This document shows, piece by piece, positions 1 through 64,000 of a DNA stretch of 64,000 nucleotides; position 1 is the stretch's first letter, and every line of letters begins with the position of its first letter. The DNA lies in contig JAYKKT010000041.1 in assembly GCA_036023115.1 (NCBI GenBank), positions 6,188,501 through 6,252,500 on the forward strand, given 5' to 3'. This DNA is from Brasenia schreberi. Lineage: Eukaryota; Streptophyta; Magnoliopsida; Nymphaeales; Cabombaceae. The translations under genes were made by a program, and so were the position numbers. Under the pieces are notes generated by a model, which did not search any database, was not told where the DNA came from, and was given only the letters and a program-made list of their open reading frames with translations.

Positions 1-883
1 AATTCAAGCACTCTCACACACATTGAGCCTTCGCTCTTATTTGAAAGACCCAAGTAAGGGCCGACCTATACTATTTGGGTTTCATTTCATGTCGTGTGTG
101 TAAGTCTTTCAATTCAAGCACTCTCACACACATTGAGCTTTCGCTCTTACTCCCAAGACCTTAGTCAAGGCCTACTGCAATTTATATTTGGGTTTAATTT
201 CATGTCGTGTGTGTAAGTCTTTCAATTCAAGCACGCACCCACAATGAGCCTTCGCTCTTATTTGCAAGACCCGAATAAGGGCTCATATACATACTCTATA
301 TACATATCTCCCTTCGGCATTTATATTTCAAGTCATTTCCCTTCGGTTATTTCCCTTCGGTTATTTCCCTTCAGTATTGTCTTTACATTCGGGTTTTCCC
401 TTTGGAGTAGCGTGAGTTTGCATTGCATCTACGCCATACCACGAGGTAGGACGCATATTGCATCAAAGCAAGCCCCGCTCGAATTCGCCCATGTAGTGGA
501 GTGTTCATAACACAAACTAGGTGGCCTGAAAAGGGATAAAAGGAAAGACTTAGGCACGTGCAAATCCACGTGATCTAAAATATGCAACCGCATCTAAAAG
601 ACCCGAATTAGACACCTCGAACCGCTTCGTAGACTTTCTTTCCCAAAACTCGATTTTTGCAAAGCGTACAGACTGACCCTTGTGCATTGGTGCAAGAAGG
701 TCTGCGATGACAAGAGCTCACTTGCTCACAGTCGCCACGATTAGAAGTCAGTGTTAAATATATCTTCGCTAGCTTAGGTAAGCTAGCTGGCACGCCCTGT
801 TTGCATAAATAGGCCTTAGACACACGAGAGGATCCGCTCCAAGCCCTGAAAAGGTGAGAAGCGGGGATTTTCGCGCGTCTACA
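1..883 (+). repeat. 5' LTR of element A (3' part: tandem array and U5)
   Basis: The window opens inside the LTR. Positions 1-290 hold units of the 110-bp tandem array (each with a TTCGCTCTTA core). Positions about 340-375 hold a few copies of a 14-bp repeat around TTATTTCCCTTCGG. The conserved U5 block at about 660-790 includes the palindrome at 768-787. The LTR ends with GCGCGTCTACA at 883, followed by 5 nt and the primer binding site. The same end is seen in the complete LTRs of F and I. Confidence 0.93.
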
Positions 884-888
884 GAGAT

Positions 889-906
889 TGGCATGCCCGG
901 TGGGAC
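889..906 (+). promoter_or_regulatory. Primer binding site of element A
   Basis: TGGCATGCCCGGTGGGAC lies 5 nt after the LTR end. Its complement ends in GCCA and begins GTCCCAC, which fits the T-stem and acceptor strand of a tRNA. The acceptor sequence CGGGCGYG looks most like an arginine tRNA, but I cannot confirm that here. It would prime minus-strand DNA synthesis. Confidence 0.8.
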
Positions 907-958
907 GTGAGCCTTTCAAAAATCGAGTTTTTAAGTAGAAGTCTTGCGAATTTTTTTA

Positions 959-988
959 ACTTGTTTTCTTTGCTTGTACTTAGGACAT
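959..988 (+). promoter_or_regulatory. Candidate 3' splice site just before gag
   Basis: A pyrimidine-rich run ends in TTGTACTTAG (AG at 982-983), then G, 25 nt upstream of the gag ATG at 1009. The same run, with only small changes, precedes gag in B, D, E and F. Paired with the GTAAGT donor in the LTR it would define a leader intron of about 1.5 kb that removes the rest of R, U5 and the primer binding site. Splicing itself is inferred. Confidence 0.5.
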
Positions 989-1008
989 TTTGAAAAAGCT
1001 TGAAAAGC

Positions 1009-3865
1009 ATGTCAAAATCTAATCCAAGTGAAGTGTCGAGCCAAGGCTCATGCGCATCAAGTTCTCACTCTAGGAGGATTTTCAAAAACAAAATAAAACT
1101 AGATGAAATCGAGGACCTGAGAAGGGAGTTTGAGGTCAAAATCGATGCTCTCAGACAAGAGGCTGAAGTAGGCGATTCATGTTCATCAAATGGTGAACAA
1201 AGGCCTAAAAAGAAATCTGAAAAACCTCGCAAGCACAAAGAGGCCTCCATAATGGAAGGCAACCAATACCACGAGTCCTTCACACAAAAGGACCGTAAAG
1301 CCCTACAGCAGTTGCTAAAGGGGCAGAATAAAGAGAAAAGGAGCTACGCCCTATCTGATTTTCTTCCTATGGATTACGAAACAGACAGTGACGATGAAAT
1401 ACCGAACTTCCATCGGTATGATGGCATGGGAGACCCTAGGTCTCACTTGCAGCTTTTCTCGCGTCGAGCCCATAAGAAGAAAAAGGACTCGATGAAATGG
1501 GTGTATTGGTTCCCTTTATCCCTTAAAGGCACAGCTGCCAAATGGCTGACTTCCTACTACTTAAGCCAGTTCGCTACTTTTGAAGAGTTAGCGAACTGCT
1601 TCATGCAAAGATTTGCACACAACGTAGAAGTCACGCCGACTCTGAATACCTTAAGGGATACAAAGCAAGGCATGAACGAAGACGTACATGCCTTCATTAT
1701 AAGATGGAGGTCGCTTTTGGGCCAAGTGCGAGAGCCCATAATCGAAGGATGCGTAGTAATGCTCATCCTGGATAACTTTAAAAGCGAGTTAAAAATCCTT
1801 CCCTCGCTCCACGAGATCTCAACTTTCCATAAGTTGATCAAAAAGGCCTCCCTTAAGAAAAGGGACATATGATCACTTATGGAACGGAAGTGTCGTTCCA
1901 AAAACCCGCTTGGAAAAGCCCATCGCATATGGGCTGCCCACGACGGACAAAGGGGCAAAGCCCCATAAAATCGCCAATGTCTGGGTGGATCCAGGCGTGG
2001 CGGGCATTTCCAAAAATTTTGAAAAGTTAGAAAATAAGAGGGAGCGAAATTTTCAAAAACCGGTTGAAAAACGGGAGTATACTCCGCTGGGGCAGCCTGT
2101 GTCGGAGGTCCTAGACCTCCTACTTGCCCAGGGCATGATAGAACTCCATGAAATCCCCGAAGGAGTCACTTCCAAAGGGGGGTATTTAAACCAATTTTGT
2201 AAGTATCATCGGCTCAAAGGCCATGATACCAAACGCTGCTTCTCCCTCTTAAATAAAATTGAGAGCTTGATAGCAGAAGGCCGACTCCAGGTCACTGCGG
2301 AACTTGAGCCACCTCAAGCTATCTTCAAGGAACCCTTTCCCAAACACGCCAGTGGCAGTGGGAAAGGAAAGGAGGTATGTACCCTCACCATTTCCAAGGA
2401 ACTAGCGCAAAAACCAGAACCTGGTCGACCTACTTGTGCTCCCATTCTTGTACTATACAAGAAGCCCGCCCAAGTCGTCATTCGGGGACCACCAAAAGTG
2501 GAAACCCCGGTAAAACCAGTTTTAAAAATCCAAGGTTCTCCTCAGCTCATCCTTAGAGGCAAATTTAGCGCGAACCCTAGGCTGGTCATGGGGGAAGTCA
2601 CTAGATCCGGGAGGATCTATCAACCCCCGCACCTTCAAGGTACTTAAAAGGTGGTCAGTGTGCCTGGCCCCTCAAAAGCATGTATCCCTAGTGTTCTGCC
2701 AAAAGCAGATAAGGATAAAGTCATCCTAAATCCTTATGACTTCGAAAACCACCTTTCAAAGATTCCTATTCACATGTCTATCTTAGAGCTTATAAAAACC
2801 TCGCCTAGTCATAGACTTGTATTAGAGAAAATTCTAGAAAGGGCCAAGGTTGATTCGAACATAAGTCCGGAATCCTTGTCTGCCCAAGTGGCTTTATTAG
2901 GAGCAAAATCGCCCATCACTTTTTCGGAAGATGATGTAGATAGACCCTATGAAACCCATAACCAGGCCCTGCATATCGAGGTGGTTCTAAACAACCACTC
3001 TCTGGACAGGTGCCTAGTCGATGGTGGAGGAGGGCTCAACATCCTTCCACTTCATGTGGCGTACAAAATCGGAGTCACCTTGACTTCAGTGAACCCAAGC
3101 CCCATCGTTATCACTGGATACGATGGGAATGCGTCTAGACCTTTAGGATCCATCGAACTCCCAATGAAAATGGGAGGGATCAAACACACGGGGGTGTTCC
3201 ATGTCTTCGACATCCACCCCTATTATAACCTGTTGCTGGGAAGGCCCTAGATACACAGTTTGTGCGCTGTGCCATCCACCTTCCACAGGTGTGTCAAGAT
3301 CCCTTTTATGGACCAGGTCGTAGTGATCCTAGGTGAGAGTCACCCACAGCTTCAGGGGATCATAAATTCCCCTTGTTTATCAAGCTCCCAGGCCCATGAG
3401 GCTAACCTGGGGCAAATTATGGTTGAGCCACCTCGGCTCGTGTTGAACAACCCTAGGAAGGTTGTATGTGTGAAGGGGTCGCCAAAAGCAGGCCCCCGCC
3501 CAACTCTAATCCTTCTAGGAAAACCCAAGCGTTCCCTATTTCCAAAGCCCCTGGACAAGAGGCCATATGAGCACAATATGGACGATAGCATGTTCCAGGA
3601 CCACGATTTATATCCAACCTTTTCAAAAAACAAGAAATCGTGGAACATGTTGTTGAACATGGGCTACACGCCCTACAAGAGTCTAGGGGCATAGAACCAG
3701 GGTCTCCTAGAGCCCATCCTTCCTAGGGCCAATCCCAGCCGATATGGGATCGGCTATACTCCCCGAATACCGCCGGAGCCACCCCTTGTGACTACCTGGG
3801 TCAAGGGTACCCCGGAACCTGCCTTAGAAGAGACCTACGATTTAGATCTCCTATTCCGAGTCTAA
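1009..3865 (+). pseudogene. gag-pro: gag-pro polyprotein of element A, disrupted
   Basis: Encodes the capsid/nucleocapsid precursor and the aspartic protease of the particle. From the ATG at 1009: a charged N-terminus with a likely coiled coil, the retrotransposon gag core (FHRYDGMGDP motif near 1410-1440), a C-x2-H-x4-H-x4-C knuckle near 2197-2240, and the protease with DGGGG near 3020 and LLLGRP near 3235. About 14 bp are missing near 1850 compared with the other copies, giving a frameshift and a TGA at 1870. In the downstream frame there are TAA at 2645, TAG at 3248 and TAG at 3692 before the natural TAA at 3863. The TTG at 1000 is in frame but the ATG at 1009 is the better start, shared by all copies. 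Dead copy. Confidence 0.92.
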
Positions 3866-3890
3866 CCCGTAGTGTTTTCCCTTTGTAGGT
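3866..3890 (+). promoter_or_regulatory. Candidate 3' splice site just before pol
   Basis: The 25 nt between the gag-pro stop and the pol ATG contain a pyrimidine-rich run ending CCCTTTGTAG, then GT and ATG (AG at 3887-3888). The run is kept in B, D, E and F. Pol lies in the +1 frame relative to gag-pro, so a spliced pol message is one way to express it. Ogre elements of the same clade are known to have an intron between pro and RT. No transcript evidence is available here. Confidence 0.45.
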
Positions 3891-6800
3891 ATGACAGAAG
3901 ATCCCTTTTCTAAAAATACAAAAACATTTGAAATGCTTAAAATCAAAAAAATCGAAAAACAAGAAAAACCAAAAACAATGGAAAAACAAAAACTCGAAAA
4001 AAGAGTGCTTTGTATAGTTCCCAAGGTTCTTGTTTTACAAAAAACCAAAAAAATCGAAAATTTGGAAAATACCAAAAGATTTTGTACATAGCTGCTCCTG
4101 GTAGGACTTTGGCAAAAGAAAAGGATTTCGAAAGAAACGTCGTCTGCATAGCCAGACGAAAAATTTCGAAATCACTTGAAAATCCAAGTACAAAACCAGG
4201 TCATTTTGAAAACCACGAATCAAATTCTCTCGGGTCTATAGCCCACGAGAATGATCAAAGCCCAGAAGTGGATCCCCTTGAGGAAGATCCCACTTCTGAG
4301 CTCCCAGAATTTCATAGAATTCTCGATTTTGAAAAACCTTCCGAATCAGTAGGAGGAGATTTCATAGAGGTGAACCTAGGGGATGATTCCAATCCCAAAA
4401 TCATCAAAATAGGTGCATGCTTGCATGAAACCGAAAGGTTAGCATTCATTGCATTTTTACGAACCTATTTAGATGTGTTTGCATGGACGTATGAAGACAT
4501 GCCGGGCATAGATCCCAGCATTGTCGAACATCGTCTTCCCTTAGATGTAGGTGTAAAACCCATAAAGCAGAAGCTTAGGAAAATACACCCGAATGTACAC
4601 ATACAAGTCAAAGAGGGTTTAGAAGATTTGCTAAAAGCCGGATTTATAAAACCCATTGCGTATTCTGATTGATTATCAAATATCGTTGTAGTTCGAAAAA
4701 CCAATGGGAAAATTTGAATATGCATCGATTTCAGAAACCTGAATAAAGCCACTCCTAAGGATAATTATCCTTTACCAAACATAGATTTGATAGTCGATAG
4801 TACTGCAAATCATGAAATGTTTTCATTCATGGATGGCTATTCAGGCTATAATCAAATCAAACTAAGTCCACGAGATCAGGGTAAGACCGCCTTCACAACC
4901 CCATGGGGCACGTACTGCTATACAGTCATGCCCTTTGGTTTGAAAAATGCCGGCGCAACATACCAACGAGCCATGACCACGATCTTCCATGATCAAATTC
5001 ATGAGCTTGTAGAAGTGTATGTAGATGATCTCTTGGCAAAATCCAAAACCCGATGCACCCATATCGAATGTTTACAAAAGATTTTTGAAAGGCTTAAGCT
5101 TTACCAAGTAAAGCTAAATCCTCAAAAATGTGTGTTCGGGGTAGAATCAGGGAAGCTTCTAGGCTTTATGGTAAGCCAAAGGGGAATAGAAGTCGACCCC
5201 TCTAAGTGTGGAGCCATCATAGACATGGCTCCACCCTCCATTCTCACCCAAATCCGTAGCCTCCAGGGTCGCTTACAATCCGTTCGCCGATTCATATCGA
5301 ATCTGGCCAATAGATGCGAACCCTTCAACAAACTGTTGAGGAAGGGCACGAAATTCTTATGGGATGACGAATGCCAAAAGTCCTTCGAGAGACTGAAGGC
5401 ATACTTGGTTAATCCCCCCGTTTTGAATCCTCCAAAGCAAGGAAAACCGCTTTTATTATACATCTCCGTGCATGCAAATGCTTTAGGAGCCCTGTTGGCT
5501 CAATACAAGGATGACACCCATAAGGAGTATGCCATCTACTATATTTCGAAAACTCTGTTGGCTTATGAATGAAATTATCAAGCCATGGAGAAGACGTGCT
5601 TGGCCCTAGTCTGGGCCTGCCAGAAATTCAGGCACTATTTCCTAGATCATGAGATCTGGATAGTGTCCAAGCTTGATCCAATCAAGCACTTGTTCGAAAA
5701 CCCATTCTCACGAGTAGATTGGGCAAATGGCAACTCCTCCTAATGGAGTATGATCTGAAATACCATCACTAGATCTCCATTAAGGGACAAGCCCTAGCAG
5801 ATTACGTGGCTGAATTACCCTTAGAGGACGCATATCGCACTCTTGTCGAAATGCCTGATGAAGGCATATTGCAAAACCATTTTCAAAACCACATTTTGGC
5901 AAACTCTTTCGAAAACCATGTGTGGAAGATGCACTTCGATGGGGCACGAAACCAACGAGGGGCTAGTGTTGGGGTCATCCTAATCTCCCCTAAAAAGGGT
6001 GAGATTCCCATAGCAGTCCGCTTAGATTTCGAATGTTCCAACAACGTAGCTGAGTATGAAGCACTCATACAAGGCTTGAGGATTTCGAAAACTCTAGGGG
6101 CATCATGCATCGAGGTCTTTGGAGATTCGCTCCTTGTCATAAACCAGGTTTTGAAAATTTGGCAAGTACGTAATGAGAAACTACTTCCATATCACGGGTT
6201 GGCCACTCGATTGGTTCAATCCTTCCAGTCGTGTAAACTCACACACATAGGAAGAGAGGACAATGGCATCGCCGATGCCCTCTCCTCCTTGGGTTCAGCC
6301 CTGAAGGTCGATCCCATTTCAGGGGCCAGATCTTTGAAAATATGGCATGCACCCCACCCATCCACACACGACTTGGATATTTGCCAAAACAACCCAGAGT
6401 CTATTGAAAAACCCTGGTTTTATGACATAAAACAATTTTTAGAAAATGGGGGATTCACCGAGGATGCCACATCCAAAGATAAGGCATTCATTCATAAGAT
6501 TTCGACCCGATACACCATTCTGGGTGGGGTTTTATACAAAAAGAGTTTTACTGGCATTCTACTTAGGTGTATCGACCTAGAGGAGGCTAGGATAGTGATG
6601 CATGAGTTCCACGATGGAGAATGTGGAGGTCATGTTAATGCCAACATGATGGCAATGAAAATACTTAGAGTGGGCTATTTTTGGTCCACCCTGAAAAAGG
6701 ATTGTCACGATCATGTTAGGAAGTGTCATCCATGTCAAGTGCATGGGCACGCCATTCATATCCCATCATCTGCATTGCATTCCGTGGTCAGCCCCTGGCC

Positions 6801-7662
6801 ATTTACCATGTGGGCGTTTGACATTGTAGGCCCAATATTTCCAAAGGCCTCGAATGGGCATCGATTTATTTTAGCAGCCACGGAGTATTTCTCCAAGTGG
6901 GTGAAAGCCATTTCCCTAACCAATGTGATGGGGCAACATGTGGTGGCTTTCATCCGGAAGAATATCTTCGCTCGATTTGGGGTTCCACGAGACCTTGTGT
7001 CTGATAATGGCACCCCATTCAAGAACGAGCGGATGGTTAAGTTGTGCAACACGTATGGCATAACTCACCACTTCTCCTCGCCCTACTACCCTCAAGGCAA
7101 TGGCCAAGCCGAAGCCACAAACAAGACTCTCATTAGCATAATTGAGAAAACCTTAGAGAAGGGTAGGACGTGGCACGAGAAGCTGGATGAAGCCTTATGG
7201 GCTTATAGGACTTCCATCCGGACTCCCACGAATGCCACAACATTCGAATTGGTCTATGGCACAAACGCCATTCTTCCCATTCATACTCAACTGCATTCAT
7301 TCCATACATCCATAGCACTCGACCTCCCTCTAGAGATGCTTCAGCATGCTAGGATGGCCGAACTAGATTTGCTAGATGAGAGGCAACTCCTTGCCATCGA
7401 TCATGCTCGTGCATACCGGCAAAGGATAGCCCGACATTATAGCAAACACATGAGACCTCACCACATTGAAGTGGGGGATCTGGTTTTAAAAACTATCCAT
7501 CATCGTGGCCCACACCCCCTAGGCAAATGGCGCCCCAACTGGGATGGACCCTATGTTGTACGAGCAACCACTACGAACAATTCGTATTGGTTGATCGATG
7601 TAGAAGGTAGGAATTTAGCAGATCCTATCAATATTCAATACTTAAAGAAGTATCATGTGTAG
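3891..7662 (+). pseudogene. pol: pol polyprotein of element A (RT, RNase H, aRNase H, integrase), disrupted 5' half
   Basis: Pol copies element RNA into DNA and inserts it. An N-terminal lysine-rich segment opens with MTEDPF. RT then has ICIDFRNLNKATP, FMDGYSGYNQI, FGLKNAGATYQRAM and YVDDLL (about 5017). RNase H is near 5440-5790. The archaeal-like second RNase H follows (HFDGA about 5935, AEYEAL, GDSLLV, DNGIADALS). The integrase has HHCC (6600-6740) and catalytic D, D, E in AFDIVG, VSDNGT and GQAEATN. The C-terminus has a WDGPY motif and no chromodomain. Lesions: 1-nt loss near 4077, TGA at 4670, 4715 and 5570, 1-nt loss near 5700, TAG at 5770. From 5773 to the natural TAG at 7660 the frame is open, so the aRNH-integrase part still reads through. 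Confidence 0.93.
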
Positions 7663-8830
7663 GATCTGGATTAAATTCCATTTTTCGAAAAATTTTAGGG
7701 ATAGCTGCCCTGAGACATGTGAATAAGGTGCCAAGGGCAAACTCGTGTGACCCTGAGTAAGAGAATTCGCACTTGTGAAAGAGTGGAGTTTTCAAAATCG
7801 TGGTTACATTTCAAAATCCTTCTTCTTACAAAGAAAGACTTAGTTCAACATAGCAAGATACTTGCAAGTGGTACGTGCTATTTCTGAATAGGCTGATCTG
7901 GAATGGATCGAGTGTAGGCTTGGGATAAGTCCTCCCCTCTTCTCTTCTCCTTCCAAAAGGAAAACAAAGGCCCAAAACAAAAGGAAATTTCCCATTCAAA
8001 GTATCTTTCCAAAAGAAAGAAACCAGAATTCGAAAGAAAATCGATTCTCTTATGAAAAAGAGGGATTAAAGAAAAAATACTCCCAAAGGGAGACCCTCGA
8101 TGAAAAAAAGAAAAAAGAGGCCAAAAAGCTCAAAAAGAGCAGTTTTCCGCCTTCTGTGCCTCAAACCACGGGACGCTTCAGAAGGGACCGTGGTATCTCT
8201 TTCCCATCCCTGGCTTATCCCAAGCTAAAGCATGGTTCATTTCGAGGAATCCTAAAGTAAAAATAGGATTTACTTACTTGAATTTCATCTTGTTTGAGAA
8301 TTCGACTTTTCGAGTAAGGCGTAGGAATTTGAAATATGCCTTGTTTTCTTATAAAACCTCCGCTAGATAAGCGGGTGTTAAGACTCAAACAAGGGCAAGC
8401 ACGAAGAGCTCGAGATCCTTAGAATTGAGGCTCAAGACAGTTGTCCCTTTTGTAAATAGCTTTTGTAAATAAGTTTTGAAAACCGAACATCGAACAGCAT
8501 AGGATTTGCTCACTTGGAGTAGTAGGCCTTGTCAGTCTCTAGAGTTCGACCACATCTGGTCCCTGGGAGGTCGCCACTTTTGGCACCACACCCATGTCAT
8601 TTGCATTCCACGCATGGTACTTGCATGAACATGATCCCATTTTAGGACCAGATTCTATAGCACCCTTTGGCGTGATATCTCCTGCTACTAGAGTTTGTAA
8701 ATTGAGATTTTTGCTAAAAATTGGGACGATCCCATGTTCTTTGTGGATAGATCTAGGGAGACATTGAAAGGGGTGTTTGTCATCTTTGCCCTTATCCAAA
8801 TCGATTTGGACAAGGCCAAAGAGGGGCATC
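7663..8830 (+). other. 3' untranslated region of element A with hairpin array
   Basis: About 1.17 kb of non-coding DNA lies between the pol stop and the 3' LTR; the same region follows pol in C, E, F and J. Positions 7949-8194 hold a run of short inverted repeats with A-rich loops: TTCC-AAAA-GGAA near 7951, CTTTC-CAAAA-GAAAG at 8005-8019, CTCCC-AAA-GGGAG at 8080-8092, GCTC-AAAAA-GAGC at 8128-8140, and ACCACGG/CCGTGGT at 8165-8194 enclosing CTTC-A-GAAG. I see no sense-strand gene. A short antisense frame at 8539-8829 is not kept in the young copies. Confidence 0.75.
8818..8826 (+). promoter_or_regulatory. Polypurine tract of element A
   Basis: AAAGAGGGG lies 4 nt (CATC) before the LTR start TGTAAACACC. 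This is the expected primer for plus-strand synthesis. It is identical at the matching place in C, E, F and J. Confidence 0.85.
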
Positions 8831-10078
8831 TGTAAACACCCCGAAATCCCACGAATTTCTTAAACAAACCTGGTTTTTGTACAAGCAGCCCCAAAGGGCC
8901 ATTTTGAGTCTGGAAACCCAGGAGCCTTCCAGACAACCCTGTATATATGTTTTAAACTTCATATTTCAAAAATATATAATATGGCTTTTGAAAACCTTTT
9001 AAAACACGTTTTGAAACCCCAAAGCAGCTTGGCCTAATCAAGACAAGACCAGCGAAGTCAAAGAGAGCCCGGAACCGGAGCACATGTCGAGCTCGGCACA
9101 GCAACTCTCGTATCAAATCCATACCCCCAGGATCTCGAACGTCCAAGACCTTGTTATTATCAAAATGTCATTTGAAGTCATCTCCGGAAGGCAGAAACGG
9201 AGGCGAACGATCATGTTGGCGAAGACCCAACGCAGACGGAGTGCTGATGTTGTCAGACCCCACACAAATCATCCGTTTCGAACACAACTCGAAGGAGTCA
9301 GAGTTCAGTTTGGATCGGATCTGGACCGTATATATCCAGATCCCAATCCAAACCCATATGTGGACTTGGATTTGGATTTGGATTCAAAAATCCAATCCAA
9401 TATCCATATCCATGGCCCACATCACCTTCTCATAAATGGAGGTGGGGCCCACTTGAAATTCACGTGGGATCATGGGCATGAGAGAGAGTGGGGGGTGGAT
9501 AAGATCAAGTGTGGTTGTAATTAAGCTTGACTTGTGTGTCAAGTTTGGGGTTAATCATGTGGGTTAGCCTAATTGAGTGGGTTTAAGCTTGTAATTAGCC
9601 AAAACCTAACCTAGGGTTGCACCAACATGATGTGGTTAAGGTCTATGGGCCATGCAAAGGGGAGCTCCTTCACCTAAACCTAACCCAAAACACCTAATCC
9701 TAGCCTTCCACCCTAATCCACCCCTAATCTGAGCCTAATCACCTAACCCACTTCCCTAATCCCGGCCTAATCCCAACCTAATCACCTAACCCACTTCCCT
9801 AATCCTTCCCTAAACCTAGGTTAATTTCCCTAAACCTAGCCTAATCCTAGCCTAATCACCTAACCTAGCTCACTAAACCTCACCCTAGAACCAACCCACC
9901 TAACTAAACCCTAAACCACTAAACCACCCCATCTAAACCTAGCAGACCATATCCCCCAAAACCATTAAAACAAAATATCTGAACCTACCCTAATACCAGC
10001 CCACCATATCACCTTACCACCCTCCCTAGACCACCTAACCACTACCCCAAAACCACCCCCACCGCCCTTCACAAAGGC

Positions 10079-10085
10079 TATAAAA
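10079..10085 (+). promoter_or_regulatory. LTR TATA box (element A 3' LTR)
   Basis: TATAAAA is followed by a C-run and GGGCGGGTTTTT, so AAACCC and GGGTTT form an inverted repeat just downstream. A TATA-like element occurs at the equivalent site in eight other LTR copies: 16148-16155, 20158-20163, 26792-26799, 30432-30439, 41742-41749, 52706-52713, 57176-57183 and 63817-63822. Transcription would start about 30 bp downstream, placing the U3/R border about 1.28 kb into the LTR. Confidence 0.65.
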
Positions 10086-10932
10086 CCCCCCCTAGTGGGC
10101 GGGTTTTTCAAGCCTTGGACCCCACTTCCCAGCCCAGCCGAACCCAGCCGCCTGCACCACTTCCAGCCGGACCTTCCACCTGCACCACCATCGGCCACCA
10201 CCTCGCTCCACTTGCTCCACCACGCCCCATCCGACCAACCATCCGTCGCCACCCTCTTCATCCGGGTTAACCTACCGCCACCACACCCGGCTTCTCTCTT
10301 CCATCCACCGCCTCTCTTCAAGCACGGTTAGTACCCCATCCTTCATCTCACCTTCTCCACTCCCTCTCCACTCTCAGCCACTTGCACTACCACCACCTGC
10401 CCCCACAGCCAGCCACTTGCTACCACCCTTCCCATTCGGCCAAGCCTTAGCCATCCTAACTACCCGCCACTACCTAACCACCCTAGCTACACCCGGCCAC
10501 CCTATCTGACTCCCTAAGACCTGCCCATATCACTCTCTTACACCCACTACACCCACTACCACCTAGCCCCATCACCTAGCTAGCTTCCTTCCCATACTCC
10601 ACCCATAGCCACTCTAGCAGCCCGCCACCACCAAGTCCCCTTAGTCGGCCACTCCAACCGACTACCACCTGCCCCTTCGGTCAGCCACCCGCCATCCATA
10701 TCCGTCCCCTAGGTACTCCCTTAGCCTCCCTTAGTGCCACATTCCCTAGGCACCCCATCCTTGGCATCCGCCACCCCATCCCTAGCACCCGGCCACCTTC
10801 AAGGCGCCTCTCCCGCGCCCCGTTTGCAGCCGGCCAGCACCTCTTGTCGTTCACCCTCGCGGAGCTCCCTTTTGCAGCCCAAGGCGAAGGCCAAGCCCAC
10901 ACTCAAGCAAGGCCTCTACAGACCAGCTACTA

Positions 10933-10938
10933 GTAAGT
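10933..10938 (+). promoter_or_regulatory. Conserved 5' splice donor-like GTAAGT in R
   Basis: GTAAGT follows CTACTA and precedes GCCTAACTCGG. Exact GTAAGT is present in all eight LTR copies that include this site; here it lies upstream of both TTGTAATAA motifs. Use of the donor in a 5' LTR would splice out the promoter-proximal polyadenylation signals. Conservation is seen; function is inferred. Confidence 0.5.
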
Positions 10939-11099
10939 GCCTAACTCGGTCTTTGGTTGTATACTTGCTTGAGATTCAATTCGATACGGGGTTGTAATAA
11001 GAGAGCATAGTCTCCCCCCGCTTGTAATAACGTGGCTTGGCACACCCACACACGTGCACTCTCTTAGTTGTGCACGATTTTGAACACACACGGGCCTAA

Positions 11100-11242
11100 T
11101 CAAGAACCTTGGGAACTATACAAAGCACTCTTTTTTCGAGTTTTTGTTTTTCCATTGTTTTTGGTTTTTCTTGTTTTTCGATTTTTTTGATTTTAAGCTT
11201 TTCAAATGTTTTTGTATTTTTAGAAAAGGGATCTTCTGTCAT
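11100..11242 (-). pseudogene. pol: pol N-terminal fragment of element B
   Basis: Begins with the same ATG (11242) and MTEDPF start as A, 25 nt after the gag-pro stop and directly after the conserved TTTGTAG acceptor-like run. The lysine-rich N-terminal segment is open for about 47 codons until the truncation at 11100. RT and everything after it is missing. It is useful because A and B are the two copies in which the ATG-initiated pol start is intact. Confidence 0.8.
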
Positions 11243-11267
11243 ACCTACAAAGCGAAAACACTACGGG

Positions 11268-14138
11268 TTAGACTCGGAATAGGACATCTAAATCGTAGGT
11301 CTCTTCTAAGGCAGGTTCCGGGGCACCCTTGATCCAAGTGGTCATAGGAGGTGGCTCCAGCGGTATTCGAGGAGTATAGCCCATCCCATATCGGCTTGGA
11401 TTGGCCCTAGGAAGGATGGGCTCTAGGAGACCCTGGTTTTGTGCCCCTAGACTCTTGTAGGGCGTGTAGCCCATGTTCAACAGCATGTTCCATGATTTTT
11501 TGTTTTTTGAAAAGGTTGGATATAAATCGTGGTCTTGGAACATGCTATCGTCCATATTGTGCTCATATGGCCTCTTGTCCAGGGGCTTTGGAAATAGGGA
11601 ATGCTTGGGTTTTCCTAGAAGGATTAGAGTCGGGAGGGGGCCTGCTTTGGGCGGCCCCTTCACACACACAACCTTCCTAGGGTTGTTCAACACGAGCCGA
11701 GGTGGCTCAACCATAATTTGCCCCAGGTTAGCCTCATGGGCCTGGGAGCTTGATAAACAAGGGGAGTTTATAATCCCCTGAAGCTGTGGGTGACTCTCAC
11801 CTAGGATCACTATGACCTGGTCCCTAAAAGAGATCTTGACACACCTGTGGAAGGTGGATGGCACAACGCACAAACTGTGTATCCAGGGCCTTCCCAGCAA
11901 TAGGTTATAATGGGGGTGGATGTCCAAGACATGGAACACCCCCGTGTGTTCGATCCCTCCCGTTTCCATTGGGAGTTCGATGGATCCTAAAGGTCTAGAC
12001 GCATTCCCATCGTATCCAGTGATAACGATGGGGCTTGGGTTCACTGAAGTCAAGGTAATTCCGATTTTGTACGCCACATGAAGTGGAAGGATGTTGAGCC
12101 CTCCTCCACCATCGACTAGGCACCTGTCCAGAGAGTGGTTGTTTAGAACCACCTCGATATGCAGGGCCTGGTTATGGGTTTCGTAGGGTCTTTCTACATC
12201 ATCTTCCGAGAAAGTGATGGGCGATTTTGCTCCTAATAAAGCCACTTGGGCAGACAAGGATTCCGGACTTATGTTCGAATCAACCTTGGCCCTTTCTAGA
12301 ATTTTCTCTAATACAAGTCTATGCCTAGGCGAAGTTTTTATAAGCTCTAGGATAGACATGTGAATAGGAATCTTTGAAAGGTGGTTTTCGAAGTCATAAG
12401 GATTTAGGATGACTTTGTCCTTATCCGCTTTTGGCAGAACACTAGGGATACATGCTTTTGAGGGGCCAGGCACACTGACCACCTTTTGAGCACCTTGAAG
12501 TTGCGGGGGTTGATAGATCCTCCCGGATCTAGTGACTTCCCCCACGACCAGCCTAGGGTTCACGCTAACTTTGGCTCTAAGGATGAGCTGAGGAGAACCT
12601 TGGATTTTTAAAACTAGTTTTACCGGGGATTCCACTTTTGGTGGTCCCCGAATGACGACTTGGGCGGGCTTCTTGTATAGTACAAGAATGGGCGCACAAG
12701 TAGGTCGACCAGGTTCTGGTTTTTGCGCTAATTCCTTAGAAATGGTGAGGGTACATACCGCATTTCCTTTCCCACTGCCACTGGCGTGTTTGGGAAAGGG
12801 TTCCTTGAAGATAGCTTGAGGTGGCTCAGGTTCTGCAGTGACCTGGAGCCGGCCTTCTGCTATCAAGTTCTCAATTTTATTTAAGAGGGGGAAGCAGCGT
12901 TTGGTATCATGGCCTTTGAGCCGATGATACTTACAAAATCGGTTTAAATACCCCCCTTTGGAAGTGACTCCTTCGGGGATTTCGGGGAGTTCTATCATGT
13001 CCTGGGCAAGTAGGAGGTCTAGGACCTCCGACACGGGTTGCCCCAGCGGAGTGTACTCCCGTTTTTCAACCGGTTTTTGAAAATTTCGCTCCCTCTTATT
13101 TTCTATCTTTTCAAAATTTTTGGAAGTGCCCGCTATGCCTAGATCCACCTAGACATTGGTGATTTTATGGGGCATTGCCCCTTTGTCCGTGGTGGGTAGC
13201 CCGTATGTGATGGGCTTTTCCAAGCGGGTTTTTGGAACGGCACTTCCTTTCCACAAGTGATCGTATGTCCCTTTTCGCAAGTTGGTTTTGAAAAGAGAGG
13301 CCTTTTTGATCAACTTATGGAAAGTTGAGATCTCATGGAGCGAGAGAAGGATTTTTAACTCGCTTTTAAAATTATCCAAGATGAGCATTACTGCGCATCC
13401 TTCGGATATGGGCTCTTGCACTTGGCCCAAAAGCGACCTCCATCTTATAATGAAGGCATGTATGTCTTCGTTCATGCCTTGCTTTGTATCCCTTAAGGTA
13501 TTTAGAGTCGGCGTGACTTCTACGTTGTGTGCAAATCTTTGCATGAAGCAGTTCGCTAACTCTTCAAAAGTAGCGAACTGGCTTAAGTCATAGGAAGCCA
13601 GCCATTTGGCAGTTGTGCCTTTAAGGGATAAAGGAAACCAATACACCCATTTCATCGAGTCCTTTTTCTTCTTATGGGCTCGACGCGAGAAAAGCTGCAA
13701 GTGAGACCTAGGGTCTCCCATGCCATCATACCGATGGAAGTTCGGTATTTCATCGTCACTGTTTGTTTCGCAATCCATAGGAAGGAAATCATACAGGGCG
13801 TAGTTTCTTTTCTCTTTATTCTGCCCTTTTAGCAACTGCTGTAGGGCTTTACGGTCCTTTTGTGTGAAGGACTCATGGTATTGGTTGCCTTCCATTACGG
13901 AGGCCTCTTTGTGCTTGCGAGCTTTTTCAGATTTCTTTTTAGGCCTTTGTTCACCATTTGATGAACATGAATCGCCTACTTCAGCCTCTTGGCTGAGAGC
14001 ATCGATTTTGGCCTCAAACTCCCTTCTCAAGTCCTCGATTTCATCTAGTTTTATTTTGTTTTTGAAAATCCTCCTAGAGTGAGAATTTGATGCGCATGAG
14101 CCTTGGCTCGACACTTCACTTGGATTGGATTTTGACAT
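11268..14138 (-). pseudogene. gag-pro: gag-pro polyprotein of element B, one internal stop
   Basis: Full-length gag-pro (about 956 codons from the ATG at 14138, MSKSNPSEV) with one in-frame TAG at 13149-13151. That codon is CGG in D and F and TGG in A, which fits stepwise transitions. The gag core, C-H-H-C knuckle and protease DGGGG are all present, and the ORF ends LLFRV-TAA like the others. Apart from the stop there is no frameshift. The particle protein could be made only by readthrough, so I treat it as a pseudogene. Confidence 0.88.
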
Positions 14139-14255
14139 GTTTTCAAGCTTTTTCAAAATGTCCTAAGTACAAGCAAAGAAAACAAGTTAAAATGACACCT
14201 TTTACAAAATTTTCGCAAGACTTCTACTTAAAAACTCGATTTTTGAAAGGCTCAC

Positions 14256-14273
14256 GTCCCACCGGGCGTGCTA
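14256..14273 (-). promoter_or_regulatory. Primer binding site of element B (mutated)
   Basis: Reverse complement reads TAGCACGCCCGGTGGGAC. The second base is A instead of G, so pairing with the tRNA 3' CCA is imperfect. It lies 5 nt from the LTR end at 14279. Confidence 0.75.
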
Positions 14274-14278
14274 ATCTC

Positions 14279-17200
14279 TGTAGACGCACGAAAAAAATCC
14301 CCGCTTTCTCACCCTTTCAGGGCTTGGAGCGGATCCTCTCGTGTGTCTAAGGCCTATTTATGCAAACAGGGCGTGCCAGCTAGCTTACCTAAGCTAGCAA
14401 AGATATATTTAAAACTGACTTCTAATCGTGGTGACTGTGAGCAAGTGAGCTCTTGTCGTCGCAGACCTTCTTGCACCGATGCGCAAGGGTCAGTCTGTAC
14501 TTTTTGCAAAAAATCGAGTTTTGGGAGAGAAAGTCTGCGAAGCGGTTCGAGGTGTCTAATTCTGGTCTTTTAGATGCGATTGCACATTTTAGATCACGTG
14601 GATTTGCACGTGCCTAAGTCTTTCCTTTTATCCCTTTTCGGGCCACCTAGTTTGTGTGTTATGAACACTCCACTACGTGGGCGAATTCGAGCGGGGCTTG
14701 CTTTGATGCAATATGCATCCTACCTCATGGTATGGCGTAGATGCAGTGCAAACTCACACTACTCCAAAGGGAAAACCCGAATGTAAAGACAATACTGAAG
14801 GGAAATAACCGAAGGGAAATGACTTGAAATATAAATGCCGAAGGGAGATATGTATATAGAGTATGTATATGAGCCCTTACTCGGGTCTTGCAAATAAGAG
14901 CGAAGGCTCAATGTGGGTGCGTGCTTGAATGGAAAGACTTACACACACGACATGAAATTAAACCCAAATATAAATTGCAGTATGGCCTTGACTAAGGTCT
15001 TGGGAGTAAGAGCGAAAGCTCAATGTGTGTGAGAGTGCTTGAATTGAAGTACTACGCACACGACATGAAATTAAACCCAAATATAACGGCAATAGGCCTT
15101 GACTAAGGTCTTGGGAGTAAGAGCGAAAGCTCAATGTGTGTGAGAGTGCTTGAATTGAAAGACTTACACACAAAACATGAAATGAAACCCAAATATAACT
15201 GCAATAGGCCTTGACTAAGGTCTTGGGAGTAAGAGCGAAAGCTCAATGTGTGTGAGAGTGCTTGAATTGAAAGACTTACACACATGACATGAAATGAAAC
15301 CCAAATATAATAGGTCGGCCCTTACTTGGGTCTTTCAAATAAGAGCGAAGGCCCAATGTGTGTGAGAGTTTGAATTTTAAGACAACACACCCAACTTAAG
15401 CAAAACCCTACAAAATGAAAGTATATGTATATACTTATGTATTAGGGGCTGATTAGGCCCGTGTGTGTTCAAAATCGTGCACAGCTAGGAGAGTGCACGT
15501 GTGTGGGTGTGCCAAGCCACGTTATTACAAGCGGGGGGAGACTATGCTCTGTTATTACAACCTCATATCGAATTGAATCTCAAGCAAGTATACAACTAAA
15601 GACCGAGTTAGGCACTTACTAGTAGCTGGTTCGTAGATGCCTTGCTTGAGGGTGGGCTTGGCCTTCGCCTTGGGCTGCAAAAGGGAGCTCCGCGCGGTTG
15701 AGCGACAAGGGGTGCTGGCCGGGTGGCCTTGAAGGTCTAGGTGGTGGCGGGTAGGTAGGATGCTATGGGTTCGGCTGAGTGGGGCTGGTGGCAGCAAGCG
15801 GAAGGGCTGGTGTTAGGGGGATATGGGAGTGGATTAGGTGGTTGAGAATGGAGAGGGAGTGAAGAGGGAGTAAGGTGGAAGGTAGGGCACTTACCGAGTG
15901 AAGAGAGGGTGGCGCTCGACTGGAAGGAAGTGGTGCAGGTGGTGGCGTTTGGCTGGGCTGGGGAAGTGATGCAGGTGGTGGCGGGATGTGGAGTAAGTGG
16001 TGGTGGGATGTGGAGCAGGTGGAGCAGGTGGCGGAGCTTGGGGAAGTGGAGGACCCGACTGGGAAATGGGTTGGGCTGGACCAAGGTGAGAGAGGATGGG
16101 AAGGGAGAGAGCTTCTAGCTCGGAAAACCCGCCCCCAAGGGGGGGGGTTTATATAGGGATGGGTAGGTCGGTTAGGGCTGGGTTTGGGGTAGTGGTTAGG
16201 TGGTTTAGGTAGGGTGGTATGACGATAAGGTGGGCTGGAAAGGGTAGGGCCAGATATTTTAGATACTAGTGGTTTGGGTAGGTTGTGGGCTAGGGGTGGT
16301 TTAGGGGTTTAGGGTTTGGTTAGGTGGGTTGGTTCTAGGGTGAGGTTTAGTGAGCTAGGTTAGGTGATTAGGCTAGGATTAGGCTAGGTTTAGGGAAATT
16401 AACCTAGGTTTAGGGAAGGATTAGGGAAGTGGGTTAGGTGATTAGGTTAGGATTAGGCCGGGATTAGGGAAGTAGGTTAGATGATTAGGCTCAGATTAGG
16501 GGCGAATTAGGGTGGAAGGCTAGGATTAGGTATTTTGGGTTAGGTTTAAGTGAAGGAGCTCCCTTTGCATGGCCCATAGACCTTAACCACATCATGTTGG
16601 TGCAATCCTAGGTTAGGTTTTGGCTAATTACAAGCTTAAACCCACTCAATTAGGCTAACCCACATGATTAACCCCAAACTTGACACACAAGTCAAGCTTA
16701 ATTACAACACACTTGATCTTATCCTTCCCCACTCTCTCTCATGCCCATAATCCGACGTGAAATTCAAGTGGGCCCCACCTCCATTTATGAGAAGGTGATG
16801 TGGGCCATGGATATGGATATTGGATTGGATTTTTGAATCCAAATCCAAATCCAAGTCCATACATGGGTTTGGATTGGGATCTGGATATATATGGTCCAGA
16901 TCCAATCCAAACTGAACTCTGACTCCTTCGAGCTGTATTCGAAACGAACGGTTTGTGCGGGGCCTGACAGCATCAGTGCTCCGTCTGCGTCGGGTCTTCG
17001 CCAACATGATCGTCTGCCTCTGTTTTCGCCTTCCGGAGATGACTTCAAAGGATGTTTTGATGATAACAGGGTCTTGGACGTTCGAGATCCTGGGGGTGTG
17101 AATTTGATACAAGAGTTGCTGTGCCGGGCTTGACAGGTGCTCCGGTTCCGGGCTCTTCTTAGCTCTCCTGGTCCTGTCTGGATTAGGCCAAGCTGCTTCG

Positions 17201-17390
17201 GGGTTTCAAAACATGTTTTTAAAAAGGGTTTTAAAAGCCATATTGTATGTTTTCGAAATATAGAGTTCAAAACATATGTACGGGGTTGTCTGGAAGGCTC
17301 TTGGGTTTCCAGACTCAAAATAGCCCTTTGGGGCTGCTTTTACAAAACCAGATGAATTTGAGAAATTCATGGGATTTCGGAGTGTTTACA
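14279..17390 (-). repeat. 5' LTR of element B
   Basis: Complete 3.1-kb LTR read on the minus strand, from TGTAAACACT at 17390 to the TCTACA end at 14279. Internal map: U5 palindrome 14379-14398; 110-bp array about 14893-15400; donor GTAAGT (reverse of 15614-15619); TATATAAA (reverse of 16148-16155); telomere-like TTAGG-rich tract about 16190-16620; hairpin region near 16880-16910. More diverged from the F LTRs than the D/E LTRs are. Confidence 0.92.
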
Positions 17391-17888
17391 AGGACGTAGC
17401 ACGAGAAGCTGGATGAAGCCTTGTGGGCTTATAGGACTTCCATCCGGACTCCCATGAATGCCACACCATTCGAATTGGTCTATGGCACAAACGCCATTCT
17501 TCCCATTCATACTCAACTACATTCATTCCATACATCCATAGCACTCGACCTCCCCTTAGAGACGCTTCAGCATGCTAGGATGGCCAAACTACATTTGCTA
17601 GATGAGAGGCAACTCCTTGCTATGGATCATGCTCGTGCATACCGGCAAAGGATAGCCTGACACTATGGCAAACACATGAGACCTCGCCACTTTGAAGGGG
17701 GGGATCTAGTTTTGAAAATCATCCACTATCGTGGCCCACATCCCCTTGGAAAGTGGTGCCCCAAGTGGGATGGACCCTATGTTGTACGTGCAACCACCAC
17801 GAACAACTCGTATTGGTTGATCAATGTAGAAGGTAGGAATTTAGCAGATCCTATCAATATTCAATACTTAAAGAAGTATTATGTGTAG
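17391..17888 (+). pseudogene. pol: Integrase C-terminal fragment of element C
   Basis: Same frame throughout, ending at TAG 17886. It covers the region after the catalytic glutamate, from the HEKLDEALWAYRTS segment through GDLVLK and WDGPYVVRATT to the LKKYYV end. Two nonsense changes: TAG at 17397 (TGG in A) and TGA at 17658 (CGA in A). The catalytic core is missing, removed on the left by insertion of B and the later deletion. Confidence 0.9.
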
Positions 17889-19007
17889 GATTTGGATTAA
17901 ATACCCCATTTTCGAAAATTTTAGGGATAGCTGCCTTGAGACCTGAAAATCAGGTGCAAAGGCAAAGTCGTGTGACCCTGAGTAAGAGAATTCGCACTTG
18001 TTACAAAGAAAGGCCTAGTTCAACATAGCAAGATACTTGCAAGTAGTACGTGCTATTTCTAAATAGGTTGATTTGGAATGGATCGAGTGTAAGCTTGGGA
18101 TGAGTCCTCCCCTCTTCTCTTCTCCTTCCAAAAGGAAAACAAAAGCCCAAATAAAGAGAATTTCCCATCCAAAGTCTCTTTCCAAAAGAAAGAAACCAGA
18201 ATTCAAAAGAAAAATCGATTCTCTTGTAAAAAAGAGGGATTAAAGAAAAAATACTCCCAAAGGGAGACCCTCTATGAAAAAAGGAAAAAGAGGCCAAGAA
18301 GCTCAAAAAGAGCAGTTTTCCGCCTTCTATGCCTTAAACCACAGGACACTTCAGAAGGGACCGTGGTATCTCTTTCCCATCCCCAGCTTATCCCAAGCTA
18401 AAGCATGGTTCATTTCGAGGAATCTTAAAGTAAAAATAGGACTTACTTGAATTTCATTTTGCTTGAGAATTCGACGTTTCGAGTAAGATATAGGAATTTG
18501 AAATATAGCTTGTTTTCTTATAAAACCTCCGCTAGATAAGCGAGTGTCAAGACTCAAGCAAAGGGCAAACACGAAAAGCTCAAGATCCTTAGGATTGAGA
18601 CTCAAGACAGTTGTCCCTTTTGTAAATAGCTTTTGTAAATAGATTTTGAAAAATCGAACATCGAACAGCATAGGGTCTACTCACTTGGAGCAACAGGCCT
18701 TGTAAGTCTCAAGAGTTCGACCATATCTGGTCTATGGGAGGTCGCCACTCTTGGCACCACGCCCATGTCATGCATCTCCATTCCACGCATGGCACTTGCA
18801 TAAACATGATCCCACTTTAGGACCAGATTCCATGTATATCCCTTTGGCGTAATATCTCCTCCTAGCAGGGTTTTTAAAAGTGAGATTTTGCTAAAGATTC
18901 GGACGATCCTATATTCTTCGTGGTTAGATCTAGGGAGACATTGAAAGGGGTGTTTGTCATCTTTGCCATTATCCAAATCGATTTGGACAATGCCAAAGAG
19001 GGGCATC
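17889..19007 (+). other. 3' untranslated region of element C
   Basis: Same hairpin-rich region as in A, somewhat shorter, including the CTCCC-AAA-GGGAG, CTTTC-CAAAA-GAAAG and GCTC-AAAAA-GAGC stems. The last stem has decayed (CCACAGG against CCGTGG). The polypurine tract AAAGAGGGG is at 18995-19003. No gene is seen. Confidence 0.75.
18995..19003 (+). promoter_or_regulatory. Polypurine tract of element C
   Basis: AAAGAGGGG, followed by CATC and the LTR start at 19008. Confidence 0.85.
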
Positions 19008-20819
19008 TGTAAACACCCCGAAATCCCACGAACTTCTCAAACAAACTTGGTTTTGTAAAAGCAGCCCCGAAGGGCTATTTTGAGTTTGGAAACCTAGGAG
19101 CCTTCCAGGCAACCCTGTACATATGTTTAAACTGTATATGTTTTAAAATATGTATAATATGCTTTTAAAACCTTTAAAATATGTTTTGAAACCCCACGAA
19201 GCGGCTTGGCCTGATCAAAGCAGGACTAGAAGAGCTAAAGAGAGCCCCGAACCGAAGCACATGTCGAGCCCGGCACAACAACTCTCGAGTTGAATCCACC
19301 CCCAGGATCTCGAACGTCCAAGACCTTGTTATCATCAAAAGTCCTTTGAAATCTTCTTCGGAAGGTGAAAATAGAAGCGGACGACCATGTTGGCGAAGAC
19401 CCAACGTAGACGGAGTATTGATGCTGTCAGACCCCACACAAACCGTTCGTTTCGAACACAGCCTGAAGGAGTCAGAATTCAGTTTGGATTGGATCTGGAC
19501 CATATATATCCAGATCCCAATCCAAACGTATGTGTGGATTTGGATTTGGATCTAGAGATCCAGTCCAATATCCACATCCATGGCCCACATCACCTTCTCA
19601 TAAATGGAGGTGGGGCCCACTTGAAATTCACGTGGGATTATGGGCATGAGAGAGAATGGGGAGGATAAGCATGAGGGTAATTGTATTAAGCTTGACTTGT
19701 GTGTCAAGTTTGGGGTTAATCATGTGGGTTAGCCTAATTAGTGTGGGTTTAAGCTTGTATTAGCCAAAACCCCTAATCCTAGCCTTTTACCCTAATCCCA
19801 GCCTAATCCTAGCCTAATCACCTAACCCACTTCCCTAATCCCGGCCTAATCCCAACCTAATCACCTAACCCACCTCCCTAATCCTTCCCTAAACCTAGCC
19901 TAATTCCCTTAATCCTAACCTAATCCTAGCCTAAACACCTAACCCACCTCACTAAACCTCACCCCGAAACCAACCCACCTAGCTCAGCCCTAAACCCCTA
20001 AACCACCCCAGCTAAACCTAGCACACCATATCCCTAAAACCACCTAAATAAAATATCTGGCCCCTCCTCAAAACCAGCCCACCTTACCACCACACCACCA
20101 CCACCTAACCACCTTACCACCCTCTCAAAACCACCCCCAAACCGACCTTGGAAAAACTATAACCCCCCCCCTAGTGGGCAGGTTTTTCAAGTTCTGCCAG
20201 CCAGCCCTTGGGCCAGCCGAACCCTCTCTCACCTGGCTCTCTTCTTCCACCTGCACCACCACTACCCCCAGCCAGCTCCACCTCGCGCCACCACCACCTT
20301 CCAGCCTGCTCCCTTCCACGTCGCCACCACAGTCGCCCGGCCAGCTCCCTAGCAGCCGGCAAGCTCCAAGGCGCCACACCCGCGCTCCCTTGTCACCCGG
20401 CCAGCACACCCCTTTGCCGTGCCATTCCAAGGAGCTCCCTCTTGCAGCCCAAGGTGAAGCCCAAGCCCACGCTCAAGCAAGTCACCTCCGGACTGGCTAT
20501 AAGTAAGTGCCTAACTCGGTCCTCATTTGTAGACTTGTTTAAGTTAAATTAAATTTGATACGGGGTTGTAATAACGGAGCATTGTCTCTCCCCGCTTGTA
20601 ATAACGTGGCTTGGCACACCCACACTCACGTGCACTTGAGCCTACCTCACTCTTAGTTGTGCACGATTTTGAACACACACGGGCCTAATCAACCCTTAAG
20701 ATATAAGTTTATTTATATACTTTAAGTTGTGTAGGGTTTTTGCTTGAGTTGTGTGTGTTGTCTGTAAATTCTCGCACTCACACACATTGAGCTTTCGCTC
20801 TTACTCCCAAGACCTTAGT
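19008..20819 (+). repeat. 3' LTR of element C, truncated
   Basis: Starts TGTAAACACC. The telomere-like tract at about 19760-20060 is shorter than in A or F. TATAAC at 20158-20163 is a weakened TATA site, followed by a C-run and GGGCAGGTTTTT. Donor GTAAGT at 20503-20508; TTGTAATAA motifs near 20567 and 20597. It stops at 20819 within the first unit of the 110-bp array (after GACCTTAGTT). Confidence 0.9.
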
Positions 20820-21711
20820 TGGGTAAAGGATAATTATCCTTTGGAGTGGCTTTATTCAGGTTTCTGAAATCGATGCATATTCGAATTTTCCTATTGGTTT
20901 TTCGAACCACAACGATATTTGACAACCAATCAGAATACGCAATGGGTTTTATAAATCCGGTTTTTAGCAGATCTTCTAAACCCTCTTTGACTTGCATGTG
21001 TACATTCGGGTGTATTTTCCTAAGCTTCTGCTTTATGGGTTTTACACCTGCATCTAAGGGAAGACGATGCTCGACTATGCTGGGATCTTTGCCCGGCATG
21101 TCTTTATACGTCCATGCAAACACATCTAAATAGGTTTGTAGAAATGCAATGAATGCTAACTTTTCAGTTTCATGCAAGCATGCGCCTATTTTGATGGTTT
21201 TGGGATTGGAATCATCCCCTAGGTTCACCTCTATGAAATCTCCTCCTACTGATTGGGATGGTCTTTCAAAATCGAGAATTCTATGAAATTCTGGGAGCTC
21301 AGAAGTGGGATCTTCCTCAAGGGGATCCACTTCTAGGTTTTGATCATTCTCGTGGGCTATAGACCCGAGGGAACTTGATGCGTGGTTTTCAAAATGACCT
21401 GGTTTTGTACTTGGATTTTCAAGTGATTTCAAAATTTTTGGTCTGGCTATGCAGACGACGTTTCTTTCGAAATCCTTTTCTTTTGCCAAAGTCCTACCAG
21501 GAGCAGCTATGTACAAAATCTTTTTGGTATTTTCCAAATTTTTGATTTTTTTGGGTTTTTGTAAAACAAGAACCTTGGGAACTATACAAAGTACTCTTTT
21601 TTCGAGTTTTTGTTTTTCCATTGTTTTTGGTTTTTCTTGTTTTTTCGATTTTTTTGATTTTATGTTTTTCAAATGTTTTTGGTATTTTTAGTAAAAGGGA
21701 TCTTCCGTCAT
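20820..21711 (-). pseudogene. pol: pol N-terminal fragment of element D (truncated in RT)
   Basis: Starts at the ATG at 21711 but meets a TAA at 21690-21688 (MTEDPFY then stop). The same frame then stays open through the lysine-rich segment, the spacer and the beginning of RT (IRICIDFRNLNKATPKDNYP), where it is cut at 20820 by the junction with C. The catalytic YVDD motif, both RNase H domains and the integrase are gone. The small indels in the A-rich start are the same in E, which supports D and E being sister copies. Confidence 0.88.
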
Positions 21712-21736
21712 ACCTACAAAGGGAAAACACTATGGG

Positions 21737-24607
21737 TTAGACTCGGAATAGGAGATCTAAATCGTAGGTCTCTTCTAAGACAGGCTCCGGGGCACCCTTG
21801 ACCCAGGTGGTCACAAGGGGTGGCTCCGGCTGTATTCGGGGAGTGTAGCCGATCCCATATCGGCTTGGGTTGGCCCTAGGTAGGATGGGCTCTAGGAGAC
21901 CCTGGTTTTGTGCCCCTAGACTCTTGTAGGGCGTGTAGCCCATGTTCAATAACATGTTCCACGACTTTTTGTTTTTTGAAAAGGTTGGATATAAGTCGTG
22001 GTCCTGGAACATGCTATCGTCCATATTAGGCTCGTATGGCCTTTTGTCAAGGGGTTTTGGAAATAGGGAACGCTTAGGTTTTCCTAAGAGAATTAAAGTC
22101 GGGAGGGGGCTTGCTTTGGGCGGCCCCTTCACACATACAACCTTCCTAGGGTTGTTCAATACGAGCCGAGGTGGCTCAACTATGATTTGCCCCAGGTTAG
22201 CCTCATGGGCCTGGGAGCTTGATAAACAAGGGGAGTTTATGATCCCCTGAAGCTGTGGGTGACTCTCACCTAGGATCACTACGACCTGGTCCCTAAAAGG
22301 GATCTTGACACACCTGTGGAAGGTGGATGGCACAGCGCACAAACTGTGTATCCAGGGCCTTCCCAGCAATAGGTTATAATGGGGGTGGATGTCCAAGACA
22401 TGGAACACCCCCGTGTGTTCGATCCCTCCCGTTTCCATTGGGAGTTCGATGGATCCTAAAGGTCTAGACGCATTACCATCGTATCCAGTGATAACGATGG
22501 GGCTTGGGTTCACTGAAGTCAAGGTGACTCCGATTTTGTACTCCACATGAAGTGGAAGGATGTTGAGCCCTCCTCCACCATCGACTAGGCACCTGTCCAG
22601 AGAGTGGTTGTTTAGAACCACATCGATATGCAGGGCCTCGTTATGGGTTTCGTAGGGTCTATCTACATCATCTTCCAAAAAAGTGATGGGCGATTTTGCT
22701 CCTAATAAAGCCACTTGGGCAGATAAGGATTCCGGACTTATGTTCGAATCAACCTTGGCCCTTTCTAGAATTTTCTCTAATACAAGTCTATGCCTAGGCG
22801 AGGTTTTTATAAGCTCTAGGATAGACATGTGGATAGGAATCTTTGAAAGGTGGTTTTCGAAATCATAAGGATTTAGGATGACTTTGTCCTTATCTGCTTT
22901 TGGCAGACCACTAGGGATACATGCTTTTGAGGGGCCAGGCACACTGACCACCTTTTGAGCACCTTGAAGGTGCGGGGGTTGATAGATCCTCCCGGATCTA
23001 GTGACTTCCCCCACGACCAGCCTAGGGTTCGCGCTAAACTTGGCTCTAAGGATGAGCTGAGGAGAACCTTGGATTTTCAAAACTGGTTTTACCGGGGTTT
23101 CCACTTTTGGTGGTCCCCGAATGACGACTTGGGCGGGCCTCTTGTATAATACAAGGATGGGCGCACAAGTAGGTCGACCAGGTTCTGGCTTTTGCGCTAG
23201 TTCCTTGGAAATGGTGAGGGTACATACCTCCTTTCCTTTCCCACTGCCACTGGCGTGTTTGGAAAAGGGTTCTTTGAAGATAGCTTGAGGTGGCTCAGGT
23301 TCCGCAGTGACCTGGAGACGGCCTTCTGCTATCAAGTTCTCAATTTTATTTAAAAGAGAGAAGCAACGTTTGGTATCATGGCCTTTGAGCCGATGATACT
23401 TACAAAATCGGTTTAAATACCCCCCTTTGGACGTGACTCCTTCGGGGATTTCAGGGAGTTCTATCATGCCCTGGGCAAGTAGGAGGTCTAGGACCTCCGA
23501 CACAGGTTGCCCCAGTGGAGTATACTCCCGTTTTTCAACCGGTTTTTGAAAATTGCGTTCCCTCTTATTTTCTAATTTTTCAAAATTTTTGGAAGTGCCC
23601 GCAATGCCTGGATCCACCCGGACATTGGCGATTTTATGGGGCTTTGCCCCTTTGTCCGTCGTGGGCAGCCCATATGTGATGGGCTTTTCCAAACGGGTTT
23701 TTGGAATGGCACTTCCTTTCCATAAGTGGTCGTATGTCCCTTTTCGCAAGTTGGTTTCGAAAAGGGAGGCCTTTTTTATCAACTTATGGAAAGTTGAAAT
23801 CTCATGGAGCGAGAGAAGGGTTTTTAACTCGCTTTTAAAATTATCCAGGATGAGCATTACTGCGCATCCTTCAGATATGGGCTCTCGCACTTGGCCCAAA
23901 AGCGACCTCCATCTTATAATGAAGGCATGTACGTCTTCGTTCATGCCTTGCTTTGTATCCCTTAAGGTATTCAGGGTTGGCTTGACTTCTACGTTGTGTG
24001 CAAATCTTTGCATAAAGCAGTTCGCTAACTCTTCAAAAGTAGCGAACTGGCTTAAGTCGTAGGAAGCCAGCCATTTGGCAGCTGTGCCTTTAAGGGATAG
24101 AGGGAACCAATACACCCATTTCATCGAGTCCTTTTTCTTCTTATGGGCTCGACGTGAGAAAAGCTGCAAGTGAGACCTAGGGTCTCCCATGCCATCATAC
24201 CGATGGAAGTTCGGTATTTCATCGTCACTATCTATTTCGTAGTCCATAGGAAGGAAATCAGACAGGGCGTAGCTTCTTTTCTCTTTATTCTGCCCTTTTA
24301 GCAACTGCTGTAGGGCTTTACGGTCCTTTTGTGTGAAGGACTCGTGGTATTGGTTGCCTTCCATTACGGAGGCCTCTTTTTGCTTGCGAGATTTTTCAGA
24401 TTTCTTTTTAGGCCTTTGTTCACCGTTCGATGAACATGAATCGCCTACTTCAGCCTCTTGGCTGAGAGCATCGATCTTGGCCTCAAACTCCCTTCTCAAA
24501 TCCTCGATTTCATCTAGTTTTATTTTGTTTTTGAAAATCCTCCTAGAGTGAGAACTTGATGCGCATGAGCCTTGGCTCGATACTTCACTTGGATTGGATT
24601 TTGACAT
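21737..24607 (-). CDS. gag-pro: gag-pro polyprotein of element D, uninterrupted
   Basis: The only open gag-pro in the window: 956 codons from the ATG at 24607 to TAA at 21737. It would make capsid, nucleocapsid and protease for a cytoplasmic virus-like particle. Domains: coiled-coil-like N-terminus (about residues 30-55); gag core with FHRYDG at 134-139, FPLSLKG and WLASYDL; nucleocapsid knuckle C402-x2-H405-x4-H410-x4-C415; basic proline-rich linker; protease with DGGGG at 676-680 (in place of the usual D-T/S-G), flap-like ITGYDGN and LLLGRPW. The acceptor-like run ends 26 nt upstream of the ATG. An in-frame TTG three codons earlier is a less likely start. Its own pol is truncated, so it cannot be autonomous. 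Confidence 0.9.
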   Translation of the reverse strand: MSKSNPSEVSSQGSCASSSHSRRIFKNKIKLDEIEDLRREFEAKIDALSQEAEVGDSCSSNGEQRPKKKSEKSRKQKEASVMEGNQYHESFTQKDRKALQQLLKGQNKEKRSYALSDFLPMDYEIDSDDEIPNFHRYDGMGDPRSHLQLFSRRAHKKKKDSMKWVYWFPLSLKGTAAKWLASYDLSQFATFEELANCFMQRFAHNVEVKPTLNTLRDTKQGMNEDVHAFIIRWRSLLGQVREPISEGCAVMLILDNFKSELKTLLSLHEISTFHKLIKKASLFETNLRKGTYDHLWKGSAIPKTRLEKPITYGLPTTDKGAKPHKIANVRVDPGIAGTSKNFEKLENKRERNFQKPVEKREYTPLGQPVSEVLDLLLAQGMIELPEIPEGVTSKGGYLNRFCKYHRLKGHDTKRCFSLLNKIENLIAEGRLQVTAEPEPPQAIFKEPFSKHASGSGKGKEVCTLTISKELAQKPEPGRPTCAPILVLYKRPAQVVIRGPPKVETPVKPVLKIQGSPQLILRAKFSANPRLVVGEVTRSGRIYQPPHLQGAQKVVSVPGPSKACIPSGLPKADKDKVILNPYDFENHLSKIPIHMSILELIKTSPRHRLVLEKILERAKVDSNISPESLSAQVALLGAKSPITFLEDDVDRPYETHNEALHIDVVLNNHSLDRCLVDGGGGLNILPLHVEYKIGVTLTSVNPSPIVITGYDGNASRPLGSIELPMETGGIEHTGVFHVLDIHPHYNLLLGRPWIHSLCAVPSTFHRCVKIPFRDQVVVILGESHPQLQGIINSPCLSSSQAHEANLGQIIVEPPRLVLNNPRKVVCVKGPPKASPLPTLILLGKPKRSLFPKPLDKRPYEPNMDDSMFQDHDLYPTFSKNKKSWNMLLNMGYTPYKSLGAQNQGLLEPILPRANPSRYGIGYTPRIQPEPPLVTTWVKGAPEPVLEETYDLDLLFRV

Positions 24608-24728
24608 GCTTTTCAAGCTTTTTCAAAATATCCTAAGTACAAGCAAAGAAAAAACAAGTTAAAACGACACCTTTTTACAAAATTTTCGCAAGACTTCTAC
24701 TTTAAAACTCGATTTTTGAAAGGCTCAC

Positions 24729-24746
24729 CTCCCACCGGGCGTGCCA
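24729..24746 (-). promoter_or_regulatory. Primer binding site of element D
   Basis: Reverse complement TGGCACGCCCGGTGGGAG lies 5 nt from the LTR end. Its last base differs from A (G for C). Its presence on this side of the LTR at 24752 is the key evidence that this LTR is a 5' LTR for D. Confidence 0.8.
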
Positions 24747-24751
24747 ATCTC

Positions 24752-27700
24752 TGTAGACGCGCGAAAATCCCCGCCTTCTTTGCCTTTTTCAGGGCTCGGA
24801 GCGGATCCTCTCGTATGTCTAAGGCCTATGTATGCAAACAGGGCGTGCCAACTAGCTTACCTAAGCTAGCGAAGATAGTTTTAACACTGACTTCTAAACG
24901 TGGCGACTGTGAGCAAGTAAGCTCTTGTCGTCGCAGACCTTCTTGCACCGATGCGCAAGGGTAAGTCTGTACGCTTTGCAAAAAAATTGAGTTTTGGAGA
25001 GAAAGTCTACGAAGCGGTTCGAGGTGTCTATTTCGGGTCTTTAAAATGCGATTGCATGTTTTAGATCACGTGGATTTGCACGTGCCTAAGTCTTTTCTTT
25101 TATCCCTTTTCGGGCCACCTAGTTTGTGTGTTATGAACACTCCACTACATAGGCGAATTCGAGCGGGGCTTGCTTCGATGCAATATGCGTCCTACCTCGT
25201 GGTATGGCATAGATGCAATGCAAACTCACGCTACTCCAAAGGGAAAACCCGAAATGTAAAGACAATACTGAAGGGAAATAACTGAAGGGAAATAACCGAA
25301 GGGAAATAAACGAAGGGAAATAACCAAAGGGAAATAACCGAAGGGAAATATGTATATATGATATGTATATGAGCCCTTACTCGGGTTTTGCAAATAAGAG
25401 CGAAGGCTCAATGTAGGTGCGTGCTGGAATTGAAAGACTTACACACACGACATGAAATTAAACCCAAATATAAATTGCAGTATGGCCTTGACTAAGGTCT
25501 TGGGAGTAAGAGCGAAGGCTCAATGTGTGTGAGAGTGCTTGAATTGAAAGACTACCCACACGACATAAATGAAACCCAAATATAACTGTAATAAGGCCTT
25601 TACTAAGGTCTTGGGAGTAAGAGTGAAGGCTCAATGTGTGTGAAAGTGCTTGAATTGAAAGACTTACTCACACGACATGAAATAAAACCCAAATAGTATA
25701 GGTCGGCCCTTACTTGGGTCTTTCAAATAAGAGCGAAAGCTCAATGTGTGTGAGAGTGCTTGAATTGAAAGACTTACTCACACGACATGAAATGAAACCC
25801 AAATAGTATAGGTCGGCCCTTACTTGGGTCTTTCAAATAAGAGCGAAAGCTCAATGTGTGTGAGAGTGCTTGAATTGAAAGACAACGCACCCAACTTAAG
25901 CAAAAACCCTTCGAAAATGAAAATATATATATATACTTATGTATTAGGGGCTGATTAGGCCCGTGTGTGTTCAAAATCGTGCACGACTAAGAGAGTGCAC
26001 GTGTGTGGTTGTGCCAAGCCACGTTATTACAAGTGGGGGGAGACTACGCTCCGTTATTACAACCCCGTATCAAATTGAATCTCAAGCAAGTATACAACTA
26101 AAGACCGAGTTTAGACACTTACGAGTAGCTGGTCCGTAGAGGCCTTGCTTGAGCGTGGGCTTGGCCTTCGCCTTGGGCTGCAAACGGGAGCTCCGCGAGG
26201 ATAGGTGACCAAAGGTGCTGGCCGGCTGCAAGTGGGGCGCGGGATAGGCACCTCGAAGGTGGCCGGCTGCAAATGGGTATCGCCTCGATATGGGGGGGGG
26301 TTAAAGAGGCTGGACCAAGTGAGTGTTTTGGGTCACTAGGGGAGTCGAGGGTTTAGGGAAGGTGGACCTAAAAGGAGTTTAGGGGAAGGCCGAATGGGAT
26401 AGGATGGTTAGGTAGTGGCCGGTAGTTTAGGTTATGCTAGGTTCGGCTAAGTGAAAAGGGGTGGTGGCAAAGGCTGAGATGATGATAGGGTGGGTGGCTA
26501 GGAGTGGAGAGGTAGTAGAGAAGGGTTTAGGTAGAGTTAGAGAATGCTTACCGAACGGGGAGAGGTGGCGGATGGAAGAAAGAAGAAGCCGGATGTGGGA
26601 GTTTGGCTGGTTCGGTTGGGTGAAGGTGGTGGCGTCCGGCTGGGGGATGGTGGTGGAAGGAAGAGATAAGGTGGCGGTGCAGGTAGAGCTGGTGGAGCAG
26701 GTGGAGAGTGGTCCCGGCTGGGCTGGAAAAGGATGGTCTCGGCTGGGTGAGGTGAGGGCTCTAGCTTCCAAAACCCGCCCCCAAGGGGGGGTTTAAATAG
26801 GGGATGGGTAGGTCGGTTAGGGCTGGGCTTGGGGTAGTGGTTAGGTGGTTTAGGTAGGGTGGTATGTAGATAAGGTGGGCTGGAAAGGGTTGGGCCAGAT
26901 ATTTTGAAAACTAGGGGTTTGGGTAGATTGTGGGCTAGGGGTGGTTTAGGGGTTTAGGGCTAGGTTAGGTGGTTGGGTTTTAGGGTGAGGTTTAGTGAGC
27001 TAGGTTAGGTGATTAGGCTAGGTTTAGGCTAGGATTAGGGAAATTAATCTAGGTTTAGGGAAGGATTAGGGAAGTGGGTTAGGTGATTAGGTTGGGATTA
27101 GGACGGGATTAGGGAAGTGGGTTAGGTGATTAGGTTTAGATTAGGGGTGGATTAGGGGTTTAGGCTAGGATTAGGCATTTTGGGTTAGGTTTAGGTGAAG
27201 GAGCTCCCTTTGCATGGCCCATAGACTTTAACCACCTCATGTTGGTGCAGCCCTAGGTTAGGTTTTAGCTAATTACAAGCTTAAACCCACTCAATTAGGC
27301 TAACCCACATGAAGTCAAGCTTAATTACAACACTCTTGATATTTTCCACCCCCACTCTCTCTCATGCCCAATATCCCACGTGAATTTCAAGTGGGCCCCA
27401 CCTCCATTTATGAGAAGGTGATGTGGGCCATGGATATGGATATTGGATTGGATCTCTGGATCCAAATCCAAATCCAAATCCAAGTCCACATATGGGTTTG
27501 GATTGGGATCTGGATATATATGGTCCAGATCCAATCCAAACTGAACTCTGACTCCTTCGAGCTGGGTTCGAAATGGACGATTTGTGCGGGGCCTGACAGC
27601 ATCAGTACTCCGTCTGCGTTGGGTCTTCGCCAACATGGTCGTCCGCCTCCGTTTCTGCCTTCCGGAGATGACTTCAAATGACATTTTGATAAGAACAGGG

Positions 27701-28020
27701 TCTTGGACGTTCGAGATCCTGGGGGTATGGATGTGATACAAGAGCTGCTATGCCGGGCTCGACATGTGCTCCGGTTCCGGGCTCTTCTTAGCTCTCCTGG
27801 TTCTGTTTGGATTAGGCCAAGCTGCTTCGGGGTTTCAAAAACGTGTTTTAAAAGGTTTTTAAAAGCCATATTATATATTTTTGAAATATGAAGTTTAAAA
27901 CGTATGTATAGGGTTGTCTGGAAGGCTCTTGGGTTTCCAGACTCAAAAATGGCCCTTTGGGGCTGCTTGTACAAAACCAGGTTTGTTTTAAGAAGTTCGT
28001 GGGATTTCAGGGTGTTTACA
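24752..28020 (-). repeat. Shared LTR: 5' LTR of D and 3' LTR of E
   Basis: Complete LTR of 3269 bp read on the minus strand, TGTAAACACC at 28020 to TCTACA at 24752. Internal map: 14-bp minisatellite 25262-25350 (about six GAAGGGAAATAAC units); 110-bp array about 25386-25890; donor GTAAGT (reverse of 26117-26122); TTTAAATA TATA site 26792-26799; telomere-like tract about 26800-27260. Very similar to the LTR at 50663-53950. Polypurine tract on the high side, primer binding site on the low side. Confidence 0.93.
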
Positions 28021-28334
28021 GATGCCCCTCTTTGGCCTTGTCCAAATCGATTTGGATAAGGGCAAAGATGACAAAACACCCCTTTTAATGTCTCCCTAGA
28101 TCTAGCCACGAAGAATATGGGATCGTCCCATTTTAGTAAAATCTCAATTTACAAACTCTGGTAGGAGGAGATATCACGCCAAAGGGTTCACTATGGAATC
28201 TGGTCCTAAATGGAATCATGTTTATGCAAGTACCATGCGTGGAATGCAAATGACATGGGTGTGGTGCTAAGAGTGGCGACCTCCCAAAGACCAGATGTGG
28301 TCGAACTCTAGAGACTTACAAGGCCTATTGCTCC
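28021..28334 (-). other. 3' UTR of element E, part nearest the LTR
   Basis: Begins with the reverse complement of the polypurine tract (CCCCTCTTT, 28025-28033) and continues as the E 3' UTR until F interrupts it. The last five bases, GCTCC (28330-28334), are the target-site duplication. The rest of this UTR resumes at 42984. Confidence 0.88.
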
Positions 28335-31300
28335 TGTAGACGCGCGAAAATCCCCCGCCTCTTCGCCTCTTTCGGGGCTTGGAGTGGATCTTATCGTGCG
28401 TCTAAGGCCTATGTATATAAATAGGGCATGCCAGCTAGCTTACTTAAGCTAGCGAAGATATATTTAACACTGACTTCTAAACGTGGCGACTGTGAGCAAG
28501 TAAGCTCTTGTCATCGCAGACCTTCTTGCACCGATGCGCAAGGGTCAGTCTGTACGCTTTTGCAAAAATCGAGTTTTGGGGAGTATAGTCCACGAAGCGG
28601 TTCGAGGTGTCTATTTCGGGTCTTTAAGATGCGATTGCATATTTTAGATCACGTGGATTTGCACGTGCCTAAGTCTTTTCTTTTATCCCTTTTTGGGTCG
28701 CCTAGTTTGTGTGTTATGAACACTCCACTACATGGGCGAATTCGAGCGGGGCTTGCTTTGATGCAATATGTGTCCTACCTCGTGGTATGGCGTAGATGCA
28801 ATGCAAACTCACGCTACTCCAAAGGGAAAACCCGAAATGTAAAGACAATACTGAAGGGAAATAACAGAAGGGAAATAACCGAAGGGAAATAACCGAAGGG
28901 AAATAACCGAAGGGAGATATGTATATATCTTATGTATATGAGCCCTTACTCGGGTCTTGCAAATAAGAGCGAAGGCTCAATGTGGGTGCGTGCTTGAATT
29001 GAAAGACTTACACACACGACATGAAATTAAACCCAAATATAAATTGCAGTATGGCCTTGACTAAGGTCTTGGGAGTAAGAGCGAAGGCTCAATGTGTGTG
29101 AGAGTGCTTGAATTGAAATACTACACACACGACATAAATGAAACCCAAATATAACTGCAATAAGGCCTTTACTAAGGTCTTGGGAGTAAGAGCGAAGGCT
29201 CAATGTGTGTGAAAGTGCTTGAATTAAAAGACTTACTCACACGACATGAAATGAAACCCAAATAGTATAGGTCGGCCCTTACTTGGGTCTTTCAAATAAG
29301 AGCGAAAGCTCAATGTGTGTGAGAGTGCTTGAATTGAAAGACTTACTCACACGACATGAAATGAAACCCAAATAGTATAGGTCGGCCCTTACTTGGGTCT
29401 TTCAAATAAGAGCGAAAGCTCAATGTGTGTGAGAGTGCTTGAATTGAAAGACAACGCACCCGACTTAAACAAAACCCTTCGAAAATGAAATATATATATA
29501 CACTTATATATTAGGGGCTGATTAGGCCCGTGTGTGTTCAAAATTGTGCACGACTAAGAGAGTGCACGTGTGTGGTTGTGCCAAGCCACGTTATTACAAG
29601 CGGGGGGAGACTATGCTCCGTTATTACAACCCCGTATCAAATTGAATTTCAAGCAAGTGTACGAGTAAAGACCGAGTTTAGACACTTACGAGTAGCTGGT
29701 CCGTAGAGGTCTTGCTTGAGCGTGGCCTTGGCTTTGGGCTGCAAACGGGAGCTCCGCGAAGGTATGTGATCAAGGGTGCTGGCCGGCTGCAAATGGGGCG
29801 CGGGATAGACGCCTTGAAGGGGGCCGGTGGCAAGTAGGTGGCGCCTCCAAGTAGGGAGTTTAGAGTGGCTGAATAAGTGGGTATTAGGATCACTAGGGAA
29901 GTTGGGTACTTAGGGAAACTGGACCTAAAAGGTGAGCTGATGGGAGGGCCGAGTAGGACACCTAGGGGGGTTGGCCGAATGGGAGATGGTGGCTAAGTAG
30001 TGGCCAGCAACTTGGGTTATACTAGGTTCGGCTAGGTTTAGGTGGTGGCGGCAAAGGGGCTGAGCTGAAGGGAGGATGGGTGGCTAAGAGTGGAGAGGTG
30101 GTAGAGAGGGGGCTAGGTAAGGTGCAAGGTACTTACCGAATGGGGAGAAGTGGCGGATGGAGTGGGAAAGTGGCGGGCAGGTGGCTGTCGGCTGGTTCAG
30201 TTGGGGGAAGATGATGGCGTCCGGCTGGGGGTAGTGGTGGTGGACGGAAGAGGGAAGGTGGCGGAGCAGGTGGCAGCTGGTGGAGCAGGTGGAGCTGCTG
30301 GGGAGTGGTCACGGCTGGATGAGAGATGGGAGAAGGAGAGGGCCCGGCTGGATGAGAGATGGGAGAAGGAGAGGGCCCGGCTGGATGGAAGGGTGGTTCC
30401 CACTTAGAAAACCCGCCCACAATGAGGGGGGTTTAAATAGGGGATGGGTAGGTCGGTTAGGGCTGGGCTGTGGGTAGTGGTTAGGTGGTTTAGGTAGGGT
30501 GGTATGTAGATAAGGTGGGCTGGATGGGGTTGGGCCAGATATTTTAAAACTAGGGGTTTGGGTAAATCGTGGGCTAAGGGTGGTTTAGGGGTTTAGGGCT
30601 AGGTTAGGTGGTTGGGTTTTAGGGTGAGGTTTAGTGAGCTAGGTTAGGTGGTTTAGGCTAGGATTAGGCTAGGATTAGGGAAATTAATCTAGGTTTAGGG
30701 AAGGATTAGGGGAGTGGGTTAGGTGATTAGGTTGGGATTAGGCCGGGATTAGGGAAGTGGGTTAGGTGATTAGGTTCAGATTAGGGGTGGATTAGGGGTT
30801 TAGGCTAGGTTTAGGCATTTTGGGTTAGGTTTAGGTGAAGGAGCTCCCTTAGCATGGCCCATAGACCTTGATCACCCCATGTTGGTGCAGCCCTAGGTTA
30901 GGTTTTAGCTAATTACAAGCTTAAACTCACTCAATTAGGCTAACCCACATGATTAACCCAAACTTGACACACAAGTCAAGCTTAATACAACACTCTTGAT
31001 ATTTTTCATCCCCACTCTCTCTCATGCCCAATATCCCACGTGAAACTCAAGTGGGCCCCACCTCCATTTATGAGAAGGTGATGTGGGCCATGGATATGGA
31101 TATTGGATTGGATCTCTGGATCCAAATCCAAATCCAAGTCCACATGTGGGTTTGGATTGGGATCTGGATATATATGGTCCAGATCCAATCCAAACTGAAT
31201 TCTGACTCCTTCGAGCTGGGTTCGAAACGGACGATTTGTGCGGGGCCTGACAGCATCAGTACTCTGTCTGCATTGGGTCTTCGCCAACATAGTCGTCCGC

Positions 31301-31673
31301 CTCCGTTTCTGCCTTCCGGAGATGACTTCAAATGCTATTTTAATAAGAACAGGGTCTTGGACGTTCGAGATCCTGGGGTGTGAATCAGATACAAGAGTTG
31401 CTGCGCCGGGCTCGACAGGTGCTCCGGTTCCGGGCTCTTCTTGGCTCTCCTGGTCCTGTCTTGATCGGGCCAAGCCACTTTGGGGTTTCAAAACATGTTT
31501 TAAACAGGGTTTTCAAAAGCTATATCATATGTTTTTGAAAGATAAAGTTTAAAACATATGTACAGGGTTGTTTGGAAGGCTCCTGGGTTTCCAAACTCAA
31601 AATGGCCCTTTGGGGGCTGCTTGTATAAAACCAGATTCGTTTAAGAAATTCGTGGGATTTCGGGGTGTTTACA
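28335..31673 (-). repeat. 3' LTR of element F
   Basis: 3339 bp, ends TGTAAACACC (31673) and TCTACA (28335). Internal map: minisatellite about 28850-28919; 110-bp array about 28952-29450; donor GTAAGT (reverse of 29684-29689); TTTAAATA TATA site 30432-30439; telomere-like tract about 30440-30910. It has a 13-bp stretch near 28928-28940 that is absent from the 5' LTR of the same element. Confidence 0.96.
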
Positions 31674-32845
31674 GATGCCCCTCTTTGGCCTTGTCCAAAT
31701 AGATTTGGATAAGGGCAAAGATGGCAAACACCCCTTTTAATGTCTCCCTAGATCTAGCCATGAAGAATATGGGATCGTCCCATTTTAGCAAAATCTCAAT
31801 TTTACAAACTCTGGTAGGAGGAGATATCACGCCAAAGGGTCCACTTATGGAATCTGGCCCTAAATGGGATCATGTTCATGCAAGTACCATGCGTGGAATG
31901 TAGATGACATGGGTGTGGTGCCAAGAGTGGCGACCTCCCAGAGACCAGGTGTGGTCGAACTCTAGAGACTTACAAGGCCTACTGCTCCAAGTGAGCAAAA
32001 ACCCTATGCTGTTCGATGTTCGGTTTTTAAAACTTATTTACAAAAGCTATTTACAAAAGGGACAACTGTCTTGAGTCTCGATCTTAAGGATCTCGAGCTC
32101 TTCGTGCTTGCCCTTGTTTGAGTCTTAACACTCGCTTATCTAGCGGAGGTTTTATAAGAAAACAAGCTTCATTTCAAATCCCTATGCCTTACTCGAAACG
32201 TCGAATTCTCAAACAAGATGAAATTCAAGTAAGTAAATCCTATTTTTACTTTAGGATTCCTCGAAATGAACCGTGCTTTAGCTTGGGATAAGCCAGGGAT
32301 GGGAAAGAGATACCACGGTCCCTTCTGAAGCGTCCCGTGGTTTGAGGCACAGAAGGCGGAAAACTGCTCTTTTTGAGCTTTTTGGCCTCTTTTTCCTTTT
32401 TTTTCATAGAGGGTCTCCCTTTGGGAGTATTTTTTCTTTAATCCCTCTTTTTTATAAGAGAATCGATTTTTCTCTTTGAAGTCTGGTTTCTTTCTTTTGG
32501 AAAGAGATTTTAAATGGGAAATTCCCTTTTAATTTGGGCCTTTGTTTTCCTTTTGGAAGGAGAAGAGAAGAGGGGAGGACTTATCCCAAGCCTACACTCG
32601 ATCCATTCCAGATCAGCCTATTTAGAAATAGCACGTACTACTTGCAAGTATCTTGCTATGTTGAACTAGGCCCTTCTTTGTAAGATGAAGGATTTTGAAA
32701 TGCAACCACGATTTTGAAAACTCCACTCTTTCACAAGTGCGAATTCTCTTACTTAGGGTCACATGAGTTGCTTTTGCACCTTATTCACACGTCTCAGGGC
32801 AGCTATCCCTCTTAAATTTTCGAAAACTGGAATTTAATCCAGATC
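31674..32845 (-). other. 3' untranslated region of element F with hairpin array
   Basis: About 1.17 kb between the LTR and the pol stop. The A-loop stems seen in A are present here on the minus strand between about 32310 and 32580 (for example GCTC-AAAAA-GAGC, CTCCC-AAA-GGGAG, TTCC-AAAA-GGAA), and CCACGG/CCGTGG is intact. The insertion target of F in E is the matching sequence near 31980 of this UTR. No open frame of note. Confidence 0.78.
31678..31686 (-). promoter_or_regulatory. Polypurine tract of element F
   Basis: Reverse complement of CCCCTCTTT, AAAGAGGGG, 4 nt from the LTR start at 31673. Same as in A, C, E and J. Confidence 0.85.
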
Positions 32846-35800
32846 CTACACATGATACTTCTTTAAGTATTGAATATTGATAGGATCTGCTAAATTCCTA
32901 CCTTCTACATCGATCAACCAATACGAATTGTTCGTAGTGGTTGCTCGTACAACATAGGGTCCATCCCAATTGGGGCGCCACTTGCCTAGGGGGTGTGGGC
33001 CACGATGGTGGATGGTTTTCAAGACCAGATCTCCCACTTCAAAGTGGCGAGGTCTCATGTGTTTGCTATAATGTCGGGCTATCCTTTGCCGGTATGCACG
33101 AGCATGATCCATGGCAAGGAGTCGCCTCTCATCTAGCAAATCTAGCTCGGCCATCCTAGCATGCTGGAGCGTCTCTAGGGGGAGGTCGAGTGCAATGGAT
33201 GTATGGAATGAATGCAGTTGGGTATGAATGGGAAGAATGGCGTTTGTGCCATAGACCAATTCGAATGGTGTGGCATTTGTAGGAGTCCGGATGGAAGTCC
33301 TATAAGCCCATAAGGCTTCATCCAGCTTCTCATGCCACCTCCTACCCTTCTCTAAGGTTTTCTCAATGATACCAATGAGAGTCTTGTTTGTGGCTTCGGC
33401 TTGGCCGTTGCCTTGAGGGTAGTAGGGCGAGGAGAAGTGGTGAATTATGCCATACGTGTTGCACAACTTAACCATCAGCTCGTTCTTGAATGGGGTACCA
33501 TTATCAGACACAAGGTCTCGTGGAACCCCAAATCGAGCCAAGATATTCCTCCGGATGAAAGCCACCACATGTTGCCCCATTACATTCGTTAGGGAAATGG
33601 CTTCCACCCACTTGGAGAAATACTCCGTGGCTGCTAAAATAAAACGATGCCCATTCGAGGCCTTTGGAAATATGGGGCCTACAATGTCAAACGCCCACAT
33701 GGTAAATGGCCAGGGGCTGACCACGGAATGCAATGCAGATGAAGGGATATGAATGGCGTGCCCATGCACTTGACATGGATGACACTTCCTAACATGATCG
33801 TGACAATCCTTTTTCAGGGAGGTCCAAAAATAACCCCCTCTTAGTATTTTCATCGCCATCATGTTGGCATTAACATGACCTCCACATTCTCCATCATGGA
33901 ACTCGTGCATCACTATCCTAGCCTCCTCTAGGTCGATACACCTAAGCAGAATGCCGGTAAAACTCTTTTTGTATAAGACCCCACCCAGAATGGTGTATCG
34001 GGTCGAAATCTTACGAATGAATGCCCTATCTTTGGATGTGGCATCCTCGGTGAATCCCCCATTTTCTAAAAATTGTTTTATGTCATAGAACCAGGGTTTT
34101 TCAATAGACTCTGGGTTGTTTTGGCAAATATCCAGGTCGTGTGTGGATGGATGGGGCGCGTGCCATATTTCCAAAGATTTGGTCCCTGAAATGGGATCGA
34201 CCTTCAGGGCTGAACCCAAGGAAGAGAGGGCATCGGCGATGCCATTGTCCTCTCTTCCCACGTGTGTGAGCTTACACGACTGGAAGGATTGGACCAATCG
34301 AGTGGCCAACTCGTGATATGGAAGTAGTTTCTCATTACGTACTTGCCAAATTTTTAAAACCTGGTTTATGACAAGGAGCGAATCTCCAAAGACCTCGATG
34401 CATGATGCCCCTAGAGTTTTCGAAATCCTTAAGCCTTGTATGAGTGCTTCATACTCAGCTACGTTATTGGAACATTCGAAATCTAAGCGGACTGCTATGG
34501 GAATCTCGCCCTTTCAGGGGAGATTAGGATGATCCCGGCACCAGCCCCTCGTTGGTTTCGTGCCCCGTCGAAGTGCATCTTCCACACTTGGTTTTCGAAA
34601 GAATTTGCCAAAATGTGGTTTTGAAAATGGTTTTGCAATATGCCTTCATCAGGCATTTCGACAAGAGTGGGATATGCGTCCTCCAAGGGGAAGTCAGCCA
34701 CGTAATCTGCTAGGGCTTGCCCCTTAACGGAGATCTGGTGATGGTATTTCAGATCATACTCCATTAGAAGGAGTTGCCATTTGCCCAATCTACCCATGAG
34801 AATGGGTTTTTCGAACAAGTGCTTGATTGGATCAAGCTTGGACACTATCCAGATCTCATGATCTAGGAAGTAGTGTCTGAATTTCTGGCAGGCCCAGACT
34901 AGGGCCAAGCACGTCTTCTCCATGGCTTGATAATTTCGTTCATAAGCCAAGAGAGTTTTCGAAATATAGTAGATGGCATACTCCTTATGGGTGTCATCCT
35001 CGTATTGAGCCAACAGGGCTCCTAAAGCGTTTACATGCACGGAGATGTATAATAAAAGCGGTTTTCCTTGTTTTGGAGGATTCAAAACAGGGGGATTAAC
35101 CAAGTAGGCCTTTAGTCTCTCGAAAGACTTTTGGCATTCGTCATCCCATAAGAATTTCGTACCCTTCCTCAACAGTTTGTTGAAGGGTTCGCATCTAGTT
35201 GCCAGATTCGATATGAATCGGCGCACAGATTGTAATCGACCTTGAAGGCTACGGACTTGGGTGAGATTGGAGGGTGGAGCCATGTCTATGATGGCTCGAC
35301 ACTTAGAGGGGTCGACTTCTATTCCCCTTTGGCTCACCATAAAGCCTAGAAGCTTTCCTGATTCTACCCCGAACACACATTTCTGAGGGTTTAGCTTTAC
35401 TTTGTAAAGCCTAAGCCTTTCGAAAATCTTTTGTAAACATTCGATATGGGTGCATCGGGTTTTGGATTTCGCCAAGAGATCATCTACATACACTTCTACA
35501 AGCTCGTGAATTTGATCATGGAAGATCGTGTTCATGGCTCGTTGGTATGTTGCGCCGGCATTTTTCAAACCAAAGGGCATGACTGTATAGCAGTACGTGC
35601 CCCATGGGGTTGTGAAGGCGGTCTTACCCTGATCTCGTGGACTTAGTTTGATTTGATTATAGCCTGAATAGCCATCCATAAATGAAAACATTTCATGATT
35701 TGCAGTACTATCGACTATCAAATCTATGTTTGGTAAAGGATAATTATCCTTTGGAGTGGCTTTATTCAGGTTTCTGAAATCGATGCATATTCGAATTTTC

Positions 35801-36619
35801 CCATTGGTTTTTCGAACTACAACGATATTTGACAACCAATCAGAATACGCAATGGGTTTTATAAATCCGGCTTTTAGCAGATCTTCTAAACCCTCTTTGA
35901 CTTGCGTGTGTACATTCGGGTGTATTTTCCTAAGCTTCTGCTTTATTGGTTTTACACCTATATCTAAGGGAAGACGATGCTCGACTATGCTGGGATCTAT
36001 GCCCGGCATGTCTTCATACATCCATGCAAACACATCTAAATAGGTTCGTAGAAATGCAATGAATGCTAACTTTTCAGTTTCATGCAAGCATGCGCCTATT
36101 TTGATGGTTTTGGGATTGGAATCATCCCCTAGGTTCACCTCTACGAAATCTCCTCCTACTGATTGGGAAGGTCTTTCAAAATCGAGAATTCTATGAAATT
36201 CTGGGAGCTCAGAAGTGGGATCTTCCTCAAGGGGATCCACTTCTGGGCTTTGATCATTCTCGTGGGCTTTAGACCCGAGGGAACTTGATGCGTGGTTTTC
36301 AAAATAACCTGGTTTTGTACTTGGATTTTCAAGTGATTTCGAAATTTTTGGTCTGGCTATGTAGACAACGTTTCTTTCGAAATCCTTTTCTTTCGCCAAA
36401 GTCATACCAGGAGCAGCTATGTACAAAATCTTTTTGGTATTTTCCAAATTTTCGATTTTTTTGGGTTTTGTAAAACAAGAACTTTGGGAACTATACAAAG
36501 CACACTTTTTTCGAGTTTTTGTTTTTCCATTGTTTTTGGTTTTTCTTGTTTTTCGATTTTTTGATTTTAAGTTTTCAAATGTTTTTGGTATTTTTTTAGA
36601 AAAAGGGATCTTCCGTCAT
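32846..36619 (-). pseudogene. pol: pol polyprotein of element F, two frameshifts
   Basis: Almost complete RT-RNH-aRNH-IN. From the ATG at 36619 the frame reads MTEDPFF then stop, because one extra T shifts it. The following frame is open from there through RT (YVDDLL near 35480), RNase H and into aRNH. A single missing base near 34512 (CCCTTTC where other copies have CCCTTTTC) ends it at 34495. The continuing frame is open through the rest of aRNH and integrase (HHCC, then D, D, E in AFDIVG, VSDNGT and GQAEATN) to TAG at 32846. Both lesions are in homopolymers, so sequencing error is possible; if real, F was mobilised in trans or mutated after insertion. Confidence 0.92.
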
Positions 36620-36644
36620 ACCTACAAAGGGAAAACACTATGGG

Positions 36645-39515
36645 TTAGACTCGGAATAGGAGGTCTAAACTATAGGTCTCTTCTAAGACAGGCTCCGGGG
36701 CACCCTTGACCCAGGTGGTCACAGTGGGTGGTTCCGGCGGTATTTGGGGAGTATAGCCGATCCCATATCGGCTTGGGTTGGCCCTAGGCAGGATGGGCTC
36801 TAGGAGACCCTCGTTTTGTGCCCCTAGACTCTTGTAGGGCGTGTAGCCCATGTTCAATAACATGTTCCACGACCTTTTGTTTTTTGAAAAGATGGGATAC
36901 AAGTCGTGGTCCTGGAACATGCTATCGTCCATATTAGGCTCGTATGGCCTTTTGTCCATGGGTTTTGGAAATAGGGAACGTTTGGGTTTTCTTAGGAGGA
37001 TTAGAGTCGGGAGGGAGCCTGCTTTGGGCGGCCCCTTCACACATACAACCTTCCTAGGGTTGTTCAACACGAGCCGAGGTGGCTCAACCATAATTTGCCC
37101 CAGGTTAGCCTCATGGGCCTGGGAGCTCGATAAACAAGGGGAGCTTATGATCCCCTGAAGCTGTGGGTGACTCTCACCTAGGATCACTACGACCTGGTCC
37201 CTAAAAGGGATCTTGACACACCTGTGGAAGGTGGATGGCACAGCGCACAAACTGTGTATCCAGGGTCTTCCCAGCAAAAGGTTATAATGGGGGTGGATGT
37301 CCAAGACATGGAACACCGCCGTGTGTTCGATCCCTCCCGTTTCCATTGGGAGTTCGATGGATCCTAAAGGTCTAGACGCATTCCCATCGTATCCAGTGAT
37401 AACGATGGGGCTTGGGTTCACTGAAGTCAAGGTGACTCCGATTTTATACGCCACGTGAAGTGGAAGGATGTTGAGCCCTCCTCCACCATCGAGTAGGCAC
37501 CTATCCAGATAGTGGTTGTTTAGAACCACCTCGATATGCAGGGCCTGGTTATGGGTTTCGTAGGGTCTATCTACATCATCTTCCAAAAAGGTGATGTGTG
37601 ATTTTGCTCCTAATAAAGCCACTTGGGCAGACAAGGATTCCGGACTTATGTTCGAATCAACCTTGGCCCTTTCTAGAATTTTCTCTAAGACAAGTCTATG
37701 CCTAGGCGAGGTTTTGATAAGCTCTAGAATAGACATGTGAATAGGAATCTTTGAAAGGTGGTTTTCGAAATCATAAGGATTTAGGATGATTTTGTCCTTA
37801 TCTGCTTTTGGCAGACCACTAGGGATACATGCTTTTGAGGGGCCAGGCACACTGACCACCTTTTGAGCACCTTGAAGGTGCGGGGGTTGGTAGATCCTCC
37901 CGGATCTAGTGACTTCCCCCACGACCAGCCTAGGGTTCGCGCTAAACTTGGCTCTAAGGATGAGCTGAGGAGAACCTTGGATTTTAAAAACTGACTTTGC
38001 CGGGGTTTTCACTTTTGATGGTCCCCGAATGACGACTTGGGCGGGCCTCTTGTATAGTACAAGGATGGGCGCACAAGCAGGTCGACCAGGCTCTGGTTTT
38101 TGCGCTAGTTCCTTGGAAATGGTGAGGGTACATACCTCCTTTCCTTTCCCACTGCCACTGGCGTGTTTGGGAAAGGGTTCCTTGAAGATAGCTTGAGGTG
38201 GCTCAGGTTCCGCAGTGACCTAGAGCCGGCCCTCCGCTATCAAGTTCTCAATTTTATTTAGAAGAGAGAAGCACCGTTTGGTATCATGGCCTTTGAGCCG
38301 ATGATACTTGCAAAATCGGTTTAAATACCCACCTTTGGACGTGACTCCTTCGGGGATTTCAGGGAGTTCGATCATGCCCTGGGCAAGTAAGAGGTCTAGG
38401 ACCTCTGACACAGGTTGCCCCAGCGGAGTGTACTCCCGTTTTTCAATTGGTTTTGAAAAATTGCGTTCTCTCTTATTTTCTATTTTTTCAAAATTTTTAG
38501 AAGTGCCCGCCATGCCTGGATCTACCCGGACATTGGCGATTTTATGGGGCTTTGCCCCTTTGTCCGTTGTGGGCAACCCATATGCGATGGGCTTTTCCAC
38601 ACGTGTTTTGGGAACGGCACTTCCTTTCCATAGGTGGTCGTATGTCCCTTTTCGCAAGTTGGTTTCGAAAAGGGAGGCCTTTTTGATCAACTTATGGAAA
38701 GTTGAAATCTCATGGAGCGAGAGAAGGGTTTTTAACTCGCTTTTGAAATTATCCAGGATGAGCATTACTGCGCATCCTTCGGATATAGGTTCTCGCACTT
38801 GGCCCAAAAGAGACCTCCATCTTATAATGAAGGCATGCACGTCTTCGTTCATGCCTTGCTTTGTATCCCTTAAGGTATTCAGGGTTGGCGTGACTTCCAC
38901 GTTGTGTGCAAACCTTTGCATGAAGCAGTTCGCTAACTCTTCAAAAGTAGCGAACTGGCTTAAGTCGTAGGAAGCCAGCCATTTGGCAGCTGTGCCTTTA
39001 AGGGATAGGGGGAACCAATACACCCATTTCATCGAGTCCTTTTTCTTCTTATGGGCTCGACGTGAGAAAAGCTGCAAGTGAGACCTAGGGTCTCCCATAC
39101 CATCATACCGATGGAAGTTCGGTATTTCATCGTCACTGTCTGTTTCGTAATCCATAGGAAGGAAATCAGATAAGGCGTAGCTTCTTTTCTCTTTATTTTG
39201 CCCTTTCAGCAGCTGCTGTAGGGCTTTACGGTCCTTTTGTGTGAAGGACTCGTGGTATTGGTTGCCTTCCATTACGGAGGCCTCTTTTTGCTTGCGAGGT
39301 TTTTCAAATTTCTTTTTAGGCCTTTGTTCACCGTTTGATGAACATGAATCGCCTACTTCAGCCTCTTGGCTGAGAGCATCGATTTTGGCCTCAAATTCCC
39401 TTCTCAAGTCCTCGATTTCATCTAGTTTTATTTTGTTTTTGAAAATCCTCCTAGAGTGAGAACTTGATGCGCATGAGCCTTGGCTCGACACTTCACTTGG
39501 ATTGGATTTTGACAT
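36645..39515 (-). pseudogene. gag-pro: gag-pro polyprotein of element F, one internal stop
   Basis: Full length from the ATG at 39515 to TAA at 36645 with one in-frame TAG at 38220-38222 (CAG in D), just after the zinc knuckle. The gag core, C-H-H-C knuckle and protease (DGGGG, ITGYDGN, LLLGRP) are otherwise unchanged and there is no frameshift. The change is a C-to-T transition in the coding strand. Without readthrough it would yield gag without protease. Confidence 0.92.
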
Positions 39516-39633
39516 GCTTTTCAAGCTTTTTCACAATTTCCTAAGTAAAAGCAAAGAAAACAAGTTAAAACGACACCTTTATAAAATTTTCGCAAGACTT
39601 CTACAAGTAAACTCGATTTTTGAAAAGGCTTAC

Positions 39634-39651
39634 GTCCCACCGGGCGTGCCA
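39634..39651 (-). promoter_or_regulatory. Primer binding site of element F
   Basis: Reverse complement TGGCACGCCCGGTGGGAC, 5 nt from the 5' LTR end at 39657. Probably the least altered copy; its complement ends GGGCGTGCCA. Confidence 0.85.
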
Positions 39652-40264
39652 ATCTCTGTAGACGCGCGAAAATCCCCCGCCTCTTCGCCTCTTTCGGGGC
39701 TTGGAGTGGATCTTATCGTGCGTCTAAGGCCTATGTATATAAATAGGGCGTGCCAGCTAGCTTACTTAAGCTAGCGAAGATATATTTAACACTGACTTCT
39801 AAACGTGGCGACTATGAGCAAGTAAGCTCTTGTCGTCGCAGACCTTCTTGCACCGATGCGTAAGGGTCAGTCTGTACGCTTTTGCAAAAATCGAGTTTTG
39901 GGGAGTATAGTCCACGAAGCGGTTCGAGGTGTCTATTTCGGGTCTTTAAGATGCGATTGCATATTTTAGATCACGTGGATTTGCACGTGCCTAAGTCTTT
40001 TCTTTTATCCCTTTTTGGGTCGCCTAGTTTGTGTGTTATGAACACTCCACTACATGGGCGAATTCGAGCGGGGCTTGCTTTGATGCAATATGTGTCCTAC
40101 CTCGTGGTATGGCGTAGATGCAATGCAAACTCACGCTACTCCAAAGGGAAAACCCGAAATGTAAAGACAATACTGAAGGGAAATAACAGAAGGGAAATAA
40201 CCGAAGGGAAATAACCGAAGGGAAATAACCGAAGGGAGATATGTATATGAGCCCTTACTCGGGT

Positions 40265-40765
40265 CTTGCAAATAAGAGCGAAGGCTCAATGTGGGTGCGT
40301 GCTTGAATTGAAAGACTTACACACACGACATGAAATTAAACCCAAATATAAATTGCAGTATGGCCTTGACTAAGGTCTTGGGAGTAAGAGCGAAGGCTCA
40401 ATGTGTGTGAGAGTGCTTGAATTGAAATACTACACACACGACATAAATGAAACCCAAATATAACTGCAATAAGGCCTTTACTAAGGTCTTGGGAGTAAGA
40501 GCGAAGGCTCAATGTGTGTGAAAGTGCTTGAATTAAAAGACTTACTCACACGACATGAAATGAAACCCAAATAGTATAGGTCGGCCCTTACTTGGGTCTT
40601 TCAAATAAGAGCGAAAGCTCAATGTGTGTGAGAGTGCTTGAATTGAAAGACTTACTCACACGACATGAAATGAAACCCAAATAGTATAGGTCGGCCCTTA
40701 CTTGGGTCTTTCAAATAAGAGCGAAAGCTCAATGTGTGTGAGAGTGCTTGAATTGAAAGACAACG
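40265..40765 (-). repeat. 110-bp tandem array in the F 5' LTR
   Basis: Five units at a spacing of 110-112 bp, each with AAGAGCGAA(G/A)GCTCAATGTG, a GTGAGAGTGCTTGAATTG segment, and an ACTCACACGACATGAAAT segment. The core contains the short inverted repeat GAGCGAAAGCTC. Matching arrays lie at 1-290, 14893-15400, 25386-25890, 28952-29450, 51296-51796, 55695-55920 and 58150-58530, with different numbers of units. Confidence 0.9.
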
Positions 40766-41749
40766 CACCCGACTTAAACAAAACCCTTCGAAAATGAAAT
40801 ATATATGTACACTTATATATTAGGGGCTGATTAGGCCCGTGTGTGTTCAAAATTGTGCACGACTAAGAGAGTGCACGTGTGTGGTTGTGCCAAGCCACGT
40901 TATTACAAGCGGGGGGAGACTATGCTCCGTTATTACAACCCCGTATCAAATTGAATTTCAAGCAAGTGTACGACTAAAGACCGAGTTTAGACACTTACGA
41001 GTAGCTGGTCCGTAGAGGTCTTGCTTGAGCGTGGCCTTGGCTTTGGGCTGCAAACGGGAGCTCCGCGAAGGTATGTGATCAAGGGTGCTGGCCGGCTGCA
41101 AATGGGGCGCGGGATAGACGCCTTGAAGGGGGCCGGTGGCAAGTAGGTGGCGCCTCCAAGTAGGGAGTTTAGAGTGGCTGAATAAGTGGGTATTAGGATC
41201 ACTAGGGAAGTTGGGTACTTAGGGAAACTGGACCTAAAAGGTGAGCTGATGGGAGGGCCGAGTAGGACACCTAGGGGGGTTGGCCGAATGGGAGATGGTG
41301 GCTAAGTAGTGGCCAGCAACTTGGGTTATACTAGGTTCGGCTAGGTTTAGGTGGTGGCGGCAAAGGGGCTGAGCTGAAGGGAGGATGGGTGGCTAAGAGT
41401 GGAGAGGTGGTAGAGAGGGGGCTAGGTAAGGTGCAAGGTACTTACCGAATGGGGAGAAGTGGCGGATGGAGTGGGAAAGTGGCGGGCAGGTGGCTGTCGG
41501 CTGGTTCAGTTGGGGGAAGATGATGGCGTCCGGCTGGGGGGTAGTGGTGGTGGACGGAAGAGGGAAGGTGGCGGAGCAGGTGGCGGCTGGTGGAGCAGGT
41601 GGAGCTGCTGGGGAGTGGTCACGGCTGGATGAGAGATGGGAGAAGGAGAGGGCCCGGCTGGATGAGAGATGGGAGAAGGAGAGGGCCCGGCTGGATGGAA
41701 GGGTGGTTCCCACTTAGAAAACCCGCCCACAATGAGGGGGGTTTAAATA

Positions 41750-42220
41750 GGGGATGGGTAGGTCGGTTAGGGCTGGGCTGTGGGTAGTGGTTAGGTGGTT
41801 TAGGTAGGGTGGTATGTAGATAAGGTGGGCTGGATGGGGTTGGGCCAGATATTTTAAAACTAGGGGTTTGGGTAAATCGTGGGCTAAGGGTGGTTTAGGG
41901 GTTTAGGGCTAGGTTAGGTGGTTGGGTTTTAGGGTGAGGTTTAGTGAGCTAGGTTAGGTGGTTTAGGCTAGGATTAGGCTAGGATTAGGGAAATTAATCT
42001 AGGTTTAGGGAAGGATTAGGGGAGTGGGTTAGGTGATTAGGTTGGGATTAGGCCGAGATTAGGGAAGTGGGTTAGGTGATTAGGTTCAGATTAGGGGTGG
42101 ATTAGGGGTTTAGGCTAGGTTTAGGCATTTTGGGTTAGGTTTAGGTGAAGGAGCTCCCTTAGCATGGCCCATAGACCTTGATCACCCCATGTTGGTGCAG
42201 CCCTAGGTTAGGTTTTAGCT
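41750..42220 (-). repeat. Telomere-like CCTAA-rich tract in the F 5' LTR
   Basis: About 450 bp dominated on the plus strand by TTAGG, GTTTAGGG and GGATTAGG words, so the coding strand is CCTAA/CCCTAAAC-rich. It is not a clean telomere array but repeatedly spells the plant telomere unit and its variants. It sits upstream of the TATA box in U3. Present in all nine LTR copies that include U3. Confidence 0.85.
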
Positions 42221-42460
42221 AATTACAAGCTTAAACCCACTCAATTAGGCTAACCCACATGATTAACCCAAACTTGACACACAAGTCAAGCTTAATACAA
42301 CACTCTTGATATTTTTCATCCCCACTCTCTCTCATGCCCAATATCCCACGTGAAACTCAAGTGGGCCCCACCTCCATTTATGAGAAGGTGATGTGGGCCA
42401 TGGATATGGATATTGGATTGGATCTCTGGATCCAAATCCAAATCCAAGTCCACATGTGGG

Positions 42461-42504
42461 TTTGGATTGGGATCTGGATATATATGGTCCAGATCCAATC
42501 CAAA
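42461..42504 (-). repeat. Stem-loop with TATATA loop in U3
   Basis: Arms TTTGGATTGGGATCTGGA and TCCAGATCCAATCCAAA are complementary apart from one extra G, around the loop TATATATGG. Next to it lies a second, overlapping set of ATCCAA/TTGGAT repeats. The same structure is at 9309-9352 in A and in every other U3 here. Confidence 0.8.
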
Positions 42505-42983
42505 CTGAATTCTGACTCCTTCGAGCTGGGTTCGAAACGGACGATTTGTGCGGGGCCTGACAGCATCAGTACTCCGTCTGCATTGGGTCTTCGCCAACAT
42601 AGTCGTCCGCCTCCGTTTCTGCCTTCCGGAGATGACTTCAAATGCTATTTTAATAAGAACAGGGTCTTGGACGTTCGAGATCCTGGGGTGTGAATCAGAT
42701 ACAAGAGTTGCTGCGCCGGGCTCGACAGGTGCTCCGGTTCCGGGCTCTTCTTGGCTCTCCTGGTCCTGTCTTGATCGGGCCAAGCCACTTTGGGGTTTCA
42801 AAACATGTTTTAAACAGGGTTTTCAAAAGCTATATCATATGTTTTTGAAAGATAAAGTTTAAAACATATATACAGGGTTGTTTGGAAGGCTCGTGGGTTT
42901 CCAAACTCAAAATGGCCCTTTGGGGGCTGCTTGTATAAAACCAGATTCGTTTAAGAAATTCGTGGGATTTCGGGGTGTTTACA

Positions 42984-43841
42984 GCTCCAAGTGAGCAAAT
43001 CCTATGCTGTTCGATGTTCGGTTTTCAAAACTTATTTACAAAAGCTATTTACAAAAGGGACAACTGTCTTGAGCCTCGATCCTGAGGATCTCGAGCTCTT
43101 CGTGCTTGCCCTTGTTTGAGTCTTAACACTTGCTTATCTAGCGAAGATTTTATAAGAAGACAAGCTTCATTTCAAATTCCTATGCCTTACTCGAAACGTC
43201 GAATTCTCAAACAAGATGAAATTCAAGTAAGTAAATCCTATTTTTACTTTAGGATTCCTTGAAATGAACCATGCTTTAGCTTGGGATAAGCCAGGGATGG
43301 GAAAGAGATACCACGGTCCCTTCTGAAGCGTCTCGTGGTTTAAGGCATAGGAGGCGGAAAACTGCTCTTTTTGAGCTTTTTGGCCTCTTTTTCCTTTTTT
43401 TCATAGAGGGTCTCCCTTTGGGAGTATTTTTTCTTTAATCCCTCTTTTTCATAAGAAAATCGATTTTTCTTTTAAATTCTGGTTTCTTTCTTTCAGAAAG
43501 AGACTTTGAATGGGAAATTCCCTTTTGTTTTGGGCCTTTGTTTTCCTTTTGGAAGGAGAAGAGAAGAGGGGAGGACTTATCCCAAGCCTACACTCGATCC
43601 ATTCCAGATCAGCCTATTTAGAAATAGCACGCACCACTTGCAAGTATCTTGCTATGTTGAACTAGGCCTTTCTTTGTAAGAAGAAGGATTTTGAAATGTA
43701 ATCACGATTTTGAAAACTCCACTCTTTCACAAGTGTGAATTTTCTCACTTAGGTTCACACGAGTTTGCCTTTGCACCTTATTCACATGTCTCAGGGCAGC
43801 TATCCCACTAAATTTTCGAAAACTGGAATTTAATCCAGATC
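42984..43841 (-). other. 3' UTR of element E, part nearest pol
   Basis: Continuation of the E 3' UTR beyond F. Its first five bases (GCTCC) are the second copy of the duplication. Contains the hairpin array (about 43320-43560); in the CTTTC stem the loop reads differently (CTTTCTGAAAG) but pairing is kept. Ends at the pol stop. Confidence 0.88.
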
Positions 43842-46800
43842 CTACACATGATACTTCTTTAAGTATTGAATATTGATAGGATCTGCTAAATTCCTACCTT
43901 CTACATCGATCAACCAATACGAATTGTTCGTAGTGGTTGCTCGTACAACATAGGGTCCATCCCAGTTGGGGCGCCACTTGCCTAGGGGGTGTGGGCCACG
44001 ATGGTGGATGGTTTTTAAGACCAGATCTCCCACTTCAAAGTGGCGAGGTCTCATGTGTTTGCTATAATGTCGGGCTATCCTTTGCCGGTATGCACGAGCA
44101 TGATCCATGGCAAGGAGTCGCCTCTCATCTAGCAAATCTAGTTCGGCCATCCTAGCATGCTGAAGCGTCTCTAGGGGGAGGTCGAGTGCTATGGATGTAT
44201 TGAATGAATGCAGTTGGGTATGAATGGGAAGAATGGCGTTTGTGCCATAGACCAATTCGAATGGTGTGGCATTCATGGGAGTCCGGATGGAAGTCCTATA
44301 TGCCCATAAGGCTTCATCCAGCTTCTCGTGCCACGTCCTACCCTTCTCTAAGGTTTTCTCAATAATACTAATGAGAGTCTTGTTTGTGGCTTCGACTTGG
44401 CCATTGCCTTGAGGGTAGTAGGGCGAGGAGAAGTGGTGAGTTATGCCATACGTGTTGCACAACTTAACCATCCGCTCGTTCTTGAATGGGGTACCATTAT
44501 CAGACACAAGGTCTCGTGGAACCCCAAATCGAGCCAAGATATTCCTCCGGATGAAAGCCACCACATGTTGCCCCATTACATTCGTTAGGGAAATGGCTTC
44601 CACCCACTTGGAGAAATACTCCATGGCTGCTAAAATAAATCGATGCCCATTCGAGGCCTTTGGAAATATTGGGCCTATGATGTCAAACGCCCACATGGTA
44701 AATGGCCAGGGGCTGACCACGGAATGCAATGCAGATGAAGGGATATGAATGGCGTGCCCATTTACTTGACACGGACGACACTTCCTAACATGATCGTGAC
44801 AATCCTTTTTCAGGGTGGACCAAAAATAGCCCCCTCTAAGTATTTTCATTGCCATCATGTTGGCATTAACATGACCTCCACATTCTCCATCGTGGAACTC
44901 GTGCATCACTATCCTAGCCTCCTCTAGGTCAATACACCTAAGCAGAATGCCGGTAAAACTTCTTTTGTATAAGACCCCACCCAGAATGGTGTATCGGGTC
45001 GAAATCTTACGAATGAATGCCTTATCTTTGGATGTGGCATCCTCGGCAAATCCCCCATTTTCTAAAAATTGTTTTATGTCATAGAACCAGGGTTTTTCAA
45101 TAGACTCTGGGTTGTTTTGGCAAACATCCAAGTCGTGTGTGGATGGATGGGGCGCATGCCATATTTCCAAAGATCTGGTCCCTGAAATGGGATCGACCTT
45201 CAGGGCTGAACCCAAGGAGGAGAGGGCATCGGCGATGCCATTGTCCTCTCTTCCTACGTGTGTGAGTTTACACGACTGGAAGGATTGGACCAATCGAGTG
45301 GCCAACTCGTAATATGGAAGTAGTTTCTCATTACGTACTTGCCAAATTTTTAAAACCTGGTTTATGACAAGGAGCGAATCTCCAAAGACCTCAATGCACG
45401 ATGCCCCTAGAGTTTTCGAAATCCTTAAACCTTATATGAGTGCTTCATACTCAGCTACGTTGTTGGAACATTCGAAATCTAAGCGGAAAGCTATGGGAAT
45501 CTCGCCCTTTTCAGGGGAGATTAGGATGACCCCAGCACCAGCCCTTCGTTGGTTTCGTGCCCCGTCGAAGTGCATCTTCCACACTTGGTTTTCGAAAGAA
45601 TTTGCCAAAATGTGGTTTTGAAAATGGTTTTGTAATATGCCTTCATCAGGCATTTCGACAAGAGTGGGATATGCGTACTCTAAAGGGAATTCAGCCACGT
45701 AATCTGCTAGGGCTTGCCCCTTAATGGAGATCTGGTGATGGTATTTCAGGTCATACTCCATTAGAAGGAGTTGCCATTTACCCAATCTACCCGTGAGAAT
45801 GGGTTTTTCGAACAAGTGCTTGATTGGATCAAGCTTGGACACTATCCAGATCTCATGATCTAGGAAATAGTGTCTGAACTTTTGGCAGGCCCAGACTAGG
45901 GCCAACCACGTCTTCTCCATGGCTTGATAATTTCGTTCATAAGCCAAGAGAGTTTTTGAAATATAGTAGATGGCATACTCCTTATGGGTGTCATCCTCGT
46001 ATTGAGCCAACAGGGCTCCTAAAGCATTTACATGCACGGAGATGTATAATAAAAGCGGTTTTCCTTGTTTTGGAGGATTCAAAACGGGGGGATTAACCAA
46101 GTATGCCTTCAGTCTCTCGAAGGACTTTTGGCATTCGTCATCCCACAAGAATTTCGTACCCTTCCTCAACAGTTTGTTGAAGGGTTCGCATCTAGTTGCC
46201 AGATTCGATATGAATCGGTGCACGGATTGTAATCGACCCTGGAGGATACGGATTTGGGTGAGATTGGCTCACCATGTCGACCATGTCTATGACAGCTCGA
46301 CACTTAGAGGGGTCGACTTCTATTCCCCTTTGACTCACCATAAAGCCTAGAAGCTTCCCTGATTCTACCCCGAATACACATTTTTGAGGGTTTAGCTTTA
46401 CTTTGTAAAGCCTAAGCCTTTCAAAATTTTTTTGTAAACATTCGATATGGGTGCATCGGGTTTTGGATTTTGCCAAGAGATCATCTACATACACTTCTAC
46501 AAGCTCATGAATTTGATCATGGAAGATCGTGTTCATGGCTCGTTGGTATGTTGCGCCGGCATTTTTCAAACCAAAGGGCATGACTGTATAGCAGTACGTG
46601 CCCCATGGGGTTGTGAAGGCGGTCTTACCCTGATCTCATGGACTTAGTTTGATTTGATTATAGCCTGAATAGCCATCCATGAATGAAAACATTTCATGAT
46701 TTGCAGTACTATCGACTATCAAATCTATGTTGGGTAAAGGATAATTATCCTTTGGAGTGGCTTTATTCAGGTTTCTGAAATCGATGCATATTCGAATTTT

Positions 46801-47622
46801 CCCATTGGTTTTTCGAACCACAACGATATTTGACAACCAATCAGAATACGCAATGGGTTTTATAAATCCGTCTTTTAGCAGATCTTCTAAACCCTCTTTG
46901 ACTTGCATGTGTACATTCGGGTGTATTTTCCTAAGCTTCTGCTTTATGGGTTTTACACCTGCATCTAAGGGAAGACGATGCTCGACTATGCTGGGATCTA
47001 TGCCCGGCATATCTTCATACGTCCATGCAAACACATCTAAATAGGTTTGTAGAAATGCAATGAATGCTAACTTTTCAGTTTCATGCAAGCATGCACCTAT
47101 TTTGATGGTTTTGGGATTGGAATCATCCCCTAGGTTCACCTCTATGAAATCTCCTCCTACTGATTGGGAAGGTCTTTCAAAATCGAGAATTCTATGAAAT
47201 TCTGGGAGCTCAGAAGTGGGATCTTCCTCAAGGGGATCCACTTCTGGGTTTTGATCATTCTCGTGGGCTATAGACCTGAGGGAACTTGATGCGTGGTTTT
47301 CAAAATGACCTGGTTTTGTACTTGGATTTTCAAGTGATTTTGAAATTTTTGGTCTGGCTATGCAGACGACGTTTCTTTCGAAATCCTTTTCTTTTGCCAA
47401 AGTCCTACCAGGAGCAGCTATGTACAAAATCTTTTTGGTATTTTCCAAATTTTCGATTTTTTTGGGTTTTTGTAAAACAAGAACCTTGGGAACTATACAA
47501 AGCACTCTTTTTTCGAGTTTTTGTTTTTCCATTGTTTTTGGTTTTTCTTGTTTTTTCGATTTTTTTGATTTTATGTTTTTCAAATGTTTTTGGTATTTTT
47601 AGTAAAAGGGATCTTCCGTCAT
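43842..47622 (-). pseudogene. pol: pol polyprotein of element E, disrupted
   Basis: All pol domains are present on the minus strand. From the ATG at 47622 the frame shows the same early TAA as D, then is open to TGA at 46636 (CGA in other copies, RT). It continues past YVDD (near 46480) to a rearranged stretch near 46250-46290. There a duplicated-looking GGCTCACCATGTCGACCATG replaces the normal sequence and shifts the frame. Another frame covers RNase H to TAA at 45432 in aRNH (CAA in A and F). After that it is open through integrase, with HHCC and D, D, E intact, to TAG at 43842. Confidence 0.92.
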
Positions 47623-47647
47623 ACCTACAAAGGGAAAACACTATGGG

Positions 47648-50518
47648 TTAGACTCGGAATAGGAGATCTAAATCGTAGGTCTCTTCTAAGACAGGCTCCG
47701 GGGCACCCTTGACCCAGGTGGTCACAGGGGGTGGCTCCGGCGGTATTCGGGGAGTGTAGCCGATCCCATATCGGCTTGGGTTGGCCCTAGGCAGGATGGG
47801 CTCTACGAGACCCTGGTTTTGTGCCCCTAGACTCTTGTAGGGCGTGTAGCCCATGTTCAATAACATGTTCCACGACTTTTTGTTTTTTGAAAAGGTTGGA
47901 TATAAGTCGTGGTCCTGGAACATGCTATCGTCCATATTAGGCTCGTATGGCCTTTTGTCAAGGGGTTTTGGAAATAGGGAACGCTTGGGTTTTCCTAAAA
48001 GGATTAAAGTCGGGAGGGGGCCTGCTTTGGGTGGCCCCTTCACACATACAACCTTCCTAGGGTTGTTCAATACGAGCCGAGGTGGCTCAACCATGATTTG
48101 CCCCAGGTTAGCCTCATGGGCCTAGGAGCTTGATAAACAAGGGGAGTTTATGATCCCCTGAAGCTGTGGGTGACTCTCACCTAGGATCACTACGACCTGG
48201 TCCCTAAAAGGGATCTTGACACACCTGTGGAAGGTGGATGGCACAACGCACAAACTGTGTATCCAGGGCCTTCCCAGCAATAGGTTATAATGGGGGTGGA
48301 TGTCCAAGACATGGAACACCCCCGTGTGTTCGATCCCTCCCGTTTCCATTGGGAGTTCGATGGATCCTAAAGGTCTAGACGCATTCCCATCGTATCCAGT
48401 GATAACGATGGGGCTTGGGTTCACTGAAGTCAAGGTGACTCCGATTTTGTACTCCACATGAAGTGGAAGGATGTTGAGCCCTCCTCCACCATCGACTAGG
48501 CACCTGTCCAGAGAGTGGTTGTTTAGAACCACCTCGATATGCAGGGCCTGGTTATGGGTTTCGTAGGGTCTATCTACATCATCTTTCGAAAAAGTGATGG
48601 GCGATTTTGCTCCTAATAAAGCCACTTGGGTAGACAAGGATTCTGGACTTATGTTCGAATCAACCTTGGCCCTTTCTAGAATTTTCTCTAATACAAGTCT
48701 ATGCCTAGGCGAGGTTTTTATAAGCTCTAGGATAGACATGTGGATAGGAATCTTTGAAAGGTGGTCTTCGAAATCATAAGGATTTAGGATGACTTTGTCC
48801 TTATCTGCTTTTGGCAGACCACTAGGGATATATGCTTTTGAGGGGCCAGGCACACTGACCACCTTTTGAGCACCTTGAAGGTGCAGGGGTTGATAGATCC
48901 TCCCGGATCTAGTGACTTCCCCCACGACCAGCCTAGGGTTCGCGCTAAACTTGGCTCTAAGGATGAGCTGAGGAGAACCTTGGATTTTCAAAACTAGTTT
49001 TACCGGGGTTTCCACTTTTGGTGGTCCCTGAATGACGACTTGGGCGGGCCTCTTGTATAATACAAGGATGGACGCACAAGTAGGTCGACCAGGTTCTGGC
49101 TTTTGCGCTAGTTCCTTGGAAATGGTGAGGGTACATACCTCCTTTCCTTTCCCACTGCCACTGGCGTGTTTGGGAAAGGGTTCTTTGAAGATAGCTTGAG
49201 GTGGCTCAGGTTCTGCAGTGACCTGGAGCCGGCCTTCTGCTATCAAGTTCTCAATTTTATTTAAAAGAGAGAAGCAGCGTTTGGTATCATGGCCTTTGAG
49301 CCGATGATACTTACAAAATCGGTTTAAATACCCCCCTTTGGACGTGACTCCTTCGGGGATTTCAGGGAGTTCTATCATGCCCTGGGCAAGTAGGAGGTCT
49401 AGGACCTCCGACACAGGTTGCCCCAGCGGAGTATACTCCCCTTTTTCAACCGATTTTTGAAAATTGCATTCCCTCTTATTTTCTAATTTTTCAAAATTTT
49501 TGGAAGTGCCCGCAATGCCTGGATCCACCCGGACATTGGCGATTTTATGGGGCTTTGCCCCTTTGTCCGTCGTGGGCAGCCCATATGTGATGGGCTTTTC
49601 CAAACGGGTTTTTGGAATGGCACTTCCTTTCCATTAGTGGTCGTATGTCCCTTTTCGCAAGTTGGTTTCGAAAAGGGAGGCCTTTTTGATAAACTTATGG
49701 AAAGTTGAAATCTCATGGAGCGAGAGAAGGGTTTTTAACTCGCTTTTAAAATTATCCAGGATGAGCATTACTGTGCATCCTTCGGATATGGGCTCTCGCA
49801 CTTGGCCCAAAAGCGACCTCCATCTTATAATGAAGGCATGTACGTCTTCGTTCATGCCTTGCTTTGTATCCCTTAAGGTATTCAGGGTTGGCGTGACTTC
49901 TACATTGTGTGCAAATCTTTGCATAAAGCAGTTCGCTAACTCTTCAAAAGTAGCAAACTGGCTTAAGTCGTAGGAAGCCAGCCATTTGGCAGCTGTGCCT
50001 TTAAGGGATAGAGGGAACCAATACACCCATTTCATCGAGTCCTTTTTCTTCTTATGGGCTCGACGTGAGAAAAGCTGCAAGTGAGACCTAGGGTCTCCCA
50101 TGCCATCATACCGATGGAAGTTCGGTATTTCATCGTCACTGTCTGTTTCGTAGTCCATAGGAAGGAAATCAGACAGGGCGTAGATTCTTTTCTCTTTATT
50201 CTGCCCTTTTAGCAACTGCTGTAGGGCTTTACGATCCTTTTGTGTGAAGGACTCGTGGTATTGGTTGCCTTCCATTATGGAGGCCTCTTTTTGCTTGCGA
50301 GGTTTTTCAGATTTCTTTTTAGGCCTTTGTTCACCGTTCGATGAACATGAATCGCCTACTTTAGCCTCTTGGCTGAGAGCATCGATCTTGGCCTCAAACT
50401 CCGTTCTCAAATCCTCGATTTCATCTAGTTTTATTTTGTTTTTGAAAATCCTCCTAGAGTGAGAACTTGATGCGCATGTGCCTTGGCTCGGTACTTCACT
50501 TGGATTGGATTTTGACAT
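47648..50518 (-). pseudogene. gag-pro: gag-pro polyprotein of element E, two internal stops
   Basis: Full-length, no frameshift, from the ATG at 50518 to TAA at 47648. TAA at 49634 replaces TTA (a T-to-A transversion) at the end of the gag core, and TAG at 48122 replaces CAG downstream of the protease. Gag core, C-H-H-C knuckle and protease DGGGG are present. Sequence is closest to D; both share residues that differ from F. Confidence 0.92.
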
Positions 50519-50639
50519 GCTTTTCAAGCTTTTTCAAAATATCCTAAGTACAAGCAAAGAAAAAACAAGTTAAAACGACACCTTTTTACAAAATTTTCGC
50601 AAGACTTCTACTTTAAAACTCGATTTTTGAAAGGCTCAC

Positions 50640-50657
50640 CTCCCACCGGGCATGCCA
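50640..50657 (-). promoter_or_regulatory. Primer binding site of element E
   Basis: Reverse complement TGGCATGCCCGGTGGGAG, 5 nt from the LTR end at 50663. Shares the final G with D but has A at position 5 like A. Confidence 0.82.
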
Positions 50658-50662
50658 ATCTC

Positions 50663-53600
50663 TGTAGACGCGCGAAAATCCCCGCCTTCTTTGCCTTTTT
50701 CAGGGCTCGAAGCGGATCCTCTCGTGTGTCTAAGGCCTATGTATGCAAACAGGGCGTGCCAGCTAGCTTACCTAAGCTAGCGAAGATAGTTTTAACACTG
50801 ACTTCTAAACGTGGCGACTGTGAGCAAGTAAGCTCTTGTCGTCGCAGACCTTCTTGCACCGATGTGCAAGGGTAAGTCTGTACGCTTTGCAAAAAAATCG
50901 AGTTTTGGAGAGAAAGTCTACGAAGCGGTTCGAGGTATCTATTTCGGGTCTTTAAAATGCGATTGCATGTTTTAGATCACGTGGATTTGCACGTGCCTAA
51001 GTCTTTTCTTTTATCCCTTTTCGGGCCACCTAGTTTGTGTGTTATGAACACTCCACTACATGGGCGAATTCGAGCGGGGCTTGCTTCGATGCAATATGCG
51101 TCCTACCTCGTGGTATGGCGTAGATGCAATGCAAACTCACGCTACTCCAAAGGGAAAACCCGAAATGTAAAGACAATACTGAAGGGAAATAACCGAAGGG
51201 AAATAACCGAAGGGAAATAACCGAAGGGAAATAACCAAAGGGAAATAACCGAAGGGAAATATGTATATATGATATGTATATGAGCCCTTACTCGGGTCTT
51301 GCAAATAAGAGCGAAGGCTCAATGTGGGTGCGTGCTGGAATTGAAAGACTTACACACACGACATGAAATTAAACCCAAATATAAATTGCAGTATGGCCTT
51401 GACTAAGGTCTTGGGAGTAAGAGCGAAGGCTCAATGTGTGTGAGAGTGCTTGAATTGAAAGACTACCCACACGACATAAATGAAACCCAAATATAACTGT
51501 AATAAGGCCTTTACTAAGGTCTTGGGAGTAAGAGCGAAGGCTCAATGTGTGTGAAAGTGCTTGAATTGAAAGACTTACTGACACGACATGAAATAAAACC
51601 CAAATAGTATAGGTCGGCCCTTACTTGGGTCTTTCAAATAAGAGCGAAAGCTCAATGTGTTTGAGAGTGCTTGAATTGAAAGACTTACTCACACGACATG
51701 AAATGAAACCCAAATAGTATAGGTCGGCCCTTACTTGGGTCTTTCAAATAAGAGCGAAAGCTCAATGTGTGTGAGAGTGCTTGAATTGAAAGACAACGCA
51801 CCCAACTTAAGCAAAAACCCTTCGAAAATGAAAATATATATATATAGTTATGTATTAGGGGCTGATTAGGCCCGTGTGTGTTCAAAATCGTGCACGACTA
51901 AGAGAGTGCACGTGTGTGGTTGTGCCAAGCCACGTTATTACAAGCGGGGGGAGACTACGCTCCGTTATTACAACCCCGTATCAAATTGAATCTCAAGCAA
52001 GTATACAACTAAAGACCGAGTTTAGACACTTACGAGTAGCTGGTCCGTAGAGGCCTTGCTTGAGCGTGGGCTTGGCCTTCGCCTTGGGCTGCAAACGGGA
52101 GCTCCGCGAGGGTAGGTGACCAAAGGTGCTGGCCGGCTGCAAGTGGGGCGCGGGATAGGCACCTCGAAGGTGGCCGGCTGCAAATGGGTATCGCCTCGAT
52201 GTGGGGGGGGGTTAAAGAGGCTGGACCAAGTGAGTGTTTAGGGTCACTAGGGGAGTCGAGGGTTTAGGGAAGGTGGACCTAAAAGGAGTTTAGGGGAAGG
52301 CCGAATGGGATAGGATGGTTAGGTAGTGGCCGGTAGTTTAGGTTATGCTAGGTTCGGCTAAGTGAAAAGGGGTGGTGGCAAAGGCTGAGATGATGATAGG
52401 GTGGGTGGCTAGGAGTGGAGAGGTAGTAGAGAAGGGTTTAGGTAGAGTTAGAGAATGCTTACCGAACGGGGAGAGGTGGCGGATGGAAGAAAGAAGCAGC
52501 CGGATGTGGGAGTTTGGCTGGTTCGGTTGGGTGAAGGTGGTGGCGTCCGGCTGGGGGATGGTGGTGGAAGGAAGAGATAAGGTGGCAGTGCAGGTAGAGC
52601 TAGTGGAGCAGGTGGAGAGTGGTCCCGACTGGGCTGGAAAAGGATGGTCTCGGTTGGGTGAGGTGAGGGCTCTAGCTTCCAAAACCCGCCCCCAAGGGGG
52701 GGGGGTTTAAATAGGGGATGGGTAGGTCGGTTAGGGCTAGGCTTGGGGTAGTGGTTAGGTGGTTTAGGTAGGGTGGTATGTAGATAAGGTGGGCTGGAAA
52801 GGGTTGGGCCAGATATTTTGAAAACTAGGGGTTTGGGTAGATTGTGGGCTAGGGGTGGTTTAGGGGTTTAGGACTAGGTTAGGTGGTTGGGTTTTAGGGT
52901 GAGGTTTAGTGAGCTAGGTTAGGTGATTAGGCTAGGTTTAGGCTAGGATTAGGGAAATTAATCTAGGTTTAGGGAAGGATTAGGGAAGTGGGTTAGGTGA
53001 TTAGGTTGGGATTAGGACGGGATTAGGGAAGTGGGTTAGGTGATTAGGTTCAGATTAGGGGTGGATTAGGGGTTTAGGCTAGGATTAGGCATTTTGGGTT
53101 AGGTTTAGGTGAAGGAGCTCCCTTTGCATGGCCCATAGACTTTAACCACCTCATGTTGGTGCAGCCCTAGGTTAGGTTTTAGCTAATTACAAGCTTAAAC
53201 CCACTCAATTAGGCTAACCCACATGATTAACCCCAAACTTGACACACAAGTCAAGCTTAATTACAACACTCTTGATATTTTCCACCCCCACTCTCTCTCA
53301 TGCCCAATATCCCACGTGAATTTCAAGTGGGCCCCACCTCCATTTATGAGAAGGTGATGTGGGCCATGGATATGGATATTGGATTGGATCTCTGGATCCA
53401 AATCCAAATCCAAGTCCACATATGGGTTTGGATTGGGATCTGGATATATATGGTCCAGATCCAATCCAAACTGAACTCTGACTCCTTCGAGCTGGGTTCG
53501 AAACGGACGATTTGTGCGGGGCCTGACAGCATCAATACTCCGTCTGCGTTGGGTCTTCGCCAACATGGTCGTCCGCCTCCGTTTCTGCCTTCCGGAGATG

Positions 53601-53950
53601 ACTTCAAATGACATTTTGATAAGAACAGGGTCTTGGACGTTCGAGATCCTGGGGGTATGGATGTGATACAAGAGCTGCTGTGCCGGGCTCGACATGTGCT
53701 CCGGTTCCGGGCTCTTCTTAGCTCTCCTGGTTCTGTCTGGATTAGGCCAAGCTGCTTCGGGGTTTCAAAAACGTGTTTTAAAAGGTTTTTAAAAGCCATA
53801 TTATATATTTTTGAAATATGAAGTTTAAAACGTATGTACAGGGTTGTCTGGAAGGCTCCTGGGTTTCCAGACTCAAAAATGGCCCTTTGGGGCTGCTTGT
53901 ACAAAACCAGGTTTGTTTTAAGAAGTTCGTGGGATTTTGGGGTGTTTACA
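50663..53950 (-). repeat. 5' LTR of element E
   Basis: 3288 bp, TGTAAACACC at 53950 to TCTACA at 50663. Internal map: minisatellite 51178-51262; 110-bp array about 51296-51796; donor GTAAGT (reverse of 52028-52033); TATA site 52706-52713; telomere-like tract about 52710-53170. Nearly the same as the shared LTR at 24752-28020. Beyond 53950 lies LTR fragment G, so E inserted into an older LTR. Confidence 0.94.
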
Positions 53951-54581
53951 CACTATTGAGCCTTTCTGCTCTTAAGATATAGCCATATTTCCCTTTTGCA
54001 ATTTCCCTTCGGCAATTTACATTTACAAGTCATTTCCCTTCGGCAATTTCCATTACAAGTCATTTCCCTTCGGCATTGTCTTTTAAATTCGGGTTTTCCC
54101 TTTGGAGTTGCGTGAGTTTGCATTGCATATACGCCATACTACGAGTTAGGACGCATATTGCATCAAAGCAAACCCCATACTCCCGCTCAAATTCGTCACA
54201 CTTAGGCTGAGTCTTCATAACACACACCTAGTTGGCCCGAAAAGGGATAAAAAGAAAGACTTAGGCACGTGCAAATCCATGTGAAATAAAAGCTGAAAGT
54301 CATACAAAACAACCCAAATCAAATACCTCAAACCGTTTTCGTAGGTTCTTACACTCAAAAACTCGATTTTAAAAGCGTACAGACTGACCCTTGCGCATCG
54401 GTGCGAGAAGGTCTGCGACGAAAAGAGCTTGCTTGCTCATAGTCGCCCCGTTAGGAGTCAGGTTTAAAATATATCTTCGCTAGCTTAAGTAAGCTAGCTG
54501 GCACACCCTTTTTGCTTAATTAGGACTTAGGCACACGAAAAGGTTCGCTTCAGGCCTAAGAACCAGGAGCGGGAATTTTCT
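53951..54581 (+). repeat. LTR fragment G (diverged U5 end)
   Basis: Aligns with the last 624 nt of LTR H (59278-59901) but lacks the final 9 nt. Contains the conserved U5 block and the 20-bp palindrome (54479-54498). Left end is the insertion site of E; right end is a junction with filler-like sequence. No other part of its element is seen next to it. Confidence 0.88.
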
Positions 54582-54585
54582 CTCA

Positions 54586-54631
54586 CCTACCTCTCCTCTT
54601 GCTAGCTTAAAGGCCTACCTCTCCTCTTGCT
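54586..54631 (+). repeat. 18-bp direct repeat at the G/H junction
   Basis: CCTACCTCTCCTCTTGCT occurs at 54586-54603 and 54614-54631, separated by AGCTTAAAGG. It sits exactly where LTR G ends and LTR H begins, the usual look of templated filler in end-joining repair. Confidence 0.75.
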
Positions 54632-55941
54632 CTCTTCTCTCACCTGCTCCACCACCACCTCCGGCCGACTCCACTCCATGCCACCACCACCTCCCGGCCT
54701 GCTCCCTTCCTTGACAGCCCGGCTGCATCAACCTGCCGCTGCCTGCCTTGACACCCGATTTTATCCACCTTCTGCCCGGTTGCCTTCCTTGGACACCCGC
54801 CAACCTCCCCTTCCTCTTCGGTTTGTACCCTATCCTAACTCCACCGTATCTTCACTCCCCCTCCACTCTCAGCCACCACACCACCATCACTTCCCGACCA
54901 CCATCCGCCACCCTTCACCCTTTGGCCAAACTCTGCCCAACTACATCACACCCGCCACCTTACCTCATCCCCTAGACAACCCTCTAGTTAGTCACCCTCA
55001 ACCTTACCTCTTCCCTTAAACCACCCCTTAGCCAAAACCCTAGCTAGCTCCCCTTTACCATTCCTAAGCACCCCTAGTTACCCTAGCCGACCACCACCTA
55101 ACCTGCCACTAGTCGGCCAGCCACAGCTGGCTACACCTTGCCACACCCGCAGCCTTCCATCCTCTCCTTTAGACATCCCCTAGTCACCCCTTAGCTCCAC
55201 CTTCCCTAGGACCTGCCCTACACCTTAGTGATACTCCCTAACTACCTCAGCCCAAGACACCACAGCAGCACCCCCCCTCCTATCACCCGGCTAGCGCCAA
55301 GGCGCCACAACTGCTCTCTTGTCACCCGGCCAGCACCCTCCTTTGTCGTGCCCTTCCGAGGAGCTCCCTCTTGCAGCCCAAGGCGACGCCTAAGCCCAAG
55401 CTTGAGCAAGTCACCTCCGGACCAACTATACGTAAGTGCCTAACTCGGTCCTTGTTTATAGACTTGCATAAGCTTAATTAAATTTGATACGGGGTTGTAA
55501 TAACGGAGCATCGTCTCCCCCCGCTTGTAATAACGTGGCTTGGCACACCCACACACACGTGCACTTGAGCCTATCTCGCTCTTAGCTGTGCACGATTTTG
55601 AACACACACGGGCCTAATCAGCCCTTAAGATATAAACTTATTTATATAATTTAAGTTGCATGGGGTTTTGCTTAAGTTGTGTGTGTTGTCTTTCAATTGT
55701 CGCACTCACACACATTGAGCTTTCGCTCTTATTTGCAAGACCCAAGTAAGGGTCGTGTTATATTTTCCCTTGGGTTGAATTTCATGTTGTGTGTGTTGTC
55801 TTTCAATTCTCGCACTCACACACATTGAGCTTTCGCTCTTACTCCCAAGACCTTAGTTAAGGCCATATTGCAATTTATATTTGGGTTTCATTTAAGTCGT
55901 GTGAGTTGTCTTTCAATATACACACAACACCCACGCAACAC

Positions 55942-58900
55942 TGTAAACACCCCGAAATCCCACGAATTCCTTAAAACAAGCTTGGTTTTGTAAAAGCAGC
56001 CCCAAAGGGCCATTTTTGAGTCTGGAAACCCAGGAGCCTTCCAGACAACCCTGTATATATGTTTTAAACTTTATCTTTCAAAAACATATGATATGGCTTT
56101 TGAAAACTTTTTAAAACATGTTTTGAAACCCCGAAGCGGCTTGGCCCGATCAAGACAGGACCAGGAGAGCTAAGAAGAGCCCGGAACCGGAGCACACGTC
56201 GAGCCCGGCACAGCAACTCTTGTATCACATCCACACCCCTAGGATCTCGAACGTCCAAGACCCTGTTCTTATCAAAATATCCTTTGAAGTCATCTCCGGA
56301 AGGCAGAAACGGAGGCGGACGACTATGTTGGCGAAGACCCAACGCAGACGGAGTACTGATGCTGTCAGGCCCCGAACGAATCGTCCGTTTCGAACCCAGC
56401 TCGAAGGAGTCAGAGTTCAGTTTGGATTGGATCTGGACCATATATATCCAGATTCCAATCCAAACCCATATGTGGACTTGGATTTGGATTTGGATCCAGA
56501 GATCCAATCCAATATCCACATCCATGGCCCACATCACCTTCTCATAAATGGAGGTGGGGCCCACTTGAAATTCACGTGGGATATTGGGCATGAGAGAGAG
56601 TGGGGATAGAAAATATCAAGAGTGTTGTATTAAGCTTGACTTGTGTGTCAAGTTTGGGTTTAATCATGTGGGTTAGCCTAATTGAGTGGGTTTAAGCTTG
56701 TAATTAGCTAAAACCTAACCTAGGGCTGCACCAAAATGGGGTGATCAAGGTCTATGGGCAATGCTAAGGGAGCTCCTTCACCTAGACCTAACCCAAAATG
56801 ACTAATCCTAGCCTAAACCCCTAATCCACCCCTAATCCCAACCTAATCACCTAACCCACTTCCCTAATCCCGGCCTAATCCCAACCTAATCGCCTAACCC
56901 ACTTCCCTAATCCTTCCCTAAACCTAGACTAATTTCCCTAATCCTAGCCTAAACCTAGCCTAATCGCCTAACCTAGCTCACTAAACCTCACCCTAAAACC
57001 CAACCACCTAACCTAGCCCTAAACCCCTAAACCACCCTTAGCCCACAATCTACCCAAACCCCTAGTTTTAAAATATCTGGCCCAACCCTTTCCAGCCCAC
57101 CTTATCTACATACCACCCTACCTAAACCACCTAACCACTACCCTCAGCCCAGCCCTAACCGACCTACCCATCCCCTATTTAAACCCCTCCCCTTTGGGGG
57201 CGGGTTGAAAAAGCTAGAAGGCCCTCACCTCAGCCCAGCCGACTCCACTCTCCAACCTGTCCGCCTGCTCCACTCCCCAACTGCTCCACTCCCCAACTGC
57301 TCCACTCTCCACCTGCTCCACCGGCACCACCTGCACCGCCACCTTCCCTCTTCCACTCTCCATCATCTCACCCAGCCGGACGCCACCACCTTCATCCAAC
57401 CGAATCAGCCAAGAGTCCCATCCACTCCCGGCTTCCCACTTCGTCCGCCACCTCTCCCCATTCGGTAAGTACCTTAACTCCATCAAAGCCCTTCTCTACC
57501 ACCTCTCCACTCCTAGCCACCCACCCTATCATCATCTCACCCCTTTTCCACCACCCTTTTCACTTAGCCGAACTTAGCAAAACCCAAACTGCCGGCCACT
57601 ACCTAGCCATCATATCCCATTCGGTCTTCCCCTAGGTGTCCCTTCGGCCTTCCCACAAGCTCTCCTTTAGGTCCAGTTTTCCCTAAACACTCAACTCCCC
57701 TAGTGACCCTAAGAACTCACTTGTTCAGTCCCTTTAACCCCCCACCTCGAGGCGACATCCACTTGCCACCGGCCACCTTTGAGGTACCCATCCCGCGCCC
57801 CACTTGCAGCCGGCCAGCACCTTTGGTCACCTATCTTCGCGGAGCTCCCGTTTGCAGCCCAAGGCGAAGGTCAAGCCCACGCTCAAGCAAGACCTCTACG
57901 GACCAGCTACTCGTAAGTGCCTAAACTCGGTCCTTAGTTGTATACTTGCTTGAGATTCAATTTGATACGGGGTTGTAATAACGGAGCATAGTCTCCCCCC
58001 GCTTGTAATAACGTGGCTTGGCACAACCACACACGTGCACTCTCTTAGTCGTGCATGATTTTAAACACACACGGGCCTAATCAGCCCCTAATACATAAGT
58101 GTATATATATACTTTCATTTTCGAAGGGTTTTGTTTAAGTTGGGTGCGTTGTCTTTCAATTCAAGCACTCACACACATTGAGCTTTCGCTCTTATTTGAA
58201 AGACCCAAGTAAGGGCCAACCTATACTATTTGGGTTTTATTTCATGTCGTGTGAGTAAGTCTTTCAATTCAAGCACTTTCACACACATTGAGCCTTCGCT
58301 CTTACTCCCAAGACCTTAGTAAAGGCCTTATTGCAGTTATATTTGGGTTTCATTTATGTCGTGTGTGTAGTACTTCAATTCAAGCACTCACACACATTGA
58401 GCCTTCGCTCTTACTCCCAAGACCTTAGTCAAGGCCATACTGCAATTTATATTTGGGTTTAATTTCATGTCGTGTGTGTAAGTCTTTCAATTCAAGCACG
58501 CACCCACATTGAGCCTTCGCTCTTATTTGCAAGACCTGAGTAAGGGCTCATATACATAAGCTATATACATATCTCCCTTCGGTTATTTCCCTTCGGTTAT
58601 TTCCCTTCGGTTATTTCCCTTCTGTTATTTCCCTTCAGTATTGTCTTTACATTTCGGGTTTTCCCTTTGGAGTAGCGTGAGTTTGCATTGCATCTACGCC
58701 ATACCACGAGGTAGGACGCATATTGCATCGAAGCAAGCCCCGCTCGAATTCGCCCATGTAGTGGAGTGTTCATAACACACAAACTAGGTGGCCCGAAAAG
58801 GGATAAAAGAAAAGACTTAGGCACGTGCAAATCCACGTGATCTAAAATATGCAATCGCATCCTAAAGACTCGAAATAGACACCTCGAACCGCTTCATAAA

Positions 58901-59151
58901 CTTTCTCTCCAAAACTCGATTTTTGCAAAGCGTACAGACTGACCCTTGCGCATCGGTGCAAGAAGGTCTGCGACGACAAGAGCTTACTTGCTCACAGTCG
59001 CCACGTTTAGAAGTCAATGTTAAAAATATCTTCGCTAGCTTAAGTAAGCTAGCTGGCATGCCCTATTTGTATACATAGGCCTTAGACACACGAGAAGATC
59101 CACTCCAAGCCCCGAAAGAGGTGAAGAGGCGGGGATTTTCGCGCGTCTACA
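55942..59151 (+). mobile_element. Solo LTR I
   Basis: Complete 3210-bp LTR with no internal region, flanked by AACAC at 55937-55941 and 59152-59156. The flanking H sequence is continuous when it is removed. Internal map: telomere-like tract about 56700-57170; TATTTAAA 57176-57183; first donor CGGTAAGTACC (GTAAGT 57465-57470); second donor 57913-57918; TTGTAATAA motifs 57973-57981 and 58003-58011; 110-bp array about 58150-58530; minisatellite 58573-58645; palindrome 59034-59053. Produced by recombination between two LTRs of one insertion. Confidence 0.95.
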
Positions 59152-59901
59152 AACACGTTGGCGACCTTCGGGCCCATATATATTATAAGTATTTTCCTTT
59201 TGGCTATGTCTTTAAGATTTGGGTTTTAAGGTTCAGCAGTGTGCGTAGTCTTTACATATATACACGGCACACACTTGCACTATTGAGCCTTTCCGCTCTT
59301 AAGATATAGCCATATTTCCCTTTTGCAACTTCCCTTTCGAAATTTCTCTTTTGCAATTTACATTTCAAGTCATTTCCCTTCCGCATTGTCTTTCAATTTC
59401 GGGTTTTCCCTTTGGAGTTGCGTGAGTTTGCATTGCATATATGCCATACCACGAATTAGGACGCATATTGCATCAAAGGAAACCCCATACTCCCACTCAA
59501 AGTCGCCCCACTTAGGTTACGTGTTTATAACACACACCTAGTTGGCCCCAAAAGGGATAAAAAGAAAGACATAGGAACGTGCAAATCCATGTGAAATAAA
59601 ATCTGAAAATCATACAAAAAACAACCCGAATCGAACACCTCAAACATTTTCGTAGGTTCTCATATTTTAAAACTTGATTTTTAAGCGTACAGACTGACCC
59701 TTGTGCATTGGTGTAAGAAGGTCTGCGACGAAAAGAGCTTGCTTGCTCACAGTCGCCACGTTAGGAGTCAGATTTCAAAGTATTTCTTCGCTAGCTTAAG
59801 TAAGCTAGCTGGCATGCCCTTTTTGCTTAAATAGGACTTAGACACACGAAAAGATTTGCTTCAGGCCTAAGAACCAGAAGTGGGAACTTTCTGCATCTAC
59901 A

Positions 59902-61399
59902 CTTGTTATAAACCAAGTTTTGAAAATTTGGCAAGTACGTAACGAAAATCTCCTTCCATATCATGAGTTGGCCACTCGATTGGTTGAGTCATTCCAATCG
60001 TGTAAACTCACACACGTAGGAAGAGAGGATAATGGCATTGCCGATGCCCTCTCCTCCTTGGGTTCAGCCCTAAAGGTCGATCCCATCTAAGGGACCCGAT
60101 CTTTAGAAATATGGCATGCGCCCAACCCATCCACACACGATTTGGATATTTGCCAAAATAACCCAGATTCTGTTGAAAAACCTTGGTTTTATGACATCAA
60201 ATGTTTTCTAGAAAATGGGAGATTCGCCGAGGATGCCACATCCAAAGATAAGGCATTCATCCATAAAATTTCGACCTGATACACCATTCTGGGTGGGGTT
60301 CTATACAAGAAAAGCTTTACCGGCATCCTACTTAGGTGTATCGATCTAGAGGAGGCTAGGATAGTGATGCATGAGTTCCACGATGGAGAATGTGGAGGTC
60401 ATGTTAATGTCAATATGATGGCAATGAAAATACTTAGAGCGGGCTATTTTTGGTCCACCCTGAAAAAGGATTGTCACGATCATGTTAGGAAGTGTCATCC
60501 ATGTCAAGTGCATGGGCACGCCATTCATATCCCCTGGCCATTCACCATGTGGGTGTTTGATATCGTAGGCCCGATCTTTCCAAAAGCCTCGAATGGGCAT
60601 CGATTCATTTTAGCAGCCACTGAGTATTTCTCCAAGTGGGTGGAAGCCATTTCCCTGGCCAACGTACAGGGGCAACATGTGGTGGCTTTCATTAGGAGGA
60701 ATATCTTAGCTCGATTTGGGGTTCCACGAGACCTTGTGTCCGATAATGGCACCCCATTCAAGAATGAGCGGATGGTCAAGTTGTGCAACACGTATGGCAT
60801 AACTCACCCCTTCTCTTCGCCCTACTACCCTCAAGGCAACAGTCAAGCCGAAGCCACAAATAAGACTCTCATTAGTATAATTAAGAAGACTTTAGAGAAG
60901 AGTAGGACCTGGCACGAGAAGCTGGATGAAGCCTTATGGGTTTATAGGACTTCCATCCGGACTCCCACGAATGCCACACCATTCGAATTGGTCTATGGCA
61001 CAAACGCCATTCTTCCCATTCATACTCAATTGCATTCATTCCATACATCCATAGCACTCGACCTCCCCCTAGAGACGCTTCAGCATGCAAGGATGGCCGA
61101 ACTAGATTTGCTAGATGAGAGGCGACTCCTTGCTATGGATCATGCTCGTGCATACCGGCAAAGGATAGCCCGACACTATGGAAAACACATGAGACCTCGC
61201 CACTTTAAAGTGGGAGATCTGGTTTTGAAAATCATCCACTATCATGGCCCACATCCCCTTGGAATGGCGCCCCAAGAGGGATGAACCCTATGTTGTATGT
61301 GCAACCACCACGAACAACTCGTATTGGTTGATCGATGTAGAAGGTAGGAATTTAGCAGATCCTATCAATATTCAATACTTAAAGAAGTATTATGTGTAG
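59902..61399 (+). pseudogene. pol: pol C-terminal part of element J (aRNase H and integrase), disrupted
   Basis: Begins inside the second RNase H (VINQVLKIW) right after LTR H. DNGIADALS of aRNH and the integrase HHCC and D, D, E residues (VFDIVG, VSDNGT, SQAEATN) are visible. Lesions: TAA at 60088, TGA at 60277 (CGA in A), a clean 30-bp in-frame deletion near 60532 between two CCC runs that removes ten residues after HIP, and a 2-nt loss near 61264 that shifts the frame to TGA at 61282. The original stop is TAG at 61397. Open from 60280 to 61284. Confidence 0.92.
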
Positions 61400-62573
61400 G
61401 ATTTGGGTTAAATTCCCTTTTTCGAAAACCCTAAAGGGATAGCTGCCCTGAGACTTGAAAGTAAGGTTCAAAGGCACAATTGTGTGACCCTGAGTGAGAG
61501 AATTCGCACTTGTGAAAGAGTGGAGTCTTCCAAATCGTGGTTACATTTCAAAATCCTTTCTTACAAAGAAAGGCCTAGTTCAATATAGCAAGATACTTGC
61601 AAGTAGTACGTGCTATTTCTAAATAGGCTGATCTGGAATGGATCGAGTCTGACCTTGGGATAAGTCTTCCCCTCTTCTTTTCTCCTTCCAAAAGGAAAAC
61701 GTGGCCAAAATAAAGGGAATTTCTCATCCAAAGTCTCTTTCCAAAAGAAAGCAACCAGACTCCGAAAAGAAAAAAAATTGATTCTCTTGTGAAAAAGAGG
61801 GATTAAAGAAAAAATACTCCCAAAGGGAGACCCTCTATGAAAAAAAGGAAAAAGAGGCCAAAAGCTCAAAAAGAGCAGTTTTCCGCCTTCTATGCCTTAA
61901 ACCACGGGACGCTTCAGAAGGGACCGTAGTATCTCTTTCCCATCCCTAGCTTATCCGAAGTAAAACATGATTCATTTCGAGGAATCCTAAAGTAAAAATA
62001 GGATTTACTTACTTGAATTTCATTTTGTTTGAGAATTCAACGTTTCGAGTAAGATGTAGGAATTTGAAATATACCTTGTTTTCTTATAAAACCTCAGCTA
62101 GATAAGCGAGTGTCAAGACTCAAGCAAAGGCAAACACAAAGAGCTCGAGATCCTTAGGATTGAGACTCAAGACAGTTGTCCCTTTTTGTAAATAGCTTTT
62201 TGTAAATAAATTTTGAAAAATCGAACATCGAACAGCATAGGATCTGCTCACTTGGAGCAATAGGTCTTGTAAGTCTCAAGAGTTCGACCATATCTGGTCT
62301 CTGGGAGGTCGCCACTCTTGGCACCACACCCATGTCATGCATCTACATTTCCACGCATGGCACTTGCATAAACATGATCCCATTTTAGGATCAGATTCCA
62401 TACATATCCCTTTGGCGTGATATCTCCTCTTACTAGAGTTTTAAAAGTGAGATTTTGCTAAAGATTGGGACGATCCCATATTTTCGTGGTTAGACCTAGG
62501 GAGACATTGAAAGGGGTGTTTGTCGTCTTTGCCATTATCCAAATCAATTTGGACAATTCCAAAGAGGGGCATC
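61400..62573 (+). other. 3' untranslated region of element J
   Basis: Same hairpin-rich UTR as A and C. CTTTC-CAAAA-GAAAG, CTCCC-AAA-GGGAG and GCTC-AAAAA-GAGC stems are visible between 61680 and 61880; the last stem is damaged (CCACGG against CCGTAG). Polypurine tract AAAGAGGGG at 62561-62569. No gene. Confidence 0.77.
62561..62569 (+). promoter_or_regulatory. Polypurine tract of element J
   Basis: AAAGAGGGG followed by CATC and the LTR start at 62574. Confidence 0.85.
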
Positions 62574-64000
62574 TGTAAACACCCCGAAATCCCACGAACT
62601 TCTCAAATAAACCTGGTTTTGTAAGAGCAGCCTCAAAGGGCTATTTTGAGTTTGGAAACCCAGGAGCCTTCCAGGCAAACCCTGTACATATGTTTAAACT
62701 ATATATGTTTTAAAATATGTATAATATACTTTTAAAACCTTTTAAAAGACGTTTTGAAACCCCGCAAAGCAACTTGACCTGATGAAAGCAGGACTAGAAG
62801 AGCTAAAGAGAGCCCGGAACCGGAGCACATGTCGAGCCCGGCACAACAACTTTCGTGTTACATTTATCCCTAGGATCTCGAACGTCCAAGCCCCTGTTAT
62901 CAACAAATCATTCGAAATCATCTTCGGAAGGTGAAAACAGAAGCGGACGACAATGTTGGCGAAGACCCAACGCAAGACGGAGTACTGATGCTGTCAGGCC
63001 TCGCACAAACCGTTCATTTTGGACATACCCTGAAGGAGTCAGAATTCAGTTTTGGATTGGATCTGGACCATATATATCCAGATCCCAATCCAAACGTATA
63101 TGTGGATTTGGATTTGGATTTGGATTTGGATCCAAAGATCCAATCCAATATCCACATCCATGGCCCATAACACCTTCTCATAAATGGAAGTGGGGCCCAC
63201 TTGAAATTCACATGAGATTTTGGGCATGAGAGAGAATGGGGAGGATAAGATTTGAGGGAAATGTATTAAGCTTGACTTGTGTGTCAAGTTTCGGGTTAAT
63301 CATGTGGGTTAGCCTAATTAGTGTGGGTTTAAGCTTGTATAAACCTACACCTAACCTAGGGCTGCACCAGCATGATGCAATGAAGTCCATGGGCTATGCA
63401 AAGGGATGCTCCTAACCAAATCCCAAGCTAAACCCCCTAATCCTAGCCATTTACCCTAATTCCGGCCTAATCCTAACCTAATCACCTAACCTACTTCCCT
63501 AATCCTTCCCTAATCTCAACCTAATCACCTAACCCACCTCCCTAATCCTTCCCTAAACCTAGCCTAATTCCCCTAATCCTTCCCTAATCCCAACCTAATC
63601 ACCTAACCCACCTCACTAAACCTCACCCTAAACCCAACCCACCTAGCTAAGCCCTAAACCACCCCACCTAATCCCTAGCACACCATATCCCTAAAACCAC
63701 CTAACCTAAAGTATCTGGTCCCCCCTAAATATCTGGCCCACCTTATCCCCAAACCCTAACCACCTAACCACTAAACCACCCCCCCAAAACCAGCCCAACC
63801 GACCCTCTTAACATCCTATAAACCCCCCCCCCTAGTGGGCGGGTTTTCAAATTTTTGGGGGAGCTCCACCTTGAGCCGAGCCCTTCCTCTCCTCTCTCAC
63901 CTGCTCCACCTTGGACCTCTGGCCTGCACCACTCCACGCCACCACCACCTCCCGGCCAGCTCCACTCCTTCCACCCGACTGCACCCACTTTCCAACCGTC
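62574..64000 (+). repeat. 3' LTR of element J (window-truncated)
   Basis: Starts TGTAAACACC. Stem-loop near 63050-63090 with expanded GGATTT repeats; telomere-like tract about 63350-63790; TATAAA at 63817-63822 followed by a C-run, TAGTGGGCGGGTTTTC; the C-rich start of R runs to the window end. Confidence 0.9.

Follow-up and report, generated by a model that had tools for sequence, protein, structure and literature searches.

Ty3/gypsy LTR retrotransposons of Brasenia schreberi carry the signals of a leader intron that runs from a GTAAGT donor in the LTR to an acceptor just upstream of gag. On the basis of sequence comparison we consider this intron, in a family that appears to belong to the Tat clade, to be real and probably regulated, with a probability of roughly 0.7. 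What was observed directly are the signals in the sequence, how far they are conserved, and the signatures in base composition and ATG content described below.

We analysed a 64-kb stretch of the genome (the window; assembly of 1.055 Gb in 92 contigs) in which nested Ty3/gypsy LTR elements are abundant. Pfam searches of the window detected gag, G-patch, RT, RNase H, a second RNase H (RVT_3) and integrase domains, in the order RVT_1 and RT_RNaseH_2 (4817-5572), then RVT_3, then H2C2 and rve (5851-7662). The position of a second RNase H (aRH) between RH and INT marks the Tat clade, as described in PMC6317226. With RVT_3 taken by inference as the aRH, the RT-RH-RVT_3-INT order found here fits a place for the family in the Ogre/Retand part of the Tat clade of Ty3/gypsy.

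Element F lies on the minus strand at about 28335-42983 (14.65 kb) and has a pair of 3.3-kb LTRs that are 99.2% identical by self-alignment. The parts of its predicted leader intron, with the flanking sequence, are:

39657..42983, minus strand: 5' LTR of F (TG...CA), self-aligned with 28334-31674 at 99.2% identity
41741..41750, minus strand: TATA box CTATTTAAAC; transcription would start about 30 nt downstream, near 41720
40999..41720, minus strand: predicted 5' exon, C-rich, with no ATG
40993..40998, minus strand: LTR splice donor GTAAGT in the 5' LTR of F, the first six bases of the predicted intron
39541..40998, minus strand: predicted leader intron of F, 1458 nt
40930..40938, minus strand: first TTGTAATAA, 60 nt past the donor, a putative poly(A) signal by its resemblance to one
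40900..40908, minus strand: second TTGTAATAA
40251..40761, minus strand: 110-bp tandem array, within the predicted intron
39634..39652, minus strand: primer-binding-site-like TTGGCACGCCCGGTGGGAC, within the predicted intron
39564..39570, minus strand: branch-point-like TTTTAAC
39541..39560, minus strand: pyrimidine tract and acceptor TTTTCTTTGCTTTTACTTAG, with the highest acceptor score in F
39516..39540, minus strand: predicted second exon, 25 nt up to the gag ATG at 39515

All signals of a U2-type intron are present (GT donor, branch point, pyrimidine tract and AG acceptor). A first-pass annotation of this DNA had proposed an intron of about 1.46 kb in F that takes out both TTGTAATAA motifs, the 110-bp array and U5. 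The interval from 40998 to 39541 measures 1458 nt and encloses all of them (the motifs at 40938 and 40908, the array at 40251-40761), together with the primer-binding-site-like stretch at 39652-39634, which that annotation did not mention. Predicted introns are 1457-1557 nt long in lineage I, 1484-1518 nt in lineage II (four loci), 1088-1105 nt in lineage III (three copies) and 1452 nt in lineage IV (one copy), and the predicted 5' exon is approximately 510-860 nt long in lineages I and II.

Conservation of the candidate donor and acceptor

GTAAGT stands at all nine LTR positions previously named for it, although the site given as 55433 actually starts at 55432, and a BLAST search with the TATA-to-donor region found it in 9/9 window LTR copies that span the site. 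A tenth copy, the 5' LTR belonging to element A directly to the left of the window (L037), also reads GTAAGT. Besides the donor of the F 5' LTR, the window sites are:

10933..10938, plus strand: LTR donor, 3' LTR of A
15614..15619, minus strand: LTR donor, B
20503..20508, plus strand: LTR donor, lineage II fragment
26117..26122, minus strand: LTR donor, LTR shared by E and G
29684..29689, minus strand: LTR donor, 3' LTR of F
52028..52033, minus strand: LTR donor, 5' LTR of G
55432..55437, plus strand: LTR donor, lineage II fragment
57913..57918, plus strand: LTR donor, lineage I LTR

The 3' LTR carries the same donor as the 5' LTR. The window holds 48 occurrences of GTAAGT where 23.7 would be expected, and a good part of the excess is contributed by the 110-bp arrays. 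Scored with approximate plant splice-site frequencies (the weights used here for donors and acceptors alike), the LTR donor ranks 197 or 355 among 6580 GT sites, approximately the top 3-5%, and has no G at -1.

Within the window alone the invariance of GTAAGT is weak evidence, and was set aside as uninformative, because 33 of the 190 6-mers around the donor are equally invariant among the nine LTRs. We therefore compared four lineages (I-IV), taking the diverged relatives from the same genome. Lineage II was retrieved by its R region, lineage III with the help of a diverged leader from L054, and lineage IV, together with another III-like leader, from sequence adjoining the window. Once the four lineages were aligned only 7/245 6-mers remained invariant, so that the conservation of the donor becomes informative. 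Over 16 LTRs and 250 columns, no invariant run of at least 6 letters remains except GTAAGTG and GTTGTAATAA, which are spaced 58-63 nt apart; the alignment took only copies that hold both GTAAGTG and TTGTAATAA (none of the 16 named failed) and left out L065, L033 and the L068 lineage-IV copy, which are without GTAAGTG.

Counted by lineage, GTAAGT is present in 29/30 lineage-II loci (the query contained the donor, and one locus is the window's own copy), and GTAAGTG in 4/4 lineage-III copies (4 of the 40 matches listed) and 2/2 lineage-IV copies (2 of the 41 matches listed), both sets fetched by their leaders. A rate for lineage I was not counted, because its loci were retrieved with a query containing the donor. 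Lineage III retains GTAAGTG next to an exon side that shares only 40-60% identity with the other lineages across 25-50 nt, a figure given without an unrelated-sequence control. The donor has been lost in L033, which reads GAAAGT, and in L065, which reads GTAAGA, and the donor block is deleted in the L068 lineage-IV copy.

On the acceptor side, the pyrimidine-rich, acceptor-like run reported before the gag ATG was recovered in 5/5 copies, with AG ends at 983, 14163, 24633, 39541 and 50544. The five leaders share TTTTAACTTG, a T-rich tract and ACTTAG/GA (slash, predicted junction) 24-25 nt before the gag ATG (25 nt from AG to ATG in F, 24 in B), and each has a branch-point-like TTAAC, an AG-free pyrimidine tract and a YAG. 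In the copies other than F these lie at:

952..983, plus strand: copy A, acceptor block with AG at 983; gag ATG at 1009
14139..14190, minus strand: copy B, branch point, acceptor (AG ends 14163) and leader to gag
24608..24662, minus strand: copy E, branch point, acceptor (AG ends 24633) and leader to gag
50519..50573, minus strand: copy G, branch point, acceptor (AG ends 50544) and leader to gag

An acceptor rule written after the leaders had been seen (TTAAC, 21-27 nt that are AG-free and at least 75% pyrimidine, YAG) matches six times on the two strands of the window, five of the matches being the five gag leaders; with a first ATG 20-30 nt downstream added to the rule, exactly these five are returned. 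Across lineages, 14 of 15 leaders keep the layout TTAA[C/G], 23-27 AG-free nt with 75-86% pyrimidine, and YAG, followed by 22-29 ATG-free nt up to the gag start; the 15 are a selection that omits E (almost the same as G), loci that duplicate window copies, several nearly identical loci of lineage I and the incomplete lineage-II locus L058. The branch-point variant TTAAG occurs in L041 and TTAAC in the other layout-keeping leaders, and the single exception, L062, has a mutated terminal trinucleotide. The layout outlives its sequence, since lineage III ends in CATAG instead of CTTAG. Among further copies, the AG is kept in three of four lineage-III leaders (III_C44 has lost the acceptor) and in the one scorable copy of two from lineage IV. 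With the approximate plant weights, the gag acceptor is the highest-scoring acceptor in the whole 14.65 kb of F.

A genome search for the exon junction gave six partial matches that could be scored, none joining both exons; one of them, L033, runs a few bases past the junction and has intron letters there. A junction search with the letters of F and 3 mismatches allowed, which does not cover lineages II-IV, gave 0 matches. Both searches were narrow, and an empty result is what the intron predicts, not evidence against it, because spliced RNA would be without the primer-binding site.

Composition, start codons and other splice-like sites

A one-break likelihood model of four-letter composition, applied from the TATA box to donor +900, placed the break in five lineage-I copies at 0, 0, -5, -5 and 0 nt relative to the donor, with T climbing there from approximately 10% to 40%. 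With an A+T-only model the lineage-I break spreads from -19 to +21. In a shorter frame, from which row I_B5 was excluded, the break falls at -5, -5 and -9 in three lineage-II rows and at -5 and -63 in two lineage-IV copies, and it is off or diffuse in four lineage-III copies (-34, -41, -84 and -204). Because the copies are related, these breaks are not independent tests.

The predicted 5' exon (TATA +28 to the donor) is nearly free of ATGs in lineages I and II. None occurs in 5/5 lineage-I copies, and against shuffled sequence there are 3 where 52 are expected over 29 lineage-I loci and 7 where 36 are expected over 16 lineage-II loci; since the copies of any one lineage are closely related, the sample effectively amounts to a few lineages. 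The loci counted (29 of lineage I, 16/30 of lineage II) are those with both TTGTAATAA and a TATA box, and L031, with an empty exon, was dropped. U3 holds the expected number of ATGs, with no depletion. In lineage IV (two fetched copies and L068) there are 0 exon ATGs in the stretch covered, where only 0.4-1.3 are expected, and the lineage-III exon has 1-4 against 3.5-5.2 expected in 327 nt, no clear depletion. We rejected CTATAAGTAAGT of lineage II as a TATA box, as it is missing in the other lineages; in the 16 lineage-II loci scored a TATA box lies approximately 0.7-0.9 kb upstream.

The predicted intron is itself poor in ATGs: in lineage I the whole intron has 41-51% of the expected number and the part outside the array 20-44%, and in lineages III and IV the first 1050 nt have 39-65%. 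This argues against obligatory splicing. The ATG counts fit an exon that would always be leader and an intron that would at times be retained in scanned RNA. The earlier proposal that splicing solves the problem of leader translation is borne out only in part: the shortage of ATGs in the lineage-I intron outside the array suggests that the unspliced leader is sometimes scanned.

Further splice-like sites in F bear on which donor and acceptor would be joined:

41438..41446, minus strand: donor 1, upstream donor-like site GGTAAGTAC, with the form GGT[A/T]AG[T/C] in lineages I, II and IV
36622..36641, minus strand: second strong acceptor ATAGTGTTTTCCCTTTGTAG, after the gag-pro stop; the pol frame opens at 36615

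Donor 1, at 41445 in F, outscores the LTR donor in all five copies (it ranks 78th in F and B, 84th in A and 279th in G and E), and its form is present in 29/29 lineage-I loci, 15/16 lineage-II loci scored and two lineage-IV copies. Donor 1 and the LTR donor would remove the same downstream features. An acceptor at 40786, the third best in F, would form with the LTR donor a 213-nt intron (40998-40786) within the LTR. Its AG is kept in 12/15 alignment rows (lost in L037, 55413 and L054) and in 22/23 lineage-II loci, and is absent in 3 scorable lineage-III copies and both lineage-IV copies. We regard this LTR-internal intron as possible in lineages I and II and as the less likely arrangement for the family. 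The acceptor at 36622 (TTTTCCCTTTGTAG/GTATGA) is the second best in F, lies 7 nt before the pol frame, and is kept in A, B, E, F and G save for one tract letter in B. In both F and E the pol frame does not overlap that of gag-pro, so frameshifting cannot join the two, and this acceptor cannot fuse Gag to Pol, because all three F frames stop before pol (read by eye). A separate Pol mRNA made through the acceptor at 36622 is possible.

A proposed route and its alternatives

From this arrangement we infer a route comprising a start site, actual splicing, a poly(A) role for TTGTAATAA, an effect of U1 and a sorting of RNAs. Transcription would start approximately 30 nt past the LTR TATA box, the 5' exon would end at GTAAGT in R and the intron at a YAG 22-29 nt before the gag ATG, and splicing would give the Gag(-Pro) mRNA a clean leader. 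The spliced RNA would be translatable and not reverse-transcribable, as U5 and the primer-binding site would leave with the intron, and RNA that escapes splicing would be the genome. The donor stands 58-63 nt before TTGTAATAA, the presumed poly(A) signal, in 16/16 aligned LTRs, so that U1 snRNP at the donor probably also blocks cleavage in the 5' LTR, in both RNA classes. The first-pass annotation had the intron itself solving premature polyadenylation. This stands for the spliced mRNA, but the unspliced genomic RNA passes the same site, which makes U1 at the donor the likelier device. The donor-acceptor pairing proposed there, with splicing itself a prediction, withstood comparison with diverged lineages, the composition break, the census of upstream ATGs and the layout scan.

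The same observations could be read with less splicing, or with none. The LTR donor might be mainly a docking site for U1 that silences the 5' LTR poly(A) signal, with gag splicing minor or absent: no blocks are more conserved than the donor and TTGTAATAA, at their narrow range of spacing, and the major donor of foamy viruses, upstream of a poly(A) signal, acts in suppression independently of splicing (PMC3694450). We consider this unlikely, as it leaves the conserved acceptor next to gag, the depletion of exon ATGs and the compositional step unexplained. Still less credence goes to the proposal that the blocks are not splice sites and are conserved cis elements (of the poly(A) region, packaging or translation) that resemble them. 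The many window 6-mers as invariant as GTAAGT speak for it, and the leader tract could bind other factors, yet few 6-mers survive across the four lineages, and the branch point, AG-free zone and YAG are retained even where their letters have changed.

The sites could also be real and differently joined, the gag acceptor pairing chiefly with donor 1, or the LTR donor chiefly with another acceptor such as that at 40786. The higher scores and wide retention of donor 1, the rank and retention of the 40786 acceptor in lineages I and II, and the length of 213 nt, usual for a plant intron, give this pairing some substance; its probability is nevertheless low in our estimation, since the composition break sits at the LTR donor, away from donor 1, and the gag acceptor spans all lineages whereas the 40786 AG does not reach III and IV. 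A tentative extension of the leader intron, doubtful though better placed than these alternatives, is a retrovirus-like programme in which one or more LTR donors would be joined alternatively to the pre-gag or the pre-pol acceptor, giving separate Gag-Pro and Pol mRNAs without a primer-binding site and leaving unspliced RNA as the sole template. It is supported by the position of the two best acceptors of F, before gag and before the pol frame, and by the non-overlapping frames of F and E.

Relation to known retroelements

How one transcript is balanced between translation and reverse transcription is a major question for retroelements (PMC3735527). If the predicted leader intron is real, its inclusion of the primer-binding site would provide a simple physical switch, the spliced form being mRNA and the unspliced form the genome. 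It would also explain how Gag is produced from a transcribed leader of approximately 2 kb, a problem raised for Diaspora in 2005 (PMC1142308). The intron is directly testable by ordinary RNA sequencing.

Splicing within plant LTR retrotransposons has been described in several forms. BARE1 and EVADE have spliced Gag RNAs, and splicing there divides or varies the transcripts (PMC3735527, PMC12786077); sunflower Tyran and Varan produce transcript isoforms by splicing (PMC7730604). The BARE1 intron is 104 nt long, lies near the end of gag and leaves the leader and primer-binding site intact (PMC3735527), unlike the predicted Brasenia intron. Ogre of pea and Medicago shares the Tat-clade domain order and separate gag-pro and pol frames with the family described here, and undergoes splicing within the element (PMC6317226); its primer-binding site is for tRNA-Arg (PMC9289625). 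The Ogre intron lies between gag-pro and RT, whereas the predicted Brasenia intron is upstream of gag and would begin in the LTR. Where Ogre has its intron, the Brasenia family has non-overlapping frames (F and E) and a strong candidate acceptor after the gag-pro stop, and in F no in-frame pol fusion passes through that acceptor. Searches of open-licence PMC papers brought up no plant LTR retrotransposon in which an intron upstream of gag had been demonstrated; the intron positions of the sunflower elements fall outside that coverage, and priority is uncertain.

Outside these elements, foamy viruses, too, have an LTR donor that precedes the poly(A) signal. U1 bound to this major donor silences the poly(A) site of the 5' LTR, and RNA structure is the reason that the 3' LTR escapes suppression (PMC3694450). 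Foamy virus Gag is made from unspliced RNA, with spliced RNAs serving pol and env (PMC9143442), whereas the Brasenia acceptor precedes gag. Cauliflower mosaic virus, like the Brasenia family a plant reverse-transcribing element, has a genomic RNA with donors and a single acceptor in its 5' region (PMC4498817); it differs in being a pararetrovirus without integrated LTRs.

The closest likeness is to Diaspora, an Athila-related Ty3/gypsy element of Glycine max that also combines a long LTR and LTR donors with gag-proximal acceptors. Five donors were predicted in its LTR 1.4-2.2 kb upstream of gag, with two acceptors flanking the start codon, and its authors knew in 2005 of no reported case of such splicing (PMC1142308). 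The Diaspora sites were predicted on one consensus in another clade, whereas the Brasenia sites were tested over several lineages. The predicted leader intron would extend the known range of retroelement splicing, with the predicted Diaspora sites as its nearest precedent.

Element arrangement and LTR repeats

By self-alignment, 20818-28020 and 46729-53950 are 98.1% alike across 7.2 kb. The LTR at 28021-24752 seems to be both the 3' LTR of one element and the 5' LTR of the next, in what seems to be a tandem LTR-internal-LTR-internal arrangement, and F, a minus-strand Ty3/gypsy LTR element, seems to be inserted into the first. Two further features lie within LTRs:

9711-9813, 19790-19904, 63454-63600 and further sites: tandemly repeated 43-bp units of the CCTAATCC type
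28428-28892 (+): antisense open frame of 154 aa

The 43-bp repeats of F are located upstream of the TATA.

Donor-like sites and their variation among lineages

A second conserved donor-like site is present upstream of the LTR donor, the GTAAGT that starts the predicted leader intron:

41438-41446 and equivalents (-): donor 1, CGGT[A/T]AGTAC-like

Donor 1 lies ~190-280 nt downstream of the inferred transcription start in lineages I and II, two diverged groups of the F LTR/leader family, and is present in two lineage-IV copies as well. GTAAGT or CAAGTAAG also occurs within several 110-bp units themselves (the array at 40251-40761 of F, which holds four of the six intron ATGs, and other 110-bp arrays); these would be weak additional donors or decoys.

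In one lineage-IV copy (L068, 5398-5460), the block comprising the LTR donor and TTGTAATAA is absent, apparently lost by deletion into the array, and donor 1 and the gag acceptor are retained. Another genomic locus (L054) has a lineage-III leader and gag attached to a lineage-II LTR, which suggests that lineages exchanged sequence within the predicted intron.

Splice-site-like sequences in gag-pro and before pol

The following features lie in or next to the gag-pro frame:

36602-36641 (-), F: acceptor-like TTTTCCCTTTGTAG and adjoining GTATGA
near 3888 (+), 11245 (-), 21714 (-) and 47625 (-): AG ends of the same acceptor elsewhere
38135 (-): donor-like GAG/GTATGTAC, the top donor score in F
36645-37736 and 21737-24607 (-): G-patch domain, located where the gag-pro frame ends (domain search)

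The G-patch is counted among atypical domains in plant Gypsy elements, and noted in type D retroviruses as well, in PMC9289625.

Splice-site scoring of F identified TTTTCCCTTTGTAG as a strong acceptor-like site 3' of the gag-pro stop. GTATGA abuts it directly, forming an adjoining pair of 3' and 5' splice-site-like sequences, and in F the pol frame opens 7 nt past the acceptor. The donor-like site at 38135 sits at a codon boundary within the gag-pro region; F carries a stop in the frame of this donor, slightly upstream of it. At a hypothetical junction of the 38135 donor with the 36622 acceptor, the frame would stop after one codon (GTA TGA). The product of this putative junction would be comparable to the short Gag RNAs known from BARE1 and EVADE.
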